64,000 bases of DNA from Chitinophaga pinensis. Its GTDB lineage: Bacteria > Bacteroidota > Bacteroidia > UKL13-3. Where the stretch lies: NCBI GenBank assembly GCA_945898275.1, contig CAMDHZ010000006.1, positions 1 through 64,000 of the forward strand, written 5' to 3'. Shown in pieces: positions 1 to 64,000 of this stretch (position 1 is the first letter of the stretch; every line of letters starts with the position of its first letter). The notes under the pieces were generated by a model. That model ran no database searches. It had not been told where the DNA came from and saw only the letters and a program-made list of their open reading frames with translations. Made by a program: the position numbers and the translations under genes.

Positions 1-1081
1 ATTTAAATTTTCCAATTTTATTATCTATTGGATCAAACCTAATTGAAACTTCTACCTCTCCTTTTTCTGTGAATTTTATTGCATTACCAAGTAGATTTAG
101 GAGAATTTGTTTAAGTCGAATTGGGTCAACAAAGGCCTTTTCAGGCAAGTTTGGAGAAGTTAAAAAGAATAATTTTAATTTCTTTTCGGCTGCTTGAAGT
201 TTGATTATTTCTAAGGTTTCTTTGACTAATAATTCAATATTGGTTTCTATGATTTCTAATTCTAGTTTATTAGCTTCTATTTTTGATAAGTCAAGAATGT
301 CATTAACAATATCTAGTAACACCTTGCCTGAATGAACTGCATTATTTACAAATTGCTTTTGCATTTCGTTAAGCGGTGTATTCAGTAATAATTCATTAAA
401 TCCAATTACACCATTTAGAGGTGTTCTAATTTCATGACTCATTACTGTAAGAAATTCAGATTTTGCTCTATTTGCTTCAATTGCTTTTTCCTTTTCTATA
501 ATTAGGTTTTTTAGAAGTTGGATTCTTTCCTCAATGTTTACTAACATTTGAGCAAAGAGTTTCAAAAGTGTAATTTCTTTCTCGGTATATTGATTGTAAT
601 TTGCCACAGAGTCGAAGCCAACAAATCCGATACAAGTATTTTCTTGCATCATTGGAATGGTAATTAAACTTTTAATTTCTTGTGGTTCAAGAATTTGCCT
701 TAGCGAAGAATTCTTCTTTAGTGCTAACACATCTGGGATATACATTACATTTCCCTCTTTGTGTGCAGATGTCCAATCCTCTATTCCTTCTAGCGGAATT
801 TCTTGCAATTCATCAATCTGGGGAGAAATATTGTTTTCACACCATTCAAAGGTATTTTTACAGGTTCCATTTTCCCATTCATATTTGAAAATATAGGCTC
901 TATCAGAATTTGCAAACTTTCCAATTTTTTGAAGCGTTTCGTTTACTGAGACTTCAAATTGGTTAATGGGCATGTTAATAAATTCCATTGCAAGGCTCAT
1001 TAACAAATCTTGAAGTTCTGTTAACCTTTCAAACTTGTTTTGCTCAGAATCATCTGTAGGTTGATTTCGTGTACTTTTCAT
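1..1081 (-). CDS. GAF-domain sensor histidine kinase, C-terminus cut by window edge
   Basis: I translated this by hand from the ATG at 1081 on the minus strand; it stays open to base 1. No signal peptide or membrane segment is visible. Residues about 35-185 look like a GAF sensor domain (a stretch reading [10 protein letters not shown], then [17 protein letters not shown]). A short coiled linker leads to a HisKA dimerisation domain with the H-box [14 protein letters not shown], where His is the predicted autophosphorylation site. The start of the HATPase domain, with N-box [13 protein letters not shown], sits at the window edge. The catalytic G-boxes and any receiver domain lie outside, so hybrid or simple kinase cannot be decided. 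The ligand is unknown. It lies near the other two-component genes at 2376-7040. Confidence 0.85.
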
Positions 1082-1265
1082 AGGTTGCTCAAACACATAA
1101 ATTTATAGGCAGGCTCAAAATTCATACAAAATTTTAAACTAAACAAAATCAATATGAAACATGTTTGGAAAAGGTATTATTTTTCTCAAAAAGAGTCAAA
1201 ATTCCCCAGAATGAAACATTTGGAATTAAATTTTTGTATAATTACTTCAATAAATAAGTTAGGTA

Positions 1266-2225
1266 ATGGGATTTCATAGAAGGAATTTTATCACTAGATT
1301 GTCGTTAGGTGTTGGTGCATTATTTACATCACCATTGCAAAATTTTGCAGCTAAAGTTAAAAAGGAAATGGATAAAAATAACCCAATTTTACAGATTCAA
1401 CCCATGGGATTTCAGTGGGAAACTTCAGACCCATTTTTATTTTGTGTTCATCATGAAGATGATTTCCCAAAAGGAAATGCAGTCATGGGCCCGGCTACCA
1501 GTTTATCTGGTAGAAGTTTAGGGGATGATTTTATAGTAAAAGATGGGTTTAGAATGTATCATGGTCGACAAGTTCCTGGTTTTCCAGGTCATCCTCACCG
1601 CGGGTTTGAAACTGTTACTGTGGTTAGAAAAGGTTTGGTAGACCATGCAGATAGTTTAGGAGCTGCTGGAAGATATGGCAACGGAGATGTTCAATGGATG
1701 ACAGCAGGAAAAGGGGTGCAACATTCCGAAATGTTTCCATTGTTAAGTCAAGAAAAAGAAAATCCTTTAGAGTTATTTCAAATATGGTTGAACCTACCTG
1801 CAAAAAACAAAATGGTTGATCCCCATTTTAAAATGTTTTGGTCAGAGAAAATTCCAAATGTTTTGCTCAAGAGTAATAATGGTAAAACAGTAAAGGTTGA
1901 AGTAATTGCAGGTAATTTCGGAAAGCATATTGCGCTTCAGGCGCCACCAAATTCTTGGGCTTCCAACACTGCGAATGAAGCAGCCATTTGGATAATAAGA
2001 TTGGAAGAAGGTGCGAGTATAACTCTGCCATCTGCCAGCAAGGAAACCAACCGAAATTTATACTTTTATGAGGGGGAGTCCTTGGATATTGATGGTGTTC
2101 AGATAGGCAACTATAAATCTATTAAGGTAATGCCAACTGTTCCAATTGAAATTAAGGCTACCAAAGGAAATGCAAGTATTTTATTATTGCAAGGGAAACC
2201 TATAGGAGAGCAAGTAATGCAATAG
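1266..2225 (+). CDS. Pirin family protein with Tat-type signal
   Basis: A cupin-fold pirin of 319 residues. The metal-binding signature is present: HPHRGFET (His-x-His) followed by GKGVQHSEM (His-x-Glu), with the second cupin half behind. Family members are iron proteins, some with quercetinase-type activity; the substrate here is unknown. The N-terminus reads HRRNFITRLSLGVGALF, a twin-arginine pair followed by a hydrophobic stretch and a small-residue end near NFAAK, so export of a folded metalloprotein by Tat is likely. This is unusual because most pirins are cytoplasmic. The chosen ATG is the one that includes the twin-arginine segment. It is monocistronic, facing away from the divergent kinase at 1081. 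Confidence 0.85.
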   Translation: MGFHRRNFITRLSLGVGALFTSPLQNFAAKVKKEMDKNNPILQIQPMGFQWETSDPFLFCVHHEDDFPKGNAVMGPATSLSGRSLGDDFIVKDGFRMYHGRQVPGFPGHPHRGFETVTVVRKGLVDHADSLGAAGRYGNGDVQWMTAGKGVQHSEMFPLLSQEKENPLELFQIWLNLPAKNKMVDPHFKMFWSEKIPNVLLKSNNGKTVKVEVIAGNFGKHIALQAPPNSWASNTANEAAIWIIRLEEGASITLPSASKETNRNLYFYEGESLDIDGVQIGNYKSIKVMPTVPIEIKATKGNASILLLQGKPIGEQVMQ

Positions 2226-2375
2226 GGGCCTTTTGTGATAATAGCAAATTAGAGATTTAACAAGCTTTTTTGATTACCATTAAACACAGTTTGGTGATTG
2301 TCTATGGGCTCAATTAGATTAGGGCACCCTAAAGCAAAGTAGAAATTGCCGAATATTATCGATGTAAAGGCTAAA

Positions 2376-2780
2376 TTAAGTATTTAAAAACTGCTGAAAA
2401 GCCTCTCCTTCACTTAAATCTTTTAGCATATATTTATCGATAGGTTTTTCTAAGAACCCAATAATTTCTGGATAATCTTTGGCAATAATTTTATCCTTAG
2501 GGTCTGTTGAAGAAGTAACCAAGACATGTCTGATTTTTTGGAGTAGGTTCAATTCTCTAAGCTTTTTCAAGAATTGCCATCCATCCATTTGTGGCATATT
2601 TATGTCTAAAAATACCAATGTTTTTTTGTCGGGTTGATCCAAAGTCTTTAAATGGGTTAAAGCATTTTCTGCATCCAAGAATGATTTGGGTTCTAAATGA
2701 AATCCGCTCTTTACTAGTTCTCTTTTATTGAGAACCAAAAAGAGTTCATCGTCATCTACCATTAATAATTCGTAATTCAT
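2376..2780 (-). CDS. Single-domain response regulator (CheY-like)
   Basis: A lone receiver domain of 134 residues with no output domain. Acidic residues at the N-terminus (VDDDE), the phospho-acceptor Asp in LVFLDINMPQMDGW, a conserved Ser/Thr in LVTSST and a Lys in FLEKPIDK complete the receiver active site. It lies 12 bp downstream of the receiver-His protein and in the same operon as the hybrid kinase, so it is probably the terminal acceptor or a phosphate sink of a phosphorelay. The target is unknown; single-domain regulators usually act by protein-protein contact. Confidence 0.9.
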   Translation of the reverse strand: MNYELLMVDDDELFLVLNKRELVKSGFHLEPKSFLDAENALTHLKTLDQPDKKTLVFLDINMPQMDGWQFLKKLRELNLLQKIRHVLVTSSTDPKDKIIAKDYPEIIGFLEKPIDKYMLKDLSEGEAFQQFLNT

Positions 2781-2792
2781 TTTTGTAATTTC

Positions 2793-3506
2793 CTAATTGG
2801 TAATATTATTTGCCGTATAAGCTTTATTAGTAATGTCTCGTATAACCCCATCTAATTCAGTAGCAGAGTTTCCAATATGTTTTAAAATTTCTTTTGGATT
2901 AATTTCTAAATCCTCTCCTTCGGTTTGAATTAAAGTAACTAAGCCCAGCAGTCTTGCTAGAGGTGCACGTACAATATGAGATTGTGTCCAAGCAATTTCT
3001 CTTAAAGCATCGTTACTAGAAATTAGTGCTTGATTGGCATTAACTAGCTCAGCTGTTCGCTCTTTAATCTTCTCTTCTAAAATTTGATTTTGATTTTTCA
3101 GTTGTTTTAAGAGGTAATTGGTAAACAAAAGGTTTTTAATTCTGAGTTCTACCTCAATCAAGTCGAAAGGTTTTACAATAAAATCATTAGCCCCACCCGC
3201 CAAAGCTTTTTGTTTAGATTCTCTCGTAGCATCAGCAGTTAGAACCAAAATTTCCATCCAACCATTGAGTGAACCATTATCTTTTAAGTGCTGCATGATA
3301 TCAAAGCCACTGATTTCAGGCATCATTAAATCTAATAGGAGTAAATCAGGTGATAGTTGGGCAATTGCCTCTAATGCTTTTGTAGAATCGTTGATGACAC
3401 TTACATTGGTATATCCTTTTATATTCAATAAATTGGCTAATATTTCAGTATTAGCAGGTTGGTCGTCTATCACTAGGATTCTTGAGTTTCTTATTTCTTC
3501 TTTCAT
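2793..3506 (-). CDS. Receiver domain fused to a kinase-like His-phosphotransfer domain, no ATPase domain
   Basis: Residues about 8-130 are a receiver: VIDDQPANTE, phospho-Asp in LLLLDLMMPEISGF, TAD at the Thr position, Lys in FIVKPFDLIE. A coiled coil (about 130-170, ending NANQALISSNDALREI) leads into a DHp-like helix pair with AWTQSHIVRAPLARLLGLV, which resembles the H-box of Bacteroidota histidine kinases of the W-x-x-SH-xxRaPL type. The protein stops at residue 237, where a kinase would carry its HATPase domain. So it can probably receive and pass phosphate but not autophosphorylate. It sits 21 bp downstream of the hybrid kinase gene and 12 bp upstream of the lone receiver. Confidence 0.85.
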   Translation of the reverse strand: MKEEIRNSRILVIDDQPANTEILANLLNIKGYTNVSVINDSTKALEAIAQLSPDLLLLDLMMPEISGFDIMQHLKDNGSLNGWMEILVLTADATRESKQKALAGGANDFIVKPFDLIEVELRIKNLLFTNYLLKQLKNQNQILEEKIKERTAELVNANQALISSNDALREIAWTQSHIVRAPLARLLGLVTLIQTEGEDLEINPKEILKHIGNSATELDGVIRDITNKAYTANNITN

Positions 3507-3527
3507 AATTTTTGGTTCAAACCGAAA

Positions 3528-6500
3528 TTAAATAAACTGGTCTATGATGTTTAACAAACTAACAACCTCTATGGGTTTGGTTAAATAATTTTTTGCGCCA
3601 AGTGAGATCAATTTTTCTCTTTGCTCAGCCATTGCGTCAGCACTAATAATTACAACTGGGATTTCAGTCGTAATTGGTTCATTTTTAAGCATACTTAAAA
3701 TATCTGAACCATGTGCATCGTGTAGGTTCAAATCTAGGAGAATTAAATCTGGTTGCAATTTTTTTGCCATTTCAAAACCATTTTTTCCTGTTATGGAGGT
3801 TTCAAGTTTGATGCTTTTACGCGTGTTGATTAACACTTGACTTATCAGTTCTATATTAGAAATGTTGTCTTCAATGTAAAGGATTCTGCCAGTTTTTTGA
3901 TTTTGTATTTCGGACTGCTTACCTTCTGATTGTTTTTGTATCTTTTCTTGATGATTTTCTCCTTTTGGAAGAGCAATCCAAAATGTGCTACCAAAACCTA
4001 CCTTACTTTCTACACCAATTTTCCCTTGCATAAGGTCTGCCAATTGTTTTACTACAGCTAAACCCAAACCTGTTCCTTCTGTACCTGTTAAGTCGGCCCC
4101 TAAGCGTTCAAATGGATTAAAAATTTTATTTAAATTTTTCTCTTCAATGCCAATGCCATTGTCGGTTACACAAATTTTATAGTATGCTTTTCCATTTATT
4201 TGAATAGACTCGGTTTTTAAGAATACTTTCCCATAAGGCTTATTGTACTTAATACCGTTATTAACTAAATTGGTTAGTATTTGTTTAAGTCTTTGGTTAT
4301 CTGCATGCACAAAGAGTTGGTCTGCCATTGTATCATCCAACAACAATTCAATGTTTCTAGCTTTGGCTAAAGGCAAAAGGGTATCTCTAATTTCGATGAC
4401 ACAACGTTTGATGTCAACAGACTCCACAGAAACAGAAATTTTCCCTGATTCTATTCTTGAGATATTTAAAACTTCATTGATAAGTCCCAGTAAATGCCTG
4501 CCACTATTGAGTATATGATTTACACTTTTTTCTTGAGATTCGCTAAGTTCACCCATTTGCAATAGTTGGGCAAAGCCTAAAATTGAGTTCATAGGCGTCC
4601 TAAGTTCATGGCTCATGCGCGATAGAAACTCACTTTTAGATCTATTCGCCTCTTCAGCAACCACTCTTGCATAATTTAAATCAAGGTTAGATTGTTCTAG
4701 CTCTTTGGTTCTATCTGAAATGCGTCTTTCTAGTGTCTTGTTTAGCTCTAATATTTCAATGTCTTTTTCTTTTCTACTAGTGATATTTCTTATAAACTTT
4801 AAAACTTGATTTTCATTTATGGCCACCACCCTTGCCTCAAAATATTTAGTAATTTCTCCTTCTTCTTTTGGAAATTCATAAGAAATCATTTTACCGGTTT
4901 TTAGCACCTCGTTTATTACTTGCACATGTAGCTTGGCAATTTCACTGGTAAAAGCGTCTCTTACATTCTTTCCAATTAAGTAGCTATAATCCTCTTGTTG
5001 ACTATAGGTGCTAGATCTAAAGTATTCAAGGTATTTTCCGTCTTTATCACAAATAAAGACCATGTCGGGCATAGCATCAATGATGGCAGAAAGTCTTAAA
5101 TTTTGTTGTAAAATAATTTCTTCTTGTGCTTTCTTTTCGGAAATATCAATTACGGTTGCAGACATAAAAGCAGGCAATCCTCGCTCATCAAAGATAAGTT
5201 TTGCGCTCATTAGGGTTGGAAACTCGGTACCATCTTTTTTGCAATGCGGAACCTCTGTTGCTTCAAACCCGCCCTCAGTTTTTATTTTACCAAGGTGTTT
5301 TTCTACCACTTGCATTTGAGCAGGGCTATGCAAGATAGGGATGGGTTTGCCAATAAGTTCATCAGTTGTGTAACCATGTTGCTCAGCGAATTTAGGGTTT
5401 ACATACTGCATGATTCCATGAATGTCTGTAATAGCTGTCCCGTAATTTGCTTGGTCAGTAATCACTTTAAACTTATCAAGCTCGGCTTCCGTTGCAAGCC
5501 TTTCAGTTACATCAAAATCTGCCCCAATATACCCTACCAAGTTTCCTTCATCATCTAGTTTTGGTGTACCATTGGTTTCAACCCAAATTACCTGGCCGTT
5601 CTTTTTCTGAATGGGATTTAATAGTTTGGTAAAACTTTCCTTTTTGGCCAATACATCAAATGCAAGACGTATAAATTCCGCCTTGTTTTCTTCATAATGT
5701 AGGTCGTAAAAATATTTTTTACCTACCAATTCTTCGGGTTCAAAACCATAAATTTGAGTTGAAATTTTACTTATATAGGTATATAGACCTTCTGTGTTTA
5801 ACTCCCAAATTACAGATTGACTATGGTCTGCAATGGCTTGCAGGCGTTTTTCGTTTTCACGAAGTTCAATTTCCATCTTTCTTCGTTCGCTAATATCAAT
5901 GCCCATACATTGAATTTCAAGAGGGATATTTTGCTCATCAGTTAAGCAAACAAATTCCCAAAATGTAGTTTTTGTTCCTCCAGTTTTTTTTGGTTTGTCT
6001 AATTCTACTTGAAATGTAATACCAGGATTGTTAATGCATTTTTCAACTGTTGCAAAAGTTCTCTCGTGATGATACTCACAAATAGAGGCCAAGGAGTTTC
6101 CATTCCATAGGCCAGATTGATGATATAACCAACCAAACTCCTCTTCAAATGTTCGGTTCCAATAAGTGTGTAATCCTTCTAAGTTGGTTCTTAGCACATA
6201 ACTTGTTTGGCTATTTAAAAGGTTCTTAAGCCTGCTTTCACTTTCTACCAAACGATGCTTTACCTCCCTTTTGTTTAGATGCACCTCAATGGTTCTTCTA
6301 AGGTTATCTAATAGTTGGTATTCCTCCTTTAAGAAGGGAGTATTCTCCTGATTATAAATAGTTAAGAAGCCTTTAATACCATGGTTGAGATGAAAGTCGG
6401 TAAACATTTTACTGTTCGACTCCTTGAAGCCTTTACTCCTATAAACCGCTGTGCCAAAGTTTATTTGTGCAAAGGTTTTATCAGTAAATTGATATCCTTC

Positions 6501-7040
6501 TGGAATTAACTCCACCGCTTTTTGCAGGTATTCATCAATTGAAAGATCAGCGTTTTCACTTAACCAATTAATTTGATACACGCAGTTAAGCTCTTTTAAC
6601 CTTTCAGTTAATTGAAATTTTGAGTCTTCTAAAGCCTTTTCAGCATTCTTCTGCTCTGTAATATCGCTAAAGTTTACAAATATTCTATAGGGTTCTTTCT
6701 CGTTTGGCAAGAATTCTGGTAAAGCATTTATCAAGAGCCATTTGTAACTTTTATTAATGGGATGAAATACCCCCATGACCACATTTTTTATCGTTTCCGC
6801 TTTTTTTAAGGCCATACTTGCAGGATGCGCATCACCAGGAAAAGCTGAACCATCTATATGTATGGCATGCCATTGTTCATCCATTGGTGTTCTGCCCACT
6901 AACTGATTCAATGTAAGTCCTAACATATCACTTGCTGCAGGATTTGCAAAAATAATCGCTCCCGTTTTATCGTGAAAAACTACGCCAGATGGCATCAAGT
7001 TGAATAGTTGTTGGGCATGCACCGGTAGAGCGTTTTCCAT
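3528..7040 (-). CDS. Multi-PAS hybrid sensor histidine kinase
   Basis: A 1170-residue, apparently soluble sensor with no clear membrane segment. An N-terminal PAS domain (LMPSGVVFHDKTGAIIFANP) is followed by a GAF-like region and at least four more PAS/PAC units, for example around VIWELNTEGLYTYISK, YGTAITDIHGIMQYVNP and MVFICDKDGKYLEYF. A coiled coil then gives HisKA (SRMSHELRTPMNSILGF), HATPase boxes (NNGIKYNKP, DNGIGI, GTGLGLAVV) and a C-terminal receiver (LYIEDN, phospho-Asp in LILLDLNLHD, Lys in YLTKPI). It is first in a three-gene operon with the receiver-His protein and lone receiver, which together could form an H-D-H-D relay. The stacked PAS domains suggest integration of several cytosolic signals; ligands cannot be read from the sequence. 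Confidence 0.92.
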   Translation of the reverse strand: MENALPVHAQQLFNLMPSGVVFHDKTGAIIFANPAASDMLGLTLNQLVGRTPMDEQWHAIHIDGSAFPGDAHPASMALKKAETIKNVVMGVFHPINKSYKWLLINALPEFLPNEKEPYRIFVNFSDITEQKNAEKALEDSKFQLTERLKELNCVYQINWLSENADLSIDEYLQKAVELIPEGYQFTDKTFAQINFGTAVYRSKGFKESNSKMFTDFHLNHGIKGFLTIYNQENTPFLKEEYQLLDNLRRTIEVHLNKREVKHRLVESESRLKNLLNSQTSYVLRTNLEGLHTYWNRTFEEEFGWLYHQSGLWNGNSLASICEYHHERTFATVEKCINNPGITFQVELDKPKKTGGTKTTFWEFVCLTDEQNIPLEIQCMGIDISERRKMEIELRENEKRLQAIADHSQSVIWELNTEGLYTYISKISTQIYGFEPEELVGKKYFYDLHYEENKAEFIRLAFDVLAKKESFTKLLNPIQKKNGQVIWVETNGTPKLDDEGNLVGYIGADFDVTERLATEAELDKFKVITDQANYGTAITDIHGIMQYVNPKFAEQHGYTTDELIGKPIPILHSPAQMQVVEKHLGKIKTEGGFEATEVPHCKKDGTEFPTLMSAKLIFDERGLPAFMSATVIDISEKKAQEEIILQQNLRLSAIIDAMPDMVFICDKDGKYLEYFRSSTYSQQEDYSYLIGKNVRDAFTSEIAKLHVQVINEVLKTGKMISYEFPKEEGEITKYFEARVVAINENQVLKFIRNITSRKEKDIEILELNKTLERRISDRTKELEQSNLDLNYARVVAEEANRSKSEFLSRMSHELRTPMNSILGFAQLLQMGELSESQEKSVNHILNSGRHLLGLINEVLNISRIESGKISVSVESVDIKRCVIEIRDTLLPLAKARNIELLLDDTMADQLFVHADNQRLKQILTNLVNNGIKYNKPYGKVFLKTESIQINGKAYYKICVTDNGIGIEEKNLNKIFNPFERLGADLTGTEGTGLGLAVVKQLADLMQGKIGVESKVGFGSTFWIALPKGENHQEKIQKQSEGKQSEIQNQKTGRILYIEDNISNIELISQVLINTRKSIKLETSITGKNGFEMAKKLQPDLILLDLNLHDAHGSDILSMLKNEPITTEIPVVIISADAMAEQREKLISLGAKNYLTKPIEVVSLLNIIDQFI

Positions 7041-7845
7041 TTTGGTTAAAGGTTAGCAGTTACTATTTATACTCTCTAATTTTCAATTATTTAGATGGAT
7101 AATATTATTTTATTTATGTAGAAGTACAAAATCAATAAACTAGCGCTACTTGTAATTTTTTGATTTTTATCATATAAGGTTAATAAATGTAATCAGAATC
7201 CCGTAATCACTAAAGTTTTTATACCAATCGGTAGATTCTTGGCCATTGATTTCTATCCATTCATCAAAGCAATTGACACCTTAAATATGTCTACTTTTTA
7301 TTTTGCAATAATTCTTTTCCCGTTTTTGATTTTCGAAGCTAAATAATTATTGCCTATTTTTCTTAATTTAATATCAAATATATTGTTTTGATGATAGTAG
7401 TAATAAAAAACAAACTGTTCAAAAATCAATAGTGGTTGAATTATAGTGATATATTCCAAGTGAAAATTCAATGTCGATGATTTAGGCATATTTTTAATAT
7501 TCACCAATTAAACAATGTGTAAAAATTTCTTGTATTTCTAATGGTCTTTTCCCATTTGCTAGAACTAAATTTTAAACACTCTTTCAAAAACCCATGTGAT
7601 AAAGGTTCGAGGGATGAGCATTAATTGTGAGACCGAAATCCCTCAAACTACTATGATTAAAGAGCTGACCAAACATCATGTAGTATTTTTTTTCAATGGT
7701 ATTAATTTTTGAACCCACTATTTTGCATTGCAAATCAATTGTTTCAATTAAAAAAGTGTCATTTTGATCCCAATTTCACTAAGTAGACTGCTGTTTTTCA
7801 ATAGTGCTTTTCTGTCAATTTTTTTAAAAAGCGTAAAAAATTATA
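7041..7845. other. Gene-poor regulatory gap upstream of the glucan operon
   Basis: This AT-rich stretch has no convincing gene. A 69-codon minus-strand frame at 7298-7507 has low-complexity composition and no family resemblance. A minus-strand stretch around 7185-7290 reads protein-like (CFDEWIEINGQ, then DWYKNFSDYG) but has no start and ends at a stop, so it may be a decayed gene fragment or chance. Near the right side is one copy of a 14-bp direct repeat (ATTGCAAATCAATT, 7727-7740) whose partner lies at 7845. Confidence 0.5.
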
Positions 7846-7893
7846 TTGTAAATCAATTTTTTATTACCTTGGTTATGGTAAACTTAACCATAA
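7846..7893 (+). promoter_or_regulatory. Candidate promoter and palindromic operator of the glucan operon
   Basis: A TTG at 7846-7848 and TACCTTGG at 7865-7872 (one mismatch to the Bacteroidota TAnnTTTG -7 box) are separated by 16 nt. Directly downstream, 7873-7893 is a 21-bp palindrome: TTATGGT and its perfect complement ACCATAA around a 7-nt centre that is itself mostly symmetric. The position, over the predicted start of transcription, fits a repressor site. The leader to the ATG at 7995 is about 100 nt. The bound regulator is unknown; the Nudix regulator at 23920 is one candidate, but its own intergenic region holds a different motif. Confidence 0.45.
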
Positions 7894-7994
7894 TTAAAAA
7901 AGTATAAAGCAAATTCAATTCTACAACCGTTTACAAGCCAATAAAAACCCAGATAAAAAAACCATAGTTTAAGAACAAACAAAATAGATATAAT

Positions 7995-10900
7995 ATGAAA
8001 AAACGCTTACTTCAATTCCTCTTGTTTTTAATACCAGCATTAACTTTTGCCCAAAGTGATAAAGTGCTAGTTACAAAATCTAACAGTGGCTTTAAACTTT
8101 CTGTTAATGAAAAAGAGACATTCATCAACGGCATGAATTGGGATTATTTTCCAATAGGTACAAACTATAACTATAGTTTATGGAAACAACCAGATGATGT
8201 AATATTAGCCGCTTTAGATAACGAAATGTCTTTATTAAAAAATATGGGTGTAAATGTTATCAGACAATATACTGGAGTTCCAGCAAAGTGGATTAAATAT
8301 ATTTATGAAAAATATGGCATTTACACCATGTTGAATCACTCGTTTGGTCGCTATGGGTTAACTGTAAAAGGAAAATGGGAAGCTATTACGGATTATTCAA
8401 ATCCATTGGTGCGTGAGGTTTTGTTAAATGAAACAAAAGAAATGGTATCACAGTATAGAGAAACACCAGGTGTCTTACTTTTTTTATTGGGAAATGAGAA
8501 TAATTATGGGCTTTTTTGGAGAGGGGCAGAAACGGAGAATATCCCATTTGCAGACCGTAATTCTACAAAAGATGCCTATCATCTTTATAAACTTTTTAAT
8601 GAAGCTGCTAAAGAATTAAAGCAAATCGACAAGAATCATCCAATTGCAATTTGTAATGGAGATTTATTGTTTGCTGAAATCATTGCAAAGGAATGTAAGG
8701 ACGTTGATATACTTGGTATAAATGTATATCGCGGTGCAACTTTTACTGATTTGTTTGACCGTGTTAAGAAGGAATTAGATATGCCTATTGTTTTGACTGA
8801 ATTTGGTGCAGATGCCTATAATACTATAGCTAATCAAGAAGATCAAGAATATCAGGCAAAGGTGTTGGTGAGTAATTGGAAAGGAATTTATGAGAATGCA
8901 GAGGGAATGGGAAATAGCGGAAATAGCTTGGGTGGCTTTACCTTTCAATTTAGCGATGGTTGGTGGAAAACAGGCCAAACCTTAAACTTAGATGAACATG
9001 ATGCAACTGCATCTTGGTCGAATGGCGGTTATTCCAATGATTTTGCCAAAGGTGAAAATAATATGAATGAGGAGTGGTTTGGAATATGCGCCAAAGGACA
9101 AACCAATGAACGTGGTAATTACGAGCTTTATCCAAGAGCAGCTTATTATGCTTTGCAATATGTCCATAAGTTTAATCCTTATAATGGCAATCCTACCGCA
9201 TTGAATTCTTTCTTTAACACTGTTTCTAATGCCGACTTTGCTTTAAAAGCAAGAGGAGATAAAGCAGTTTTGGAGTCAAAAGACAAAGGCAAATTATATT
9301 TAAGTAATCTGCAAGCTAATTTTACGAGCTACCAAACAGGGGGTAGTCTTATCACAACCCCTGCAGCCTCTAATCCATCAAACACAACAACCTATCCAAG
9401 TGGCCAAGGGTTTGACCATATGCAGTCCTTTAATATTGGTGTAACAGCTAGACCTGCACCTAATATGAAAGCAAATGTTCAGCTTAACGTACTAGGCAAT
9501 GTAGCTTCTAAACCTATTGATGAAATATTTTATGAAAATAGAGGAAGGCCAATCACTGTTACAACGCCAAGCGGACCTCAACAAATTAACTCAAATAATA
9601 GGGTGCAGTTATATCGAGTTAGCTATAGTTGGGATGATAAGGACTTTAAATTAACAGGCTTTTACAGAACAGGCCATTACCATTGGGGTTATGAAGGAGA
9701 TTTTTTTAGCCTATATCCTGAAGCAAACTATGGGCCTAATATTGACATCTATAATGGTGGCGCCCCATTTGGTTTTGAACTGGAAGCGAAAAGAAAATTT
9801 AAAGGCCTAAAAGTGGCATTTGGACCGGAGTTATGGTGGGGAGCAAACCCTGCATTTTTGGTAAAGTATAGTAAAAAAGTGGCTGGTTTAGACGTAACGG
9901 GTATTTTTCATGAGGATATTGTTCAACGAACCAATTTGCAAAGTTCATTTGCGGTTCCAGTACCAAAAACAAGAAGATTGACATTTGTTGTAGGCAAAAA
10001 AATGGAAAAACTCACCTTTGATTTAGGTGGAATTTGGGGTGGACAGCCGCTCAACGGAAGAGATTTTCAAATGATTGAAAACGATGTTGTGTATGTAGAT
10101 AAAATAAAAAACACAGATAATTTCGGAGGAAAGGTAAAACTCACCTATTCTACTGGAGCTGTGAGGTGGTATGGTCTTGCTTCTTACATGGGCTTGGTTG
10201 CCAATGGAGGCGTGGATCAAACAAAAACATTTACTGGATGGGCGCTTAAAGATATTGGAAGTGGCAACATGTATAATGCACTTACTGGATTTACCTACAA
10301 CATTGGTAAATTTCAATTTGCACCAAATTTTTTATATCAGAAACCTTTGGTAGGACCAATAGGACCTAATTTTGCTGCTCCTGCTCGACCAAGAAACATC
10401 TTGGATGATCCTTTTTCTGTGAGGGGTAATAGAGAAACAGTAGCTGGAGAGCTTTTGCTTACTTTTGATCCAACTCCTGCTACTTGGATGTATGAATGGG
10501 ATAATGACAGGATGGAAGATGCCAAATTTGCAATGAGTGCCGGATTTGTTTATCGTCACCTTCCAACTGTGCAAGATGCAGCTATTGGTATCCTTGGAAA
10601 TGGCCGTACAACATTTGTTTTCCCTGGTTCGGCACCTGCACAAGACCTTTGGGAAGTTAATACTAGAGTGGTTTCAAAAATTAATCCTCAGTTTGGTATC
10701 ATTGGTAACATTTATTTTGGAAATGGTCAGGCCAATGGAAGTGACGCAAGAACCGTTAATAGATATGGCGTTGACATTAGAACCATTTATAAAAGAATGA
10801 AATTAATGACAATTGCAAGAATTGACGATTGGGGTCCTTTTGATTACCATAGAGATTTTAACCAAACTTTCCCGTTACAACTTATAGGTGACTGGTCTTT

Positions 10901-11114
10901 AGAAATAGGAAAACCAGACTGGTTTTTTATGCCAGGAACTAAACTTGGTTTTAGAGGAACCTATCGTACGCTTGATAGATACTCTAATAGGTACTCACCA
11001 ACCATGAAGATGAATAGCCTTGGACAATTCGTTCCTGATCCAAATGCTATTGGATTCCCAAATGGAAATGAGTGGGAATTTAGAATCTACTTCCAAGTAA
11101 ATATCAATAATTAA
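7995..11114 (+). CDS. Glycosidase (clan GH-A, GH2-like) fused to an outer-membrane beta-barrel
   Basis: Signal peptide MKKRLLQFLLFLIPALTFAQ. Residues about 25-395 are a TIM-barrel glycosidase: the acid/base Glu168 sits in FLLGNENNYG and the nucleophile Glu269 in VLTEFGADAY, the spacing and motifs of clan GH-A families such as GH2. From about residue 445 the chain changes to alternating polar/aromatic strands with Tyr/Trp/Phe belts and ends EWEFRIYFQVNINN, a terminal aromatic strand typical of outer-membrane barrels. One polypeptide therefore appears to hold both enzyme and barrel. It heads a 16-kb operon that has no SusC or SusD gene. I infer a surface or periplasmic trimming enzyme tethered to, or feeding, its own pore. 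The exact GH family and substrate are uncertain; context points to beta-glucan. Confidence 0.8.
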   Translation: MKKRLLQFLLFLIPALTFAQSDKVLVTKSNSGFKLSVNEKETFINGMNWDYFPIGTNYNYSLWKQPDDVILAALDNEMSLLKNMGVNVIRQYTGVPAKWIKYIYEKYGIYTMLNHSFGRYGLTVKGKWEAITDYSNPLVREVLLNETKEMVSQYRETPGVLLFLLGNENNYGLFWRGAETENIPFADRNSTKDAYHLYKLFNEAAKELKQIDKNHPIAICNGDLLFAEIIAKECKDVDILGINVYRGATFTDLFDRVKKELDMPIVLTEFGADAYNTIANQEDQEYQAKVLVSNWKGIYENAEGMGNSGNSLGGFTFQFSDGWWKTGQTLNLDEHDATASWSNGGYSNDFAKGENNMNEEWFGICAKGQTNERGNYELYPRAAYYALQYVHKFNPYNGNPTALNSFFNTVSNADFALKARGDKAVLESKDKGKLYLSNLQANFTSYQTGGSLITTPAASNPSNTTTYPSGQGFDHMQSFNIGVTARPAPNMKANVQLNVLGNVASKPIDEIFYENRGRPITVTTPSGPQQINSNNRVQLYRVSYSWDDKDFKLTGFYRTGHYHWGYEGDFFSLYPEANYGPNIDIYNGGAPFGFELEAKRKFKGLKVAFGPELWWGANPAFLVKYSKKVAGLDVTGIFHEDIVQRTNLQSSFAVPVPKTRRLTFVVGKKMEKLTFDLGGIWGGQPLNGRDFQMIENDVVYVDKIKNTDNFGGKVKLTYSTGAVRWYGLASYMGLVANGGVDQTKTFTGWALKDIGSGNMYNALTGFTYNIGKFQFAPNFLYQKPLVGPIGPNFAAPARPRNILDDPFSVRGNRETVAGELLLTFDPTPATWMYEWDNDRMEDAKFAMSAGFVYRHLPTVQDAAIGILGNGRTTFVFPGSAPAQDLWEVNTRVVSKINPQFGIIGNIYFGNGQANGSDARTVNRYGVDIRTIYKRMKLMTIARIDDWGPFDYHRDFNQTFPLQLIGDWSLEIGKPDWFFMPGTKLGFRGTYRTLDRYSNRYSPTMKMNSLGQFVPDPNAIGFPNGNEWEFRIYFQVNINN

Positions 11115-11146
11115 TAAAATTCAGAACTTATTAAATAAAGAAAACG

Positions 11147-12556
11147 ATGAATACTTTAAATAAAAAAACAATACTTATAAGTCTGTTATCTACCATTCTA
11201 TTTTTAGAAGTGGGGTGCGAAAGAAAATTGTCTGATGATGCGGTACTGCCTTCATTTTCTGCTAATGGAGATATTTTTACAGATGACTTTATTGGTTTAG
11301 GCTCTAATTTTTATTTACCCTTTGCCGATGCAAAACCAGATGTATTTTCGGTAGATATGAAAGAGGGGTATAACAGTAATGCTTCTGTAAGAATAGATGT
11401 GCCTAATAATACAGATCCAACGGGAACTTATGCTGGTGCTATTTTTAGAATTGATGGTGCAGGCAGAAACCTTAGTGGTTTTGACGCACTCACTTTTTAT
11501 GTTAAAGGGTCTATAGGCGCAAAACTAAGTGATGTGGGATATGGGATAGACTATTTAGGAGACAAATACCGAGTAACCATCCAAAATGTTAATGTTGGAA
11601 CTAATTGGTCTAAGGTAATCATTCCAATCCCTGACCCCTCAAAACTGGTAAATGAAAGAGGCGTTTTTTGGTTTGCCGCTGGCCCTCAGGCTACAATTGG
11701 TGCTGGTTACACCCTTTGGTTTGATGAAATAAAATTTGAAAAACTGGGTACAGTAGGTAAACCAACCTCAAGCATTTTAAATGGGCAAACAAGTTCGGTT
11801 AAGGCATTTATTGGTTCAACCATAAACCTTACAGGATTAAGCCATGTTTATAACCTTGTAAACGGCCAAGATGTAAGTGTAATCTCTACTCCTGCGTATT
11901 ATAAATTTACCAGTTCTAATCCAACAGTTGCTACTGTTAATGATGTTGGTGTGGTAACTGCTCTGGCTATAGGAACTGCAGATATTACTGCAAGTATAAA
12001 TGGCGTTGCTGTCAAAGGAAAACTCACAATCGATTGTAAAGGAGATTTGGTAGGTTCACCAATACCAACTAGACCAGCAGTGGATGTAAAATCGTTATTT
12101 AGCGATGCTTATACCAATGCAACTGAAAGTAATTTTACTCCTAATTTTGGAGGCTCTACCACTATAACTGAAATATTAACAACCAGCACTGGTAAAGTGG
12201 CGCAATACAGTAATAATAATTATACAGGAATTATGTTCACCGAAAACCCAGTGGATGCTTCAGGCTTAGGCTTTTTGCACATAGATGCTTATGTCGAGAA
12301 TGCTGCTACCACTATTGGAATTCAAATTAGAGATATAGGGTCGAATAAAACCATTGAAACGGATGTGAATACCGGCAATCCAATGGGAGATGACAAAGAT
12401 GTAAGAACAAATTTAACAGGATTTCAAACGGGTGTTTGGAAGTCTTTTGATATTCCACTTAATGGCGCTATTTTAAATCAGAAAGGTAACTTAGGGGCTA
12501 TTATTGTCACAGGTGGTCCTAATTTTATTCTAGACAATATTTATTTCTACAAATAA
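11147..12556 (+). CDS. Glycan-binding lipoprotein with BIG2-type Ig domain
   Basis: Lipoprotein signal with lipobox LEVGC (Cys24). Residues about 45-205 form a beta-sandwich binding-type domain (FTDDFIGLGSNFYLPFAD, FDALTFYVKGS, LWFDEIKFEKL). About 215-300 is a bacterial Ig-like (BIG2) domain (FTSSNPTVATVNDVGVVTAL). About 306-469 is a module (RPAVDVKSLFSDAYTNA to ILDNIYFYK) homologous to the two repeated modules of the exported protein at 24754. No catalytic motif is visible. It starts 32 bp after the barrel-glycosidase and probably serves the role that surface glycan-binding proteins play in Sus-type loci: holding glucan at the cell surface. Surface exposure is inferred. Confidence 0.75.
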   Translation: MNTLNKKTILISLLSTILFLEVGCERKLSDDAVLPSFSANGDIFTDDFIGLGSNFYLPFADAKPDVFSVDMKEGYNSNASVRIDVPNNTDPTGTYAGAIFRIDGAGRNLSGFDALTFYVKGSIGAKLSDVGYGIDYLGDKYRVTIQNVNVGTNWSKVIIPIPDPSKLVNERGVFWFAAGPQATIGAGYTLWFDEIKFEKLGTVGKPTSSILNGQTSSVKAFIGSTINLTGLSHVYNLVNGQDVSVISTPAYYKFTSSNPTVATVNDVGVVTALAIGTADITASINGVAVKGKLTIDCKGDLVGSPIPTRPAVDVKSLFSDAYTNATESNFTPNFGGSTTITEILTTSTGKVAQYSNNNYTGIMFTENPVDASGLGFLHIDAYVENAATTIGIQIRDIGSNKTIETDVNTGNPMGDDKDVRTNLTGFQTGVWKSFDIPLNGAILNQKGNLGAIIVTGGPNFILDNIYFYK

Positions 12557-12576
12557 TAACTAAGTAATTTATAAAG

Positions 12577-13401
12577 ATGAAGATAATGAAACATTCAAAT
12601 AAAATAATACTAATGGCAATCATAGCCATGGTTGTTGCAAGTTGTAAGGTTGAACCAATACAGACGCTACCAGAAAGAAATTTTGAATTGGTTTGGAGTG
12701 ATGAGTTTGAAGGGGATTCTGCTGCTGCACCTGATGCCGCAAAATGGTCCTACGATTTGGGCACGGGTCAAAACGGTTGGGGAAATAACGAGCTACAAAG
12801 CTATACTAACAATCCAAGAAATGTATCTTTGGATGGCAAAGGTAATCTTGTTATAACTGCCCTAAAAAATAGTAATGGAAGTTACACCTCCGCTCGAGTA
12901 AAAACACAAGGCTTATTTACCCAACAATTTGGTAAGGTAGAGGCTCGCATTAAAACTCCAACTGGTTCTGGCATTTGGCCAGCATTTTGGATGTTGGGAA
13001 ATAATATTACTACTGTTAGCTGGCCACAATGTGGCGAGATTGATATCATGGAACAAAAGGGTAAATTTTCCAATATTACTTATGGTTCTATTCATGGTCC
13101 TGGTTATTCTGGTGGACAAGCCATTACTACTCCATTTGCACTTGCGAATGACAGATTTGATAATGACTTTAATATATACGCTGTAGAATGGAATGAAAGC
13201 AAAATTGATTTTTTTGTAAACAACTACCTATATAAAAGAATTACACCTGCTGAAGCGCCAGGTGAGTGGGTATTTAATCAGCCATTTTTTATCATCATGA
13301 ACATTGCGGTTGGTGGAAGCTTTGTTGGTCCGCCTAATGCAAGTACACCGTTTCCAGGTTCTATGACTATTGATTATGTTAGGGCTTATAAAGAGAAATA
13401 G
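12577..13401 (+). CDS. GH16 endo-beta-1,3-glucanase (laminarinase-type) lipoprotein
   Basis: A 274-residue GH16 enzyme with lipobox VVASC (Cys23). The catalytic ExDxxE signature is CGEIDIMEQ, with nucleophile Glu154, Asp156 and acid/base Glu159. Supporting motifs are FELVWSDEFEG at the mature N-terminus, FGKVEARIKTPTGSGIWPAFWMLG before the active site and the C-terminal FFIIMNIAVGG and MTIDYVRAYK. The extra Met in the ExDxxE segment is the beta-bulge form usual in laminarinases and related beta-1,3(4)-glucanases. It lies third in the operon (20-bp gap) and should make the first endo-cuts in beta-1,3-glucan at the envelope. Confidence 0.93.
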   Translation: MKIMKHSNKIILMAIIAMVVASCKVEPIQTLPERNFELVWSDEFEGDSAAAPDAAKWSYDLGTGQNGWGNNELQSYTNNPRNVSLDGKGNLVITALKNSNGSYTSARVKTQGLFTQQFGKVEARIKTPTGSGIWPAFWMLGNNITTVSWPQCGEIDIMEQKGKFSNITYGSIHGPGYSGGQAITTPFALANDRFDNDFNIYAVEWNESKIDFFVNNYLYKRITPAEAPGEWVFNQPFFIIMNIAVGGSFVGPPNASTPFPGSMTIDYVRAYKEK

Positions 13402-13453
13402 AAAGTTAATAGATATTAGTTTTTATAATTAGAAAAAGGAATAGATAATCATA

Positions 13454-16400
13454 ATGTCAGTTCAAAAACAAATGAAAGAAGAATCTTTAGTAGGAATAAA
13501 GAGACTGAAAATAGAAGGCGAAAACTTCTTTTGTATTTCTAATCATGATGCAATGCGTCCGTTTTTTATGAGTATTGTAAGTGACTCTCACCATTGGATG
13601 TTTATATCGAGTAATGGTGGACTTTCTGCAGGTCGTAAAAATGCCGAACATGCGCTATTCCCATATTATACTGCAGATAAGATTACGGAGTCGTACGATA
13701 CTACTGGTTCTAAGTCGATATTTCAGATTATTCATAATGACCAAACATTTATATGGGAGCCATTTTCTGAACGCAATACTATCTTGTTCAACACTACTCG
13801 TAATCTATATAAAAGTGTTTTTGGAAATAAAATTATTTTCGAAGAAATTAATCACAACTTTGAACTAACATTTAGGTACGAATGGAACTCTAGTAACATC
13901 TATGGTTTTGTGCGTAAATCTTCATTGATAAATGATGGCAACGAAGAACTAACTATTAATATCCTAGATGGTATACAAAACATTATGCCAGATGGGGTGG
14001 GCAGTGATTTGCAAAACTCAACTAGTATTCTTGTGGACGCATACAAACGCAATGAATTAGACCCGAGCGCTGGCATGGGTATTTTTGCGTTGAGTGCCAT
14101 TATAGTAGATAAGGCTGAACCAAGTGAAGCGCTAATGGCTAATATTGCATGGTCACTTGGGTTCGATAATCCATTGTACTTAATTTCATCTTTGCAACTC
14201 AATGAATTTAGAAAAGGACTACCATTAACGCAAGAAATTGATATAAAGGCAGAACGAGGCGCTTATTTTATAAATAAAAAAATTACGCTTTCCCCAAGAA
14301 GTAAAAAGCAATGGCTTATAGTAGCAGATGTAAATCAAACTCAGGCCAATGTGGTAAACCTAATTAATGAAATTAAAAACAACCAAAATCTAGAAAAGCA
14401 AGTAACAGATGATATTGAGCTTGGTTCAAAACGCCTAATGGAATTGAATGCGTCCTCTGACGGCATTCAATTATCCAATGATGTTTATAGAGATACAAGG
14501 CATTTTTCAAATACCCTTTTCAATATCATGCGGGGAGGTATTTTTGATTTTAACTACCAAATTGAGAAATGGGATTTGATTAAATCAATTGCTACCGCAA
14601 ACAAATTAGTATACGAGAATCACAAAGAGTTATTAGAAAGCTTGGAGGAAACATTCACTGTTTTTGAGTTAGAGAAAATATATACCCAAAATAATGATAA
14701 AGATTTTAAGAGACTTTGCATTGAGTACCTACCTTTAAAGTTTAGCAGAAGGCATGGTGATCCGAGCAGGCCTTGGAATAAGTTTTCTATCAATACGCGA
14801 AGCGCTGTAGATCATTCAAAAATCTTAGATTACGAAGGAAACTGGAGGGATATTTTTCAAAATTGGGAAGCCTTGTCAATTTCATTCCCTTCATTTACCA
14901 GAAGCATGGTTCATAAGTTTTTAAATGCTACCACTTTTGAAGGGTATAATCCTTATCGTTTAACAAAAGGTGGTTTTGACTGGGAAACGGTTGAACCTGA
15001 CAATCCTTGGTCATATATTGGCTATTGGGGAGACCATCAGATTATTTATTTGCTAAAATTATTAGAAATTAATGAGAAGTACTTTCCAGGGCAACTTAGC
15101 AGCCAATTAAGTGAAGAGCTTTTTGTATATGCCAATGTTCCATACAAAATAAAGAATTATAAAGAGATTGTTAAAAATGCAAAAGACACCATTGAGTTTG
15201 ATGAGGAGTTGGATGCGAAGATCAGAAAAAGCAGAGAGTTTTTAGGCTCTGATGCAACACTTTTGTTGGCTCAAAACGATAAAATATATAATGTAAACTT
15301 TATAGAAAAGATACTGGCTAGTATTTTATCAAAACTATCTAATTTTATACCAGGTGGGGGCATTTGGATGAATACCCAAAGACCAGAATGGAATGATGCC
15401 AATAATGCACTTGTTGGAAATGGCGTCTCGGTGGTAACACTTTGTTACCTGAGAAGGTTCCTTGTATTTTTTGAAAAGCTAATTGAGCAAACAAATGAAG
15501 AGCGTGTTGCACTATCTAATGAATTGATTATTTTCTTTAAAAAGATTCATTCAACCTTGGAAGAAAATGCGCCTTTATTAAAGGGTGAGATTAACAATGA
15601 GCAACGCAAGTTAATACTTGATAGCTTAGGTGAAGCTGGCAGTGAATATAGAAGTATTATTTACAAACAAACTTTTTGGGGAGAGAAAAGAACCATTTCA
15701 TATAGAAGATTAAAAGCATTTGTTAAGCTGAGTATTGAGTTTACTGAACATACCATCAATGCAAATAAGCGCAATGATAATATGTATCATTCTTATAATT
15801 TGATGAGTTTTCAAAACGATAATGAAGTCGCTATTGCTTATCTTAATGAAATGCTTGAAGGACAGGTTGCTGTGCTAAGCTCTGGCTATTTATCTCCTAA
15901 AGAAGCAGTGAGCTTATTGGACAGCATGAAACATAGTGCACTCTTTCGTCCAGATCAGTATAGTTATTTACTTTATCCTAATAAGAATCTCCCTAAATTT
16001 CTAGATAAAAATAATATACCTAAAAAGTTAATTGAACAATCGAAGCTTATTAACTTAATGCTTGCTTCAGGAGATAAATCTCTTGTTGAGCAAGATGTTA
16101 AAGGTGAATATCATTTTAATGGCAATTTTAAAAATGCATCGGATTTGGATAATGCTATAGAAAAACTAGATGCAGTGAAATATGGTCAACTAATTCTTAA
16201 TGAAAAGCAGATTCTTTTAGAGATTTTTGAGACTGTGTTTGATCACAAGTCCTTTACTGGTCGCTCTGGAACATTTTATGGGTACGAGGGCCTTGGCTCT
16301 ATTTATTGGCATATGGTTTCTAAACTTCAATTGTCTGTTCAAGAAGTATGTTTATTGGCTATAGAAACTAATGAATCACCAGAATTAATAGGTAAACTTT

Positions 16401-16906
16401 TAGAACATTATTACGAAATCAATGCAGGCATTGGTGTTCATAAATCACCTTCACTATATGGTGCTTTCCCAACAGATCCATACTCGCATACTCCGGCAAA
16501 CAAAGGCGCGCAACAACCTGGTATGACGGGTCAGGTAAAAGAAGATATTCTAAGTAGATTTGGTGAGTTGGGTGTTTTTGTTGCAAATGGTTGTTTGTAT
16601 TTTAACCCATGTTTATTGCGAAAAGACGAGTTTACCACCCAAGAACGTACGTTTAATTATGTTACTATAAACAACGAACATAAAACGCTAGCACCTATTT
16701 TAGGTTCTCTTTGTTTTACTGTTTGTCAAGTGCCTGTTATTTATCACTTATCTGATGAAAATTATCTGGAAATTGAAAAGAGGGATGGCTCATTATCCAA
16801 ACAACCTTCACATTACTTAGATAAAGAAACAAGTACGCTTATATTTAGTAGAACCGGTGAAATAGTTCAAATTACTGTATATGTTAAAGGGTCTATTTTA
16901 AAGTAA
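13454..16906 (+). CDS. GH149/GH94-type beta-1,3-oligoglucan phosphorylase
   Basis: A 1150-residue protein without signal peptide, so cytosolic. The layout fits inverting sugar phosphorylases: N-terminal beta-sandwich (NGGLSAGRKNAEHALFPYY), helical linker, (alpha/alpha)6 barrel with RPEWNDANNAL, where Asp648 matches the general acid of the WND motif of GH94 relatives, and a conserved late segment KGAQQPGMTGQVKEDIL. About 1100 residues is the size of GH149 beta-1,3-glucan phosphorylases; GH94 cellobiose phosphorylases are near 800. The GH16/GH17/GH30 neighbours support laminari-oligosaccharides as substrate, giving glucose-1-phosphate without spending ATP. The GH149 assignment is from length, motif and context, not a search. 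Confidence 0.78.
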   Translation: MSVQKQMKEESLVGIKRLKIEGENFFCISNHDAMRPFFMSIVSDSHHWMFISSNGGLSAGRKNAEHALFPYYTADKITESYDTTGSKSIFQIIHNDQTFIWEPFSERNTILFNTTRNLYKSVFGNKIIFEEINHNFELTFRYEWNSSNIYGFVRKSSLINDGNEELTINILDGIQNIMPDGVGSDLQNSTSILVDAYKRNELDPSAGMGIFALSAIIVDKAEPSEALMANIAWSLGFDNPLYLISSLQLNEFRKGLPLTQEIDIKAERGAYFINKKITLSPRSKKQWLIVADVNQTQANVVNLINEIKNNQNLEKQVTDDIELGSKRLMELNASSDGIQLSNDVYRDTRHFSNTLFNIMRGGIFDFNYQIEKWDLIKSIATANKLVYENHKELLESLEETFTVFELEKIYTQNNDKDFKRLCIEYLPLKFSRRHGDPSRPWNKFSINTRSAVDHSKILDYEGNWRDIFQNWEALSISFPSFTRSMVHKFLNATTFEGYNPYRLTKGGFDWETVEPDNPWSYIGYWGDHQIIYLLKLLEINEKYFPGQLSSQLSEELFVYANVPYKIKNYKEIVKNAKDTIEFDEELDAKIRKSREFLGSDATLLLAQNDKIYNVNFIEKILASILSKLSNFIPGGGIWMNTQRPEWNDANNALVGNGVSVVTLCYLRRFLVFFEKLIEQTNEERVALSNELIIFFKKIHSTLEENAPLLKGEINNEQRKLILDSLGEAGSEYRSIIYKQTFWGEKRTISYRRLKAFVKLSIEFTEHTINANKRNDNMYHSYNLMSFQNDNEVAIAYLNEMLEGQVAVLSSGYLSPKEAVSLLDSMKHSALFRPDQYSYLLYPNKNLPKFLDKNNIPKKLIEQSKLINLMLASGDKSLVEQDVKGEYHFNGNFKNASDLDNAIEKLDAVKYGQLILNEKQILLEIFETVFDHKSFTGRSGTFYGYEGLGSIYWHMVSKLQLSVQEVCLLAIETNESPELIGKLLEHYYEINAGIGVHKSPSLYGAFPTDPYSHTPANKGAQQPGMTGQVKEDILSRFGELGVFVANGCLYFNPCLLRKDEFTTQERTFNYVTINNEHKTLAPILGSLCFTVCQVPVIYHLSDENYLEIEKRDGSLSKQPSHYLDKETSTLIFSRTGEIVQITVYVKGSILK

Positions 16907-16910
16907 CAGC

Positions 16911-18170
16911 ATGCCAAAGCGTAGTTTAATTTATTGTTTGTTAATTTCTATTATTTTCACTTCTTGTGACTTCCAGAACAATTCAAATAAAACAAAGCAT
17001 TTGGAGACGAATAAAACTGCTGCTCAGATTTTAGGTGATTCCAACTATTTGGCAATTTGCTATGGTGGTTATCGCACCAATTCGCGGGATTCGCAACCTA
17101 CCTTATCTCAACTAAAAGAGGATATGAAACTTATTAGTGCTATGGGAGTTAAAATTTTGCGTACATATAATACGAAATATGCGGAGATAAATAATCTATT
17201 GCAGGCAATCTCTGAGTTGAAAATAAACGACCCAACTTTTGAAATGTATGTGATGCTAGGTGCGTGGATAGATTGTAAAAATGCTTGGACTAATATTAAA
17301 CCCGATCATGAACGGGAAAATGAAAAAGCCAATGCTGAAGAAATCGCTAGAGCCGTAAAGTTAGCAAATCAATATCCTGAAATTATAAAGGTAATAGCTA
17401 TAGGCAACGAAGCAATGGTGAAGTGGGCAACTAGTTATTATGTATCGCCAAATATCATCTTAAAATGGGTAAATCATTTACAGCAGTTAAAAGATGAAAA
17501 TGGATTGCCCAAAGATCTATGGATTACCTCCTCTGATAACTTCGCTTCCTGGGGTGGTGGTGATTCCACATATCATGTTACTGATTTAAAGAAATTGTTT
17601 CAAGCTGTAGATTATATCTCAATTCATACGTATCCCATGCACGACACGCATTATAATCCTGTTTTTTGGGGATTGAAGCCAAGTGAAAATAGTTTAAGTA
17701 AAGAGGAAAAAATTGATTCGTTGATGATACGCTCATTGAATTATGCTAAAGAACAGTATTCTAATGTTTTTAGTTATATGCAATCAATTGGAGTGGATAA
17801 GCCTATTCATATTGGCGAAACAGGCTGGGCAACTCAATCTGATGGCTTATATGGTAAGGAGGGGTCGAAAGCTTGCGATGAATATAAATCAGCAAAGTAT
17901 TATCAATTGATGAGAGCTTGGACAAATAAAGAAAAAATCACTTGCTTCTATTTTGAAGCTTTTGATGAAAAGTGGAAGGACGCTAAAAATCCCAATGGGT
18001 CTGAAAATCATTTTGGATTATTTACTATTGAGGGCAAAGCAAAGTTTGCTTTATGGGAAATGTTGGATCAAGGCGTATTTAAAAACTTGACAAGAGATGG
18101 CAAACCAATTGAAAAGACTTACAAAGGTAGAAAAGAGGATTTACTAAAAGCCGTTGAACTGCCGTACTGA
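16911..18170 (+). CDS. GH17 beta-1,3-glucanase family lipoprotein
   Basis: A 419-residue protein with lipobox IFTSC (Cys19). GH17 landmarks: an N-terminal strand (AICYGGYRTNSRDSQPT), IKVIAIGNEAMV with acid/base Glu167, IHTYPMHD, and HIGETGWAT with nucleophile Glu303, then FYFEAFDEKWK. It begins 4 bp after the phosphorylase gene, implying coupled translation. GH17 enzymes act on beta-1,3-glucans as endo-hydrolases or transglycosylases; which applies here cannot be told. The lipid anchor puts it in the periplasm or at the surface, unlike the three other GH17 domains in the operon, which have no signal peptide. Confidence 0.9.
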   Translation: MPKRSLIYCLLISIIFTSCDFQNNSNKTKHLETNKTAAQILGDSNYLAICYGGYRTNSRDSQPTLSQLKEDMKLISAMGVKILRTYNTKYAEINNLLQAISELKINDPTFEMYVMLGAWIDCKNAWTNIKPDHERENEKANAEEIARAVKLANQYPEIIKVIAIGNEAMVKWATSYYVSPNIILKWVNHLQQLKDENGLPKDLWITSSDNFASWGGGDSTYHVTDLKKLFQAVDYISIHTYPMHDTHYNPVFWGLKPSENSLSKEEKIDSLMIRSLNYAKEQYSNVFSYMQSIGVDKPIHIGETGWATQSDGLYGKEGSKACDEYKSAKYYQLMRAWTNKEKITCFYFEAFDEKWKDAKNPNGSENHFGLFTIEGKAKFALWEMLDQGVFKNLTRDGKPIEKTYKGRKEDLLKAVELPY

Positions 18171-18183
18171 TAAAAATTAAATA

Positions 18184-19692
18184 ATGAAGAATAATAAACT
18201 ACATTTCTGTTGCTTTAATTTCATATCAATAATATTGATTTGTATGTTTTATATTCAATGTTCAAAAGGAAAAGAAATGACGATTGATGTATATGAAACC
18301 TCCGAAGAAGGAAATGCGTTAACCTTAATTCAAGATTTTAAACCTGCCGATAAATCATTAACAATACAAGTCAATCCTGAAAAGCAATTTCAAAAAATTA
18401 CAGGATTTGGCGGTTCGTTTACTGAAGCTTCGGCATTTTTATTAAATAAACTGAGCCAAGCAAATAGAAAGAAAATATTGGATGCCTATTTTAGTGATGA
18501 AGGTGCGCGTTATTCTTTAACCAGAACACATATTGCATCCTGTGATTTTTCTTTAAGCAATTATACCTATGCCAAAGTAGAGAATGATTTGGAGTTAAAG
18601 CATTTTTCAATTGAAGATGATAAAGATGATTTAATTCCAATGATACTAGACGCACAAAAAATCTCGAAAGAAGGCTTTAAAATCATCGCCTCACCATGGA
18701 CTGCACCGCCCTGGATGAAAGACAATAAAAGTTTTGTTGGTGGTAAATTATTACCTGAGTTTAATGATGCTTTTGCGCTTTACTTTTCAAAATATCTTTC
18801 TGCCTATAAGAAAGAAGGCATTAATGTTTGGGGTATTACAGTCATTAATGAGCCACATGGAAATGGCAATAATTGGGAAAGCACCTTATTTTCACCCAAA
18901 GAAATGACTGATTTTGTTCAAGATTATTTAGGTCCAAAATTGGAGATGGATGGATGGGGTGACCTAAATATTTTTGGTTACGATCAAAACAGAGCTGGAT
19001 TAAAAGAATGGGTAGATGAAATGTACAGGGATGAGAAATCGTCGAAGTATTTTGCTGGCGTCGCAATTCATTGGTATGAAAGCACATATGATTATTTTCC
19101 AGATGCACTGCAATATGCGCATAAAAAGGCTCCTGAAAAGTACCTGATAGAAACAGAAGGCTGTGTAGATTCAGAAGTGCCAAAATGGAAAGACGACAAA
19201 TGGTATTGGCAAAAGGAAGCCACGGATTGGGGATGGGATTGGGCCAGTGAAAAGGACCGTCATTTACATCCCAAATATGCGCCAGTTAATAGATATGCAG
19301 CGGATATCATTGGTTGTTTGAATAATTATGTGGATGGTTGGATTGATTGGAATATGGTTTTAGATACACAAGGAGGGCCAAATTGGTTTAAAAATTGGTG
19401 TGTTGCTCCTGTTATTGTAAATCCAGATAAAGATGAGGTTTACTTTACTCCCTTGTATTATGTAATGGCTCATTTTAGCAAATTTATGAGACCAGGGGCT
19501 GTTAAAATTGGTTGCGAAATTAATCACAAGGAGGTGATGGCTACTGCTGTTCAAAATCCAGATGGAAGCATTGTTATTGCTTTGTTTAATCCAACTGATG
19601 ATAAATTCAGTATTTCAGTCAATTTAAAAACGGAAGTAAAACAGATTACTATAGATTCAAAAGCATTACAAACAATCGTTATTAAACAATAA
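18184..19692 (+). CDS. GH30 beta-glucosidase or endo-beta-1,6-glucanase, lipoprotein
   Basis: A 502-residue GH30 enzyme with lipobox MFYIQC (Cys26). Motifs: ITGFGGSFTEASAF at the N-terminus, SPWTAPPWMK, VWGITVINEPHG with acid/base Glu223, YLIETEGC with nucleophile Glu325, then a C-terminal beta domain (YYVMAHFSKFMRPGAVKIG). This overall form is that of GH30 subfamilies 1 and 3, which include glucosylceramidases, beta-glucosidases and endo-beta-1,6-glucanases. Beside GH16 and GH17, removal of beta-1,6 branches from laminarin-like or fungal glucan is the likeliest job. Subfamily cannot be settled by eye. Confidence 0.9.
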   Translation: MKNNKLHFCCFNFISIILICMFYIQCSKGKEMTIDVYETSEEGNALTLIQDFKPADKSLTIQVNPEKQFQKITGFGGSFTEASAFLLNKLSQANRKKILDAYFSDEGARYSLTRTHIASCDFSLSNYTYAKVENDLELKHFSIEDDKDDLIPMILDAQKISKEGFKIIASPWTAPPWMKDNKSFVGGKLLPEFNDAFALYFSKYLSAYKKEGINVWGITVINEPHGNGNNWESTLFSPKEMTDFVQDYLGPKLEMDGWGDLNIFGYDQNRAGLKEWVDEMYRDEKSSKYFAGVAIHWYESTYDYFPDALQYAHKKAPEKYLIETEGCVDSEVPKWKDDKWYWQKEATDWGWDWASEKDRHLHPKYAPVNRYAADIIGCLNNYVDGWIDWNMVLDTQGGPNWFKNWCVAPVIVNPDKDEVYFTPLYYVMAHFSKFMRPGAVKIGCEINHKEVMATAVQNPDGSIVIALFNPTDDKFSISVNLKTEVKQITIDSKALQTIVIKQ

Positions 19693-19698
19693 ATAGGT

Positions 19699-22047
19699 AT
19701 GTCCAATCACAATTTATCACAGAAAGTTCCAATAGGGCAAAAAGTTGCTTTTGGACTCGGCATGCTTGCCAATCAAATGTTTCCTGCAATGATTGGAATT
19801 TTCACCGTAGTTCTGGTAGAAAAGCTGGGTTTTAGCGGTTTGTTGCTTGGATTGACTTATTTTATTCCAAAGTTTTATGATGCTTTATTTGACCTCATTA
19901 TGGGTTATGTAAGTGATAATACAAAATCGAAATGGGGAAGAAGAAGACAATATGTATTAACAGGTGCCATAATTTTAGGAATTTCATTCGCATTAATGTG
20001 GCAACTTTATGGTGAAAACGGAGTTACCTATAATTTTATCTTCTTTTTAGGAATTTCTTTGATTTTTTATTCTGGACTTACCATTTTTAGCATTCCTTAC
20101 GTGGCTATGGGTTATGAAATGAGTGATGATTTTCATGAGCGAACAAACATCATGGCTACTTCTCAACTCATTGGTCAATTAGCTTGGGTTATTGCACCGT
20201 GGTTTTGGGTAATTATGGCCGATAAATCATTGTTTCCCTCTAGTGATGTTGCAGTCAGAACTTTGTCGGTATATGTTGCCATTGGCTGTTCTATTTTAGC
20301 GGCTATTCCAGCATTTTTTATTCCTAGTAAATCAACTTTAAATGAAAACTATAGCCCAATCGATTTTAAAGGAATTCTAAATAGTTTTGGAGAAATTAAA
20401 GAAGGGCTAAAAGCATCGATAGAAATTAAGCCTTTCAGAAAAATTTGTATAGCTACTTTTTTAATATTTAATGCTTTTCAAACAACGGCAGGCTTTTCTT
20501 ACTTTATTATTAAATACTATTTATTTAAGGGCAATGAAGATGGTTTTGGATTATGGCCTACTTTGTTTGGGAGTATCGGAGCAATTATAACAACGATTTT
20601 AGTAATACCTATTGTTGCTAGAATGTCTAAAGTAATGGGAAAGAAGAAAGCATTTTTACTTTCTCAAAGCATTTCAATTGTAGGTTACATTTTACTCTTT
20701 TTACTATTTGTACCTGGTAAACCTTATCTTTTTCTTTTTGCCTTACCTTTCTTTTCATTTGGGATTGGGAGTTTGTTTACCTTAATGATGTCTATGACAT
20801 CTGATGTGATTGATATTGATGAGTTAAATACGGGTAAACGAAGAGAAGGTAGCTTAGGTGCTATTTATTGGTGGATGGTAAAGTTTGGAACAGCTGTGGC
20901 TGGCTTAATAAGCGGCTTAATTCTTTCATTGGTCAGTTTTCAATCAAATGCCCCAACACAAACAGATGAAACAATGTTTTGGCTAAGGGTTTTCTTTGTA
21001 GGCATACCTATATTAGGAACATTAACTGCATTATGGGCAATGAAAGATTATGATATTGATGAGGTCAAAGCCTTAGAAGTAAGAAATCTTCTTGATAAAA
21101 GAAAAGCACCTTTAATGAAACAATCTTCCAGCTACCTATCAGGAAAATTAAGTGCATTACTTCAAAATAGCAATTTGAATAAAATTATTGGAGCCGATTA
21201 CAATAAAAAAACAGAGACAGAAATTGAAATCCTGTTTTCTGAACAATTTAATACCGGTTTGAGTGGATTGTGTTTTAGCGCGTATGTTGAAGGTCAAAAA
21301 ATTGGCGATATTTTATCAGCAGAACAAATTAGAAGAAGAATAGATATTATTGCTCAACATACAAAATGGATCAGGACTTTTTCAGCTACTGAAGGAAATG
21401 AATTGATACCAGAAATTGCCCACAGTAAAGGAATTAAATCAATTGTTGGCGCTTGGATCAGCAATGATAAAGAAAGAAACGAAAAAGAAATTAATGCTTT
21501 AATTAAACTTGCAAATGCAGGGTTGGTTAACATTGCAGCCGTTGGCAATGAAGTATTGCACAGAGGAGAAATTTCAGTAACCGAATTGATTGATTACATA
21601 AATAGAGTGAGGAAAGCCATTCCTAGTCATATTGAAGTGGGCTATGTAGATGCCTATTATCAATTTATAGAAAGGCCTAAACTGGTAGAGGTATGCGACT
21701 TGATTTTATGTAATTTTTATCCTTTTTGGGAAGGTGCCGCTATTGATTACTCTTTGTCATATCTTACGAATATGCTTGAAGTAACAAAAGCAATCAGCAA
21801 TGGTAAAAGGATAATTGTAACAGAAACAGGATGGCCAAGTTTGGGAGAAACTTTTGAAAGTGCAATACCTTCAAGAATAAATGCAATGAAATATTTTCTC
21901 ATTTCACAACAATGGGCAAACAATAATAACCTAGAACTTTTTCATTTCTCTTCATTTGATGAGTCTTGGAAAGTTGTTCAAGAGGGAAATTTAGGAACCT
22001 CATGGGGCTTATGGGATAAAAACGAAAAGTTTAAGTATAAAAAATAA
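19699..22047 (+). CDS. GPH/MFS sugar transporter fused to a C-terminal GH17 domain
   Basis: Residues 1 to about 460 are a twelve-segment transporter of the glycoside-pentoside-hexuronide:cation symporter type (YFIPKFYDALFDLIMGYVSD, NTKSKWGRRRQYV, and ending LWAMKDYDIDE). A linker of about 60 residues follows, then a complete GH17 domain (about 520-782) with acid/base Glu618 in IAAVGNEVLH and nucleophile Glu709 in IIVTETGWPS. The reading frame is continuous with no internal stop, and the DNA around 21060-21240 shows no junction artefact. The C-terminus of twelve-segment MFS proteins faces the cytosol, so the hydrolase is predicted to sit at the exit of the transporter. The GH17 part is closely similar to the protein encoded 10 bp downstream, suggesting duplication and fusion. 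Confidence 0.88.
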   Translation: MSNHNLSQKVPIGQKVAFGLGMLANQMFPAMIGIFTVVLVEKLGFSGLLLGLTYFIPKFYDALFDLIMGYVSDNTKSKWGRRRQYVLTGAIILGISFALMWQLYGENGVTYNFIFFLGISLIFYSGLTIFSIPYVAMGYEMSDDFHERTNIMATSQLIGQLAWVIAPWFWVIMADKSLFPSSDVAVRTLSVYVAIGCSILAAIPAFFIPSKSTLNENYSPIDFKGILNSFGEIKEGLKASIEIKPFRKICIATFLIFNAFQTTAGFSYFIIKYYLFKGNEDGFGLWPTLFGSIGAIITTILVIPIVARMSKVMGKKKAFLLSQSISIVGYILLFLLFVPGKPYLFLFALPFFSFGIGSLFTLMMSMTSDVIDIDELNTGKRREGSLGAIYWWMVKFGTAVAGLISGLILSLVSFQSNAPTQTDETMFWLRVFFVGIPILGTLTALWAMKDYDIDEVKALEVRNLLDKRKAPLMKQSSSYLSGKLSALLQNSNLNKIIGADYNKKTETEIEILFSEQFNTGLSGLCFSAYVEGQKIGDILSAEQIRRRIDIIAQHTKWIRTFSATEGNELIPEIAHSKGIKSIVGAWISNDKERNEKEINALIKLANAGLVNIAAVGNEVLHRGEISVTELIDYINRVRKAIPSHIEVGYVDAYYQFIERPKLVEVCDLILCNFYPFWEGAAIDYSLSYLTNMLEVTKAISNGKRIIVTETGWPSLGETFESAIPSRINAMKYFLISQQWANNNNLELFHFSSFDESWKVVQEGNLGTSWGLWDKNEKFKYKK

Positions 22048-22057
22048 TCTATATAAT

Positions 22058-22993
22058 ATGTCATACAGAGAAGGTCATTTCTTTAATGCAGAAAACAAAG
22101 AGCACTATTCTCATTTTCAACAAGAAAGTGCACAAGAAGTAAATTGGATCAATTATTCAGAACTTGCAGTCGAAGATTTAAGAAGTTTATGGCACAAAAC
22201 ACTTCAATTGGGTATGCATGGCATTTGTTTTAGCATTTATGAGGATGGCCAAAAACCAGGTTCAATTATTACTGAATCGCAAGTTGAAAGACGCATAAAT
22301 ATTTTAAAACCATATGCAAAATGGGTTCGCTCGTTTTCTTGCATTGAAGGCAATGAACATGTGCCAAGAGTGGCAAAAAAGCATGGAATGAAAACGCTAG
22401 TTGGCGCATGGTTAGGAGATGATATGGAATTGAATGAGAGAGAAATTGAAAGTTTAATAGCCATGGCAAAGGAAGGATTGGTGGATGTTGCGGCTGTAGG
22501 AAATGAAGTGATGTACAGAAAAGATTTAACCGAAGAGCAACTATTGACATATATCCAAAGAGTTAAAGACGCCATACCTCATATTCCTGTTGGTTATGTA
22601 GATGCTTATTATGAGTTTTCGCATAGGCCAAGAATTACGGAAATTTGCGATGTTATTTTAACTAATTGCTATCCGTATTGGGAAGGATGCCCAATAGAAT
22701 ATTCTTTTGAACACATGAAAAGTATGTTTGAATCTGCAAAACATGCCGGACAAGGTAAGCGTATAATCATTACAGAAACTGGATGGCCAAGCGAAGGAGG
22801 TGCATTTAAAGCATCAATTGCTACCAATGAAAATGCCATGAGATATTTTATAGATTGCCAAAACTGGTGTAATGCCAATAGGATAGAGAATTTCTATTTT
22901 GCTTCTTTTGATGAGTCTTGGAAAGCAGGTCCAGAAGGAGATGTTGGAGCTTATTGGGGACTTTGGGACAAAAACGAAAAGATAAAATATTAA
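22058..22993 (+). CDS. Cytosolic GH17-family glucanase, close relative of the transporter-fused domain
   Basis: A 311-residue GH17 domain without signal peptide or lipobox. Acid/base Glu150 lies in VAAVGNEVMYR and nucleophile Glu240 in IIITETGWPSEGG; the protein ends AYWGLWDKNEKIKY, nearly matching the fusion protein's end. It shares long similarity with the GH17 part of the upstream transporter fusion (for example VGYVDAYYxF and GNE/TGWPS blocks), so one arose from the other by duplication. It overlaps the next gene by one base (TAATG), a translational coupling arrangement. A cytosolic GH17 is unusual because most characterised members are secreted; it may act on imported laminari-oligosaccharides before the phosphorylase. 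Confidence 0.88.
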   Translation: MSYREGHFFNAENKEHYSHFQQESAQEVNWINYSELAVEDLRSLWHKTLQLGMHGICFSIYEDGQKPGSIITESQVERRINILKPYAKWVRSFSCIEGNEHVPRVAKKHGMKTLVGAWLGDDMELNEREIESLIAMAKEGLVDVAAVGNEVMYRKDLTEEQLLTYIQRVKDAIPHIPVGYVDAYYEFSHRPRITEICDVILTNCYPYWEGCPIEYSFEHMKSMFESAKHAGQGKRIIITETGWPSEGGAFKASIATNENAMRYFIDCQNWCNANRIENFYFASFDESWKAGPEGDVGAYWGLWDKNEKIKY

Positions 22994-23919
22994 TGACTAA
23001 TTTTTTTCAGCAATTTAACTTACCATTTGCTAAAGCCATTTGTTATTCAGGTTTTAGAGATGGACAGCAACCTGGAGGAATCATTCCTTCCTATGAAGAA
23101 ATTAAGGAAGATTTGTTGCTTCTTAAGCCTCATTGGAATTACCTTCGTTTGTATGATTGTGATGAGCATGCATTAACTGTTATCAAAGTTATTCAAAACG
23201 AAAAATTAGACTTTAAATTAATGCTTGGGGCTTACATTGTGGCCGAAATGAATAATCATGGCTGTCCTTGGAATGGTGGTGTTTATGATGAAAAACAACT
23301 TGAGGAGAATGTAGTAGCCAACAACAAAATTATTCAGCGCCTTATAGATTGGTCTAACCAGTATCCTGAAATCATATTTTCTGTTTCATTAGGCAATGAA
23401 GCTTGTGTTGATTGGACAGACCATTTTGTACCTGTAGAGCGTGTGATTGAATTTGCCAAAAAAGTAAAGCAAAATATTAAGCAACCCATCACTTTTTGTG
23501 AGAACTATGTTCCATGGCTAAATTATCTAAAGCCACTTGTGAGCCATATTGATTTTATTTCAATTCATACCTACCCTGTTTGGGAGTATAAACATATACA
23601 TGAATCTGTTGAGTATTCGATTGCAAATTATGAACTAGTTGCTAATCAATATCCTGGAGTGCCAGTGGCAATTACAGAGGCTGGATGGGCCACCAATTCT
23701 CACGGAAGAGGAATAAATACAGAGCACGTAAATGAAGAAAATCAGAAAATTTACTACGAGGATCTGATGGACTGGTCTGTAAAAAATAATGTTTTGACCT
23801 GCTTTTTTGAAGCTTTTGATGAAAATTGGAAAGGCTCATCAGACCCGATGGAACCAGAGAAGCATTGGGGTGTATTTAAAGCAGATAGAACGCCTAAAAC
23901 AGTGGTAGATAGTAAATAG
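22993..23919 (+). CDS. Second cytosolic GH17-family glucanase
   Basis: I chose the ATG at 22993, which overlaps the previous stop codon by one base; a longer in-frame start at 22918 would lie inside the previous gene. The 308-residue product begins MTNFFQQFNLPFAKAICYSGFRDG and lacks a signal peptide. Acid/base Glu136 is in FSVSLGNEACVDW and nucleophile Glu229 in VAITEAGWATNSHG, then CFFEAFDENWKG. It is nearer in motif detail (AICY, IHTYP, GWAT, FEAFDE) to the GH17 lipoprotein at 16911 than to the other two cytosolic GH17 domains, so two GH17 lineages coexist in the operon. Its stop directly abuts the stop of the convergent regulator gene. Confidence 0.88.
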   Translation: MTNFFQQFNLPFAKAICYSGFRDGQQPGGIIPSYEEIKEDLLLLKPHWNYLRLYDCDEHALTVIKVIQNEKLDFKLMLGAYIVAEMNNHGCPWNGGVYDEKQLEENVVANNKIIQRLIDWSNQYPEIIFSVSLGNEACVDWTDHFVPVERVIEFAKKVKQNIKQPITFCENYVPWLNYLKPLVSHIDFISIHTYPVWEYKHIHESVEYSIANYELVANQYPGVPVAITEAGWATNSHGRGINTEHVNEENQKIYYEDLMDWSVKNNVLTCFFEAFDENWKGSSDPMEPEKHWGVFKADRTPKTVVDSK

Positions 23920-24648
23920 TTAAAGTTGAAATGAAAAACCTTCCTCTTCTAATTTTTTGTACCTCTCAACATCATATTTAAAGAGCTTTGCAGGCCTATG
24001 AGAAACATTTTCTTTAGTCTCATTGAGTGGTTTTAAAATATTCATTTCTAAAATTTTTTTTCTAAAGTTCGACTTATCAAACTTACATCCTAATAAAGCT
24101 TCATATAATAATTGAAGTTCCAATAGGGTAAATTTTAGCGGTAGTAATTCAAAGCCTGTTGGTTTATGCCTAACCTCATTTTTTAAGGTTTCAATGCCTT
24201 TTTGTAGAATAGTACAATGGTCAAAAGCCAATTCAGGTAAATCATTTATATTGAACCATTTAGCTGATTTAGCCCAAGAAGACGCAATAGGATTATAGTT
24301 TAAACTATTTACTAATGAAAAGTAACCTACTGTTACTACGCGGTCCAACGGGTGTCTATCTACATTTCCAAAAGCGAAAAACTGTTTCATGTAAATGTTT
24401 TTTAATCCTGTGAGCCTTTCCAACACGTTATTAGCGGCATCACATAAGTTTTGGTCAGGCTCTACAAGATCTCCAATTAAAGCCCATTGATCTTTAAATG
24501 GCTCCAAACTTCTTTGCACCAACAAGACTTTTATCTCACCTTCTTGGTAACCAAATATCACGCAATCAACAGATAAGCCAAAGGTAAAGTATTCATCAAG
24601 GGGTAATTTATACTTAGATATATAATACGAATTTGGACCTTTCATCAT
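23920..24648 (-). CDS. NrtR-family Nudix-winged-helix transcriptional regulator
   Basis: A 242-residue protein with an N-terminal Nudix-fold domain (FTFGLSVDCVIFGYQEGEIKVLL, DQWALIGDLVE) and a C-terminal winged helix (about 165-242: LPLKFTLLELQLLYEALLG, SNFRKKILEM, HRPAKLFKYD). The Nudix box is degenerate: where REUxEE is expected it reads NNVLERL, so hydrolysis is unlikely and the fold is probably a ligand sensor, as in sugar-responsive NrtR relatives of Bacteroidota. It sits convergent to the glucan operon with no gap and divergent from the exported binding protein at 24754. A sugar or sugar-phosphate released from beta-glucan is the inferred effector. Confidence 0.88.
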   Translation of the reverse strand: MMKGPNSYYISKYKLPLDEYFTFGLSVDCVIFGYQEGEIKVLLVQRSLEPFKDQWALIGDLVEPDQNLCDAANNVLERLTGLKNIYMKQFFAFGNVDRHPLDRVVTVGYFSLVNSLNYNPIASSWAKSAKWFNINDLPELAFDHCTILQKGIETLKNEVRHKPTGFELLPLKFTLLELQLLYEALLGCKFDKSNFRKKILEMNILKPLNETKENVSHRPAKLFKYDVERYKKLEEEGFSFQL

Positions 24649-24674
24649 GCAAATTTAGGGATGGTTTTATTTTA

Positions 24675-24719
24675 AAGTAAATGTACTTATAGTATTTTTA
24701 ACTTTAAGCATTTTTACTT
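24675..24719. promoter_or_regulatory. Paired operator-like sites between the Nudix regulator and the binding-protein gene
   Basis: Two 14-bp half-symmetric sites occur in the 105-bp divergent intergenic region: AAGTAAATGTACTT at 24675-24688 (perfect 5-bp arms AAGTA/TACTT) and AAGCATTTTTACTT at 24706-24719 (one arm mismatch). Their starts are 31 bp apart, close to three helical turns, so both would face the same side. The location suits autoregulation and control of the divergent gene by the Nudix regulator. AT-rich DNA produces such arms by chance, so this is tentative. Confidence 0.4.
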
Positions 24720-24753
24720 AACTTGCAGTATTAATTTAATAATAACTTCAGAT

Positions 24754-26583
24754 ATGAAAAAAATCGTTACTACAAGTCTATTCATACTTATGGCAAGTAT
24801 TGGATTTTCTCAGAACGCCCCAATTAACTTTGAACCAGGCGGGCAAGGTGCAACTTGGACATGGACAACATTTGAAAATGATTCAAATCCTGTATTAGAA
24901 ATTGTTAACAATCCAAGTTCTGCAGCTCCTAATACCTCTAGTAAAGTTGCAAAATTTACAGCGAAACAAGCTGGTCGTCCTTGGGCAGGATGTGAGTCTC
25001 AAAAAGTGACAGATATTGGTACATTTACTTTATCTGCTTCAAATGCTATCATTAAAATTATGGTTTACAAATCTGTAATTAGTGATGTAGGTATCAAGTT
25101 AATTAAGAGTGATAACGCTTCTACAGGGGAAATCAAAGTGGCTAACACCAAAATTAATGAGTGGGAAGAGTTAACCTTTAACTTTTCTTCTGTGATTGGA
25201 AATCCTAATACTGCGGATATTACTCAAATTGCAATTTTCCCTGATTTCAATTTAGCAGGCAGAACTAGCAATACTATTACTTACTTTGACAATATTACCT
25301 TTTCTGCTGGTACTGCCTTGCCTGAACCAACAGTTGGTGCAACTGCGCCTACTAAACCAGCTTCTGATGTGATTTCATTGTTTAGCAATGCCTACACCAA
25401 CGTAGCTATTGATACTTGGAGAACAGGCTGGTCAGCTGCTACGCTTACAGATGTAAAAATTGGTTCAGACGATATTAAAAAATACTCTGCTTTAGATTTT
25501 GTTGGAATCGAAATGATTGCTAGTCAAATTAACATTAGCGCTATGGATTTATTTGAACTTGACGTTTGGTCTCCAAATTCAACTACTTTTAGATTCAAAT
25601 TAGTTGATGCAGGTGCTGATGGAAAAATTGGTGGTGGAGATGACAAAGAACATGAACTTACCATTACTCCTACCTTAAATGGTTGGAATCATGTATCGGT
25701 GCCAATCGCTAATTTTACAGGCCTTACAACTAAATCAAATATTGCCCAACTTATTTTTTCAAGCGCTCCTGCCGGCACATCTATTGTTTATTTGGATAAT
25801 ATTATGTTTTCTAAAGCATCAGTTGTACTTGAACCAACAGTTTCTGCGCCAGCTCCTACCAAATTGGCTAAAGATGTTGTTTCATTGTTTAGCAACGCTT
25901 ATACAAATGTAACTGTAGATACTTGGAGAACAGGCTGGTCTGCTGCTACGCTTACAGACATTAAAATTGGATCAGACGATATTAAAAAATATACAGCGCT
26001 AGATTTTGTTGGTGTTGAGATGGTTGCTAAACAAATTAATATCACTACAATGGATTCATTTGAATTTGATGTATGGACTCCAAATTCTACAACACTTAAA
26101 TTTAAATTAGTTGATTTTGGTGCTGATGGTGCTTTTGGTGGTGGTGATGATAAAGAACACGAAACTGTTATTACTCCTAGTTTAAATGGATGGAATCATA
26201 TATCAGCTCCAATTGCAGGCATGACTGGTCTAACAACTAAATCAAATATTGCGCAACTTGTTTTCGCAAGCGTACCTGCAGGTACTTCTATCATATATGT
26301 AGATAATGTTTTGTTTAGCAAAAAACCTGCTATAGGTATTGCAAATATTGCGCAAGAATTAATTGGTGTTTATCCAAATCCTGCAAGCAATTCGGTAACT
26401 ATTAATACTATAAAAGATATTCAAAGTGTTGTTATCTACAATACTTTAGGTCAGGTTGTATTAACAACGTCACCAAATACCAATGAAGTAAACATTGATA
26501 TTGCTAGTTTGCCAAATGGTTTCTATACAGTTAAGGCTACTATCAACGGTGTAGATACTTTCAAGAAAATTATCAAAGAATAA
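24754..26583 (+). CDS. T9SS-exported multi-module carbohydrate-binding protein
   Basis: A 609-residue protein with signal peptide MKKIVTTSLFILMASIGFSQ. An N-terminal beta-sandwich module (about 21-185, INFEPGGQGATWTW) is followed by two tandem copies of another module starting near residues 194 and 364 (PTKPASDVISLFSNAYTNV and PTKLAKDVVSLFSNAYTNV), highly similar in protein and DNA, then a T9SS sorting domain from about 530 (GVYPNPASNSVTI, ending DTFKKIIKE). The repeated module also occurs at the end of the lipoprotein at 11147. No catalytic motif is seen. The role is inferred as extracellular glucan binding, under control of the neighbouring Nudix regulator. A strong terminator follows. Confidence 0.82.
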   Translation: MKKIVTTSLFILMASIGFSQNAPINFEPGGQGATWTWTTFENDSNPVLEIVNNPSSAAPNTSSKVAKFTAKQAGRPWAGCESQKVTDIGTFTLSASNAIIKIMVYKSVISDVGIKLIKSDNASTGEIKVANTKINEWEELTFNFSSVIGNPNTADITQIAIFPDFNLAGRTSNTITYFDNITFSAGTALPEPTVGATAPTKPASDVISLFSNAYTNVAIDTWRTGWSAATLTDVKIGSDDIKKYSALDFVGIEMIASQINISAMDLFELDVWSPNSTTFRFKLVDAGADGKIGGGDDKEHELTITPTLNGWNHVSVPIANFTGLTTKSNIAQLIFSSAPAGTSIVYLDNIMFSKASVVLEPTVSAPAPTKLAKDVVSLFSNAYTNVTVDTWRTGWSAATLTDIKIGSDDIKKYTALDFVGVEMVAKQINITTMDSFEFDVWTPNSTTLKFKLVDFGADGAFGGGDDKEHETVITPSLNGWNHISAPIAGMTGLTTKSNIAQLVFASVPAGTSIIYVDNVLFSKKPAIGIANIAQELIGVYPNPASNSVTINTIKDIQSVVIYNTLGQVVLTTSPNTNEVNIDIASLPNGFYTVKATINGVDTFKKIIKE

Positions 26584-26602
26584 TTTAGATTTATAAAGGA
26601 TA

Positions 26603-26638
26603 AAAAGGGCAATTAGTTAATTCTAATTGCCCTTTTTT
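26603..26638 (+). terminator. Intrinsic terminator after the binding-protein gene
   Basis: A perfect 14-bp stem (AAAAGGGCAATTAG at 26603-26616 with its complement at 26623-26636), a 6-nt loop TTAATT, and a T run. It lies 19 bp after the stop codon. Confidence 0.9.
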
Positions 26639-26797
26639 GTTTTGAATCCCTTGCATCTTTACTTACACATCGCTTACTTTTTCTAAAATATTCTTATCGG
26701 TTTGAACCTAAGCGTTAAATAGTTTTTGAATCTGCTTTTAAATCGGTATTAATTTATATATCCTTGAATCTATATTAAAAGCAAGTCTGAAGAACCA

Positions 26798-27541
26798 ATG
26801 GAATTGATATGCCAGTATGATTTACTGAGATTAGAATCTTACCAAACTGTGCAAAAAGGCATCCATTTTTTAAGCCAAGATTCCTTACATGCTTTTTGCT
26901 TTTATGGCCTAGATTACTTTAACTATTCCTTTAAAAGCAGTGAAGTTCCATACACAAATGAAGAACTGAACCTTATTCAAGCGTTTTATAGGAGCAATGG
27001 AATAGCAAAATTCAAAGTGCTTTCACCATTACCTGAAGAAAATCTACTTCATGCAGGTTTCAAAATTGAAAAATCCTTTATCAAACAAACTTTGCCAACC
27101 TTAAATTCATTTGAGGATGTTGGTCCAACTACTTTTGAATGGGTGAATGAAAATAATATAGACATTTTCACAGAAGCTTATTTAACAAGCTTTGAGGCAA
27201 AAGACAAAAATCTACAAGAGGTAATAAATAACTTTAAACAATTACTTACGCATAATAACATCAAGCTTTTTTTAATGAAAGACAATGGAGTTGCTGTTGG
27301 TGTAATTGTTAAATATATCCATAATGAAAAAGGGCTCTTGGCAGGTGGTGCAGTATTGCCAGTATATCGTGCTAAAAATTACCATAAAGACGGAATAAAA
27401 TTTAGGGTGAACCAATTGCTTGCAAACCCTGCTATTAAAGAAATAGAGACATGGACCTACGCCAATTCGCCAAGCAATAGGAATATGCTAAGTTGTGGAT
27501 TTGCAGATAACAAGACCTATTATTTGTATGCATCTAATTGA
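26798..27541 (+). CDS. GNAT-fold acetyltransferase-like protein
   Basis: A 247-residue protein without signal peptide. Its C-terminal half (about 110-247) has a GNAT-like pattern: an acceptor-side helix region (IDIFTEAYLTSF), GVAVGVIVKYI as a central strand, AGGAVLPVYRAKNYHKDGIKFRV at the acetyl-CoA site and the late ANSPSNRNMLSCGF segment typical of GNAT ends. The N-terminal half may be a second, degenerate GNAT repeat. It overlaps the start of the NRPS-like gene by 14 bp, so the two are translated together and it may modify that enzyme's substrate or product. Confidence 0.7.
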   Translation: MELICQYDLLRLESYQTVQKGIHFLSQDSLHAFCFYGLDYFNYSFKSSEVPYTNEELNLIQAFYRSNGIAKFKVLSPLPEENLLHAGFKIEKSFIKQTLPTLNSFEDVGPTTFEWVNENNIDIFTEAYLTSFEAKDKNLQEVINNFKQLLTHNNIKLFLMKDNGVAVGVIVKYIHNEKGLLAGGAVLPVYRAKNYHKDGIKFRVNQLLANPAIKEIETWTYANSPSNRNMLSCGFADNKTYYLYASN

Positions 27542-30014
27542 AAGAATATTACATAATTTTGAACAGCATTCAAATGAAATAGCGCTTGTTTTTAAGGATA
27601 TCTCAATAACCTACGCGCAATTAAAAACTGAAGTTCAAAACCGTGCTGCCTACCTTCAACATAAAAATTTATTTAATCAGTTTATTGGAATAAAAAATGA
27701 AGACCCAATTGAGCATATTTATAGCATTCTTGCAGTTGTAATTTCTGGCAACTATTACCTTTCTATTACACCAGAAAATGATTTCTTATTGACAATTGAA
27801 GATATTGTTTTACCAGAACTTTGGATTGTAGATACTTGCAATGATTTTAATACTAAAAATGAAATTGGTATTAATGTTTTGAGGGAAAGCTCCGTTTCAT
27901 TTATACCAATAAATTATTCCTTAAACAATTTCCTTTGTGCATTTTATACAAGTGGTTCAACTGGAAGTCCCAAATTAGTAATTCATACCTTAGAAACAAT
28001 TTCTGCCGATACCAATCGACAAGTAGTTACAGGCAATTTAGGTTTTGGGGATTCTTTTGATTTCATTTTTTCATTTTCATTTAGTGCCTCCTTAGCCTGC
28101 ATTTTCACTGCCTTTAGCAGTGGCGCTAAACTTGCAGTATATCCGCTTAAGTTGCTTGGACTGGGTGGACTTCCCAATTTTTGGAAAAAGGAGAATGTAA
28201 CACATGCCTCCATTTCTGTAAGTACATTTAGGGCTTTAACCAAACTCAAATTCCCTTACAAATCACTTGGATTTTTAAAAGTGCTTTGTATTTCTGGAGA
28301 GGCACATTTAGAAAAGGATGTAAATTTATTCTTTGAGTTATTTCCATCCACTTGTCAAATGGAAGTAGCTTATGCTACCACTGAAACAAGAACTATTGCA
28401 AGACAACTTATCAATGCGGAAAATAGATTGGCTTTACCTGTTTGTACTTTAGGAAAACCAGTTGCAGATAAACTTGTAAGTATTAGAGATGAAAATGGAA
28501 AGGTGCTTGAACCCAACAGCAGCGGTGAAATCTATGTGAGTTCAAAATATATAACGAATCAATACTTTTCAAAAAAGGCAGAAACAGAAAATGTATTTGA
28601 CACAGAACAAGGATTGATAATTTATAAAACTGGTGATTTTGGATATTTTAATGAAGAGGGTTATCTGTTCTACCAAGGAAGAGTTCACCAAGAGGAAAAA
28701 TTAAATGGAGCCAAAATCAACTTTTTTGTTTTGGAAAAAGTTGTTGAGGCCTTGCCAGGAGTTGACAATGCTTTTGCATGCATTTATTTATTTGACCAAA
28801 TTCCTAAACTATTGCTTGCCTATACTGGTAATTCTGCTTTTTCTAGCAAGGAAATCTATAATTGTATAGCAGCAAATTTGCCTTTAAATTATATTCCTTC
28901 AAAAGCTGTTTATCTCCCTAAATTTCCGTTAACACATTCTGGTAAACGCGATAAAGAAGCTATTGGGGCATTACTTATAAATCAATTTAATGATTTTTCT
29001 CCCCTAGATTTGCAATCATCCCTTGATAGTAACGCTCTTATTGAAACGCTGAAAGGGATATTTGGAGAGGCTTTAAATATTCCTATTAGTCGTATTCATA
29101 TGCACCATCATTTTTCAATTGATTTAGGTGGTGATTCAATGGCAGCGCTTATTTGTCTTAACCTTATTGAAGTAAATATCAAGGTGTCGATTAGCTTAAC
29201 CGAGTTCTTAGAAGCCAGTAATCTTATTAATGTTAGTTTGTTAGTACAGCAAAGGTTAAAAATAAATGATAATGCTAGTTTTAAAATCAGGAAGATTTCT
29301 GGCCAACCCTATTTTAAACAAGCCATCATGTTTATCAGCGTCTTCGAGGATAATACTAAGCAGGATTACTACAATTCTTGGTTAAAAGATAGTTACCAGA
29401 TTTTTGAGCTCACTGTAAATATATTTCATACTAATTTTAACTATGAAAGTGCAATGATAAATATTGCCGAACAGGCTAAGAAGTTAAAAATAAATTGCTT
29501 GTTTGGGTATAGTTTTTCAGGTTTCATTGCTTATTCGATAGCAAGTATTACACCCTCAATAAAACAAGTAATTATGCTAGATACTTATTATTATTTTAGG
29601 TCTGAACCAATTTTGAATCGAATCAATAGATTAAAAATACTATTTTATAAAGCAATTAAAAACAACGACCCCGCTTTTCCTGCTTTTTATGCTTCAAATT
29701 GGATTAAGAATTTTCTCCATCATTCCCTTGGTATAAAAATAATAAATAGCACACAAGCCTCAGAAGCAACCTTGTTGTATTATCAAAAAATTAATGCTGC
29801 ATTGGTTCATTTAAAGCCACATCCATCTCAAGCACACTGTCTTTATTTTCTTGCAGGCAGAAGTTTAACATCACCTCAATACCAAGAGCTTGGCTGGAAA
29901 CCATTATTTGAAGGCGGTATGCAAACCCTAACTTTAAATGCATTTCATGGTGAGTTAGGTTCAAACCGAAACCAAGAGAAGATTATAAGTTATTTGAAAA
30001 AGCTATTGAAGTAA
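27528..30014 (+). CDS. NRPS-like synthetase, adenylation-thiolation-thioesterase (A-T-TE)
   Basis: I chose the ATG at 27528 (MHLIERILHNFEQ), which matches a usual A-domain start; 828 residues. The A domain spans about 1-490: A3 loop FYTSGSTGSPKLVI, A5 YATTETRTI, A7 YKTGDFGYFNEEGYLFYQGR, A10 lysine in LTHSGKRDKEA. The T domain carries Ser537 in LGGDSMAAL. The C-terminal thioesterase-like domain has Ser662 in GYSFSG (a variant of GYSxGG) and a late His in NAFHGELG. There is no condensation domain. In core A4 the usual FDxS is FSAS, so the Asp that holds the amino group of amino-acid substrates is replaced by Ser, suggesting a non-amino acid such as an aryl or keto acid. The product is unknown. 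Confidence 0.82.
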   Translation: MHLIERILHNFEQHSNEIALVFKDISITYAQLKTEVQNRAAYLQHKNLFNQFIGIKNEDPIEHIYSILAVVISGNYYLSITPENDFLLTIEDIVLPELWIVDTCNDFNTKNEIGINVLRESSVSFIPINYSLNNFLCAFYTSGSTGSPKLVIHTLETISADTNRQVVTGNLGFGDSFDFIFSFSFSASLACIFTAFSSGAKLAVYPLKLLGLGGLPNFWKKENVTHASISVSTFRALTKLKFPYKSLGFLKVLCISGEAHLEKDVNLFFELFPSTCQMEVAYATTETRTIARQLINAENRLALPVCTLGKPVADKLVSIRDENGKVLEPNSSGEIYVSSKYITNQYFSKKAETENVFDTEQGLIIYKTGDFGYFNEEGYLFYQGRVHQEEKLNGAKINFFVLEKVVEALPGVDNAFACIYLFDQIPKLLLAYTGNSAFSSKEIYNCIAANLPLNYIPSKAVYLPKFPLTHSGKRDKEAIGALLINQFNDFSPLDLQSSLDSNALIETLKGIFGEALNIPISRIHMHHHFSIDLGGDSMAALICLNLIEVNIKVSISLTEFLEASNLINVSLLVQQRLKINDNASFKIRKISGQPYFKQAIMFISVFEDNTKQDYYNSWLKDSYQIFELTVNIFHTNFNYESAMINIAEQAKKLKINCLFGYSFSGFIAYSIASITPSIKQVIMLDTYYYFRSEPILNRINRLKILFYKAIKNNDPAFPAFYASNWIKNFLHHSLGIKIINSTQASEATLLYYQKINAALVHLKPHPSQAHCLYFLAGRSLTSPQYQELGWKPLFEGGMQTLTLNAFHGELGSNRNQEKIISYLKKLLK

Positions 30015-30113
30015 GCAGAACTGCGAAGCATAGCTTTATGCGAAGTGCTTAAAAAATTAGTAATTAAGAGTAACTACATTTTCGTAATTTGCTGTCCAAA
30101 TAAAACAATTAAA

Positions 30114-30668
30114 TTGAAAATCATCGGAATCACTGGAACGCTTGGCGCTGGAAAAGGTACTATTGTAGATTACCTTGTAGAAAAATATGGGTTCAAACAC
30201 TTTTCTGTGCGCGGTTACCTTATAGAAGTTATGCAAGCCAAAGGGCTTGAAATCAATAGAGACAACATGGTTACCACGGCCAACGGCCTGCGTGCAACTT
30301 ACGGTCCAAGTTATATTGCAGAAGCCCTGCACAAACAAGCCATTGCAACAAATCAAAACTGCATTATTGAAAGCATTAGAACCCTCGGAGAAATTGAAGC
30401 CCTGCGTGCCAAAGGTAATTTTAGTTTATTTTCTGTTGATACGGATAGACAAATTAGATACGATAGAATTCTATTAAGAGGTTCTGAAACAGATAAGGTT
30501 TCTTTTGAAACATTTGTAGAAAACGAAGAAAGAGAACTTACCGCTTCCGACCCCAACAAGCAGAATTTATCGGCATGCATGGCGCTGGCCGATGTTCATT
30601 TTTCTAATAATGGAACTTTTGAAGAATTGTATTTACAAATTGACAAAGCATTAAGTTTGCCATCATGA
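30114..30668 (+). CDS. P-loop nucleotide kinase-like protein
   Basis: The open frame extends upstream to a GTG at 30045, but family-like sequence starts at an in-frame TTG at 30114 (MKIIGITGTLGAGKGTIVDYL), so I place the start there. The Walker A loop is GTLGAGKGT; later come NLRATYGPSYIAEAL-like helices, a probable Walker B region (NCIIESIRTLGE) and a lid-like arginine segment (RQIRYDRILLRG). It resembles adenylate/dephospho-CoA kinase-fold proteins that often sit beside dCMP deaminases. It overlaps the deaminase gene by 4 bp (ATGA), which argues for a shared nucleotide-metabolism role. Exact substrate not assignable. Confidence 0.75.
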   Translation: MKIIGITGTLGAGKGTIVDYLVEKYGFKHFSVRGYLIEVMQAKGLEINRDNMVTTANGLRATYGPSYIAEALHKQAIATNQNCIIESIRTLGEIEALRAKGNFSLFSVDTDRQIRYDRILLRGSETDKVSFETFVENEERELTASDPNKQNLSACMALADVHFSNNGTFEELYLQIDKALSLPS

Positions 30669-31168
30669 GTATAACAAATACTGAGCAATATGTTCGCCCT
30701 ACTTGGGACCAATACTTTATGGAAGTAATGGAAGCGATTAGCAAACGCGCCACTTGCGGTAGGGGAAGAAGTGGTTGCGTAATTGCAAGAGATAATCAAT
30801 TATTGGTTACTGGTTATGTTGGTTCTCCAATTGGTTTGCCCCATTGTGATGAAGTGGGTCATCAAATGAAAAAGGTACTCCATGAAGATGGCAGCATAAC
30901 AGAACATTGTGTGAGAACTGTGCATGCCGAACAAAATGCTATTTGTCAGGCAGCCAAAAATGGCGTGGCCTTAGAAGGCGCCACTTTGTATTGCCGAATG
31001 ACGCCATGTCGTGTTTGTGCCATGCTAATTATCAATTGTGGGATAAAAAGGGTGGTGTGCGAACGCAAATACCATGCTGGCACTGAGAGCGAAGAAATGC
31101 TTAGCAATGCAGGAGTAAGTTTAGAGTTCTTTCACAACGAGGTTCAATCTTATGAAAAACATAAATAA
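30665..31168 (+). CDS. dCMP deaminase-type zinc enzyme (ComE-like)
   Basis: A 167-residue cytidine/deoxycytidylate deaminase. Zinc-site residues are VHAEQNAIC (His, catalytic Glu) and CRMTPCRVCAM (two Cys). The N-terminal WDQYFMEVMEAISKRATC and RSGCVIARDNQLLVTGYVGSP segments are typical of dCMP deaminases, which convert dCMP to dUMP for dTMP synthesis. The start codon overlaps the stop of the P-loop kinase by 4 bp. Confidence 0.92.
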   Translation: MSITNTEQYVRPTWDQYFMEVMEAISKRATCGRGRSGCVIARDNQLLVTGYVGSPIGLPHCDEVGHQMKKVLHEDGSITEHCVRTVHAEQNAICQAAKNGVALEGATLYCRMTPCRVCAMLIINCGIKRVVCERKYHAGTESEEMLSNAGVSLEFFHNEVQSYEKHK

Positions 31169-31174
31169 CAAGTA

Positions 31175-31675
31175 ATGGCTGGCTTTGATTTGATGTATGA
31201 ATTTAGGTCGATTAGACCAACTGATAATTTTATCTTGGCCAGAATCATCAGAGAAAATATAGAGGCTTTGGGATTACCCACAGAAGGGACTGCGCATTCC
31301 GACCCTACCACCGATAATTTATATAACCTGTTTCAAACACCAGGTTCTGCTTATCTGGTTTTAGAAGTAAATGACCAAGTGGTTGGTGGTTGTGGCATTT
31401 ACCCTAGTAATGGTTTGCCAGCCCAATATGCAGAATTAGTGCGGTTCTTTTTATCTCCAGAAATTCAGGGCAATGGTTTTGGCAATGTCTTAATGGAAAA
31501 ATGCGAAGAACTAGCAAAAGAAAAGGGATATACCCATCTTTATTTGGAGTCTTTTCCAGAAATGGAAGCTGCAGTGCATTTATACGAGAAATTTGGTTAT
31601 CAAAGATTGGATAAAGCTTTAGGCAATACAGGACATTTTTCTTGTAATGTTTGGATGCTCAAAGAACTGCTTTAA
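31175..31675 (+). CDS. GNAT family N-acetyltransferase
   Basis: A 166-residue GNAT protein: substrate-side N-terminus (FRSIRPTDNFILARIIRENI), strand VVGGCGIYP, acetyl-CoA loop RFFLSPEIQGNGFGNVLMEKC with a QGNGFG pyrophosphate loop, and late ESFPEMEAAVHLYEKFGYQRL. It starts 6 bp after the deaminase stop and is probably cotranscribed. A second in-frame Met lies seven codons in (MYEFRSIRP) and could be the true start. Substrate unknown. Confidence 0.9.
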   Translation: MAGFDLMYEFRSIRPTDNFILARIIRENIEALGLPTEGTAHSDPTTDNLYNLFQTPGSAYLVLEVNDQVVGGCGIYPSNGLPAQYAELVRFFLSPEIQGNGFGNVLMEKCEELAKEKGYTHLYLESFPEMEAAVHLYEKFGYQRLDKALGNTGHFSCNVWMLKELL

Positions 31676-31691
31676 CTTAAAACGCCAAACG

Positions 31692-32192
31692 TTATTTAGG
31701 GATTTGCGAAACAGGTGGCGGGTCACCCGGTTTTCTGCCTGTTTTCTGAATTTGTAAGCCCATTAAAAAGTTCCTTAGAATTTGGTCTTTGCAAACCCTA
31801 AACTTTTCATGTTCTGGGTTTCTAAAAAGAGCGGCCAATTCGCTTTTGCTGAACCGAAAATCTGCCAGCAATAGAATCTCAAGAATGTCTTCATCTTTTA
31901 GGTTCAAAGCAATTCTTAGTTTTCTAAAGATTAGGTTGTTATTTAAACTTTTCTCTGGTTTAGGAACTTCACTTCCTTTTTCACCTCTATTTTTAATGAT
32001 AAACCCATTTAAAAAAGCGGATAGTTGAACATCATAAAGTGGGATAAATCCAGCTTCTTCGTCTTTTTTTAACCAATTTGTGATTTGTTCCAAATTAACT
32101 TCAGTTCCCCCTTTTAAAAAATGTTCAGTCATTGCCGTATCAGAAATTCTGAACGTGTAGCGAAGTCTTCTAAGAATATCGTTGTTATTCAT
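31692..32192 (-). CDS. DUF1456 (YehS-like) protein
   Basis: A 166-residue protein with two copies of the DUF1456 repeat: NNNDILRRLRYTFRISDTAM at the N-terminus and NNLIFRKLRIALNLKDEDIL from about residue 84, each followed by a helix-rich segment (LNGFIIKNRGEK; LRNFLMGLQIQKTG). The function of the family is not established. It is convergent with the GNAT gene (16-bp gap) and divergent from the giant surface protein. Confidence 0.9.
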   Translation of the reverse strand: MNNNDILRRLRYTFRISDTAMTEHFLKGGTEVNLEQITNWLKKDEEAGFIPLYDVQLSAFLNGFIIKNRGEKGSEVPKPEKSLNNNLIFRKLRIALNLKDEDILEILLLADFRFSKSELAALFRNPEHEKFRVCKDQILRNFLMGLQIQKTGRKPGDPPPVSQIPK

Positions 32193-32263
32193 ATTGTGCG
32201 TGGCAATTTAACATTATTTTAAGCTTAAACAGACTTTCTTTGTGAGACATAAATAGCCATAAT

Positions 32264-35200
32264 ATGTTTTCTAAACCGTTTAAAGTAAGTCTTTTATTTA
32301 CATTTTGCTTCTTATTATCTTTTACAATTGTCGTTGCACAGCCAATTTCTGGCACAAAAACCGTTTGTACCTCTGGTTGTGATTATCCAACACTCAATGC
32401 TGCCGTATCAGCTTTAAACCTCAATGGTGTGGGAACTGGTGGTGCGATTATTGAAATTGCAAACGGACATACAGAAACACTTCCAAATGCAGGCTTGAGT
32501 TTAGGTTCAGCTACCTTAAATGCTACCTTAATTGCCAGCAATCCTTTAATCATTCGCAAGAGTTTGACTGCTGGTGCAAAGCCTGTATTTACTTCTGGCG
32601 CTGGAACTGGTGGAATGGATGCCATGTTTAAAATGCTTGGCGTAGACTATGTTAGTTTAGAAAACTTAATATTTCTAGAGTCAACCACCAATGTTTCTAG
32701 TACAACACAGTATGAGTATGGCATCATGCTGGTAAAAAGAAATGCTGTAAATCCAGTAGATGGCTGCCAAAACAATACCATAAAAGATTGCGAAATTACT
32801 TTTAGGCGAAGTACTTTTATGACCCCAACAGGTATTTATGCAGCAAACCATTTGGCTTCAAATACTTCTAGTATTAATTATACCCTTAACGCAGATGCTC
32901 ACTCCTTCAATACCCTTGAAGGAAACATCATTACCCATGCGCAACTAGGTATTTATTTTAGTGGGATTAACTCAACCACCGCTTCAACTACTTTATATGA
33001 CCAAGGTAATACCATAGGCAGGGAAAATAATGGAAATAGTATCAGACGTTTTGGTTCAAACAATACCTCCATTGCCTCTGGCATCATAGCCTATTATCAA
33101 AATAACTTGCTCATTGAAGGTAATACCATTTCTGGCGGTGGAACAAGCTTTACCAATACAATAAATGGAATGGATTTACAAAGAATCGTAAGAGGTATTG
33201 TTAGGGTAAACACCATTTCTGACACTTCTTCTTCAGGTACTAATAATGGTATATTCATTAATAGTACCAGTGCGCGTCTCTTTATTGACAGCAATTTTAT
33301 TGTCAATTGCCTATCTTTAAATGCAACGTTCAATGGCATTAATGCAATTGCCAGTGATACACTGATTATTTCTGCCAACAGGATTGGGAATAATCGATAC
33401 CAAGGAACTTCTGGAGGAATTTTTACTGGCATACAATTAACCTGCGCCTCAAATAAATATAGTCCACTTCTTAGAAATGAAATTTATGGCAACTTTAGCA
33501 ATAACAGTTTTTATGCTATAAACCTGTTTGGTTCGCAAGGAATTGGAAGGGTGTTTAACAATAGGATTTATGGTAGTACCTGCCTCAATGGGCAACATAT
33601 TGCCATTTTTAATAACCAAAACTCCAACCAAGCAGATAGTATTATTGGTAATGAGATTTTCGATCTCGTTAATTTGGTGAATGGCTCGGTGATTGGATAT
33701 TTAAAGCCTGTTACTGGTTCCTCTAATACAGGTGTAAAAGTAATTGAGAACAATAGTTTTTATAATCTTAGAACAAAATTAGGTGCGGTAAAAGCAATTG
33801 AATATAATAATAGCAATGCACAAGTAAATATTACGAGAAATAAGATTTATGGGTTTAGATCCGACTCAATTAACGTTACCCTGACAGGCATAGAAATTGG
33901 CTCTGGCGCACTAAATGTAAATATTTGCAATAACCTCATCAATGATTTTGAAACTTATAATAGTCCGATAGTTGGCAATATCTATGGCATTTATATCAAT
34001 AACTCAAATGCCAGTAATGTAAGCCGACTTTACCATAACACAATTTACTTCAATGCCCAAAATTCTGGAAACTTGGTTTCTTATTGTTTGCGTGCAGGTA
34101 TATTCTCGCAAGTAGAAACTAGAAATAACGTTTTTATCAATAAATCACTGGCTACCCTCAATGGGTTTAATGCTGCCTATTACAGAGAAGGCAGTAATTT
34201 AGCTACTTATAGAATAGGTTCAAACCATAACCTTTTCTTTTCTTCAGGCACGCCTGGCAGGTTTGCTTTGTTCTTTGATGCAGCAACCATAGACAGCACA
34301 CTTGCTCAGCTTAAAAGTAAACTAGCGCCAAGAGAGTCTGAAAGTTATTTTGAAGATGTTGTGTTTCAGCAAGCCTTGTTTCAGCCATTCAACTTAGCGC
34401 CAGTGTCAAGCGTGCCTACACAAATAGAATCAGGCGCAAATTTGATTGATACACCTATCACCGTGTTAAGGGATATTGACGGTTTAATGCGTTCCACTAA
34501 ATTCCCAGATGTAGGCTGTTATGAAGGCACATTTTTACCTGGTGATTTGGTTAAACCTGCCATTTCTTATTTACCCTTAAGAGGTGTTTCACCTTATCAA
34601 GCTGCGCCACAAGTGAGGGTTTTTGCTTCAGATAGATTTGGTATTAAAGGCACTACAACCAATCGTCCTAGGCTTTATTATAAAAAGAAAACAGATGCCA
34701 ATACATGGATAAGCAACTCCAATGCAAATGGTGGGTGGAAGTTTGTGCAAACCAACGATTCGGTTTCTCCTTTTAACTTTCAAATAAATTATGCCTTGTT
34801 GCAAAGTGCTATTATGCCGGGAGATACTATACAGTTTTTTGCAACTGCCGAAGATAGCAACAGCAATGTGGGTGCGGGTTCTGTAATATTAGCAGGAAAT
34901 CTATTGTCAACCACCCTTGCTGCTAGTAATTTCCCAGTATCAGGTCAGATTAGTTTCTTCCCAGTTTTTGATACACTTTCTGGAACTTTTACTGTAGGTA
35001 ATGGAGGTAATTTTAACTCGCTAACTGCTGCTTTAAAAAGATTTGAGGCCAGTGTTCAAACTGGTCCAGTTACTTTATTACTTACCAATTCTATTTATTG
35101 TTCACCAAGCTTTGGTGGACTAGAAACTTTTCCATTATCGCTTAGGCCATCAATGGGAATGTCGGCTGCAAATACCTTGCTAATCAAACCTGCCTCAGGT

Positions 35201-38200
35201 GTTAGTCCGCTTATTTTTGGTGCAGCTGATTCTGCTTTGTTTGTAGTAAGAGATGGTGTAATCGGATTTACTTTTGATGGCGCTAGTGGCACTGCAAACA
35301 TCAGAAATTTGAATATGCACAATACCCAAAGCAATGCGCAAAGTGTAGTGTTTATTCAATCTAACAATACAAATGGCGGCGTTAAAAATGTAGAATTTAA
35401 AAACCTTAACCTCAAAGGAGGAAATATAGGTACCACCCAAATTGTAATCATTGGTGCCAGAACAGGCATTGGGCCACAAGCCATTGTAAAGGCTGCTGGA
35501 GCAGACAGAATTACCATTAGAAACTGCAATTTATACTTTGGCGTATCTGGACTTCTAGCCATTGGTTCAGCCAGTTCGCCTATTAGCAATTTGTTGATAG
35601 AAAACAATCGTTTTAGCACAGATAGTTTTAATCTAAACTTAGCAGGAACAGGTATTTATATCGAGGGGGTTGAAAAAGCGGTAGTAAATAAAAATTCCAT
35701 TATCAATTTTTTTACGCAGTTTGTTCAAATTGTGAGTGGTATCACAATTGGGGAGTATGTAACCAATTCGAGCATCAAAAGTAACATTATCCATAACCTA
35801 GAAAGTGCCAATCTAAACAGCACTGGTTGTTATGGAATTTCAATTTCTTCCGGCGTTGGTGTAAACAATGATTCTATCTATAATAATAGTATTTCGCGCA
35901 TTGTTTGTACAAGTAGTGGCAATGGATTTGGAAATATTTTTAACAGTTTCGGTATTAGAATAGAAGGCGGAACTAATATTAAAGTATTATATAATTCGGT
36001 GCACCTAACGGGTGGTTCAAGTTTTGGTTCTGGGGCCATTGGTTCAGGCGCGATGCAAATATTTGGTAGTGGCCCGTTTACTGGTTTAGAAATTAGAAAC
36101 AATGTCTTTAGCAATGGTATAGGAAATCCTCTTACTGGTTCTCGCAACGCGGCTATTTGGGTTTCTACTACCTTGCCAATTGCCGGTGCAGTGATTAACC
36201 ACAATAATTATTTTGCAAATAGCATTAATGGTGTATTGTTAACGAGTGGTTTGAGTTCTTTTAATACACTAGCAGAATTACAGTCGGTACTGGGTGGCAA
36301 TGCCAATTCAATTTCTACCAATCCTTTATTTGTGAGCAATAGTAATCTTAGACCAAGTAAGGGTGGAGCACTCCGCATTGGTGCGGTTATTCCAGCAATC
36401 AACCGAGATTTATTAGATTCTGTCCGTTCAACTACACTCACACGCATAGGTTGTTATGAAAATGAGTATGATGTTAATCCACCAATTTTTGGTGCACACC
36501 AAAATGCAAGCAATAGCGGCGCAAGCCCATTAAGAACCTTGCAATCCTTAGCAATAACTGATACACTTAGTGGTATCAATATTTCGAATGGCAGAAGACC
36601 TCGCGTATATTTTAAAAAGAAATCAGATGGCAATGGTTTCGGTTTGAACCAAAGTAGCTTTAATGGCTGGAAGTATGTTGAATCTGCTAGCAATGCATCG
36701 CCATTTACCTTTACATTAAATTATGCTTTGCTCACTTCATTGCCAGTGGTTGGCGATTCAATTTATTATTTCTTTGTGGCTGCAGATAGCGCTGGTAATT
36801 ATGCGACATTGCCATCATTGGGTTTTACCAGTGTGAGCATGGATAGCCTATTAACGCCACCTACAAACCCATTTAGGTTTAGAATTGTTGCACCACCACT
36901 AGCGGGTGTTTATAGAGTTGGAACAGGCGGCAACTATACTACTTTAACTGCGGCTGTTAACGATCTCAATCAAAGAGGCGTTTCTGCCCCAGTTACTTTT
37001 TTGCTAACGCAAACCACTTATTCCCCACCTACAGAGTCTTTTCCCTTTACATTTTCAAACCTAATTCAAGGAGCGAGTGCCACCAATACCATAAGCATAA
37101 GACCAGCCAATGGCGTTCAAGTAAGTATTATTGGTTCTGCTGCGTCAATTTTTTACCTAAATGGCTGCAACTTTGTTACTATTAATGGTTCAGACACCTT
37201 AAGTAATGCCGGCAGAAAAATTACTGTAAGAAATTCTACAGGTGGCCCGTGTGTTTTATTTCAAAATGATGCTTCCTTTAATCAAATTAGAAATTGTAAC
37301 CTTTACAGTGATGCAAATGGCATTGTTAAATTTGGCAATAGATTGGTAACAGGAAATGATAATAATGTAATCGATAGTTGCTTAATTGGCGGTTTTAGTC
37401 CAACATCAATCCCATCGGTTTGTATTTCGGCAAATGCAAATACCGGCCCTGCCCAAGCCCTATCGAGTAATAATGTTATTTCTAATAATGAAATTATTAG
37501 TCCTAACAATGCTGGTATTGTTATTGATAACAACAATGAAAATTTTACCATTACTGGAAATAGCTTTTATAAAAACCAAACTTATACCCACCCTGGTAAT
37601 TTTTCTTTTATAGGTTATTACGCCGATGGTGGCCTTATTGCCAATAACTTCTTTGGTGGCTCTGCCGCTTATTGCGGTGGTGCGCAACCTACAAGCTTTG
37701 ATGGCACCTCTGGAACATTCTCGCTGTTAAATCTCCAAGGTTTAAATATAACAGTAAGGCAAAATACCTTTAGAAGAATTCAGTTTACAGGGTTATTTAA
37801 TAATTTAAACAATGCTTTAATTGGGGTTATAAACGGGAAGTTTTTGATACAAGACAATATCCTTGGTTCAGATACAGGCTTGGCAAGTATTCAAATAAAT
37901 TATACCAATCCAGTTGGTACAGCAGGCTTTAGCGCCATTAACATTGGCAGCAGTTTCGGTTCAGCATTAGATTCGGTTCAACTTATTAATAACCGCATTG
38001 GAGCGATTGAGGCTGTTGGTGGTGGTTTGTTAAGTTTATATGGTATTCGTTTCAATGCCAGTTCTGGAAATTTTATAGTAAGAAACAACTTTATTGGTTC
38101 AAACCAAACCCCAGGTAGTATTAGCTTGGCATGCAATGGCGATTTGTATGGAATAGAGTTTACGGTGAACAATGGTCAACATTTACTTTTAGAAAATAAT

Positions 38201-39715
38201 ACTGTAAGAAATTTGCGATACACCTTGCATCATTCTAAAGTATTAACTGGCATTCACCATTCTGGCAATACCCCTTTTATTATCAGAAACAATGTAGTAC
38301 AGCAGCTTTACCATATTCCTAGTAATGCAAGTTTAATTAATCCCAATTTTAATTTCTTATATGGTATTTATACGGCCAGCGCTGGAGCAGGACAACGTTT
38401 CGTTACAGGCAACCATGTTGCGCTAATTTATACCAATGGTATTCCATCTGGTGGGGCTTCTGGTATTCAAATATTTGGAAATGGTGTAGAGGTTTCTCGG
38501 AATTATGTTTTTGGAATTGGTCCTATAGCCAATACAGGAGCAAGAGTAAGAGGCATCCTTGTTTCGGGTCCAAATATGCTATTGCATCATAATGAAATCA
38601 GTTTACCAAGTACGAGTACGGGTAATATTTTGTATTGGGGAATTACCAAAGATGGAACTGCAAATAAGATATTTTTTAATACGGTTAAAATTTCTGGTAT
38701 TAATGTAAGTAATACTGGCAACGATTATACGGCTGCATACTTATCTATAATTGGAGACCAACAAGATTCCGTATTTAACAATATCTTTATAAACGAGTCC
38801 AGCAATTTTAGTACACTTGGTACTAAACATTATGCCGCATATTTATGGACTGGTTCAAACCCAGTTATGAATAGGAACCTCTTGTTTGCCAATGGAAACA
38901 ATGGATTTGTGGGAAATGCCTCCGCTACTGATTATGCAAGCTTAGCAGCATTTGCTGCCGCAACAAATACCAATTCAAATTCTAGAAGCAAACAGGTGCA
39001 ATTTGTGAGCGGATCCAATTTGCATTTGGCAGGAACTTCTTTGGGTGATACCGCCTTGGCAGGATTACCAATACCTCGAATGGGTTTTGACATCGACAAC
39101 CAAGCCCGAGACCCATTTAAGCCATATATGGGTTGCGATGAAGCATTGTCTCATCCATTGCCAGTAGATTTGACTAAGTTTGAGGTTGAAGCTATAGATG
39201 AAGATGCTTTGGTTAAATGGCAAACTTCTTCGGAACAAAATAACAAAGGGTTTTATTTAGAAAGGTCATTTGATGGGCTTCGGTTTGAACCGATTGCTTT
39301 TTATAAAGGTAAAGGAAATTCAAGTTCCTTGACCAATTACCAGCATATAGACAAAGAAATTCTTAATACAAATTCAAGCCTTTATTATAGATTATGGCAA
39401 GAAGATTTAGATGGCATCAAAACCGATTTAGGAACCAAGTTGCTCAAAGCCGATGAAATGGAGAATAATAGCATCTTGATTTATCCTAACCCCGCTTCAG
39501 AATTTGTTTGGGTTAAGGCACCTAAAGCAACAAGCTTTGATTTTATAGCTTTGTATAGTTTGGATGGAAGGTTGGTGAGAACATGGGACACATCAACTTC
39601 AGCGGCTTCAGCAGAATTACTTAAATTAAATGTCTTAGGCTTGAACCAAGGAATGTATGTGCTGAATATTAAAATGGGTGGTCAGGTTTATGCAAGAAAG
39701 CTCAACTTAAATTAG
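32264..39715 (+). CDS. Giant T9SS surface protein with three parallel beta-helix units
   Basis: A 2483-residue secreted protein. A signal peptide (FKVSLLFTFCFLLSFTIVVAQ) is followed by three large right-handed beta-helix regions, each opening with a related strand set: KTVCTSGCDYPTLNAAVSAL near 25, FTVGNGGNFNSLTAALKRF near 905 and YRVGTGGNYTTLTAAVNDL near 1545. The helices are rich in N-x-I/F coil repeats (NNTIKDCEI, NNVFSNGIG). Two related spacer domains (RPRLYYKKKTDANTW and RPRVYFKKKSDGNGF) separate them. The C-terminus has a T9SS sorting domain (ILIYPNPASEFVWV to ARKLNLN). No catalytic residues stand out; adhesion or glycan binding is possible. The internal triplication points to growth by unit duplication. 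Confidence 0.88.
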   Translation: MFSKPFKVSLLFTFCFLLSFTIVVAQPISGTKTVCTSGCDYPTLNAAVSALNLNGVGTGGAIIEIANGHTETLPNAGLSLGSATLNATLIASNPLIIRKSLTAGAKPVFTSGAGTGGMDAMFKMLGVDYVSLENLIFLESTTNVSSTTQYEYGIMLVKRNAVNPVDGCQNNTIKDCEITFRRSTFMTPTGIYAANHLASNTSSINYTLNADAHSFNTLEGNIITHAQLGIYFSGINSTTASTTLYDQGNTIGRENNGNSIRRFGSNNTSIASGIIAYYQNNLLIEGNTISGGGTSFTNTINGMDLQRIVRGIVRVNTISDTSSSGTNNGIFINSTSARLFIDSNFIVNCLSLNATFNGINAIASDTLIISANRIGNNRYQGTSGGIFTGIQLTCASNKYSPLLRNEIYGNFSNNSFYAINLFGSQGIGRVFNNRIYGSTCLNGQHIAIFNNQNSNQADSIIGNEIFDLVNLVNGSVIGYLKPVTGSSNTGVKVIENNSFYNLRTKLGAVKAIEYNNSNAQVNITRNKIYGFRSDSINVTLTGIEIGSGALNVNICNNLINDFETYNSPIVGNIYGIYINNSNASNVSRLYHNTIYFNAQNSGNLVSYCLRAGIFSQVETRNNVFINKSLATLNGFNAAYYREGSNLATYRIGSNHNLFFSSGTPGRFALFFDAATIDSTLAQLKSKLAPRESESYFEDVVFQQALFQPFNLAPVSSVPTQIESGANLIDTPITVLRDIDGLMRSTKFPDVGCYEGTFLPGDLVKPAISYLPLRGVSPYQAAPQVRVFASDRFGIKGTTTNRPRLYYKKKTDANTWISNSNANGGWKFVQTNDSVSPFNFQINYALLQSAIMPGDTIQFFATAEDSNSNVGAGSVILAGNLLSTTLAASNFPVSGQISFFPVFDTLSGTFTVGNGGNFNSLTAALKRFEASVQTGPVTLLLTNSIYCSPSFGGLETFPLSLRPSMGMSAANTLLIKPASGVSPLIFGAADSALFVVRDGVIGFTFDGASGTANIRNLNMHNTQSNAQSVVFIQSNNTNGGVKNVEFKNLNLKGGNIGTTQIVIIGARTGIGPQAIVKAAGADRITIRNCNLYFGVSGLLAIGSASSPISNLLIENNRFSTDSFNLNLAGTGIYIEGVEKAVVNKNSIINFFTQFVQIVSGITIGEYVTNSSIKSNIIHNLESANLNSTGCYGISISSGVGVNNDSIYNNSISRIVCTSSGNGFGNIFNSFGIRIEGGTNIKVLYNSVHLTGGSSFGSGAIGSGAMQIFGSGPFTGLEIRNNVFSNGIGNPLTGSRNAAIWVSTTLPIAGAVINHNNYFANSINGVLLTSGLSSFNTLAELQSVLGGNANSISTNPLFVSNSNLRPSKGGALRIGAVIPAINRDLLDSVRSTTLTRIGCYENEYDVNPPIFGAHQNASNSGASPLRTLQSLAITDTLSGINISNGRRPRVYFKKKSDGNGFGLNQSSFNGWKYVESASNASPFTFTLNYALLTSLPVVGDSIYYFFVAADSAGNYATLPSLGFTSVSMDSLLTPPTNPFRFRIVAPPLAGVYRVGTGGNYTTLTAAVNDLNQRGVSAPVTFLLTQTTYSPPTESFPFTFSNLIQGASATNTISIRPANGVQVSIIGSAASIFYLNGCNFVTINGSDTLSNAGRKITVRNSTGGPCVLFQNDASFNQIRNCNLYSDANGIVKFGNRLVTGNDNNVIDSCLIGGFSPTSIPSVCISANANTGPAQALSSNNVISNNEIISPNNAGIVIDNNNENFTITGNSFYKNQTYTHPGNFSFIGYYADGGLIANNFFGGSAAYCGGAQPTSFDGTSGTFSLLNLQGLNITVRQNTFRRIQFTGLFNNLNNALIGVINGKFLIQDNILGSDTGLASIQINYTNPVGTAGFSAINIGSSFGSALDSVQLINNRIGAIEAVGGGLLSLYGIRFNASSGNFIVRNNFIGSNQTPGSISLACNGDLYGIEFTVNNGQHLLLENNTVRNLRYTLHHSKVLTGIHHSGNTPFIIRNNVVQQLYHIPSNASLINPNFNFLYGIYTASAGAGQRFVTGNHVALIYTNGIPSGGASGIQIFGNGVEVSRNYVFGIGPIANTGARVRGILVSGPNMLLHHNEISLPSTSTGNILYWGITKDGTANKIFFNTVKISGINVSNTGNDYTAAYLSIIGDQQDSVFNNIFINESSNFSTLGTKHYAAYLWTGSNPVMNRNLLFANGNNGFVGNASATDYASLAAFAAATNTNSNSRSKQVQFVSGSNLHLAGTSLGDTALAGLPIPRMGFDIDNQARDPFKPYMGCDEALSHPLPVDLTKFEVEAIDEDALVKWQTSSEQNNKGFYLERSFDGLRFEPIAFYKGKGNSSSLTNYQHIDKEILNTNSSLYYRLWQEDLDGIKTDLGTKLLKADEMENNSILIYPNPASEFVWVKAPKATSFDFIALYSLDGRLVRTWDTSTSAASAELLKLNVLGLNQGMYVLNIKMGGQVYARKLNLN

Positions 39716-39800
39716 GACTATGGTTTAGAATTCATGAATTTTATTAAGGCTAAAGCAACCTTTTTTAATAAGCGAGTCTATTAAATATTAAAAGAATTTT

Positions 39801-41240
39801 ATGAAAAAACTATTTCTACTTTTATTTATCTCCTTCACACAAATTGGATATTCACAAACTCCCGTTAGTGGGGGTATTTTTGCCAATACCGTTTGGACAG
39901 CTGCTAATAGTCCATATTTGTTAACAGGCCCTATTGTTGTTTTTCCAGGCAATACCTTAACCATTGAACCTGGTGTAATAGTAAAAGTTCAGTTTAAGGG
40001 ATATAATACTGGGTTAATGTCATACATTGAACTGAGGGGTAATATGGTAGCAAACGGAACATCCACAATGCCAATTAAGTTTGAGGCAGAACTCAACACA
40101 ACCGATTATACTTGGCGTGGAATAGAAATAAAATCAAAGCAAGGTGGACAATTTTTCGGCTCCAATTTTGAGTTTAACAATTCATTTAATGGAATTAGTA
40201 GCGACAAAATTTATTTAGATACTCTTTCATTTAACAATTGTATTTTTAAACATAATAATTATGCAATAAACCTTGCTGGAAACATTAAATTAAATAATTG
40301 TACTTTTATTAATAATGGTGCGGCAATGGCAGCTATGATTAGCTTTGGAGGGGTAACTGCAACTAATTGTAATTTCCAGAACAATGGTGTATGTTTTACA
40401 ACTTTAGCAAATCCATTAATGGTTAGCAACTCTCAATTTGTTGGTGGGCGCACAGCCATTATGCAATGCAGAGGATTGGTAGAAAATTGTAGTTTTAGTG
40501 GGCTTGAGGTTGCCATTGAAAATTGTTATGGACTTGAAATAAAGAACTGTATGCTCCAACAAAATGGAACAGCCGTTTTAGGAGCTAACCAAACCACAAT
40601 GGAAGGAAATGTTGTGATTGCAAATAACCTTGGCCTGGATATTACTGGCCCTTGTGTAATAGTTAATAATGATTTTAATGCCAATCAAGTTGGGGTAAAA
40701 GTTTCAGGAATGTTTGAACCTGGCCAAACTATTCAAAACTTTACAGAAAATAGGCTGTGCTTTAATTCCGTTTACAACCTTGAGAATGGTTCTGATTTAA
40801 ATTTAGGTTTGGAGAAAAATTGTTTTTGCTTACAAGATTCTGCGGCCATAGAAGCCCTGATTTATGATGGATATGATGATTTTACTAGAGGTCTTATCAA
40901 TTTTGCCACTTATGATACCGCTTGTGTTATATTGCTTAAAAGTTATAAAAAGGTTCAAATAACAACTGCCATTGCTAATGAGCCTATAGAAAAACAATTT
41001 CTTATTTATCCTAATCCTGCTTCAGACGAGTTTTGGATCAAACCGAGTAAAGCTGCTGCTATTGATTTTATTGAGTTATATAGCATGGATGGTAAACTTG
41101 TAAAGGTATTACAACCATTTAAAGTTGGCTCAGCTTCAGATGCCTTCCAATTCAATGTTTTAGGGTTGAACCAAGGAATTTACATGTTAAAAATACAGGT
41201 AGGAAATGCATCCTACGTTAAAAAGATGATAATTGAGTAG
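39801..41240 (+). CDS. T9SS-exported beta-helix protein
   Basis: A 479-residue protein with signal peptide MKKLFLLLFISFTQIGYSQ. The body has parallel beta-helix coils (FNNCIFKHNNYAINLAG, NCTFINNGAAM, NCNFQNNGVCF) of the kind seen in right-handed helix domains, and the C-terminus is a T9SS sorting domain (FLIYPNPASDEFWI to YVKKMIIE). That sorting domain closely resembles the one of the giant protein upstream (LGLNQGIYMLKIQ versus LGLNQGMYVLNIK). Likely surface-attached or released; function not assignable. Confidence 0.85.
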   Translation: MKKLFLLLFISFTQIGYSQTPVSGGIFANTVWTAANSPYLLTGPIVVFPGNTLTIEPGVIVKVQFKGYNTGLMSYIELRGNMVANGTSTMPIKFEAELNTTDYTWRGIEIKSKQGGQFFGSNFEFNNSFNGISSDKIYLDTLSFNNCIFKHNNYAINLAGNIKLNNCTFINNGAAMAAMISFGGVTATNCNFQNNGVCFTTLANPLMVSNSQFVGGRTAIMQCRGLVENCSFSGLEVAIENCYGLEIKNCMLQQNGTAVLGANQTTMEGNVVIANNLGLDITGPCVIVNNDFNANQVGVKVSGMFEPGQTIQNFTENRLCFNSVYNLENGSDLNLGLEKNCFCLQDSAAIEALIYDGYDDFTRGLINFATYDTACVILLKSYKKVQITTAIANEPIEKQFLIYPNPASDEFWIKPSKAAAIDFIELYSMDGKLVKVLQPFKVGSASDAFQFNVLGLNQGIYMLKIQVGNASYVKKMIIE

Positions 41241-41379
41241 GTTGTTATTAAGTTGGAAAGAATATTACTATTACAAAGCCTTAATAAATTTAACAAAATG
41301 ATAAACCAATTAATAGATTTATAATTTTGATATTTAGAAAAAGTTTATTAACGTTGATTTAACAAAAAACACAAAATAA

Positions 41380-41976
41380 ATGAAACAATTAATTTACTTA
41401 ATCGGAGTATTAGTACTTCTATCATCTTGCAGTAACCAACGTTATGCGCACTTAAACAAGGTTAAAAGTGATCCTAAAAAGGAAGTAGCTGTTAAAACGC
41501 ACAATCCTAAATCTATTCAAATCAGCCCTAGGCCAATCGATTTACAAACTAAAAATTTTACTGTAAAAAGTGAGCCTGTTTTAGTTAAGCAAAATGCAGA
41601 GGTATTTGTAGCTGCACCTGCTAAACCAATTGAAGCTAGCCCTATATTAAATGAAAAGGATATTACAACTAAAGATGAGGCTAAAAAGACAGTTACAGAA
41701 ACTAATAGAAAAAAACCATTTGACCATTATTCAAGATTAAATAATGGAGATTGGGATGTTATTTCAATTATTGGTTTCTCAGTTTCAATCATAGGACTGT
41801 TTATCGCCCCTATTATTTTCGGTATTGTTGCGATTGTTTTTTCTGCTATTGGTTTGTCTAGAACTAGTGGCGGGAGTAGAAGAGGCCGTGGCTTTGCAAT
41901 TGCAGGTTTAATTCTTGGAATTATAGAGGTGATATTTCTGTTTTTAGTTCTTGCAGTGCTAATAGCTGCAGTGTAA
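41380..41976 (+). CDS. Lipoprotein with C-terminal DUF4190-type membrane pair
   Basis: A 198-residue protein with lipobox VLLSSC (Cys17), a low-complexity Lys/Pro-rich linker (about 25-115) and two hydrophobic segments near the C-terminus (VISIIGFSVSIIGLFIAPIIFGIVAIVF and FAIAGLILGIIEVIFLFLVL) split by an RRGRG loop, as in DUF4190 proteins. Having both a lipid anchor and a transmembrane hairpin is unusual and would span the periplasm if the lipid sits in the outer membrane. Function unknown. A strong bidirectional terminator follows. Confidence 0.75.
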   Translation: MKQLIYLIGVLVLLSSCSNQRYAHLNKVKSDPKKEVAVKTHNPKSIQISPRPIDLQTKNFTVKSEPVLVKQNAEVFVAAPAKPIEASPILNEKDITTKDEAKKTVTETNRKKPFDHYSRLNNGDWDVISIIGFSVSIIGLFIAPIIFGIVAIVFSAIGLSRTSGGSRRGRGFAIAGLILGIIEVIFLFLVLAVLIAAV

Positions 41977-41989
41977 TAAATCATTAAAT

Positions 41990-42028
41990 AAAAAAGCCTG
42001 CCTTTCGCAAGAAAGGCAGGCTTTTTTT
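41990..42028. terminator. Bidirectional intrinsic terminator
   Basis: A perfect 17-bp stem (AAAAAAGCCTGCCTTTC at 41990-42006 and its complement at 42011-42027) with a GCAA tetraloop. A and T runs on both sides let it serve the convergent genes ending at 41976 and 42047. Confidence 0.93.
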
Positions 42029-42046
42029 ATGTATTTTTTTTAAGAT

Positions 42047-42637
42047 TTAGTTAAGCTTTATGGCAGAACAATTGTTGGCAGTAATTCTCACGCTGTTTTT
42101 CCAAACCTTATTATCTGCATCTTTTGCTTCATACGTATAAGTGCCTGGGCAGATTTCTACAGTTACAGCGCCAGCTTGGCCACAGTTAGGTATCCCATTT
42201 GAATAGGTGGTTAAGCTACCAGCAAAGGCCCCATTAAAGGTAATATCAACTGGAGATTTATAGCTTGCACTATCCATGTAAAAAACTGCTTTACCAGAAA
42301 TACAAACGCTAATGTCTTGCTGAGTCCAATCACTGTAGGTTTCATTTTTATTGAAAGCTTCAAGTTTAACCGTGTAAATTCCATTAGGGTAAAAGGAGTA
42401 AGATACAGAATTACTGCTGGCAGTGGTGCCATCAGGGAAGGTCCACTTAACATGGTGTGCATTTGTAGAGGTATTTGTAAAGGTAACCGCCTCATCAATG
42501 GTTGGTGTTAGATTAGAAACAGTAAAACTTGCTTGCGGGTCGTTTTCAGCTTTCCTGCAATTGCTTATAAATAAGGTGGAAGACATAGCAGCAATGATTA
42601 AAACTAAAGTGCTGTAAGATTTAAAGTATTTTAACAT
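42047..42637 (-). CDS. PKD-domain lipoprotein
   Basis: A 196-residue lipoprotein with lipobox FISNC (Cys27). Residues about 35-110 form a PKD domain (ASFTVSNLTPTIDEAVTFTNTS, VKWTFPDGTTASSNSVSYSF, YTVKLEAFNK). The remaining 80 residues look like a beta domain with a small Cys-containing end (PNCGQAGAVTVEICPG). No enzyme motif. A periplasmic or surface role is likely but unspecified. Confidence 0.82.
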   Translation of the reverse strand: MLKYFKSYSTLVLIIAAMSSTLFISNCRKAENDPQASFTVSNLTPTIDEAVTFTNTSTNAHHVKWTFPDGTTASSNSVSYSFYPNGIYTVKLEAFNKNETYSDWTQQDISVCISGKAVFYMDSASYKSPVDITFNGAFAGSLTTYSNGIPNCGQAGAVTVEICPGTYTYEAKDADNKVWKNSVRITANNCSAIKLN

Positions 42638-42752
42638 AGGATTAATTGATTAGACATTTTTGAACCTCAAAAGTAGGATTTAAATGATTGATTTTTAAAT
42701 GAACCGCTTTTGGTCAATTTGATTTCTTTGTTTAAGTTTGATTTTTTTAGAG

Positions 42753-43466
42753 ATGATAAAAATATTAAAGCGGTTTTTTAAGAACCAAGAGAGCTTGCTG
42801 CTGAGTGTTCAGGAGCAGATTTGGGGTCAGAAGTTTCATGATAGCATTAGAGGATTTAAAGAGCTTAGAGAATTATCTCTTTTTGTAGGCAATTGGGCGG
42901 GTAATTATACTTTTTTCTATTTGTTAAGCAGGATTTTACAAGAGTATAATTTTGAGCGTATTGCGGAGTTAGGCTTAGGAGAATCTACCAAGTTTATTAG
43001 CACTTTTATTGAATATGACTCTGAAAGTAAGCAAACCAAGCACACTATTTTTGAGCAGAACAAAGATTTTGCAAACCACTTTAGCTCAAAGTTCAATTTA
43101 TCAAATAGGAGTCAAATAAATGTTTTAAATTTAATTGAAACAGATGTGTTTGGGCATAAAAATCAACTTTTTGATTTTTCCAAAACTGAGTTGCAAGATT
43201 TTGATTTATATGTAGTAGATGGTCCAATTGGTTCTGCTAACTTTTCGAGATTTGATTTGGTGAAAGTTTTGTCTCAAAAAAAGCCTGGAGATGAATTCTT
43301 GGTATTGTTTGATGACGTGCATAGAAAAGGAGAGTTAGACACCTTACATTATCTGGTAGACCAATTAAAGGAAAGAAAAATTGTGGTCAATTATAATATT
43401 TATGTGGGTGAAAAGAGTGTTTCAGTAATTGCCACACCTAAGTACAAATGGGCATTGAGTTTTTGA
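42753..43466 (+). CDS. Class I SAM methyltransferase-like Rossmann protein
   Basis: I used the ATG at 42753 (MIKILKRFFKNQESL); a TTG at 42738 is in frame. The 237-residue product has a Rossmann-like pattern: IAELGLGESTKFIS resembles the SAM-binding glycine motif, HTIFEQNKDFA the acidic end of strand two, and DFDLYVVDGPIG plus FLVLFDDVHRKGEL later strands. A DDVHR motif is also seen in methyltransferases next to glycan genes. No signal peptide. Substrate unknown; this is a fold-level assignment only. Confidence 0.55.
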   Translation: MIKILKRFFKNQESLLLSVQEQIWGQKFHDSIRGFKELRELSLFVGNWAGNYTFFYLLSRILQEYNFERIAELGLGESTKFISTFIEYDSESKQTKHTIFEQNKDFANHFSSKFNLSNRSQINVLNLIETDVFGHKNQLFDFSKTELQDFDLYVVDGPIGSANFSRFDLVKVLSQKKPGDEFLVLFDDVHRKGELDTLHYLVDQLKERKIVVNYNIYVGEKSVSVIATPKYKWALSF

Positions 43467-43571
43467 GGTAGATTTTTCGAAGGCAGTTTCATTAGGGTCT
43501 ATTTGCGTTTTCTGTTTAACCAGGTCGGTTAAATCCCTTCTCCAAGCTAATATATATTGTTATTGAATCCA

Positions 43572-44504
43572 TTATTTACGCAACAAGTTTATTCTGTCTG
43601 TTACGGTTTTATTCAAGTGAGTTTTTTGTTCTTCAAGTAAAAAACTATTTTCAATCCACCATTTTGCTGATTTCAATTTTTCTGAAAATGAATGAAAGCT
43701 GTTTTCAACTTGCTTTTCTGTTATGGAAAGATTTGTTGCTAAAGCAACAAAGTCCTTTTTAGTTAAGTTATTTTTTCTTCCATTAAGTGTCAATGACATT
43801 TGTTCTGATTCGTTTTTTATTACCAGCATTGTGCTTACCAAATCATAGGAAGGGCTTAAAGAGAATTGTCCTTCTTCTTTCTCCAACATTGAAAAATTTT
43901 TCAAGTGCATATCTGCATTGCCGGTTATGAAACTAAATAATACCAGTTCAAAATAATTTAAAGTATCCAGTCCAGATTGGGTAGAGTATTGCTTAATAAT
44001 TTTGCCTGTTTTTTCGTAACTGCCTCTATATTTATGCTCGGTCAATGTTTCAGAAAGCTGACATAAATCTTCACAAGACAATTTGTTTTCATTTTTCCTG
44101 TCAAACCGCTGAGTTATGTATGCTAATTCTCCTGATGGCAATCTAATTAGACCATGCGTTGCTGTTTCAATTCCAAATGTTTTAGCAAGGTGCATACATA
44201 AATCTTCGTTTTCAGGTAACGATTGGTAGGTTTCACTTTGTGGTTTTATGATATAGTTACTCTTGTCATCAACAACCATGAAACGAATGCTTTTTTTACT
44301 CTTATCCAACCACAAACTTAATTTAGGTTGCACTCCTGGTATAGCGGTGTTTGCACCTACAATTTTTTTTGCGTAGGCACTCAATTTTTTTTCATCAATA
44401 TTAATCGTTGGAATTTGCTTTAAGCCAAAGGTTTTTATCACACATTTTGTATGATAATCTATTTCATCTTTATTCAACTGGGTATAGCAAAGTAGGCAGT
44501 TCAT
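43572..44504 (-). CDS. hipT: HipT-type Ser/Thr kinase toxin
   Basis: I chose the ATG at 44504, one base after the HipS stop, because MNCLLCYTQLNKDEIDYHTKC matches usual HipA C-terminal starts with their Cys/His cluster. The 310-residue product has the kinase core: Gly-rich loop AIPGVQPKLSL, catalytic loop GNADMHLKNFSM and a metal-binding YDLV. In E. coli HipA this family phosphorylates glutamyl-tRNA synthetase; HipT relatives target other synthetases. The N-terminal subdomain found in full HipA is absent and encoded separately upstream, the HipBST arrangement. At the HipA autophosphorylation position (Ser150 in SIAGAQEK) this protein has Ala54. Target unknown. Confidence 0.85.
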   Translation of the reverse strand: MNCLLCYTQLNKDEIDYHTKCVIKTFGLKQIPTINIDEKKLSAYAKKIVGANTAIPGVQPKLSLWLDKSKKSIRFMVVDDKSNYIIKPQSETYQSLPENEDLCMHLAKTFGIETATHGLIRLPSGELAYITQRFDRKNENKLSCEDLCQLSETLTEHKYRGSYEKTGKIIKQYSTQSGLDTLNYFELVLFSFITGNADMHLKNFSMLEKEEGQFSLSPSYDLVSTMLVIKNESEQMSLTLNGRKNNLTKKDFVALATNLSITEKQVENSFHSFSEKLKSAKWWIENSFLLEEQKTHLNKTVTDRINLLRK

Positions 44505-44505
44505 T

Positions 44506-44823
44506 TTATTTTCCATTTGTAATACTAATATCACCAATACAATCTTTACAAAGTGTAAGTAGTAGTGTCATTCGGTCTCGTGGGTTTAGTTTCCAGTTGT
44601 CAATAGCTATTTGTAGTAACCATCCTTCAGGTATAAGCCCATCAAAAAAAGGCAGCATATTTTTATCTAAAAATTCCTCAGAACGCAATGGAAGTGTTCT
44701 ACTTACTGCGCCATAAACTGGATTTTGTAAATACGATTTTTCATATTGAAAATGATACCCGTTTTCGTCTTCCCAAACAATGCCACTTAGTTTTTCTTTT
44801 TTATATACCAATCCTTTTTTCAT
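44506..44823 (-). CDS. hipS: HipS-type protein (detached HipA N-terminal subdomain)
   Basis: A 105-residue protein equivalent to the N-terminal subdomain of HipA: LSGIVWEDENGYHFQYEKSYL, AVSRTLPLRSEEFLD, LPFFDGLIPEGWLL. It ends at GDISITNGK. In characterised HipBST loci the small HipS protein, rather than HipB, neutralises the kinase. It starts 3 bp after the HipB stop and ends one base before the HipT start, so all three are translated as a unit. Confidence 0.85.
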   Translation of the reverse strand: MKKGLVYKKEKLSGIVWEDENGYHFQYEKSYLQNPVYGAVSRTLPLRSEEFLDKNMLPFFDGLIPEGWLLQIAIDNWKLNPRDRMTLLLTLCKDCIGDISITNGK

Positions 44824-44826
44824 TGC

Positions 44827-45258
44827 TTACTGTTCTTCAATTGTTTGAATATCGTTGTGCAAAATAATTTCGGTTAAGTTATCATTTGGTTTTTGCTGAT
44901 ACTTTATGGCATTATTGGTTGGCACAAATTGCCATTGAGAAATTTTATTCTCTTTTTTGTCTATAATTTCTTTTATGATGATACCATATTTAATCACTTT
45001 GTTTGTTAGCGTTATTTTTACAGCTTTATTAAAGTAGTTCCAAAAAATATCGTATGCATCAATTTTTTGATTATCGGGTGATAGACTAAACCCAAATAAA
45101 GCCAATACCTGATTTACTTTATCTAATTGAATGGTTTCTTTGCCCTGCTCCAATTCACGAATAAAACGAATGCCAACGCCTGCTTTTGCTGCAAGTTCTT
45201 CCTGTGTTAGCTTTAGCTTTTTGCGTTGATATTTGATGAATGGTGATAATTTTCTCAT
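44827..45258 (-). CDS. hipB: HipB-type XRE antitoxin/repressor with C-terminal extension
   Basis: Residues about 5-60 are an XRE helix-turn-helix (KLTQEELAAKAGVGIRFIRELEQGKETIQLDK, given as separate helices LTQEELAAKAG and GIRFIRELEQGK). After NQVLALFGFSLSP comes an extra domain of about 80 residues (YDIFWNYFNKAVKITL to IQTIEEQ) that is not part of the usual HipB, which ends near 90 residues. It is first in the hipBST operon. Three ACGGGTA-bearing repeats upstream, 40 bp apart, overlap its promoter and are its likely operators. Confidence 0.85.
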   Translation of the reverse strand: MRKLSPFIKYQRKKLKLTQEELAAKAGVGIRFIRELEQGKETIQLDKVNQVLALFGFSLSPDNQKIDAYDIFWNYFNKAVKITLTNKVIKYGIIIKEIIDKKENKISQWQFVPTNNAIKYQQKPNDNLTEIILHNDIQTIEEQ

Positions 45259-45275
45259 TGTATTCCTATACCTTT

Positions 45276-45362
45276 ACGGGTACAAATATAGACAAAAGGC
45301 TTATAAAAGAACCGAACGGGTATAAAAAATAAAAAATGATTGTTTTGAATCCCGAACGGGTA
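45276..45362 (-). promoter_or_regulatory. hipBST promoter with three operator repeats at 40-bp spacing
   Basis: ACGGGTA occurs at 45276-45282, 45316-45322 and 45356-45362, each exactly 40 bp from the next. The two outer copies lie in a longer match, CCGAACGGGTAT, with CCG/CGG symmetry. On the minus strand a perfect -7 box, TATATTTG, covers 45283-45290. The first repeat then falls at the transcription start and the second near -33, so bound HipB would block RNA polymerase. Confidence 0.7.
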
Positions 45363-45423
45363 TCTTTTAAAATGTCTGTAAGTCGGTTCTTTCAATGCTC
45401 AAATGTTCAAAATTAGCAGCACC

Positions 45424-45468
45424 TCGACGATGCTCGGTGACCAGACCGCGGTTATTGAGCGGAGCCGA
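45424..45468. repeat. Imperfect inverted repeat resembling a dispersed Bacteroidota intergenic repeat
   Basis: TCGACGATGCTCGGTGACC (45424-45442) and GGTTATTGAGCGGAGCCGA (45450-45468) pair imperfectly. The phrase TTGAGCGGAGCCGAAATG resembles a motif I recall as dispersed between genes in this phylum. Seen only once here, so its repeat nature is not shown by this window. It lies between the hip operators and the left att site. The rest of 45363-45476 shows nothing further. Confidence 0.35.
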
Positions 45469-45476
45469 AATGAGCC

Positions 45477-45541
45477 CAATAAAAGACCCTGTAAACTTTA
45501 AATTTACAGGGTCTTTGTGTGGTGTGGGAGGGTATTGAACC
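45477..45541. repeat. Left attachment-site repeat with tRNA-Phe 3' fragment
   Basis: Contains a terminator hairpin (AAAGACCCTGTAAA, loop CTTTAAA, complement; 45482-45516) and 22 bases equivalent to the tRNA-Phe 3' end (45520-45541). Aligns with 50861-50925. The sequence to its right (45542-45640) up to the arm-type repeats shows no gene. Confidence 0.85.
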
Positions 45542-45640
45542 TTTATATATTATCTTATTTAATTCTTATCAAAATATACTGAAAAACAATTAATTACACT
45601 TACTAACAATAAAGAGAGATAAGACAAAATAAAGATAGAA

Positions 45641-45660
45641 TGTACCCCAAAGTGTACCCC
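45641..45660. repeat. Left pair of TGTACCCC motifs (candidate integrase arm sites)
   Basis: TGTACCCC at 45641-45648 and 45653-45660, 12 bp apart. The same 19-bp core, TGTACCCCAAAGTGTACCC, recurs at 50839-50857 at the other end of the element and both are followed by a GAyAATAAA match. Position beside both att sites and in front of the integrase suggests integrase or accessory-factor binding. Confidence 0.6.
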
Positions 45661-45715
45661 GATAATAAATGAAACTAACTTTAATCTATATTTGCCTCGT
45701 TCAAATTTCTTATTT

Positions 45716-47014
45716 ATGGCAAATTATTATTTTAGGTTGCGTGATGCGAGCACGGACCAACGTACACCAATTATCTTAGTTGCTCAGATTAATGGCAACC
45801 GTATTAAATGTAAAACGGGCGAAAGTGTTAATCCTGAGTTATGGGATGTAGAGCTAAATTCGCCCAAAGACGAAAAACAAAACAAGGTATTAACCAGAAG
45901 ATTAAATTTTCTTTTAGCAACGGCAAATGATACCTTTTTATATTTTAGAGATACGATAAAAAACAGCCAACCCACTACAAACGAATTTCAGGCGAAGTTT
46001 TACGAATTATCTGGAATTGATAACCAGAAACAAGTTAAGGCGACACCAACTATAACTATTTCATTTTTTGAGTTTATAGATAAATTCATATCTGAGGCAA
46101 AATACAGGCAGAATGAGCACACAGGCGAAAAGATTGCAGACAATACAATAAAGGTTTATAACCAATGCAAACGACTATTAAAAGAGTTTAGCGCATCCAA
46201 ATATAAGTTAGACTTTAACCGATTGAATTTAGATTGTTTACTTGATTTTAAAGAATTTCTGCATAAAAAGGAGTACGCCCAAAATACTATTGCAAAACAT
46301 ATTATTACTCTCAAAACTTTTATAAATGAGGCAAACGAGCGCGGTTATACTGATAGCATAGCGCACAAAAGTAAAAGATTTAGAGCCACCCAAGTAAAGA
46401 CAGATACAATTTACTTAAACGATACCGAACTAAATGAATTATATAAATTAGACCTTAGCAATACACCCCATTTAGAGCGTGTGCGTGATTTATTTTTGGT
46501 GGCCTGTTATTCTGGTCAAAGATTTGGCGACTGGTCCAAAATTCAACCCGAAAATATTGAAGATGATTTTATTGAGTTTAAGAGCCAAAAAACAAAAGTT
46601 GATACCGTTATACCCGTTCATCCTGTTGCAAGGCAAATAATGAATAAATATGAGGGGAATAGATTACCTCGTTTGATAAGTAACCAGAAGTTTAATGAAT
46701 ACATAAAAGAGGTGTGCGCATTATGCGAAGTATTACAGGAACCTGTTAAACATACTTCGAGTAAACCCAACCCCAAAGGACCGCATTTAATAAAGGCAAT
46801 ACCTAAATTTAAGTTAGTGTGCACCCATACCGCTCGAAGGACATTTGCCACAAATGAGTATAACAAGGGTACTTCAGTAAATTTATTGATGAAGATAACA
46901 GGCCACAAAACTGAAAAGGCATTTTATACTTACATACGCGTAACACCTAAAGAGAGCGCCCAGAAATTGCGTGATTTATGGCAAAAGGAGTATTCAAACT
47001 TAAAGGCTGTTTAG
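45716..47014 (+). CDS. Tyrosine-recombinase integrase
   Basis: I used the ATG at 45716 (MANYYFRLRDASTDQ); a TTG start 8 codons upstream is in frame. The product of 432 residues has an N-terminal arm-binding domain of Bacteroidota integrases (TPIILVAQINGNRIKCKTGESVNPELWD), a SAM-like core-binding domain (about 125-225) and a catalytic domain with Arg in CYSGQRFGDW, the HTARRTFAT box (His and Arg), a His in ITGHKTEKAF and the Tyr nucleophile in FYTYIRV. It lies next to the left att site and should catalyse integration at tRNA-Phe. Confidence 0.93.
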   Translation: MANYYFRLRDASTDQRTPIILVAQINGNRIKCKTGESVNPELWDVELNSPKDEKQNKVLTRRLNFLLATANDTFLYFRDTIKNSQPTTNEFQAKFYELSGIDNQKQVKATPTITISFFEFIDKFISEAKYRQNEHTGEKIADNTIKVYNQCKRLLKEFSASKYKLDFNRLNLDCLLDFKEFLHKKEYAQNTIAKHIITLKTFINEANERGYTDSIAHKSKRFRATQVKTDTIYLNDTELNELYKLDLSNTPHLERVRDLFLVACYSGQRFGDWSKIQPENIEDDFIEFKSQKTKVDTVIPVHPVARQIMNKYEGNRLPRLISNQKFNEYIKEVCALCEVLQEPVKHTSSKPNPKGPHLIKAIPKFKLVCTHTARRTFATNEYNKGTSVNLLMKITGHKTEKAFYTYIRVTPKESAQKLRDLWQKEYSNLKAV

Positions 47015-47015
47015 T

Positions 47016-47711
47016 ATGGAGGTTAAGTATTTAAACGAGGTTAAACGCATTTTTGGATATTATGAAACTATAAATGATGAATTAATTTCTGAGGCATTAG
47101 CAACTAACTTTGATTATGAGAATTTAGTTGATAGATTTAACGATGAACTTGAACTTAATTTAGCTACAAGTGGCAGTAATAGTGAAAATGTGATTCGATT
47201 ATATTTGAAAAGGTTATACAGCGTTTTTTTTATTATAAATACAGATTTAATTTTAAATAAAACAGAGCAAAAGGATCATTTTGATAAGTATGTTTTTTGC
47301 TGTACTAATAACTTAATAAACATTTTCTATTCGTTAGAGGAAAATTGTCTTCAGTTTAATATCGACTTACGCAGCATTATTAACCAAATGGGGATGAATG
47401 AAATATTTGATTATGTTCTAACTATTAACGGGCCTCCACTATATGAGATTGAAGAAAATTCAATTACCGTTGAAAATAGAAGAGCAGATGTAAAAGTTTG
47501 TATTCTGCATGATATTGGATTAATAGATTTTCTTATTAGTAAAGGTTATTCGCATAATAATATTGCAACATTAATTGAGTATTTAACAAATGAGAGGGTA
47601 AAAAAGAGTTCAGTTAATACAACTCTTTCACGCATTAGTGATACCGATATATTGGATAAAAATAAAGAATTAATAGAAAGTATTAAGGTTACACTAAAAT
47701 TAGTAAAGTAA
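47016..47711 (+). CDS. Unknown protein in the integrative element
   Basis: A 231-residue protein I do not recognise. It starts one base after the integrase stop, so it is likely cotranslated. It is soluble, Asn/Glu/Leu-rich and helical; a late segment (LIDFLISKGYSHNNIATLIEYLTNERVKKSSVNTTLSRI) looks like a helix-turn-helix-type arrangement. Codon use matches the AT-rich integrase. A regulatory or directionality role is possible but unproven. Confidence 0.6.
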   Translation: MEVKYLNEVKRIFGYYETINDELISEALATNFDYENLVDRFNDELELNLATSGSNSENVIRLYLKRLYSVFFIINTDLILNKTEQKDHFDKYVFCCTNNLINIFYSLEENCLQFNIDLRSIINQMGMNEIFDYVLTINGPPLYEIEENSITVENRRADVKVCILHDIGLIDFLISKGYSHNNIATLIEYLTNERVKKSSVNTTLSRISDTDILDKNKELIESIKVTLKLVK

Positions 47712-47772
47712 AGTTAATTTTACCAGTAAAAGTTTAGTAAAAACTCATTTTGTGTACGAGAACGTAAAACGT

Positions 47773-48063
47773 ATGCAAAATTTAATTTTAACACAGCTCA
47801 GTATTGAGCAACTACAGAACATTATTAATGATGCGGTAAAAAGTGGGATTGAGCGAACCGCGCCAACCCAGACCGACGCCACCAAATTATTGACACGCAA
47901 AGAGGTATGCGAGTTATTAAGTATTACCGCGCCCACCCTTCACGAATGGACCAAAACAGGCATAGTTGCAGCCTATAAAGTTGGTACACGTGTACGCTAC
48001 AAACACAGCGAAGTATTAAACACTTTGCAACGTATTCAACGCACTAAAACCAGGGGGGTGTAA
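47773..48063 (+). CDS. MerR/excisionase-like helix-turn-helix protein
   Basis: I chose the ATG at 47773 (MQNLILTQLSIEQLQN); a GTG at 47752 is in frame. The 96-residue product has an N-terminal helix of about 40 residues and a HTH_17-type winged domain (LLTRKEVCELLSITAPTLHEWTKTGIVAAYKVGTRVRY, given by its ends LLTRKEVCELL and YKVGTRVRYKHSEV). This fold is standard for excisionases and small regulators of Bacteroidota mobile elements. Ends 3 bp before the next gene. Confidence 0.85.
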   Translation: MQNLILTQLSIEQLQNIINDAVKSGIERTAPTQTDATKLLTRKEVCELLSITAPTLHEWTKTGIVAAYKVGTRVRYKHSEVLNTLQRIQRTKTRGV

Positions 48064-48066
48064 TTT

Positions 48067-48492
48067 ATGGCAGCGTTCAAATTTCCTGAGTTTAAAACTA
48101 TTGAATACAGATTAAACCCAGATGCAGGCAGATATGAAAAACAGCCTGAGCGAATAGCGTTCAATAAATTGCCAAATGATTTGAAGGTAGAAACGACATG
48201 GGATGAGCGAATACGGGCGAACGGTGCGACTGAGATAATAACGGGACGAATAAAGAACGGCAAAAGGGCCTTTTTTACGGGTTTATTGAAGGTTTTTAAT
48301 AGCGCTCAATGGTTTTATGGCAATGATTACGAAAACACGCCTGAGGGCAAAAAAAACAGCCTTGTAATATTTCAATTTTCAGAAGATAACACCCGCCTGA
48401 GTGTTTACTATTTCAACGGCTATTATAAAACCAACGCATCCGAGCGTTTTAAATTTGTGTGTGAATTTATTAAAAACAAAGGGGACCTATAA
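48067..48492 (+). CDS. Unknown element protein
   Basis: A 141-residue protein of unknown function between the HTH gene and the Rep-like gene. Beta-rich C-terminal half (LLKVFNSAQWFYGNDYENT, SLVIFQFSEDNTRLSVYYFNGYYKT). No membrane segment. Its position suggests an accessory replication or single-strand-binding role, which I cannot support by motif. Its stop lies in the loop of a GC hairpin (48481-48500). Confidence 0.65.
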   Translation: MAAFKFPEFKTIEYRLNPDAGRYEKQPERIAFNKLPNDLKVETTWDERIRANGATEIITGRIKNGKRAFFTGLLKVFNSAQWFYGNDYENTPEGKKNSLVIFQFSEDNTRLSVYYFNGYYKTNASERFKFVCEFIKNKGDL

Positions 48493-48500
48493 CGGTCCCC
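48481..48500. other. GC-rich hairpin over a gene end
   Basis: GGGGACC (48481-48487) and GGTCCCC (48494-48500) with a 6-nt loop TATAAC holding the stop codon of the upstream gene. No T run follows, so this may limit translation or mRNA decay rather than terminate. Confidence 0.5.
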
Positions 48501-48552
48501 ATGTTTGTTCAAATTTCCTAAATGGTTAAACCAATTAAGAAGGTCAAATATA

Positions 48553-49710
48553 ATGATAGATTTCATTAAATGCGAGATAGAAACGACACCTGAGTATTTA
48601 CTATCAAACACTCTATTAAATTTTGGTGCACGTATTAATGAGCAAACGGGCGAAGTTATACAAAATAGACACGGCTATATTAAGAGAGTCGCCCAGTTTG
48701 GAAGTATGCAAATAAGTATTACAACCAACGCACACACCAAATATAACAAAATTGAACTTTCTGGCAGCATCCATAAAAACGCCCAAAATGGAACTAACAG
48801 CGACGATTTTAATTTTCATAATATCTGTATTTCAATAACGGAAATATGTAAAATAACAAGGTTGCAGCCTCACAACTTCGTGTTAAGACATATTGAGTAT
48901 GGAGTAAACATAAAACCAACGCACACCGCGCAAAATATCTTAAATTCAATAATTGCGTATAAGGGCAAAGGATATGAGATAAGAGAGTTTAACGGCACTG
49001 GATATATGAAAAGGTTTTGTTTTACTCAGTTTGATGTTAAGATTTACGATAAGTCTAAACAATACCTTTTACCCTTTAACGTGCTCAGGTATGAGATAAA
49101 AGTATTTAAGATGCAATATTTTGAAAATAGGGGTATTAATCTTAAAACATTAACCGACTTATTAAACTTCGATACATACACCCAACTCAATACAACGCTA
49201 ATTGATAGCATCCATAATTTATATTTTTTCGATTATAGGATAAACACTAAAACGATTAATAATAGGCAGCATCGAAGTATTTTAACTGAGTGTTTAGTAA
49301 CTGATTTTTGGGTAAATTATAGGAAGGTCCATACCCCAAAAGGTTATAAAAAGAAGTTGCAGCGTTTTAACTATCTGGTAAGTCTATACGCACCCGATTG
49401 TTTAAAAACCTACATACTTAATAGTGTATTAAACAAGTGGAATGAATTAAAGAATAGTACCCCAAATTTACCGCATGTAGAAAATAGCATAGTACCCCAA
49501 ATTTACCCTTTAATAGTAGGTAAGAATAGGGAACTAAGTAAGAAGTATTGTATTACATGTGGAAGAGATATTTCAAACCAAAAAAAAGGCAGTAAGTATT
49601 GCAGTGAGAAACTTTATGGACATGAGGTAAAAAAGTGCCGTAATAAAGTGAGCAATCGCAAACAATTTGAATTGAGATATTACACTGGTTATGTTTTAGA
49701 GTTCACATAA
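48553..49710 (+). CDS. HUH-type replication initiator-like protein with C-terminal zinc ribbon
   Basis: I chose the ATG at 48553 (MIDFIKCEIETTPEY), as the upstream 16 residues look unlike the family. The 385-residue product contains YDKSKQYLLPFNVLRYEIKVFKMQYFE-type sequence (given by FDVKIYDKSKQ and VLRYEIKVFK), which resembles gene II/X and RstA-like phage and plasmid replication proteins, then a zinc ribbon near the end (YCITCGRDIS, YCSEKLYGHEVKKCRN). An obvious HUH motif is not clear. Two copies of ATAGTACCCCAAATTTACC lie within the gene. It may copy an excised circular form. Confidence 0.6.
   Translation: MIDFIKCEIETTPEYLLSNTLLNFGARINEQTGEVIQNRHGYIKRVAQFGSMQISITTNAHTKYNKIELSGSIHKNAQNGTNSDDFNFHNICISITEICKITRLQPHNFVLRHIEYGVNIKPTHTAQNILNSIIAYKGKGYEIREFNGTGYMKRFCFTQFDVKIYDKSKQYLLPFNVLRYEIKVFKMQYFENRGINLKTLTDLLNFDTYTQLNTTLIDSIHNLYFFDYRINTKTINNRQHRSILTECLVTDFWVNYRKVHTPKGYKKKLQRFNYLVSLYAPDCLKTYILNSVLNKWNELKNSTPNLPHVENSIVPQIYPLIVGKNRELSKKYCITCGRDISNQKKGSKYCSEKLYGHEVKKCRNKVSNRKQFELRYYTGYVLEFT
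49454..49507. repeat. Two direct repeats with the GTACCCCAAA motif inside the Rep-like gene
   Basis: ATAGTACCCCAAATTTACC at 49454-49472 and 49489-49507, 35 bp apart and in different frames relative to the codons (STPNLP and IVPQIY), so protein repetition does not explain them. The core matches the TGTACCCC pairs at both element ends. Confidence 0.7.
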
Positions 49711-49801
49711 TTGTAGTTAGGATTAATTTGCAATCGCTAACAACAATAAATTAATGAAACTTATTTAAAGGTTTATTTCTATAATTGTTAAAAAAAACAT
49801 C

Positions 49802-50305
49802 ATGAGAAACTTCATTATCATATCAATTTTGTTAAGTGGAATTTTACTTTCCTGTAATGGCAAAAAAAGTAAAGAGAAATTATTAAACCATATCGACACC
49901 TTAAACTACCTTTCTGAGGTTCTAAATGATTCTATTGAGGTTAAATTTGCGACTAACCAAGTAATGTCGTACAACATTTATATGGAAAAATCTAAATACG
50001 GAAAATACCTTAGTGACCAATTGGATAGCCTAATTTCTAATAATATCAAATTGGGTAATGAAAGACGATCTATTTTAAAGAAATATGGTTCAAGTAGTTA
50101 TGAGTATTCAATTAATGAACTTAGAATGTTGTCAAATGAAGAATTAATAAGGGGATTTAAAGAGAAGTTTGAATCGCCAAATGTTTATACTGGATTGATA
50201 AACCAAATTTCAGTGGTGGCAATTGGCAATGATGCATATCAATATAATTTGACTTTTGACAAAGATTTGAACTTAATTCGTATGGGTAAGAATTTCAGAA
50301 ACTAA
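49802..50305 (+). CDS. Small lipoprotein, element cargo
   Basis: A 167-residue protein with lipobox GILLSC (Cys18), followed by a helical, charged body (DTLNYLSEVLNDSIEVKF, LDSLISNNIKLGNERRSILKKYG). No known domain. It is the only obvious cargo of the integrative element besides the small frame at 50600. Confidence 0.7.
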   Translation: MRNFIIISILLSGILLSCNGKKSKEKLLNHIDTLNYLSEVLNDSIEVKFATNQVMSYNIYMEKSKYGKYLSDQLDSLISNNIKLGNERRSILKKYGSSSYEYSINELRMLSNEELIRGFKEKFESPNVYTGLINQISVVAIGNDAYQYNLTFDKDLNLIRMGKNFRN

Positions 50306-50330
50306 ATAATTTGCCCTAAAAATAATTTGT

Positions 50331-50599
50331 TGCGCCACAGATACGCACGCATGTGCGCGCATGCGCGAGGCATTGCACCCAGTAGGGGGGTTGTTATGGT
50401 TATTAGAAAAGGTTTTGAACCACTGGACTCTTAAACACACATATTGTCAGAATTGAGTTTTTCAAAACTTCAATAATTTGATTTTCAAACCCTTTGCGGT
50501 AAATTATGCGCGAAGGTTAAAAAGTCCGTGCCTATCTATTCGCGCATGTTAGATAGTGGAATATTAAAAAAGGTTTACAGATACGCGCGACGCGCGAGG
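50331..50599. other. CpG-rich block with repeats and stem-loop, candidate replication origin
   Basis: In a strongly AT-rich setting this intergenic stretch holds CGCG-type runs at 50341-50370, 50541-50546 and 50583-50599. ACAGATACGC plus GCGCGAGG occurs twice (50337-50370 and 50577-50599). A stem-loop CTATCTA/TAGATAG with an 11-nt CGCG-containing loop covers 50532-50556. Such repeats and hairpins are typical of rolling-circle origins near a Rep gene. No gene is seen here. Confidence 0.5.
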
Positions 50600-50797
50600 T
50601 TAATTTTTATCCAAACCTTTGTTTTTAATAATCCTTTGAGCGACTTTAAACATAAAGTCCTCTTCTTTTCCTTCTATAAACTCAGGCAATAATTCTAAGT
50701 ATGCGCGCTCTATTTGTTCATTGGTTGCGTCTATTGGAATGAAACCTTTGAAGATTTGTGTAAATATTGCAACTCTTATTTTTATATCCATTTTCAA
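50600..50797 (-). CDS. Possible small unknown protein
   Basis: A 65-residue frame with a balanced, protein-like composition (MKMDIKIRVAIFTQIFKG, YLELLPEFIEGKEEDF, AQRIIKNKGLDKN) and helical pattern. It fills the gap between the candidate origin and the right arm repeats. No known family, hence low confidence. Confidence 0.4.
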   Translation of the reverse strand: MKMDIKIRVAIFTQIFKGFIPIDATNEQIERAYLELLPEFIEGKEEDFMFKVAQRIIKNKGLDKN

Positions 50798-50838
50798 TAC
50801 TTAGATTTTACTCACAAATTAAGTTTAGAGGTAAAAAG

Positions 50839-50857
50839 TGTACCCCAAAGTGTACCC
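50839..50857. repeat. Right pair of TGTACCC motifs
   Basis: Matches the 19-bp core TGTACCCCAAAGTGTACCC of 45641-45659 exactly and lies just inside the right att repeat. Confidence 0.6.
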
Positions 50858-50869
50858 AGACAATAAAAA

Positions 50870-50896
50870 ACCCTGTAAACTATTGATTTACAGGGT
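50870..50896 (-). terminator. Terminator of tRNA-Phe
   Basis: A 10-bp stem ACCCTGTAAA/TTTACAGGGT with a 7-nt loop, followed on the minus strand by a T run. It lies 7 bases beyond the tRNA 3' end and forms part of the att repeat. Confidence 0.8.
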
Positions 50897-50903
50897 CTAT
50901 TTG

Positions 50904-50976
50904 TGGTGTGGGAGGGAATCGAACCCCCGACACGAAGATTTTCAGTCTTCTGCTCTACCGACTGAGCTACCGCACC
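50904..50976 (-). tRNA. tRNA-Phe (GAA)
   Basis: A 73-nt cloverleaf on the minus strand: acceptor 5' arm GGTGCGG, D-arm GCTCAGTCGGTAGAGC, anticodon loop CTGAAAA within stem GAAGA/TCTTC (anticodon GAA), T-arm with loop TTCGATT and 3' arm CCACACC, then A73. CCA is not encoded. In the acceptor stem, base 5 (C) faces base 68 (A), a mismatch that lies inside the att repeat. It is the insertion site of the element to its left. Confidence 0.93.
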
Positions 50977-51139
50977 TTTCCCTTGAAGGGAGGGCGAAAG
51001 TAGTATTTTCATTTATTTAACACAAGTTTTTTAGTAAATTTCTCTTTACATTTAAATTGAACCAAAGAAAAATGTCTGTAAACCAAGGTTTAGCAATAGA
51101 AAGTATTTTAAATGGATTTCAAATAGAATTATTTTAGCT

Positions 51140-51155
51140 TGTGACATTTGTCACA
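51140..51155. promoter_or_regulatory. CRP/FNR-family operator
   Basis: TGTGACATTTGTCACA is a perfect 7-bp inverted repeat with a 2-bp centre and matches the consensus TGTGA-N6-TCACA. Its centre (51147.5) lies about 41 bp upstream of the start predicted from the -7 box at 51177. Confidence 0.75.
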
Positions 51156-51176
51156 GTTTAAGCGCTTATAAGGGCG

Positions 51177-51184
51177 TAGCTTTG
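51177..51184 (+). promoter_or_regulatory. -7 promoter box of the DUF2892 gene
   Basis: TAGCTTTG is an exact match to the Bacteroidota TAnnTTTG box. The leader to the ATG at 51228 is about 40 nt. Confidence 0.7.
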
Positions 51185-51227
51185 TTTAGAAATTTAATCA
51201 CTCTAATATCATTTAATTATAAAAATT

Positions 51228-51431
51228 ATGAAAACAAACGTAGGTTCAACAGACAAAATCATTCGCATCATTGCAGCTGTTTTATTCTCAGTGCTATTTT
51301 TTACAGGACCCGTTGCAGGTACCTTAGGCTATGTACTCCTTGGTTTGGGTGGCATTTTATTAGCAACTAGCTTAATTAGCTTTTGCCCATTGTACACCCT
51401 ATTTGGCATGAATACCTGCCCAAGAAAATAA
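51228..51431 (+). CDS. DUF2892 (YgaP-like) small membrane protein
   Basis: A 67-residue inner-membrane protein: NVGSTDKIIRIIAAVLFSVLFF and GYVLLGLGGILLATSLISF are two transmembrane segments, ending CPLYTLFGMNTCPRK, the Cys-containing tail of the DUF2892 family found with or without a rhodanese domain. Role in sulfur or redox stress is suspected for relatives. The upstream CRP/FNR site at an activating distance suggests induction by a redox or nitric-oxide responsive regulator. Confidence 0.9.
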   Translation: MKTNVGSTDKIIRIIAAVLFSVLFFTGPVAGTLGYVLLGLGGILLATSLISFCPLYTLFGMNTCPRK

Positions 51432-51449
51432 GACAATTTTTTTTACTGC

Positions 51450-51494
51450 AAAAAAAGTAGCTATGCATTTAAAATTGCTTAGCTACTTTTTTTT
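51450..51494. terminator. Intrinsic terminator between convergent genes
   Basis: A 14-bp stem AAAAAAAGTAGCTA (51450-51463) with complement at 51480-51493; A and T runs on each side suit both the DUF2892 gene and the convergent gene ending at 51513. Confidence 0.85.
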
Positions 51495-51512
51495 GTATTG
51501 TAGAGCAGATGT

Positions 51513-52979
51513 TTATTCTTTAATTTCTTTTGCTTCTTGCCAAGCATCTTTAAACCTGCTCTTGGTGCTCAAAGCACGTATCACCCTAATCACTGGAATA
51601 TTATAAGCAATGCCAAATTGCCATTTGCCCAATAATGGCCTTTTGATATCATCTGTTTTATAGTAATTTCTTTCCATGTTAAAGGCTGCGGCTCCAAAAC
51701 CAACTTGTACACCCAAGTTTATGGCACTGGCTGATTTCCCTACCTTTCTAATGTCATTTTCTTCGGTTGCGCCCACCTTTGCCAAATAGTTACTCAAGTT
51801 ACTTACGCCATTAGTTTCATAAAAATGTAGGTCGCCAATGTCTGCAACAATATAACCAATAAAGGGGGTTACCGAAAAATGAGCAGTGGCTTGTTTTATT
51901 TTACTATCCATGTAAATAAAGTCCCTTTTCTGCATGTAGGTTACCAATTCAAGTCCAATTTGCGCACCATACCTGGTAGAATTTAAAAAGGCGCCATCCA
52001 TTCTAGGTTGTTTGTTGTTGTCTAAATTTACAAAATCATAGTTTCTTTTAAAAGGTTCTTTAAAGGCAATGTTTCCTTTTTCATAAAAGCTATTTATCCA
52101 TAAAGAGCCATACCTACCGCCAACATTTACACCAAATGCCGCAATAGGATTATCACCCGCATAAAAATTTAGATTGCTTACAATCCTCGGTCCAACCCAT
52201 AAAAAAGGTTGAACATCCTTGCAGCGGAAATCTTGAATGCCATAACTTTCTGTCCAAGATTCTTGGTAGTAATCAGTAATGGTTTTAGTAGTACTACCAT
52301 CACTGTTTTTCTTAAATTCTCTGCTTTGGCCATTCCATGTTTTTTTATAATTGGATAGGGTTCTGGCAATTCCTGATGCCGTAAAATTCTTAGGGTTCAT
52401 AAATAAGTTCATGGGAGAAATTCCAATGGTTATTGAACCATAGTTTAACAATGATTTAAAACTATTATTACCCATATTATAATTAGCATCACCGCCATAT
52501 TTAAACTTGGCCATAAAAGAACCCACATTAATAGATATACCACCATAAATTCCCATCCCTAGCCCATTTGCATCCAATTCATTATCTGTAAAGTAGGCAT
52601 TGAGTTGATTGGCTACCAGTCTTAATCCAAATTCTGGACGAAAGTTTACTACCCTAGTTTTTAACAATGGCAAAGCATAATGAAAGTCGTAATACATGAG
52701 CCTAGCCCTCGAATAAGCATTAGAATCTGCATGATAACCCATGCCTGTTAAATACCCAACGCTCATGGTACCCATTATTTCTATGCTTGGGCCATATAAA
52801 TTCTGACTTATGTTAAATCCATTGATAGTGGCAGGTTTTGTGCTCAACATTTCAAAACCTAAATAAGTACTGCTTAACCTAAGTAATTCGCGTTTATTTT
52901 TGTTAAGACTTTTTGCATCTTGTGCATGCGCATTAGCTAGTATACCAACCATTGCGAGAAGTAGTAGTGTTTTTCTCAT
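51513..52979 (-). CDS. Outer-membrane beta-barrel-like protein
   Basis: A 488-residue protein with signal peptide MRKTLLLLAMVGILANAHAQ. The mature chain alternates short amphipathic strands with Gly/Asn/Asp turns (YGPSIEIMGTMSVGYLTGMGYH, GMGIYGGISINVGSFMAKFKYGG, YGAQIGLELVTYM, INLGVQVGFGAAAFNME), as in outer-membrane barrels. No known family is recognised and there is no T9SS tail. Function unknown. Confidence 0.7.
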   Translation of the reverse strand: MRKTLLLLAMVGILANAHAQDAKSLNKNKRELLRLSSTYLGFEMLSTKPATINGFNISQNLYGPSIEIMGTMSVGYLTGMGYHADSNAYSRARLMYYDFHYALPLLKTRVVNFRPEFGLRLVANQLNAYFTDNELDANGLGMGIYGGISINVGSFMAKFKYGGDANYNMGNNSFKSLLNYGSITIGISPMNLFMNPKNFTASGIARTLSNYKKTWNGQSREFKKNSDGSTTKTITDYYQESWTESYGIQDFRCKDVQPFLWVGPRIVSNLNFYAGDNPIAAFGVNVGGRYGSLWINSFYEKGNIAFKEPFKRNYDFVNLDNNKQPRMDGAFLNSTRYGAQIGLELVTYMQKRDFIYMDSKIKQATAHFSVTPFIGYIVADIGDLHFYETNGVSNLSNYLAKVGATEENDIRKVGKSASAINLGVQVGFGAAAFNMERNYYKTDDIKRPLLGKWQFGIAYNIPVIRVIRALSTKSRFKDAWQEAKEIKE

Positions 52980-53104
52980 AAGTTTTGCGAAGTAATGGAT
53001 TCAAAGATTTTTTACAACTGATTATTATCATGGATTGAACCAACATTAGGAAAGTTTTTAGAAATAGCAACCTTAACTTCGTTACCTAAATTAAACGGTA
53101 TCAA

Positions 53105-55618
53105 ATGAAGGCACACCTAAACCAACTTAACAAGTACTTAATTTTTTCTTTTTTAATTGTATGCGCTCTTTTGACGAATGCGCAAACTAGAAATTGGGGA
53201 ACTTACTATGGTGGTACTTCCTCAGACCAGATTTTGGGAATCTCAACTACATTGGATAGTAATATTTACATCACAGGTTTTACAAGTTCAAGCAATAATA
53301 TTGCCACTTCAGGTACATACCAAGATACAAAAAGTGGCACAAGTCAAGATGGCTTTTTGGCAAAATTTTCCCCTAGTGGTGCACGACTTTGGGGAACTTA
53401 TTTTTCGGGAACGGGACTTGAAAGGGTTTCCGCAATTGCTACTTTCAAAAATGGAGATGTTGTAATTGGTGGGTATACCAATTCAACTGCTCAAATTGCA
53501 ACCGTTGGCGCTTACCAAACCACTATTAATGGGAGCCTTGACGCTTTTTTGGCTAAATTTTCTTCCAATGGCTCCCTTCTTTGGGCTACCTATATTGGAG
53601 GAGGAAGTGGCGATGAAATCACTGGAATTACCCTTGATGAAGATGACCAAGATATTAATATTGTGGGCATCACTACCAGCGATTCTATCGGCACTAAGTT
53701 TCAAGGGGTGCATCAGAATTCCTTGGCCGGTTTTTCAGATGTTTTTGTGGCTAAGTTTACCAGCAATGGAGCAATAAAATGGCTGTCCTATTATGGTGGC
53801 TCTGGAAATGATTATGCCACCAGAATTTGTTCAGATAAATCAGGAAATCTTTATATCAGTGGAAATAGCTTTTCCTTTGCTGGAATTGCTACTGCAAATG
53901 CATTTAAGCCAGTCCATAGTTCTACGCAATCGGACGCCATATTTGCAATATTTTCTGGAAATGGAGAACTTAAATATGGAACCTATTATGGTTCTGAAAT
54001 AGGAACAGATTTTTTTAATGCTATCGCTACAGATAACGCTGGTGGTGTTTATTTGGTAGGTTATGGCAATTCTGCAGATTCTATTGCATCGCCTTCTGCG
54101 TATCAAAGTACTTTTGGAGGCGGTAGCTCAGATGGATTTCTAATTAAATTTGATACTGCCGGAAATCGAACCTGGGGAACTTATCTAGGGGCGCTGCAAA
54201 ATGACTACCTTAATGGGGTAACAACAGGTCCGGATGGAAAGGTTTATGTAGTAGGTCATACCACAAGCACTGCGCTAGCTGTATCACCAGATGCCCATCA
54301 ACAAACCAACGGTGGCAACACAGATGGGATGATAGGTGCATTTTCTTCTACAGGAAACAAACTTTGGTTATCTTATTATGGCGGGCCGCAGCTAGAACAA
54401 TTAATTAATGTTTCTTTTAATTCTAATAACAAACTGGTAGGTTCAGGTTATTCACTTTCGTCTGCACAAATTTCCAGTACGGGCGCCCATCAAGAAACCT
54501 TCGGTGGTTCAAGCGATGGATTTATCTGTAGCTTCAATACATTAACTACTTCACCTATCGACTCCAGCATTAAAAACAACCTCATAGGTTCAAACCAATT
54601 CCTATGTGGCAACCAATTGCCAAATGCCATTCTCGGGCAATTGCCAAGTGGCGGCAATGGTACATTTAGTTATTTGTGGTTGCAATCTACCAGTGGTGCA
54701 AGTGGGCCGTTTTCTCCAGCTAGCGGTTTGAACACAAGCCAGAATTACAGTCCAGGCCTCCCGACTGCCAGCACATGGTACAAGCGGATGGTGTTTAGCG
54801 GCACCCAAAGCAGCGAATCAAACGTTGTGCAAATAAGCAATGGCGGCAGTCTTAAAGCAGGCTTTGTAACAAACGCACGCATTCAATGCGCACGCAATAA
54901 TGTCTTTACTTTTACAGACACCACCACCGTGCCAGATATCATTACCCGCCGCTGGGATTTTGGCGATGGTAACACAGGCAGCAACACCATAGAAAATTAT
55001 ATGTATACATTTGGAACTATCAATTACTTTAATGTAAAACTCTACTTAGAAAGTGCAGGCGGCTGCAAAGATAGCATGACTAAAACGGTGTATTTAATTC
55101 CAAATCCACAACCCAATACCATCAATGGTGATACAAGTGTTAAAAGATTAGATAGAGAAACCTATACTGTAACAGCTAACACAGGCTATCAATACAATTG
55201 GTGGTTAAAACGTGGATTAGGAACAATCAACAAACTAGGCAACAATGTAGAAGTAGCATGGACAAAAAGTTGGGGAACAGATACCCTTTACTGCCAAGAG
55301 CAAACAAGTGGCGGTTGTTATGGAGATACCCTAAAATTGATAGTAAATATTAGTCCTGCAAGTGGAGAAGATGAGTTGGAAATAAACAGCTTAACAATAT
55401 TTCCAAATCCAGCGAAGGAGTATTTTCAAATAGCATTTTCAAACCAAGAAGAAGTTGAATATAGCATTCAAAACATGTTGGGAATCGAATGCCAATCAGG
55501 TAAAATTAAACCATATGAAACCATATTGCTTGGGCATTTCAGCAATGGATCTTATTTGTTAAGAATTAAAGATGGCGAAGGCAATTCATATCAATCAAAA
55601 TTTGTAAAGATTAATTAA
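53105..55618 (+). CDS. T9SS beta-propeller (SBBP) protein, tandem paralogue 1
   Basis: An 837-residue secreted protein with signal region NQLNKYLIFSFLIVCALLTNAQ. Residues about 25-480 form a beta-propeller of SBBP-type repeats, each carrying the phrases xWGTYxGG or LWATYIGGGSGDEI and DGFLAKF or similar. Next are an Ig-like Gly/Ser-rich segment (LPSGGNGTFSYLWLQS), a PKD domain (RRWDFGDGNTGSNTIENY) and a second Ig-like domain (TGYQYNWWLKRGLG). The T9SS sorting tail (LTIFPNPAKEYFQI) closes it. Probable surface adhesin. It is first of three neighbours sharing an almost identical back half. It ends one base before the next gene. Confidence 0.87.
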   Translation: MKAHLNQLNKYLIFSFLIVCALLTNAQTRNWGTYYGGTSSDQILGISTTLDSNIYITGFTSSSNNIATSGTYQDTKSGTSQDGFLAKFSPSGARLWGTYFSGTGLERVSAIATFKNGDVVIGGYTNSTAQIATVGAYQTTINGSLDAFLAKFSSNGSLLWATYIGGGSGDEITGITLDEDDQDINIVGITTSDSIGTKFQGVHQNSLAGFSDVFVAKFTSNGAIKWLSYYGGSGNDYATRICSDKSGNLYISGNSFSFAGIATANAFKPVHSSTQSDAIFAIFSGNGELKYGTYYGSEIGTDFFNAIATDNAGGVYLVGYGNSADSIASPSAYQSTFGGGSSDGFLIKFDTAGNRTWGTYLGALQNDYLNGVTTGPDGKVYVVGHTTSTALAVSPDAHQQTNGGNTDGMIGAFSSTGNKLWLSYYGGPQLEQLINVSFNSNNKLVGSGYSLSSAQISSTGAHQETFGGSSDGFICSFNTLTTSPIDSSIKNNLIGSNQFLCGNQLPNAILGQLPSGGNGTFSYLWLQSTSGASGPFSPASGLNTSQNYSPGLPTASTWYKRMVFSGTQSSESNVVQISNGGSLKAGFVTNARIQCARNNVFTFTDTTTVPDIITRRWDFGDGNTGSNTIENYMYTFGTINYFNVKLYLESAGGCKDSMTKTVYLIPNPQPNTINGDTSVKRLDRETYTVTANTGYQYNWWLKRGLGTINKLGNNVEVAWTKSWGTDTLYCQEQTSGGCYGDTLKLIVNISPASGEDELEINSLTIFPNPAKEYFQIAFSNQEEVEYSIQNMLGIECQSGKIKPYETILLGHFSNGSYLLRIKDGEGNSYQSKFVKIN

Positions 55619-55619
55619 G

Positions 55620-58600
55620 ATGAAAATAAAACTAACTTTTTTAAGTGTGGCAGTGTTATTACTTAGCAATCTACTTTTTGCAGGTAGCTTGCCCCCAATT
55701 GCTACAGGATTTAAGGAAAATCTGGGGCAATTAAAAGACCAGCATGGACAAATCAACAGGGCGGTAAAATTTAGCCTTCAACTTAAGAATCTCTCGGTTC
55801 AATTAAGAGATAAAGGCTTAAGTTATGAGTTGTTCGAAAACAATATTGTCCATCGGATAGATTTAAATTTTCAGCAAACCAATCCAAATGTAAAGCTAAC
55901 AAGTCTTGGGAAAATGGAAGGTGAATTTAGGTATAACTCAAAAGAAAATCCTGCAATGAGTTATACGGTAAATGCATTTGAAAAGGTAATTTATAAAGAA
56001 CTTTACAAAGGAATCGACTTAGAATGTTATACAGAAAAATTAGAGAATGGAACCGAAGTATTTAAGTATAATTTTATAATACATCCAGGTGCAAATCCAC
56101 AACAGATTCTTTTTGAAGCACAAGCCGAGGCGCCAGTTATCATTGACTCAAAAGGGCAATTAAAATTCTCGATTGGTAATGAAACCATCAGTGAAAGAAT
56201 ACCTTTAAGCTACTTAGTTTCAAATAGTAATAAGCGAATCAAAAATGTAACGGTAAAGTACCTTGAAAAAGGCAAAGGCTTGTTTGGATTTAAAATACCA
56301 AAGTATGATGCAAGCAAAACTTTGGTTATTGACCCTGTAGTTTGGAGTACTTATTGGGGCGGGGGAGGCAGTGAACAAAATTTTGACCTTGTTACCGATA
56401 TCGATAGCAATATATATATATGTGGTGCTACCACTTCTACATTTGGAATTGCCACTGTAGGAGCACATCTTTCAAGTTATACAAATAGTCAGGATGGTTG
56501 TATTGTTAAGTTTAATAAGCAAGGAAGATTGGTTTGGGGTACCTATTTTGGAGGAACTGGAAATGACTTAATCACGGCAATGCAAATTAATAATAAGCAA
56601 GAGCTAGTTCTAGTAGGATATACTAATTCATCTGGTGGAATAGCCTCCACTGGGAGTTTTCAAACTTCCATCTCATCAATTAATACCAACGATGTCTTTC
56701 TGACTACCTTTGATTCGAGTGGCATTTACAAATGGGGAACTTATTTTGGTGGAACCGCTGTTGAATCCGCTTCTAGTGTGGCCGTTGATCCTATTACCAA
56801 TCAAATAACAATAGTTGGTGTTACTTCTTCAACTGATTTTTCCTTTACATTCAATGGGCATAAAACCACTTATGCAGGGTCAAATGATTTCTTCTTAGCA
56901 AGGTTTACTAGTACAGGTTCTCCTATCTGGGCAACCTATTATGGCGGAGCTGGAAACGACTTGTCGGCAAAGATTACAACAGACGCAAGCGGAAATATTT
57001 ACTTTGGTGGATACACCTATTCTGTAGATGGAATTGCTACTATTAATGGGACAAAAAAAACAAATATTCTAAATATTCAGGATGGTGTTTATGCAATTTT
57101 CAGCAGCACTGGTGTGCTTAAATATGGTACCTTTTTCGGCTCCTCACTTAAAACAGATGTGGTACAAGGGATTGCTACAGATTCAAAAGGCAAAGTTTTT
57201 ATAACTGGAGAAACCCAATCTACCGATAGCATTGCCACAACTGGGGCTTATAGAACTTCCCTCTATGGTACTTCTTTCCAAGACGGAATGTTACTTTGTT
57301 ATGATACTTCTGGTAACTTAAATTGGGCAACCTACATTGGCGGAGATCAAAATGATTTTTTCAGAACCATAACTACCTCACCAGATGGATATGTTTTTGC
57401 AGGAGGATTTTCTGTAAGTAAAATTGGCTTCAGTTCTCCTGATGCACTTAAGCCAACCTTTACAGATGTTTACGATGGAACTTATAGTGTTTTTTCAAGC
57501 AATGGTACACACCAAACCAGCAGCTATTTTGGCGGAAACAATGGGGATATTATCTATGGCATAAAGGCATATTCTCGCTATCAAATTGCAATTTCTGGTA
57601 TCTCCCAATCAGATTCATTTCTCACCACCTCAGGCGCACAAGTTGAGTTTAAACCTGGAAATGGATTTGATTTATTTATCGCTAGAGTTAATTTGCCAGA
57701 ACCTATAATCATCGACTCCAGCATCAAGAACAACCTCATAGGTTCAAACCAATTCCTATGTGGCAACCAATTGCCAAGTGCATTATTGGGGCAATTGCCA
57801 AGTGGTGGTAATGGTTTGTATAGTTACCTTTGGCTTCAATCTGCTAGTGGTGCAAGTGGTCCGTTTTCTCCAGCTAGCGGTTTGAACACAAGCCAGAATT
57901 ACAGTCCAGGCCTCCCGACAGCCAGCACATGGTATAAACGAATGGTGTTTAGCGGCACCCAGAGCAGCGAATCAAACGTTGTGCAAATAAGCAATGGCGG
58001 TAGTCTTAAAGCAGGCTTTGTAACAAACGCAAGCATTCAATGCGAGCGTGATAATTTCTTTACCTTTAGTGATACCACCACTGTGCCAGACATCATTACC
58101 CGCCGCTGGGATTTTGGTGACGGTAACACAGGTAGTAATACCATAGAAAATTATACTTACACCTTTGGAACTATCAATTACTTTAATGTAAAACTCTACT
58201 TAGAAAGTGCAGGCGGCTGCCAGGACAGCATGACCAAAACAGTGTATTTAATTCCAAACCCACAACCTAATGTCATCAATGGTGATACCAGTGTTAAAAG
58301 ATTAGATAGAGAAACCTATGCTGTAACTGCAAACACGGGTTATCAATACAATTGGTGGTTAAAACGCGGTTTAGGAACTATCAACAAACTAGGCAACAAT
58401 GTAGAAGTAGCATGGACAAAAAGTTGGGGCACCGATACTTTATATTGCCAAGAACAAACAGGCGGTGGCTGCTATGGAGATACTTTGATGTTAATAGTAA
58501 ACATCAGTCCGGCCAATGGCGAAGACGAACTTGCAATGGATGAAATTAGCTTGTTTCCAAATCCAGTTGAAGATTATATTGAGTTAAAAGGACTAAGTTC

Positions 58601-58769
58601 ATCTACCCAATATACCATTTCAAACATTCAAGGTGTAACCCTTTTGGCAGGAAAGCTTGAGGCTGATGCTAAAGTTTATGTAGAGGAATTAAAAGCAGGA
58701 TATTATTTAGTAACCCTTTTTTCTTCGCAGGGTCTAATGAAGAAATTTAAAATCATGAAAATGAATTAA
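55620..58769 (+). CDS. T9SS beta-propeller protein with N-terminal DUF7948-type domain, tandem paralogue 2
   Basis: A 1049-residue protein with signal peptide ending LLFAG. An extra N-terminal domain of about 210 residues (GFKENLGQLKDQHGQINRAV, GIDLECYTEKLENGTEVFKYNF, RIPLSYLV), as in the DUF7948/SBBP group, precedes the same propeller, PKD and sorting order as the neighbours. The back half (IIDSSIKNNLIGSNQFLCGNQ to KSWGTDTLYCQEQTG) is nearly identical to paralogues 1 and 3, while the propeller is more divergent. Sorting tail ISLFPNPVEDYIELKG. Its start follows the stop of paralogue 1 by one base, so the two are likely an operon. Confidence 0.87.
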   Translation: MKIKLTFLSVAVLLLSNLLFAGSLPPIATGFKENLGQLKDQHGQINRAVKFSLQLKNLSVQLRDKGLSYELFENNIVHRIDLNFQQTNPNVKLTSLGKMEGEFRYNSKENPAMSYTVNAFEKVIYKELYKGIDLECYTEKLENGTEVFKYNFIIHPGANPQQILFEAQAEAPVIIDSKGQLKFSIGNETISERIPLSYLVSNSNKRIKNVTVKYLEKGKGLFGFKIPKYDASKTLVIDPVVWSTYWGGGGSEQNFDLVTDIDSNIYICGATTSTFGIATVGAHLSSYTNSQDGCIVKFNKQGRLVWGTYFGGTGNDLITAMQINNKQELVLVGYTNSSGGIASTGSFQTSISSINTNDVFLTTFDSSGIYKWGTYFGGTAVESASSVAVDPITNQITIVGVTSSTDFSFTFNGHKTTYAGSNDFFLARFTSTGSPIWATYYGGAGNDLSAKITTDASGNIYFGGYTYSVDGIATINGTKKTNILNIQDGVYAIFSSTGVLKYGTFFGSSLKTDVVQGIATDSKGKVFITGETQSTDSIATTGAYRTSLYGTSFQDGMLLCYDTSGNLNWATYIGGDQNDFFRTITTSPDGYVFAGGFSVSKIGFSSPDALKPTFTDVYDGTYSVFSSNGTHQTSSYFGGNNGDIIYGIKAYSRYQIAISGISQSDSFLTTSGAQVEFKPGNGFDLFIARVNLPEPIIIDSSIKNNLIGSNQFLCGNQLPSALLGQLPSGGNGLYSYLWLQSASGASGPFSPASGLNTSQNYSPGLPTASTWYKRMVFSGTQSSESNVVQISNGGSLKAGFVTNASIQCERDNFFTFSDTTTVPDIITRRWDFGDGNTGSNTIENYTYTFGTINYFNVKLYLESAGGCQDSMTKTVYLIPNPQPNVINGDTSVKRLDRETYAVTANTGYQYNWWLKRGLGTINKLGNNVEVAWTKSWGTDTLYCQEQTGGGCYGDTLMLIVNISPANGEDELAMDEISLFPNPVEDYIELKGLSSSTQYTISNIQGVTLLAGKLEADAKVYVEELKAGYYLVTLFSSQGLMKKFKIMKMN

Positions 58770-58820
58770 ATCTTTATATTAAGATTTTTTGTTAAATTGT
58801 AGCTATAAAAACTATTGTTT

Positions 58821-61346
58821 ATGAAATCTACCTTTTACCTAAAATCATTTTTAATTTATCATGTTTTTGCATTTTTATTTAGCACTCAATTAAGTGCTCA
58901 AACGCGGCATTGGGCAACGTATTATGGAGGAAGTGAAAGAGAGTATACCTATAATGTTGTATGTGGGGCTAAGGACAGTTCTGTTATTTTAGGTGGAGCT
59001 ACAACTTCTTTAACTAATATAGCCACTCCAGGCGCTTATCAAGATACCAATAGCGGCTCCTCCAGTGATTACATAGGTTTTATTGCAAAGTTTAACTCGA
59101 ATGGTACCCGTTTATGGGGTACCTATTTTGGAGGAAAAGAAACCAGAATTTTTAGAGTAAAAACCAATAGCCTAGGCGAGATTATTATTTGTGGTCAAAC
59201 CACATCAAATTCATTTATTGCAACTTCTGGTGCATACCAAACTACCTTAAAGGGCTCGAATGATGGTTTTATAGCAAAATTCTCAGCTTCAGGAAATCTT
59301 ATTTGGTCTACCTATTTTGGGGGTAATAATACAGAAAATGTATCTGGAATTGCAATAGATGAAAACAATGACGATATCATAGTTTCTGGTGGCACCACTA
59401 GCGATTCCATCGGAATTAAATTTTCTGGAGTACATCAAAATTCTTTAGCTGGAAATAGTGATGCATTTATCGCAAAATTTTCGACCAATGGAACAATTAA
59501 ATGGCTGTCTTATTTTGGCGGTTCTGAAAATGATGCTGCTGGTAGTCTTTGTACTGATAAAAATGGAAATATTTACTTTTCAGGGGGAACACTATCTAAA
59601 GCAGGAATTGCCACCATTAATGGATTTAAAAATTCTCATTTTAATACGATCGGCGACGGATATTTCGGAATCTTTTCTAGCAATGGTCAATTAAAGTATG
59701 GTACCTATTTTGGGTCAGAAAATAGAGAGGACAATTTTAGTAATATCGCCATAGATAATTTTGGTGGCATATACTTGGTAGGGTATACTAAATCATTAGA
59801 TTCAATTGCAACTGTAGGTGCTTCACAAGTTAATTATGGCGGTGGTGGTACTGATGGATTTTTGGTGAAATTTGATACGCTAGGAGATAGGCTTTGGAGC
59901 ACCTATATTGGTGGTATTTCATTTGATGAATTAAGTGGATTGACCATAGGGCCTGATGGAAATGTTTATGTTGGAGGATTTTCAAATGGTGGTATTTCAA
60001 CAACACCAGGCGCACATCAGGAGGTGATTGGTGGCGGTACAGATGCTATTGTTGCATCATTTTCTTCAACTGGTACCAAGCGCTGGCTTTCCTATTTTGG
60101 GGGTAGTGTTATAGATATTGTTTTTGATCTTGCCTTTAATTCAAATAACAAATTGTTGGGTTGCGGAACAACAGCTTCAACAGCACAAATAAGTACTTCT
60201 GGGGCACATCAAACTGCTTTTGGTGGCAATGTAGGAGATGCTTTCCTCCTTAGTTTTAATACGGGAACCATTGCTCCTATCGACTCCAGCATACGCAACA
60301 ACCTCATTGGTTCAAACCAATTCTTATGTGGCAGCCAACTGCCAAATGCCATTCTCGGGCAATTGCCAAGTGGCGGTAATGGTACTTTTAGCTATTTATG
60401 GCTTCAATCTACCAGTGGCTCAAGTGGTCCATTTTCTCCAGCTAGCGGTTTGAACACAAGCCAGAATTACAGTCCAGGCCTCCCGACTGCCAGCACTTGG
60501 TACAAACGAGTAGTATTTAGCAGCACCCAGACCACTGAGTCCAATGTGGTGCAAATAAGCAATGGCGGTAGTCTTAAAGCAGGTTTTGTAACAAACGCAA
60601 ACATTCAATGCGAGCGTGATAATTTATTTACCTTTAGTGATACCACCACTGTGCCAGACATCATTACCCGCCGCTGGGATTTTGGAGATGGCAACACAGG
60701 TAGTAATACCATAGAAAATTATACTTACACCTTTGGAACTATTAATTACTTCAATGTAAAACTATATTTAGAAACAGCAAGTGGCTGCAAGGACAGCATG
60801 ACTAAAACGGTGTATTTAATTCCAAACCCACAACCAAATACCATCAATGGTGATACCAGTGTTAAAAGATTAGATAGAGAAACATATACTGTAACCGCTA
60901 ACACAGGCTATCAATACAACTGGTGGTTAAAACGCGGTTTAGGAACTATCAACAAACTAGGCAACAGCGCAGAAGTAGCATGGACAAAAAGTTGGGGAAC
61001 AGATACCCTTTACTGCCAAGAACAAACAGGCGGAGGTTGCTATGGAGATACCTTGATGTTGAAAGTAAACATCAATCCGGCCAATGGCGAAGAAGAACTT
61101 GCAATGGATGGCATTAGCTTGTTTCCAAATCCAGTTGAAGATGCGTTTGAATTAAGATTACCCAATAGAAAGGAGTTTAGTTACCAAATATTAAATGTAT
61201 TTGGAGCTGAAATTGGTTCAGGAAAGGTAACAGACGTAAATTCAAAAATCAATGTTCAAGAATGGTCTAAAGGGTATTATTTTATTAGGGTTATAGATTC
61301 GGATGGAAAGTCCTATACCACTAAGTTTTTAATTGCTGATAATTAA
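58821..61346 (+). CDS. T9SS beta-propeller (SBBP) protein, tandem paralogue 3
   Basis: I used the ATG at 58821; a TTG two codons earlier is in frame. The 841-residue product has a signal region ending STQLSAQ, then SBBP propeller repeats (RHWATYYGGSEREY, LWGTYFGGKETRI, WSTYFGGNNTENVSG), the shared Ig/PKD segment (RRWDFGDGNTGSNT) and a T9SS tail (ISLFPNPVEDAFELRL). It lacks the DUF7948-type N-terminus of paralogue 2 and is organised as paralogue 1. The 51-bp gap to paralogue 2 may hold its own promoter; none is clear. Confidence 0.87.
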   Translation: MKSTFYLKSFLIYHVFAFLFSTQLSAQTRHWATYYGGSEREYTYNVVCGAKDSSVILGGATTSLTNIATPGAYQDTNSGSSSDYIGFIAKFNSNGTRLWGTYFGGKETRIFRVKTNSLGEIIICGQTTSNSFIATSGAYQTTLKGSNDGFIAKFSASGNLIWSTYFGGNNTENVSGIAIDENNDDIIVSGGTTSDSIGIKFSGVHQNSLAGNSDAFIAKFSTNGTIKWLSYFGGSENDAAGSLCTDKNGNIYFSGGTLSKAGIATINGFKNSHFNTIGDGYFGIFSSNGQLKYGTYFGSENREDNFSNIAIDNFGGIYLVGYTKSLDSIATVGASQVNYGGGGTDGFLVKFDTLGDRLWSTYIGGISFDELSGLTIGPDGNVYVGGFSNGGISTTPGAHQEVIGGGTDAIVASFSSTGTKRWLSYFGGSVIDIVFDLAFNSNNKLLGCGTTASTAQISTSGAHQTAFGGNVGDAFLLSFNTGTIAPIDSSIRNNLIGSNQFLCGSQLPNAILGQLPSGGNGTFSYLWLQSTSGSSGPFSPASGLNTSQNYSPGLPTASTWYKRVVFSSTQTTESNVVQISNGGSLKAGFVTNANIQCERDNLFTFSDTTTVPDIITRRWDFGDGNTGSNTIENYTYTFGTINYFNVKLYLETASGCKDSMTKTVYLIPNPQPNTINGDTSVKRLDRETYTVTANTGYQYNWWLKRGLGTINKLGNSAEVAWTKSWGTDTLYCQEQTGGGCYGDTLMLKVNINPANGEEELAMDGISLFPNPVEDAFELRLPNRKEFSYQILNVFGAEIGSGKVTDVNSKINVQEWSKGYYFIRVIDSDGKSYTTKFLIADN

Positions 61347-61380
61347 ACTGAAATAGTAATCTAAGTTATATTTTACCTTA

Positions 61381-62220
61381 CTATTCAGAGGTTAATTTAA
61401 GCAAAGCATCTTTAACAATTGGATAATGCGACCAAGGAATGAAATGGTCGGCTCCAACAATGGTTAAAGTATCCTTAGATTTAGCAAGGGTTAACTTATC
61501 AAAGCTAAATTGCATATTTTCATAAGGCACTAAACGGTCTAAGTTGCCATGCACCAGAGAGACCTTTGCTTTAATTAGGCTAAGGTTTTTCTCGAGTAGG
61601 TATAAATCTTGTTTGAGCCACCAAAGCTCTTGGTTACTGACATTAAGCGCTCTTGGAATAAAGGCAGGTGCCCAAAGGAATGGCAGGCGCCATTTTTCTG
61701 GCTTCTCAAGATATGGACTAACACTTCCTGCTAGCACTAGCACTCCGGTAATAGAGAGGCTAGTATCAGAAGCCAATTGCAAAATGAGTGGGCCACCATA
61801 AGAATGTCCAATTAAATACAATGGTTTGTCGTTTTGAACCGATTTAATAAAATCAGAAACAATTTCTGCTTGAGCAATCAAGTTAAAGGGTTTTCCAAAT
61901 TCACTGTATCCAAAACCAGGTCTGTCTATGGCAATAAGCCTGTAGTTTGAATAGAGCGCACTGTCCATCATAAAACCTTTATAAGCATCCCAGCTGCCAG
62001 GTGAGCCATGAATAAAAAGGAGAGTGCTTTGGGTGTCTGAGCCAATTTCCGCGTAATGAAAAGTGAGTCCAGACACAAGTATGTTTTTTGTATTTAAAGG
62101 AAATCCTTTTTCATTAAACTCTTTTTTAGCCTTAACATCACTTGTGCGCATTTGCATACAGCCCTGCGCAAACAGGAAGTATAGCATTAATAATACAGAA
62201 AATAGGTAAGGTAAGCGCAT
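61381..62220 (-). CDS. Alpha/beta-hydrolase lipoprotein
   Basis: A 279-residue serine hydrolase with lipobox LFAQGC (Cys21), so membrane anchored. Motifs: oxyanion-side FIHGSPGSW, nucleophile Ser140 in LIGHSYGG, Asp in VHGNLDRLVPY and a late His in VGADHFIPW. The fold is that of the peptidase S33 / esterase group. Substrate unknown. It follows the aldolase gene on the same strand but a terminator separates them. Confidence 0.88.
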   Translation of the reverse strand: MRLPYLFSVLLMLYFLFAQGCMQMRTSDVKAKKEFNEKGFPLNTKNILVSGLTFHYAEIGSDTQSTLLFIHGSPGSWDAYKGFMMDSALYSNYRLIAIDRPGFGYSEFGKPFNLIAQAEIVSDFIKSVQNDKPLYLIGHSYGGPLILQLASDTSLSITGVLVLAGSVSPYLEKPEKWRLPFLWAPAFIPRALNVSNQELWWLKQDLYLLEKNLSLIKAKVSLVHGNLDRLVPYENMQFSFDKLTLAKSKDTLTIVGADHFIPWSHYPIVKDALLKLTSE

Positions 62221-62221
62221 A

Positions 62222-62253
62222 AAAAACCCGAGACAATTTAGGCTCGGGTTTTT
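62222..62253 (-). terminator. Terminator of the aldolase gene
   Basis: An 11-bp stem AAAAACCCGAG (62222-62232) and its complement (62243-62253) with a 10-nt loop and T run on the minus strand, just beyond the aldolase stop. Confidence 0.85.
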
Positions 62254-62272
62254 AAAGATACAAATTAAATAA

Positions 62273-63325
62273 TTATGCTATCGTAACTGAACTATCTAAA
62301 TACACATCTTGAATGGTGTTTAACAAGGCGATACCTTCATTCATTGGCTTTTGGAAGGCTTTTCTGCCTGAGATTAATCCTTGGCCACCAGCACGCTTGT
62401 TAATTACTGCAGTTGTAACTGCTTCTGCTAAATCTGTTGCGCCTTTGCTTTCGCCGCCTGAGTTAATTAAACCTTGACGTCCCATATAGCAATTTGCAAT
62501 TTGGTAGCGGGTTAAATCAATTGGGTGATTGCTGCTTAATTCTGTATAAACTTTGTTGTGCGTTTTACCAAAATTTAGGGCTGTATAACCACCATTTGTA
62601 GTAGGTAATTTTTGTTTGATGATATCAGCTTGAATGGTTACCCCTAAGTGATTTGCCTGGCCAGTTAAGTCAGCAGCAGTATGATAATCTACTCCATCTT
62701 TTTTGAATGCATTGTTGCGGGTATAGCACCAAAGAATGGTTGCCATACCTAATTCATGCGCTCTTTCAAAAGCAGCAGCAACTTCTTGAATTTGACGTGA
62801 GCTTTCGTCTGAACCAAAATAAATGGTTGCACCTACAGCTGTAGCACCTAAATTCCAAGCTTCTTCTACTGAACCAAACATAAATTGGTCGAATTTATTT
62901 GGGTAGCTTAGGAATTCGTTGTGATTTATTTTAACAATAAAAGGAATTTTGTGGGCATATTTTCTAGAACAAGCAGCCAAAACGCCGTAAGTAGAAGCCA
63001 CTGCATTACAGCCACCTTCTAAGGCTAATTTAACAATATTTTCTGGATCAAAAAAAGCAGGATTTGGCGCGAAAGATGCACCAGCACTGTGCTCAATACC
63101 TTGATCTACTGGAAGGATAGAAACATATCCAGTATTTGCTAAACGACCAGTACCATAAATAGAAGCTAAGCTTCTTAATACCTGCGGTGAGCGATTGGTT
63201 TGGGCAAAAACGCGGTCAATAAAATCGTGTCCGGGTAAATGCAACTGATCTTTTGAAATGGTTTTACATTCGTGGTTCAGCAGGGTATCTGCACTAGCAC
63301 CAAGTAATTCTGCTATCTTTGTCAT
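62273..63325 (-). CDS. fbaB: Class I fructose-bisphosphate aldolase (DhnA/FbaB type)
   Basis: I chose the ATG at 63325 ([16 protein letters not shown]); a TTG 8 codons upstream is in frame. The 350-residue product is a Schiff-base aldolase of the archaeal/bacterial class I type: opening [19 protein letters not shown], predicted lysine region [26 protein letters not shown], and a late phosphate loop [14 protein letters not shown] and [15 protein letters not shown]. It splits fructose-1,6-bisphosphate in glycolysis and runs the reverse step in gluconeogenesis. Length and motifs are complete. Confidence 0.92.
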
Positions 63326-63381
63326 AAGTTGTTGAATTATTTGGCGCAAACATACATTTTTTTACCGATTAACCTTGTGAT

Positions 63382-63798
63382 ATGGAAATCTTAATCAATA
63401 AAATTATCGACAAGTCTCAAATGCAAAAGGCATGGGACATTAGAAGAGTTGTTTTTGTAATAGAGCAGGAATGTCCTGAAGAATTAGAATGGGAATTTGA
63501 AGAAGAATCAACCCATTATTTGGCTTCTCTAAATGGTAACCCTGTTGGCACAGCTCGTTGGCGAAGAACAGAAAAAGGGTTTAAGTTAGAAAGGTTTGCA
63601 GTGCTTAAAGAAGCGAGAAATAGCGGAGTAGGGTCAAGCCTAGTTAAACATTTACTAAATGAATTGTCAGATCAAACCGAAAAAAAGTATTTACATGCCC
63701 AATTAGCAGCAGCCCCTTTATATGCCAAGTATGGTTTTAAACCAGAAGGCGAAAACTTTTGGGAAGCTGGCATTGAGCATGTAAAAATGAGTATTTAA
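63382..63798 (+). CDS. GNAT family N-acetyltransferase
   Basis: A 138-residue GNAT protein of the YjcF/ElaA-like type: WDIRRVVFVIEQECPEELEW, strand LNGNPVGTARWRR, acetyl-CoA loop ERFAVLKEARNSGVGSSLVKHL and the late AAAPLYAKYGFKPEG. Substrate unknown. It is divergent from the aldolase gene and its stop codon overlaps that of the acyl-CoA synthetase gene on the other strand. Confidence 0.9.
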   Translation: MEILINKIIDKSQMQKAWDIRRVVFVIEQECPEELEWEFEEESTHYLASLNGNPVGTARWRRTEKGFKLERFAVLKEARNSGVGSSLVKHLLNELSDQTEKKYLHAQLAAAPLYAKYGFKPEGENFWEAGIEHVKMSI

Positions 63799-64000
63799 CC
63801 TGCAACAGCTACATACATGCCCTTTATTTCTGTGGCATATTTTTGTTCTACAATTTTTCTTTTCACTTTTTGTGTTGGAGTCATTTCCCCTGATTCAAGT
63901 GTAAAAGGTCTACGTTTTAGAACAAAATGTTTTACACGCTCGAACTTGCCAAGTTCTTGGGCTAGCTTATGCATGTCTTCCTCCACCCATTTCATAATTT
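63795..64000 (-). CDS. Long-chain acyl-CoA synthetase, C-terminus only
   Basis: The last 68 or so codons of a minus-strand gene that runs beyond the window. The end segment (KRRPFTLESGEMTPTQKVKRKIVEQKY, quoted by its core GEMTPTQKVKRKI) matches the C-terminal domain of AMP-forming long-chain acyl-CoA synthetases, including the late lysine used in adenylation. It shares 3 bases with the convergent GNAT gene. Confidence 0.75.
   Translation of the reverse strand, partial: IMKWVEEDMHKLAQELGKFERVKHFVLKRRPFTLESGEMTPTQKVKRKIVEQKYATEIKGMYVAVAG

Follow-up and report, generated by a model that had tools for sequence, protein, structure and literature searches.

The fusion protein encoded in the window, by which is meant the whole stretch of 64,000 nucleotides analysed here, joins a transporter of the MFS_2 family to a GH17 domain and belongs to the MFS-GH17 fusion type known from Formosa since 2018. 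According to the original prediction, no protein built in this way was known to have been characterised, a statement contradicted by FbGH17B (FORMB_24740) of Formosa, in which an N-terminal 12-helix MFS part precedes a GH17 domain whose assayed activity is that of an exo-beta-1,3-glucosidase (Unfried et al. 2018, PMC6246565). The architecture itself being known, what remains of interest is the split of the GH17 domains into fused and free types with a marker residue, together with the exchange of the transporter half; no earlier description of the paralogue split, of the Tyr136 pattern or of the MFS-half exchange was found in the consulted sections of the literature on the fusion and on laminarin. 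We consider it quite probable that the fusion protein serves the inner-membrane step in the catabolism of laminarin, a major algal carbon store, in which laminari-oligosaccharides would be imported, cut on arrival and phosphorolysed by GH149. It is unusual for one chain to combine a transporter with a glycosidase, and the gain from the fusion is left open in the relevant sections of the 2018 paper (PMC6246565).

The fusion gene and its transporter half

The gene forms a single ORF of 782 codons with no internal stops, and its frame is open at 21060-21240, around the linker, where a check for read-through had been called for. In the examined loci, 57 fused ORFs, counting the window and near-copies, carry the MFS-GH17 join in a single frame, and its carriers include cultured isolates, e.g., Flavobacterium aquatile. 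Since many other Bacteroidota have this join in an open frame, the fusion is real, neither a chance product nor a local sequencing error; the merging of two genes by such an error, feared when the fusion was first noticed, is ruled out by the other genomes, isolates included. No methionine is conserved in the linker, where at most 3 of the 34 aligned fused proteins have one at any residue from 456 to 515; nothing thus indicates that translation starts separately downstream, and an internal restart producing a free GH17 protein is unsupported. Three genomes (L074-L076), whose matches contain in-frame stops and resembled broken fusions, actually have separate MFS and p-type genes lying in the same frame.

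Table 1 Features of the fusion gene and of the surrounding cluster, with positions in the window
Feature	Position	Strand	Details
GH16	12577..13401	+	Pfam E 4.2e-23; lipoprotein-like N-terminus by eye
GH149 beta-1,3-glucan phosphorylase	13454..16906	+	NF058639 1747.4 bits, cut-off 1150; no signal sequence by eye
GH17, lipoprotein-like N-terminus by eye	16911..18170	+	FbGH17A/MlGH17A position
GH30, lipoprotein-like N-terminus by eye	18184..19692	+	Pfam E 1.5e-76
MFS::GH17 fusion gene	19699..22047	+	ATG at 19699, stop codon end 22047, 782 aa
MFS_2 / MelB-like domain	19750..21063	+	residues 18-455, 12 membrane helices, Pfam E 4.6e-64
Asp61 and Asp65	19879..19893	+	align with MelB Asp55/Asp59; invariant 34/34
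Linker	21064..21213	+	residues 456-505, variable in fused-protein alignment
GH17 domain, f-type (found only fused)	21214..22044	+	residues 506-782
Glu618, acid/base (MlGH17B Glu133)	21550..21552	+	VGNE motif
His621, replacing MlGH17B Tyr136 / RmBgt17A Tyr102	21559..21561	+	residue alignment
Glu709, nucleophile (MlGH17B Glu223)	21823..21825	+	TETGW motif
Free GH17, p-type, MlGH17B-like, Tyr136 kept	22058..22993	+	311 aa; no signal sequence by eye
Second free GH17, q-type	22993..23919	+	308 aa; start overlaps p-type stop by one base
NUDIX + winged-helix regulator (NrtR/AraR-like)	23920..24648	-	convergent with cluster

The transporter is complete, as had been supposed: the MFS_2 match (PF13347, 217 bits against a gathering cut-off of 27) spans residues 18-455, and 12 segments are found by hydropathy ahead of residue 450, the weakest scoring 0.74, the twelve helices of an MFS fold being found likewise in the structure model and in its fold matches. 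For TIGR00792, the strict GPH family, the score of 154.7 bits falls under the curated cut-off of 231.35. Of the earlier GPH/MFS label, the broader MFS_2 assignment therefore stands and the strict GPH one does not, and the transporter half is filed, by its profile matches, as MFS_2 rather than TIGR00792 GPH. The cation-site aspartate pair of the MelB-like cation symporters is present as Asp61/Asp65, and a TM11 lysine is also aligned with MelB; D55C is called a cation-site mutant in the title of a PDB entry.

An AlphaFold2 model built from 34 sequences has a mean pLDDT of 83.8 and a pTM of 0.58, the latter leaving the placing of the modelled GH17 half relative to the pore loose, and the pLDDT drops below 50 at linker residues 471-477. 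Residues 8-468 of the model match MFSD2A and inward-facing MelB (Z 36.0 to 36.6, rmsd 2.5-3.0), the next fold matches of the transporter part being other MFS proteins (Z 31-35), and the GH17 half matches 4WTR with a TM-score, by target, of 0.84.

Fused and free GH17 paralogues

The fused domain is assigned to GH17 by the Pfam profile Glyco_hydro_17 (residues 701-781, E 1.6e-9, 38.3 bits against a gathering cut-off of 28.2) and by a phmmer match of residues 541-767 to 4WTP, the Rhizomucor miehei GH17 beta-1,3-glucanosyltransferase (E 3e-30). Both catalytic glutamates of the predicted in-frame hydrolase are indeed encoded in the one uninterrupted ORF, Glu618 and Glu709 being invariant in the 34 aligned fused proteins and placed in a TIM barrel of the 4WTR fold; the fused GH17 domain probably cuts beta-1,3-glucan inside the cell.

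Directly after 54 of the 57 fused ORFs lies a free p-type GH17 gene; of the other three, L019 has a cut p start at the edge, L070 ends at the fused gene, and the genome of L080 has no second GH17 match (two matches, both in the fused ORF, with 6/6 candidates scored). A tree of 124 GH17 rows, made by a quick method with SH-aLRT support only, places 68 free p-type rows and the fused L080 behind a 99-starred branch, with the other 51 fused rows on the opposite side. The q-type outgroup is attached by a branch of 9.3 changes per column, which makes the root untrustworthy, and f could be a single clade, or p could have arisen from within it. On this tree, the fused f-type domain and the adjacent free p-type protein are two old paralogues. 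In the examined loci, the f-type is always fused, no free f-type domain being found, and the p-type is free except once: L080:490-2952 (-) encodes an 820-aa protein of MFS and a p-type GH17 with Tyr136, joined by a longer linker; the f and p domains have no further match in its genome, and judged by its sequence L080 represents a second, separate fusion event. The q-type protein of the window, with no signal sequence by eye, is very distant from the f and p types on the tree and has counterparts in many of the fusion-bearing clusters.

Residues were numbered by setting MlGH17B Glu133 on the VGNE glutamate; the nucleophile of MlGH17B is printed as both 223 and 233 in the sections concerned (PMC11005184), of which 223 fits. 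The p copy of the window carries, in a gapless alignment, 21 of the 22 MlGH17B cleft residues taken from PMC11005184, Ser275 being replaced by Pro, and it has the entire Tyr136-Trp191-Glu192 triad of the transglycosylases MlGH17B and RmBgt17A, of which the fused domain has Trp677 and Glu678 together with His621 in place of the tyrosine. Tyr136 is kept in 64 of the 68 free copies (Leu in 4), whereas the 51 f-type fused copies have His in 20, Leu in 18, Phe in 8, Met in 3 and Gln and Tyr in 1 each. Pro50 of the -3 subsite is similarly divided (67/68 free vs 10/51 fused), whereas Trp191 (51/51 fused, 67/68 free) and Glu192 (51/51 and 68/68) are shared. Among 54 neighbouring pairs, near-copies included, 49 combine a non-Tyr fused copy with a Tyr free copy, 4 have Leu in both and 1 has Tyr in both. 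A second sample gave 13 new fused ORFs, all non-Tyr, with Tyr in the nearby free p-type copy in 13/13, those of L113, L119 and L124 being near and not directly adjacent; one of these is identical to L020, one is 99.6 percent identical to L070 and eight are 89-94 percent identical to L069/L070, only L115, L130 and L131 being really new lines. A paired sign test, which disregards kinship, is given no weight. The weight of the marker is limited, since the Tyr/non-Tyr state requires only 4 changes on the tree and the second sample consists mostly of near-copies; as read from these alignments, the Tyr136 marker distinguishes clades and reflects few independent events.

The residue pattern fits a hydrolase in the fusion beside a free transglycosylase. 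Alternatively, the fused GH17 may be a glucanosyltransglycosylase like the free MlGH17B, remodelling the imports to kinked or branched products with no hydrolysis. The sharing of nearly all cleft residues between f and p, with Trp191 and Glu192 in every f-type copy, would agree with this view, as would the fact that, among solved structures, each of them is best matched by a transglycosylase, and the MlGH17B authors suspect an undetected transfer activity even in FbGH17B, at least in the relevant sections of their paper (PMC11005184). However, Tyr136 is found in only one of the 51 f-type copies, and mutation of its counterpart (Tyr102Ala) is described as abolishing transglycosylation by RmBgt17A (PMC11005184); FbGH17B, with Met at position 136, is reported as an exo-glucosidase (PMC11005184, PMC6246565), and the f-type differs also at Pro50. 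A transglycosylase in the fusion thus appears rather unlikely, and hydrolysis by the fused domain is preferred. The split with its one marker residue offers a simple test, hydrolysis being expected of the fusion and transglycosylation of the free copy.

The MalQ/MalP pair consists of a transferase feeding a phosphorylase. We suggest only tentatively that the split GH17 pair, i.e., a transporter-bound f-type clipper without the acceptor tyrosine and a free cytosolic p-type transglycosylase, might with GH149 make up a beta-1,3-glucan counterpart of MalQ/MalP, the transporter half of the fusion being passed between lineages as a module of its own.

Distribution of the fusion and exchange of its transporter half

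The scan of genome contigs yielded 60 loci, of which 57 have a close relative (at least 54 percent identity in the best segment) and L062-L064 a distant MFS only. The 57 named related loci contain 40 fused ORFs, for 31 of which GH30 is the nearest upstream match and for 35 of which GH149 lies within the examined stretch. Of 296 evenly sampled Bacteroidota genomes, among them that of the window, 39 match at E 1e-30, and 12 of these have a fused ORF (as judged for 30 genomes by the inspected loci and for 9 by open-frame lengths); among 60 near relatives, again with the window's own genome, 11 match the fusion query. MFS ORFs without a GH17 half, 36 closed and 5 cut, were found in the same set of loci as the 57 fused ORFs, and since related loci with a separate MFS are so common, the fusion is not required. 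Two further fused ORFs, L082:271-2838 (+) with 855 aa and L131:1501-3954 (-) with 817 aa, have MFS halves 39-41 percent identical to that of the window and, by this sequence distance, form a more distant fused line. In a plasmid search for the gammaproteobacterial fusions, none of 211 records covered 80 percent of the query at a single place, and the best gammaproteobacterial match, Vibrio fortis L110, is an MFS with no GH17 among the two annotated genes compared (10.5 kb). On a plasmid of Emticicia oligotrophica (L111), the family MFS follows a 720-aa ORF covering only residues 426-1142 of the GH149 query, and this GH149 looks split or broken.

On a tree of 83 MFS rows, the fused and split labels require 9 and 8 changes, at least 6 of which are forced by starred branches. 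Part of this pattern could instead stem from the GH17 half having been lost repeatedly, but such loss leaves the following comparisons with L020 and L005 unexplained. When identity was determined part by part for 11 chosen loci, the window proved 75 percent identical to L020 in GH149, 64 in GH17s, 85 in GH30, 64 in MFS, 84 in GH17f and 84 in GH17p, and to L008 of Flavobacterium aquatile 60, 63, 74, 91, 73 and 74 percent in the same parts; GH17s being tied, the order of the two loci is reversed for MFS only. Consistently, the MFS halves of the window and L020 fall into different 100-starred sets, whereas their GH17f and GH17p share starred sets. At fourfold sites, the window and L005 are identical to 77 percent in MFS (n 176), as compared with 38 percent in GH30 (n 130), 45 in GH17f (n 62), 58 in GH17p (n 91) and 47 in GH149 (n 321), a difference suggesting that only the MFS half was exchanged recently. 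The fourfold-site identity of the MFS between the window and L008 (38 percent) is close to that of GH30 (35) and GH17f (36), indicating that the high protein identity in that pair is old and derives from slow change. In L005, L016, L020, L024 and L099, compared with the window, the transporter half does not share the history of the GH17 half and of the adjacent p-type gene. These comparisons indicate that the transporter half has its own history and was swapped between lineages, and that such fusions can be re-partnered.

Probable laminarin cluster, proposed role and comparison with known systems

The genes around the fusion gene (Table 1) form a probable laminarin cluster, in which signal sequences and lipoprotein N-termini were judged by eye. 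By analogy with the proteins at the corresponding positions, the GH17 upstream of GH30 is a probable endo-laminarinase and, after FbGH30, GH30 a probable beta-1,6 debrancher. The GH149 enzymes characterised to date are described as phosphorolysing beta-1,3-oligosaccharides of DP 2 or more (PMC6484121). No SusC/D pair was found among the ten cluster proteins scanned (7995-24648); such a pair is a feature of variant 1 laminarin PULs, and one published PUL variant likewise lacks it (PMC10108472).

Several other products were noticed in and beside the cluster. Its head (7995-11114) encodes a 1039-aa protein with an N-terminal glycosidase-like barrel (GH2_C, E 6.8e-5) and a C-terminal half that resembles, by eye, an outer-membrane beta-barrel; it is full length in 10 of the 60 near relatives, all within the 11 matching the fusion query, and, if true, a surface enzyme with its own pore attached would be unusual. 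The products of 24754-26583, which has a type 9 secretion tail, and 11147-12556 share similar carbohydrate-binding-like segments by eye and may be glucan binders. The NUDIX/winged-helix protein is a candidate sugar-responsive regulator.

In the predicted mechanism, the lipid-anchored GH16, GH17 and GH30 would shorten and debranch beta-1,3/1,6-glucan outside the inner membrane, and the MelB-like MFS half would bring in, together with a cation, beta-1,3-gluco-oligosaccharides that are short and linear. On the cytosolic side of the transporter, the GH17 half would then hydrolyse the arriving oligosaccharides, and this cutting on arrival may keep the inward gradient steep; the short products would be handed over to the cytosolic GH149, yielding glucose-1-phosphate and glucose. 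The order of the steps may differ between species, as the GH30 of Muricauda is predicted to be cytoplasmic by the account available (PMC13188888), whereas that of the window is lipoprotein-like.

It might be argued that the MFS half does not work as a transporter and serves chiefly to anchor the protein in the membrane or to sense, the GH17 being tethered for spatial reasons. No transport assay of an MFS-GH17 fusion was found in the consulted sections of the literature on it, the published account of the fusion included, and the Formosa enzyme is active in vitro (PMC6246565). However, the full 12-helix fold is retained, Asp61, Asp65 and Lys395 are invariant in all 34 fused proteins, and the unfused loci keep the family MFS mostly right after GH30 (16 of 21 MFS ORFs, split or cut, from the named loci), making a mere anchor highly unlikely.

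The topology places the GH17 half at the inner face of the membrane, as originally proposed. The loops contain, with the N-terminus inside, 24 K+R on the inside versus 7 on the outside (C-terminal tail excluded), and because of this charge count and of the MFS/MelB folds, the GH17 half is assigned, by sequence and homology, to the cytosolic side. An odd number of segments, which would have carried the C-terminus into the periplasm, is ruled out by the even number of twelve; three weak peaks inside the GH17 half (scores 0.36-0.71) correspond to strands and helices of the barrel in the model and not to membrane helices. A periplasmic GH17 half cutting before uptake, a reading to which the coupling of hydrolysis to product uptake suggested by Unfried et al. 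(PMC6246565) lends itself, is ruled out to near certainty by the helix count, the positive-inside charge and the MelB/MFSD2A fold.

The fusion protein is worth comparing with several known systems. MelB and MFSD2A (MFS_2) have the fold and the Asp55/Asp59 pair in common with the MFS half of the window, at an identity of 16-20 percent. Of the MelB residues Asp19 and Asp124 of the sugar site and Lys377, to all of which roles are assigned, neither Asp19 nor Asp124 has an Asp aligned with it in the window protein. MlGH17B of Muricauda lutaonensis, predicted to be cytoplasmic by its authors (PMC13188888), is a free GH17 encoded after an MFS, like the p-type protein of the window (PMC11005184, PMC13188888); it is unfused and has Tyr136 and Pro50, whereas the fused domain of the window has neither. 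The variant 1 laminarin PULs reported from active bloom MAGs of the North Sea, likened to the window by their description, contain GH149, GH30 and GH17 in the laminarin locus, as the window does, and most are said to encode at least one GH17-MFS fusion, also in the Gammaproteobacteria SAR92, Luminiphilus and SAR86 (PMC10108472). The closest comparison is with FbGH17B of Formosa sp. Hel1_33_131, made by its published description and at the residue level for Met136 only. Its gene adjoins GH30 and GH17A in a laminarin cluster, and the enzyme hydrolyses debranched, not branched, laminarin, as well as oligosaccharides, to glucose; such fusions are called 'common among marine Flavobacteriia', refolding is named as one step in preparing the enzymes of that study, and a cytosolic location of GH17 is not stated in the sections concerned (PMC6246565). 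The window has the same domain order, MFS then GH17 in frame, and the same GH30 and GH17A neighbours, with GH149 in the cluster, and position 136 is non-Tyr in both proteins (Met in FbGH17B, His in the window; PMC11005184). Among the named records with whole matches, the two nearest, L045 and L005, are MAGs from ponds, and the organism of the window probably comes from fresh water. Formosa represents marine Flavobacteriia with SusD/TonB receptor genes near the fusion, whereas the window represents an uncultured member of the Bacteroidota with no SusC/D in the scanned cluster.
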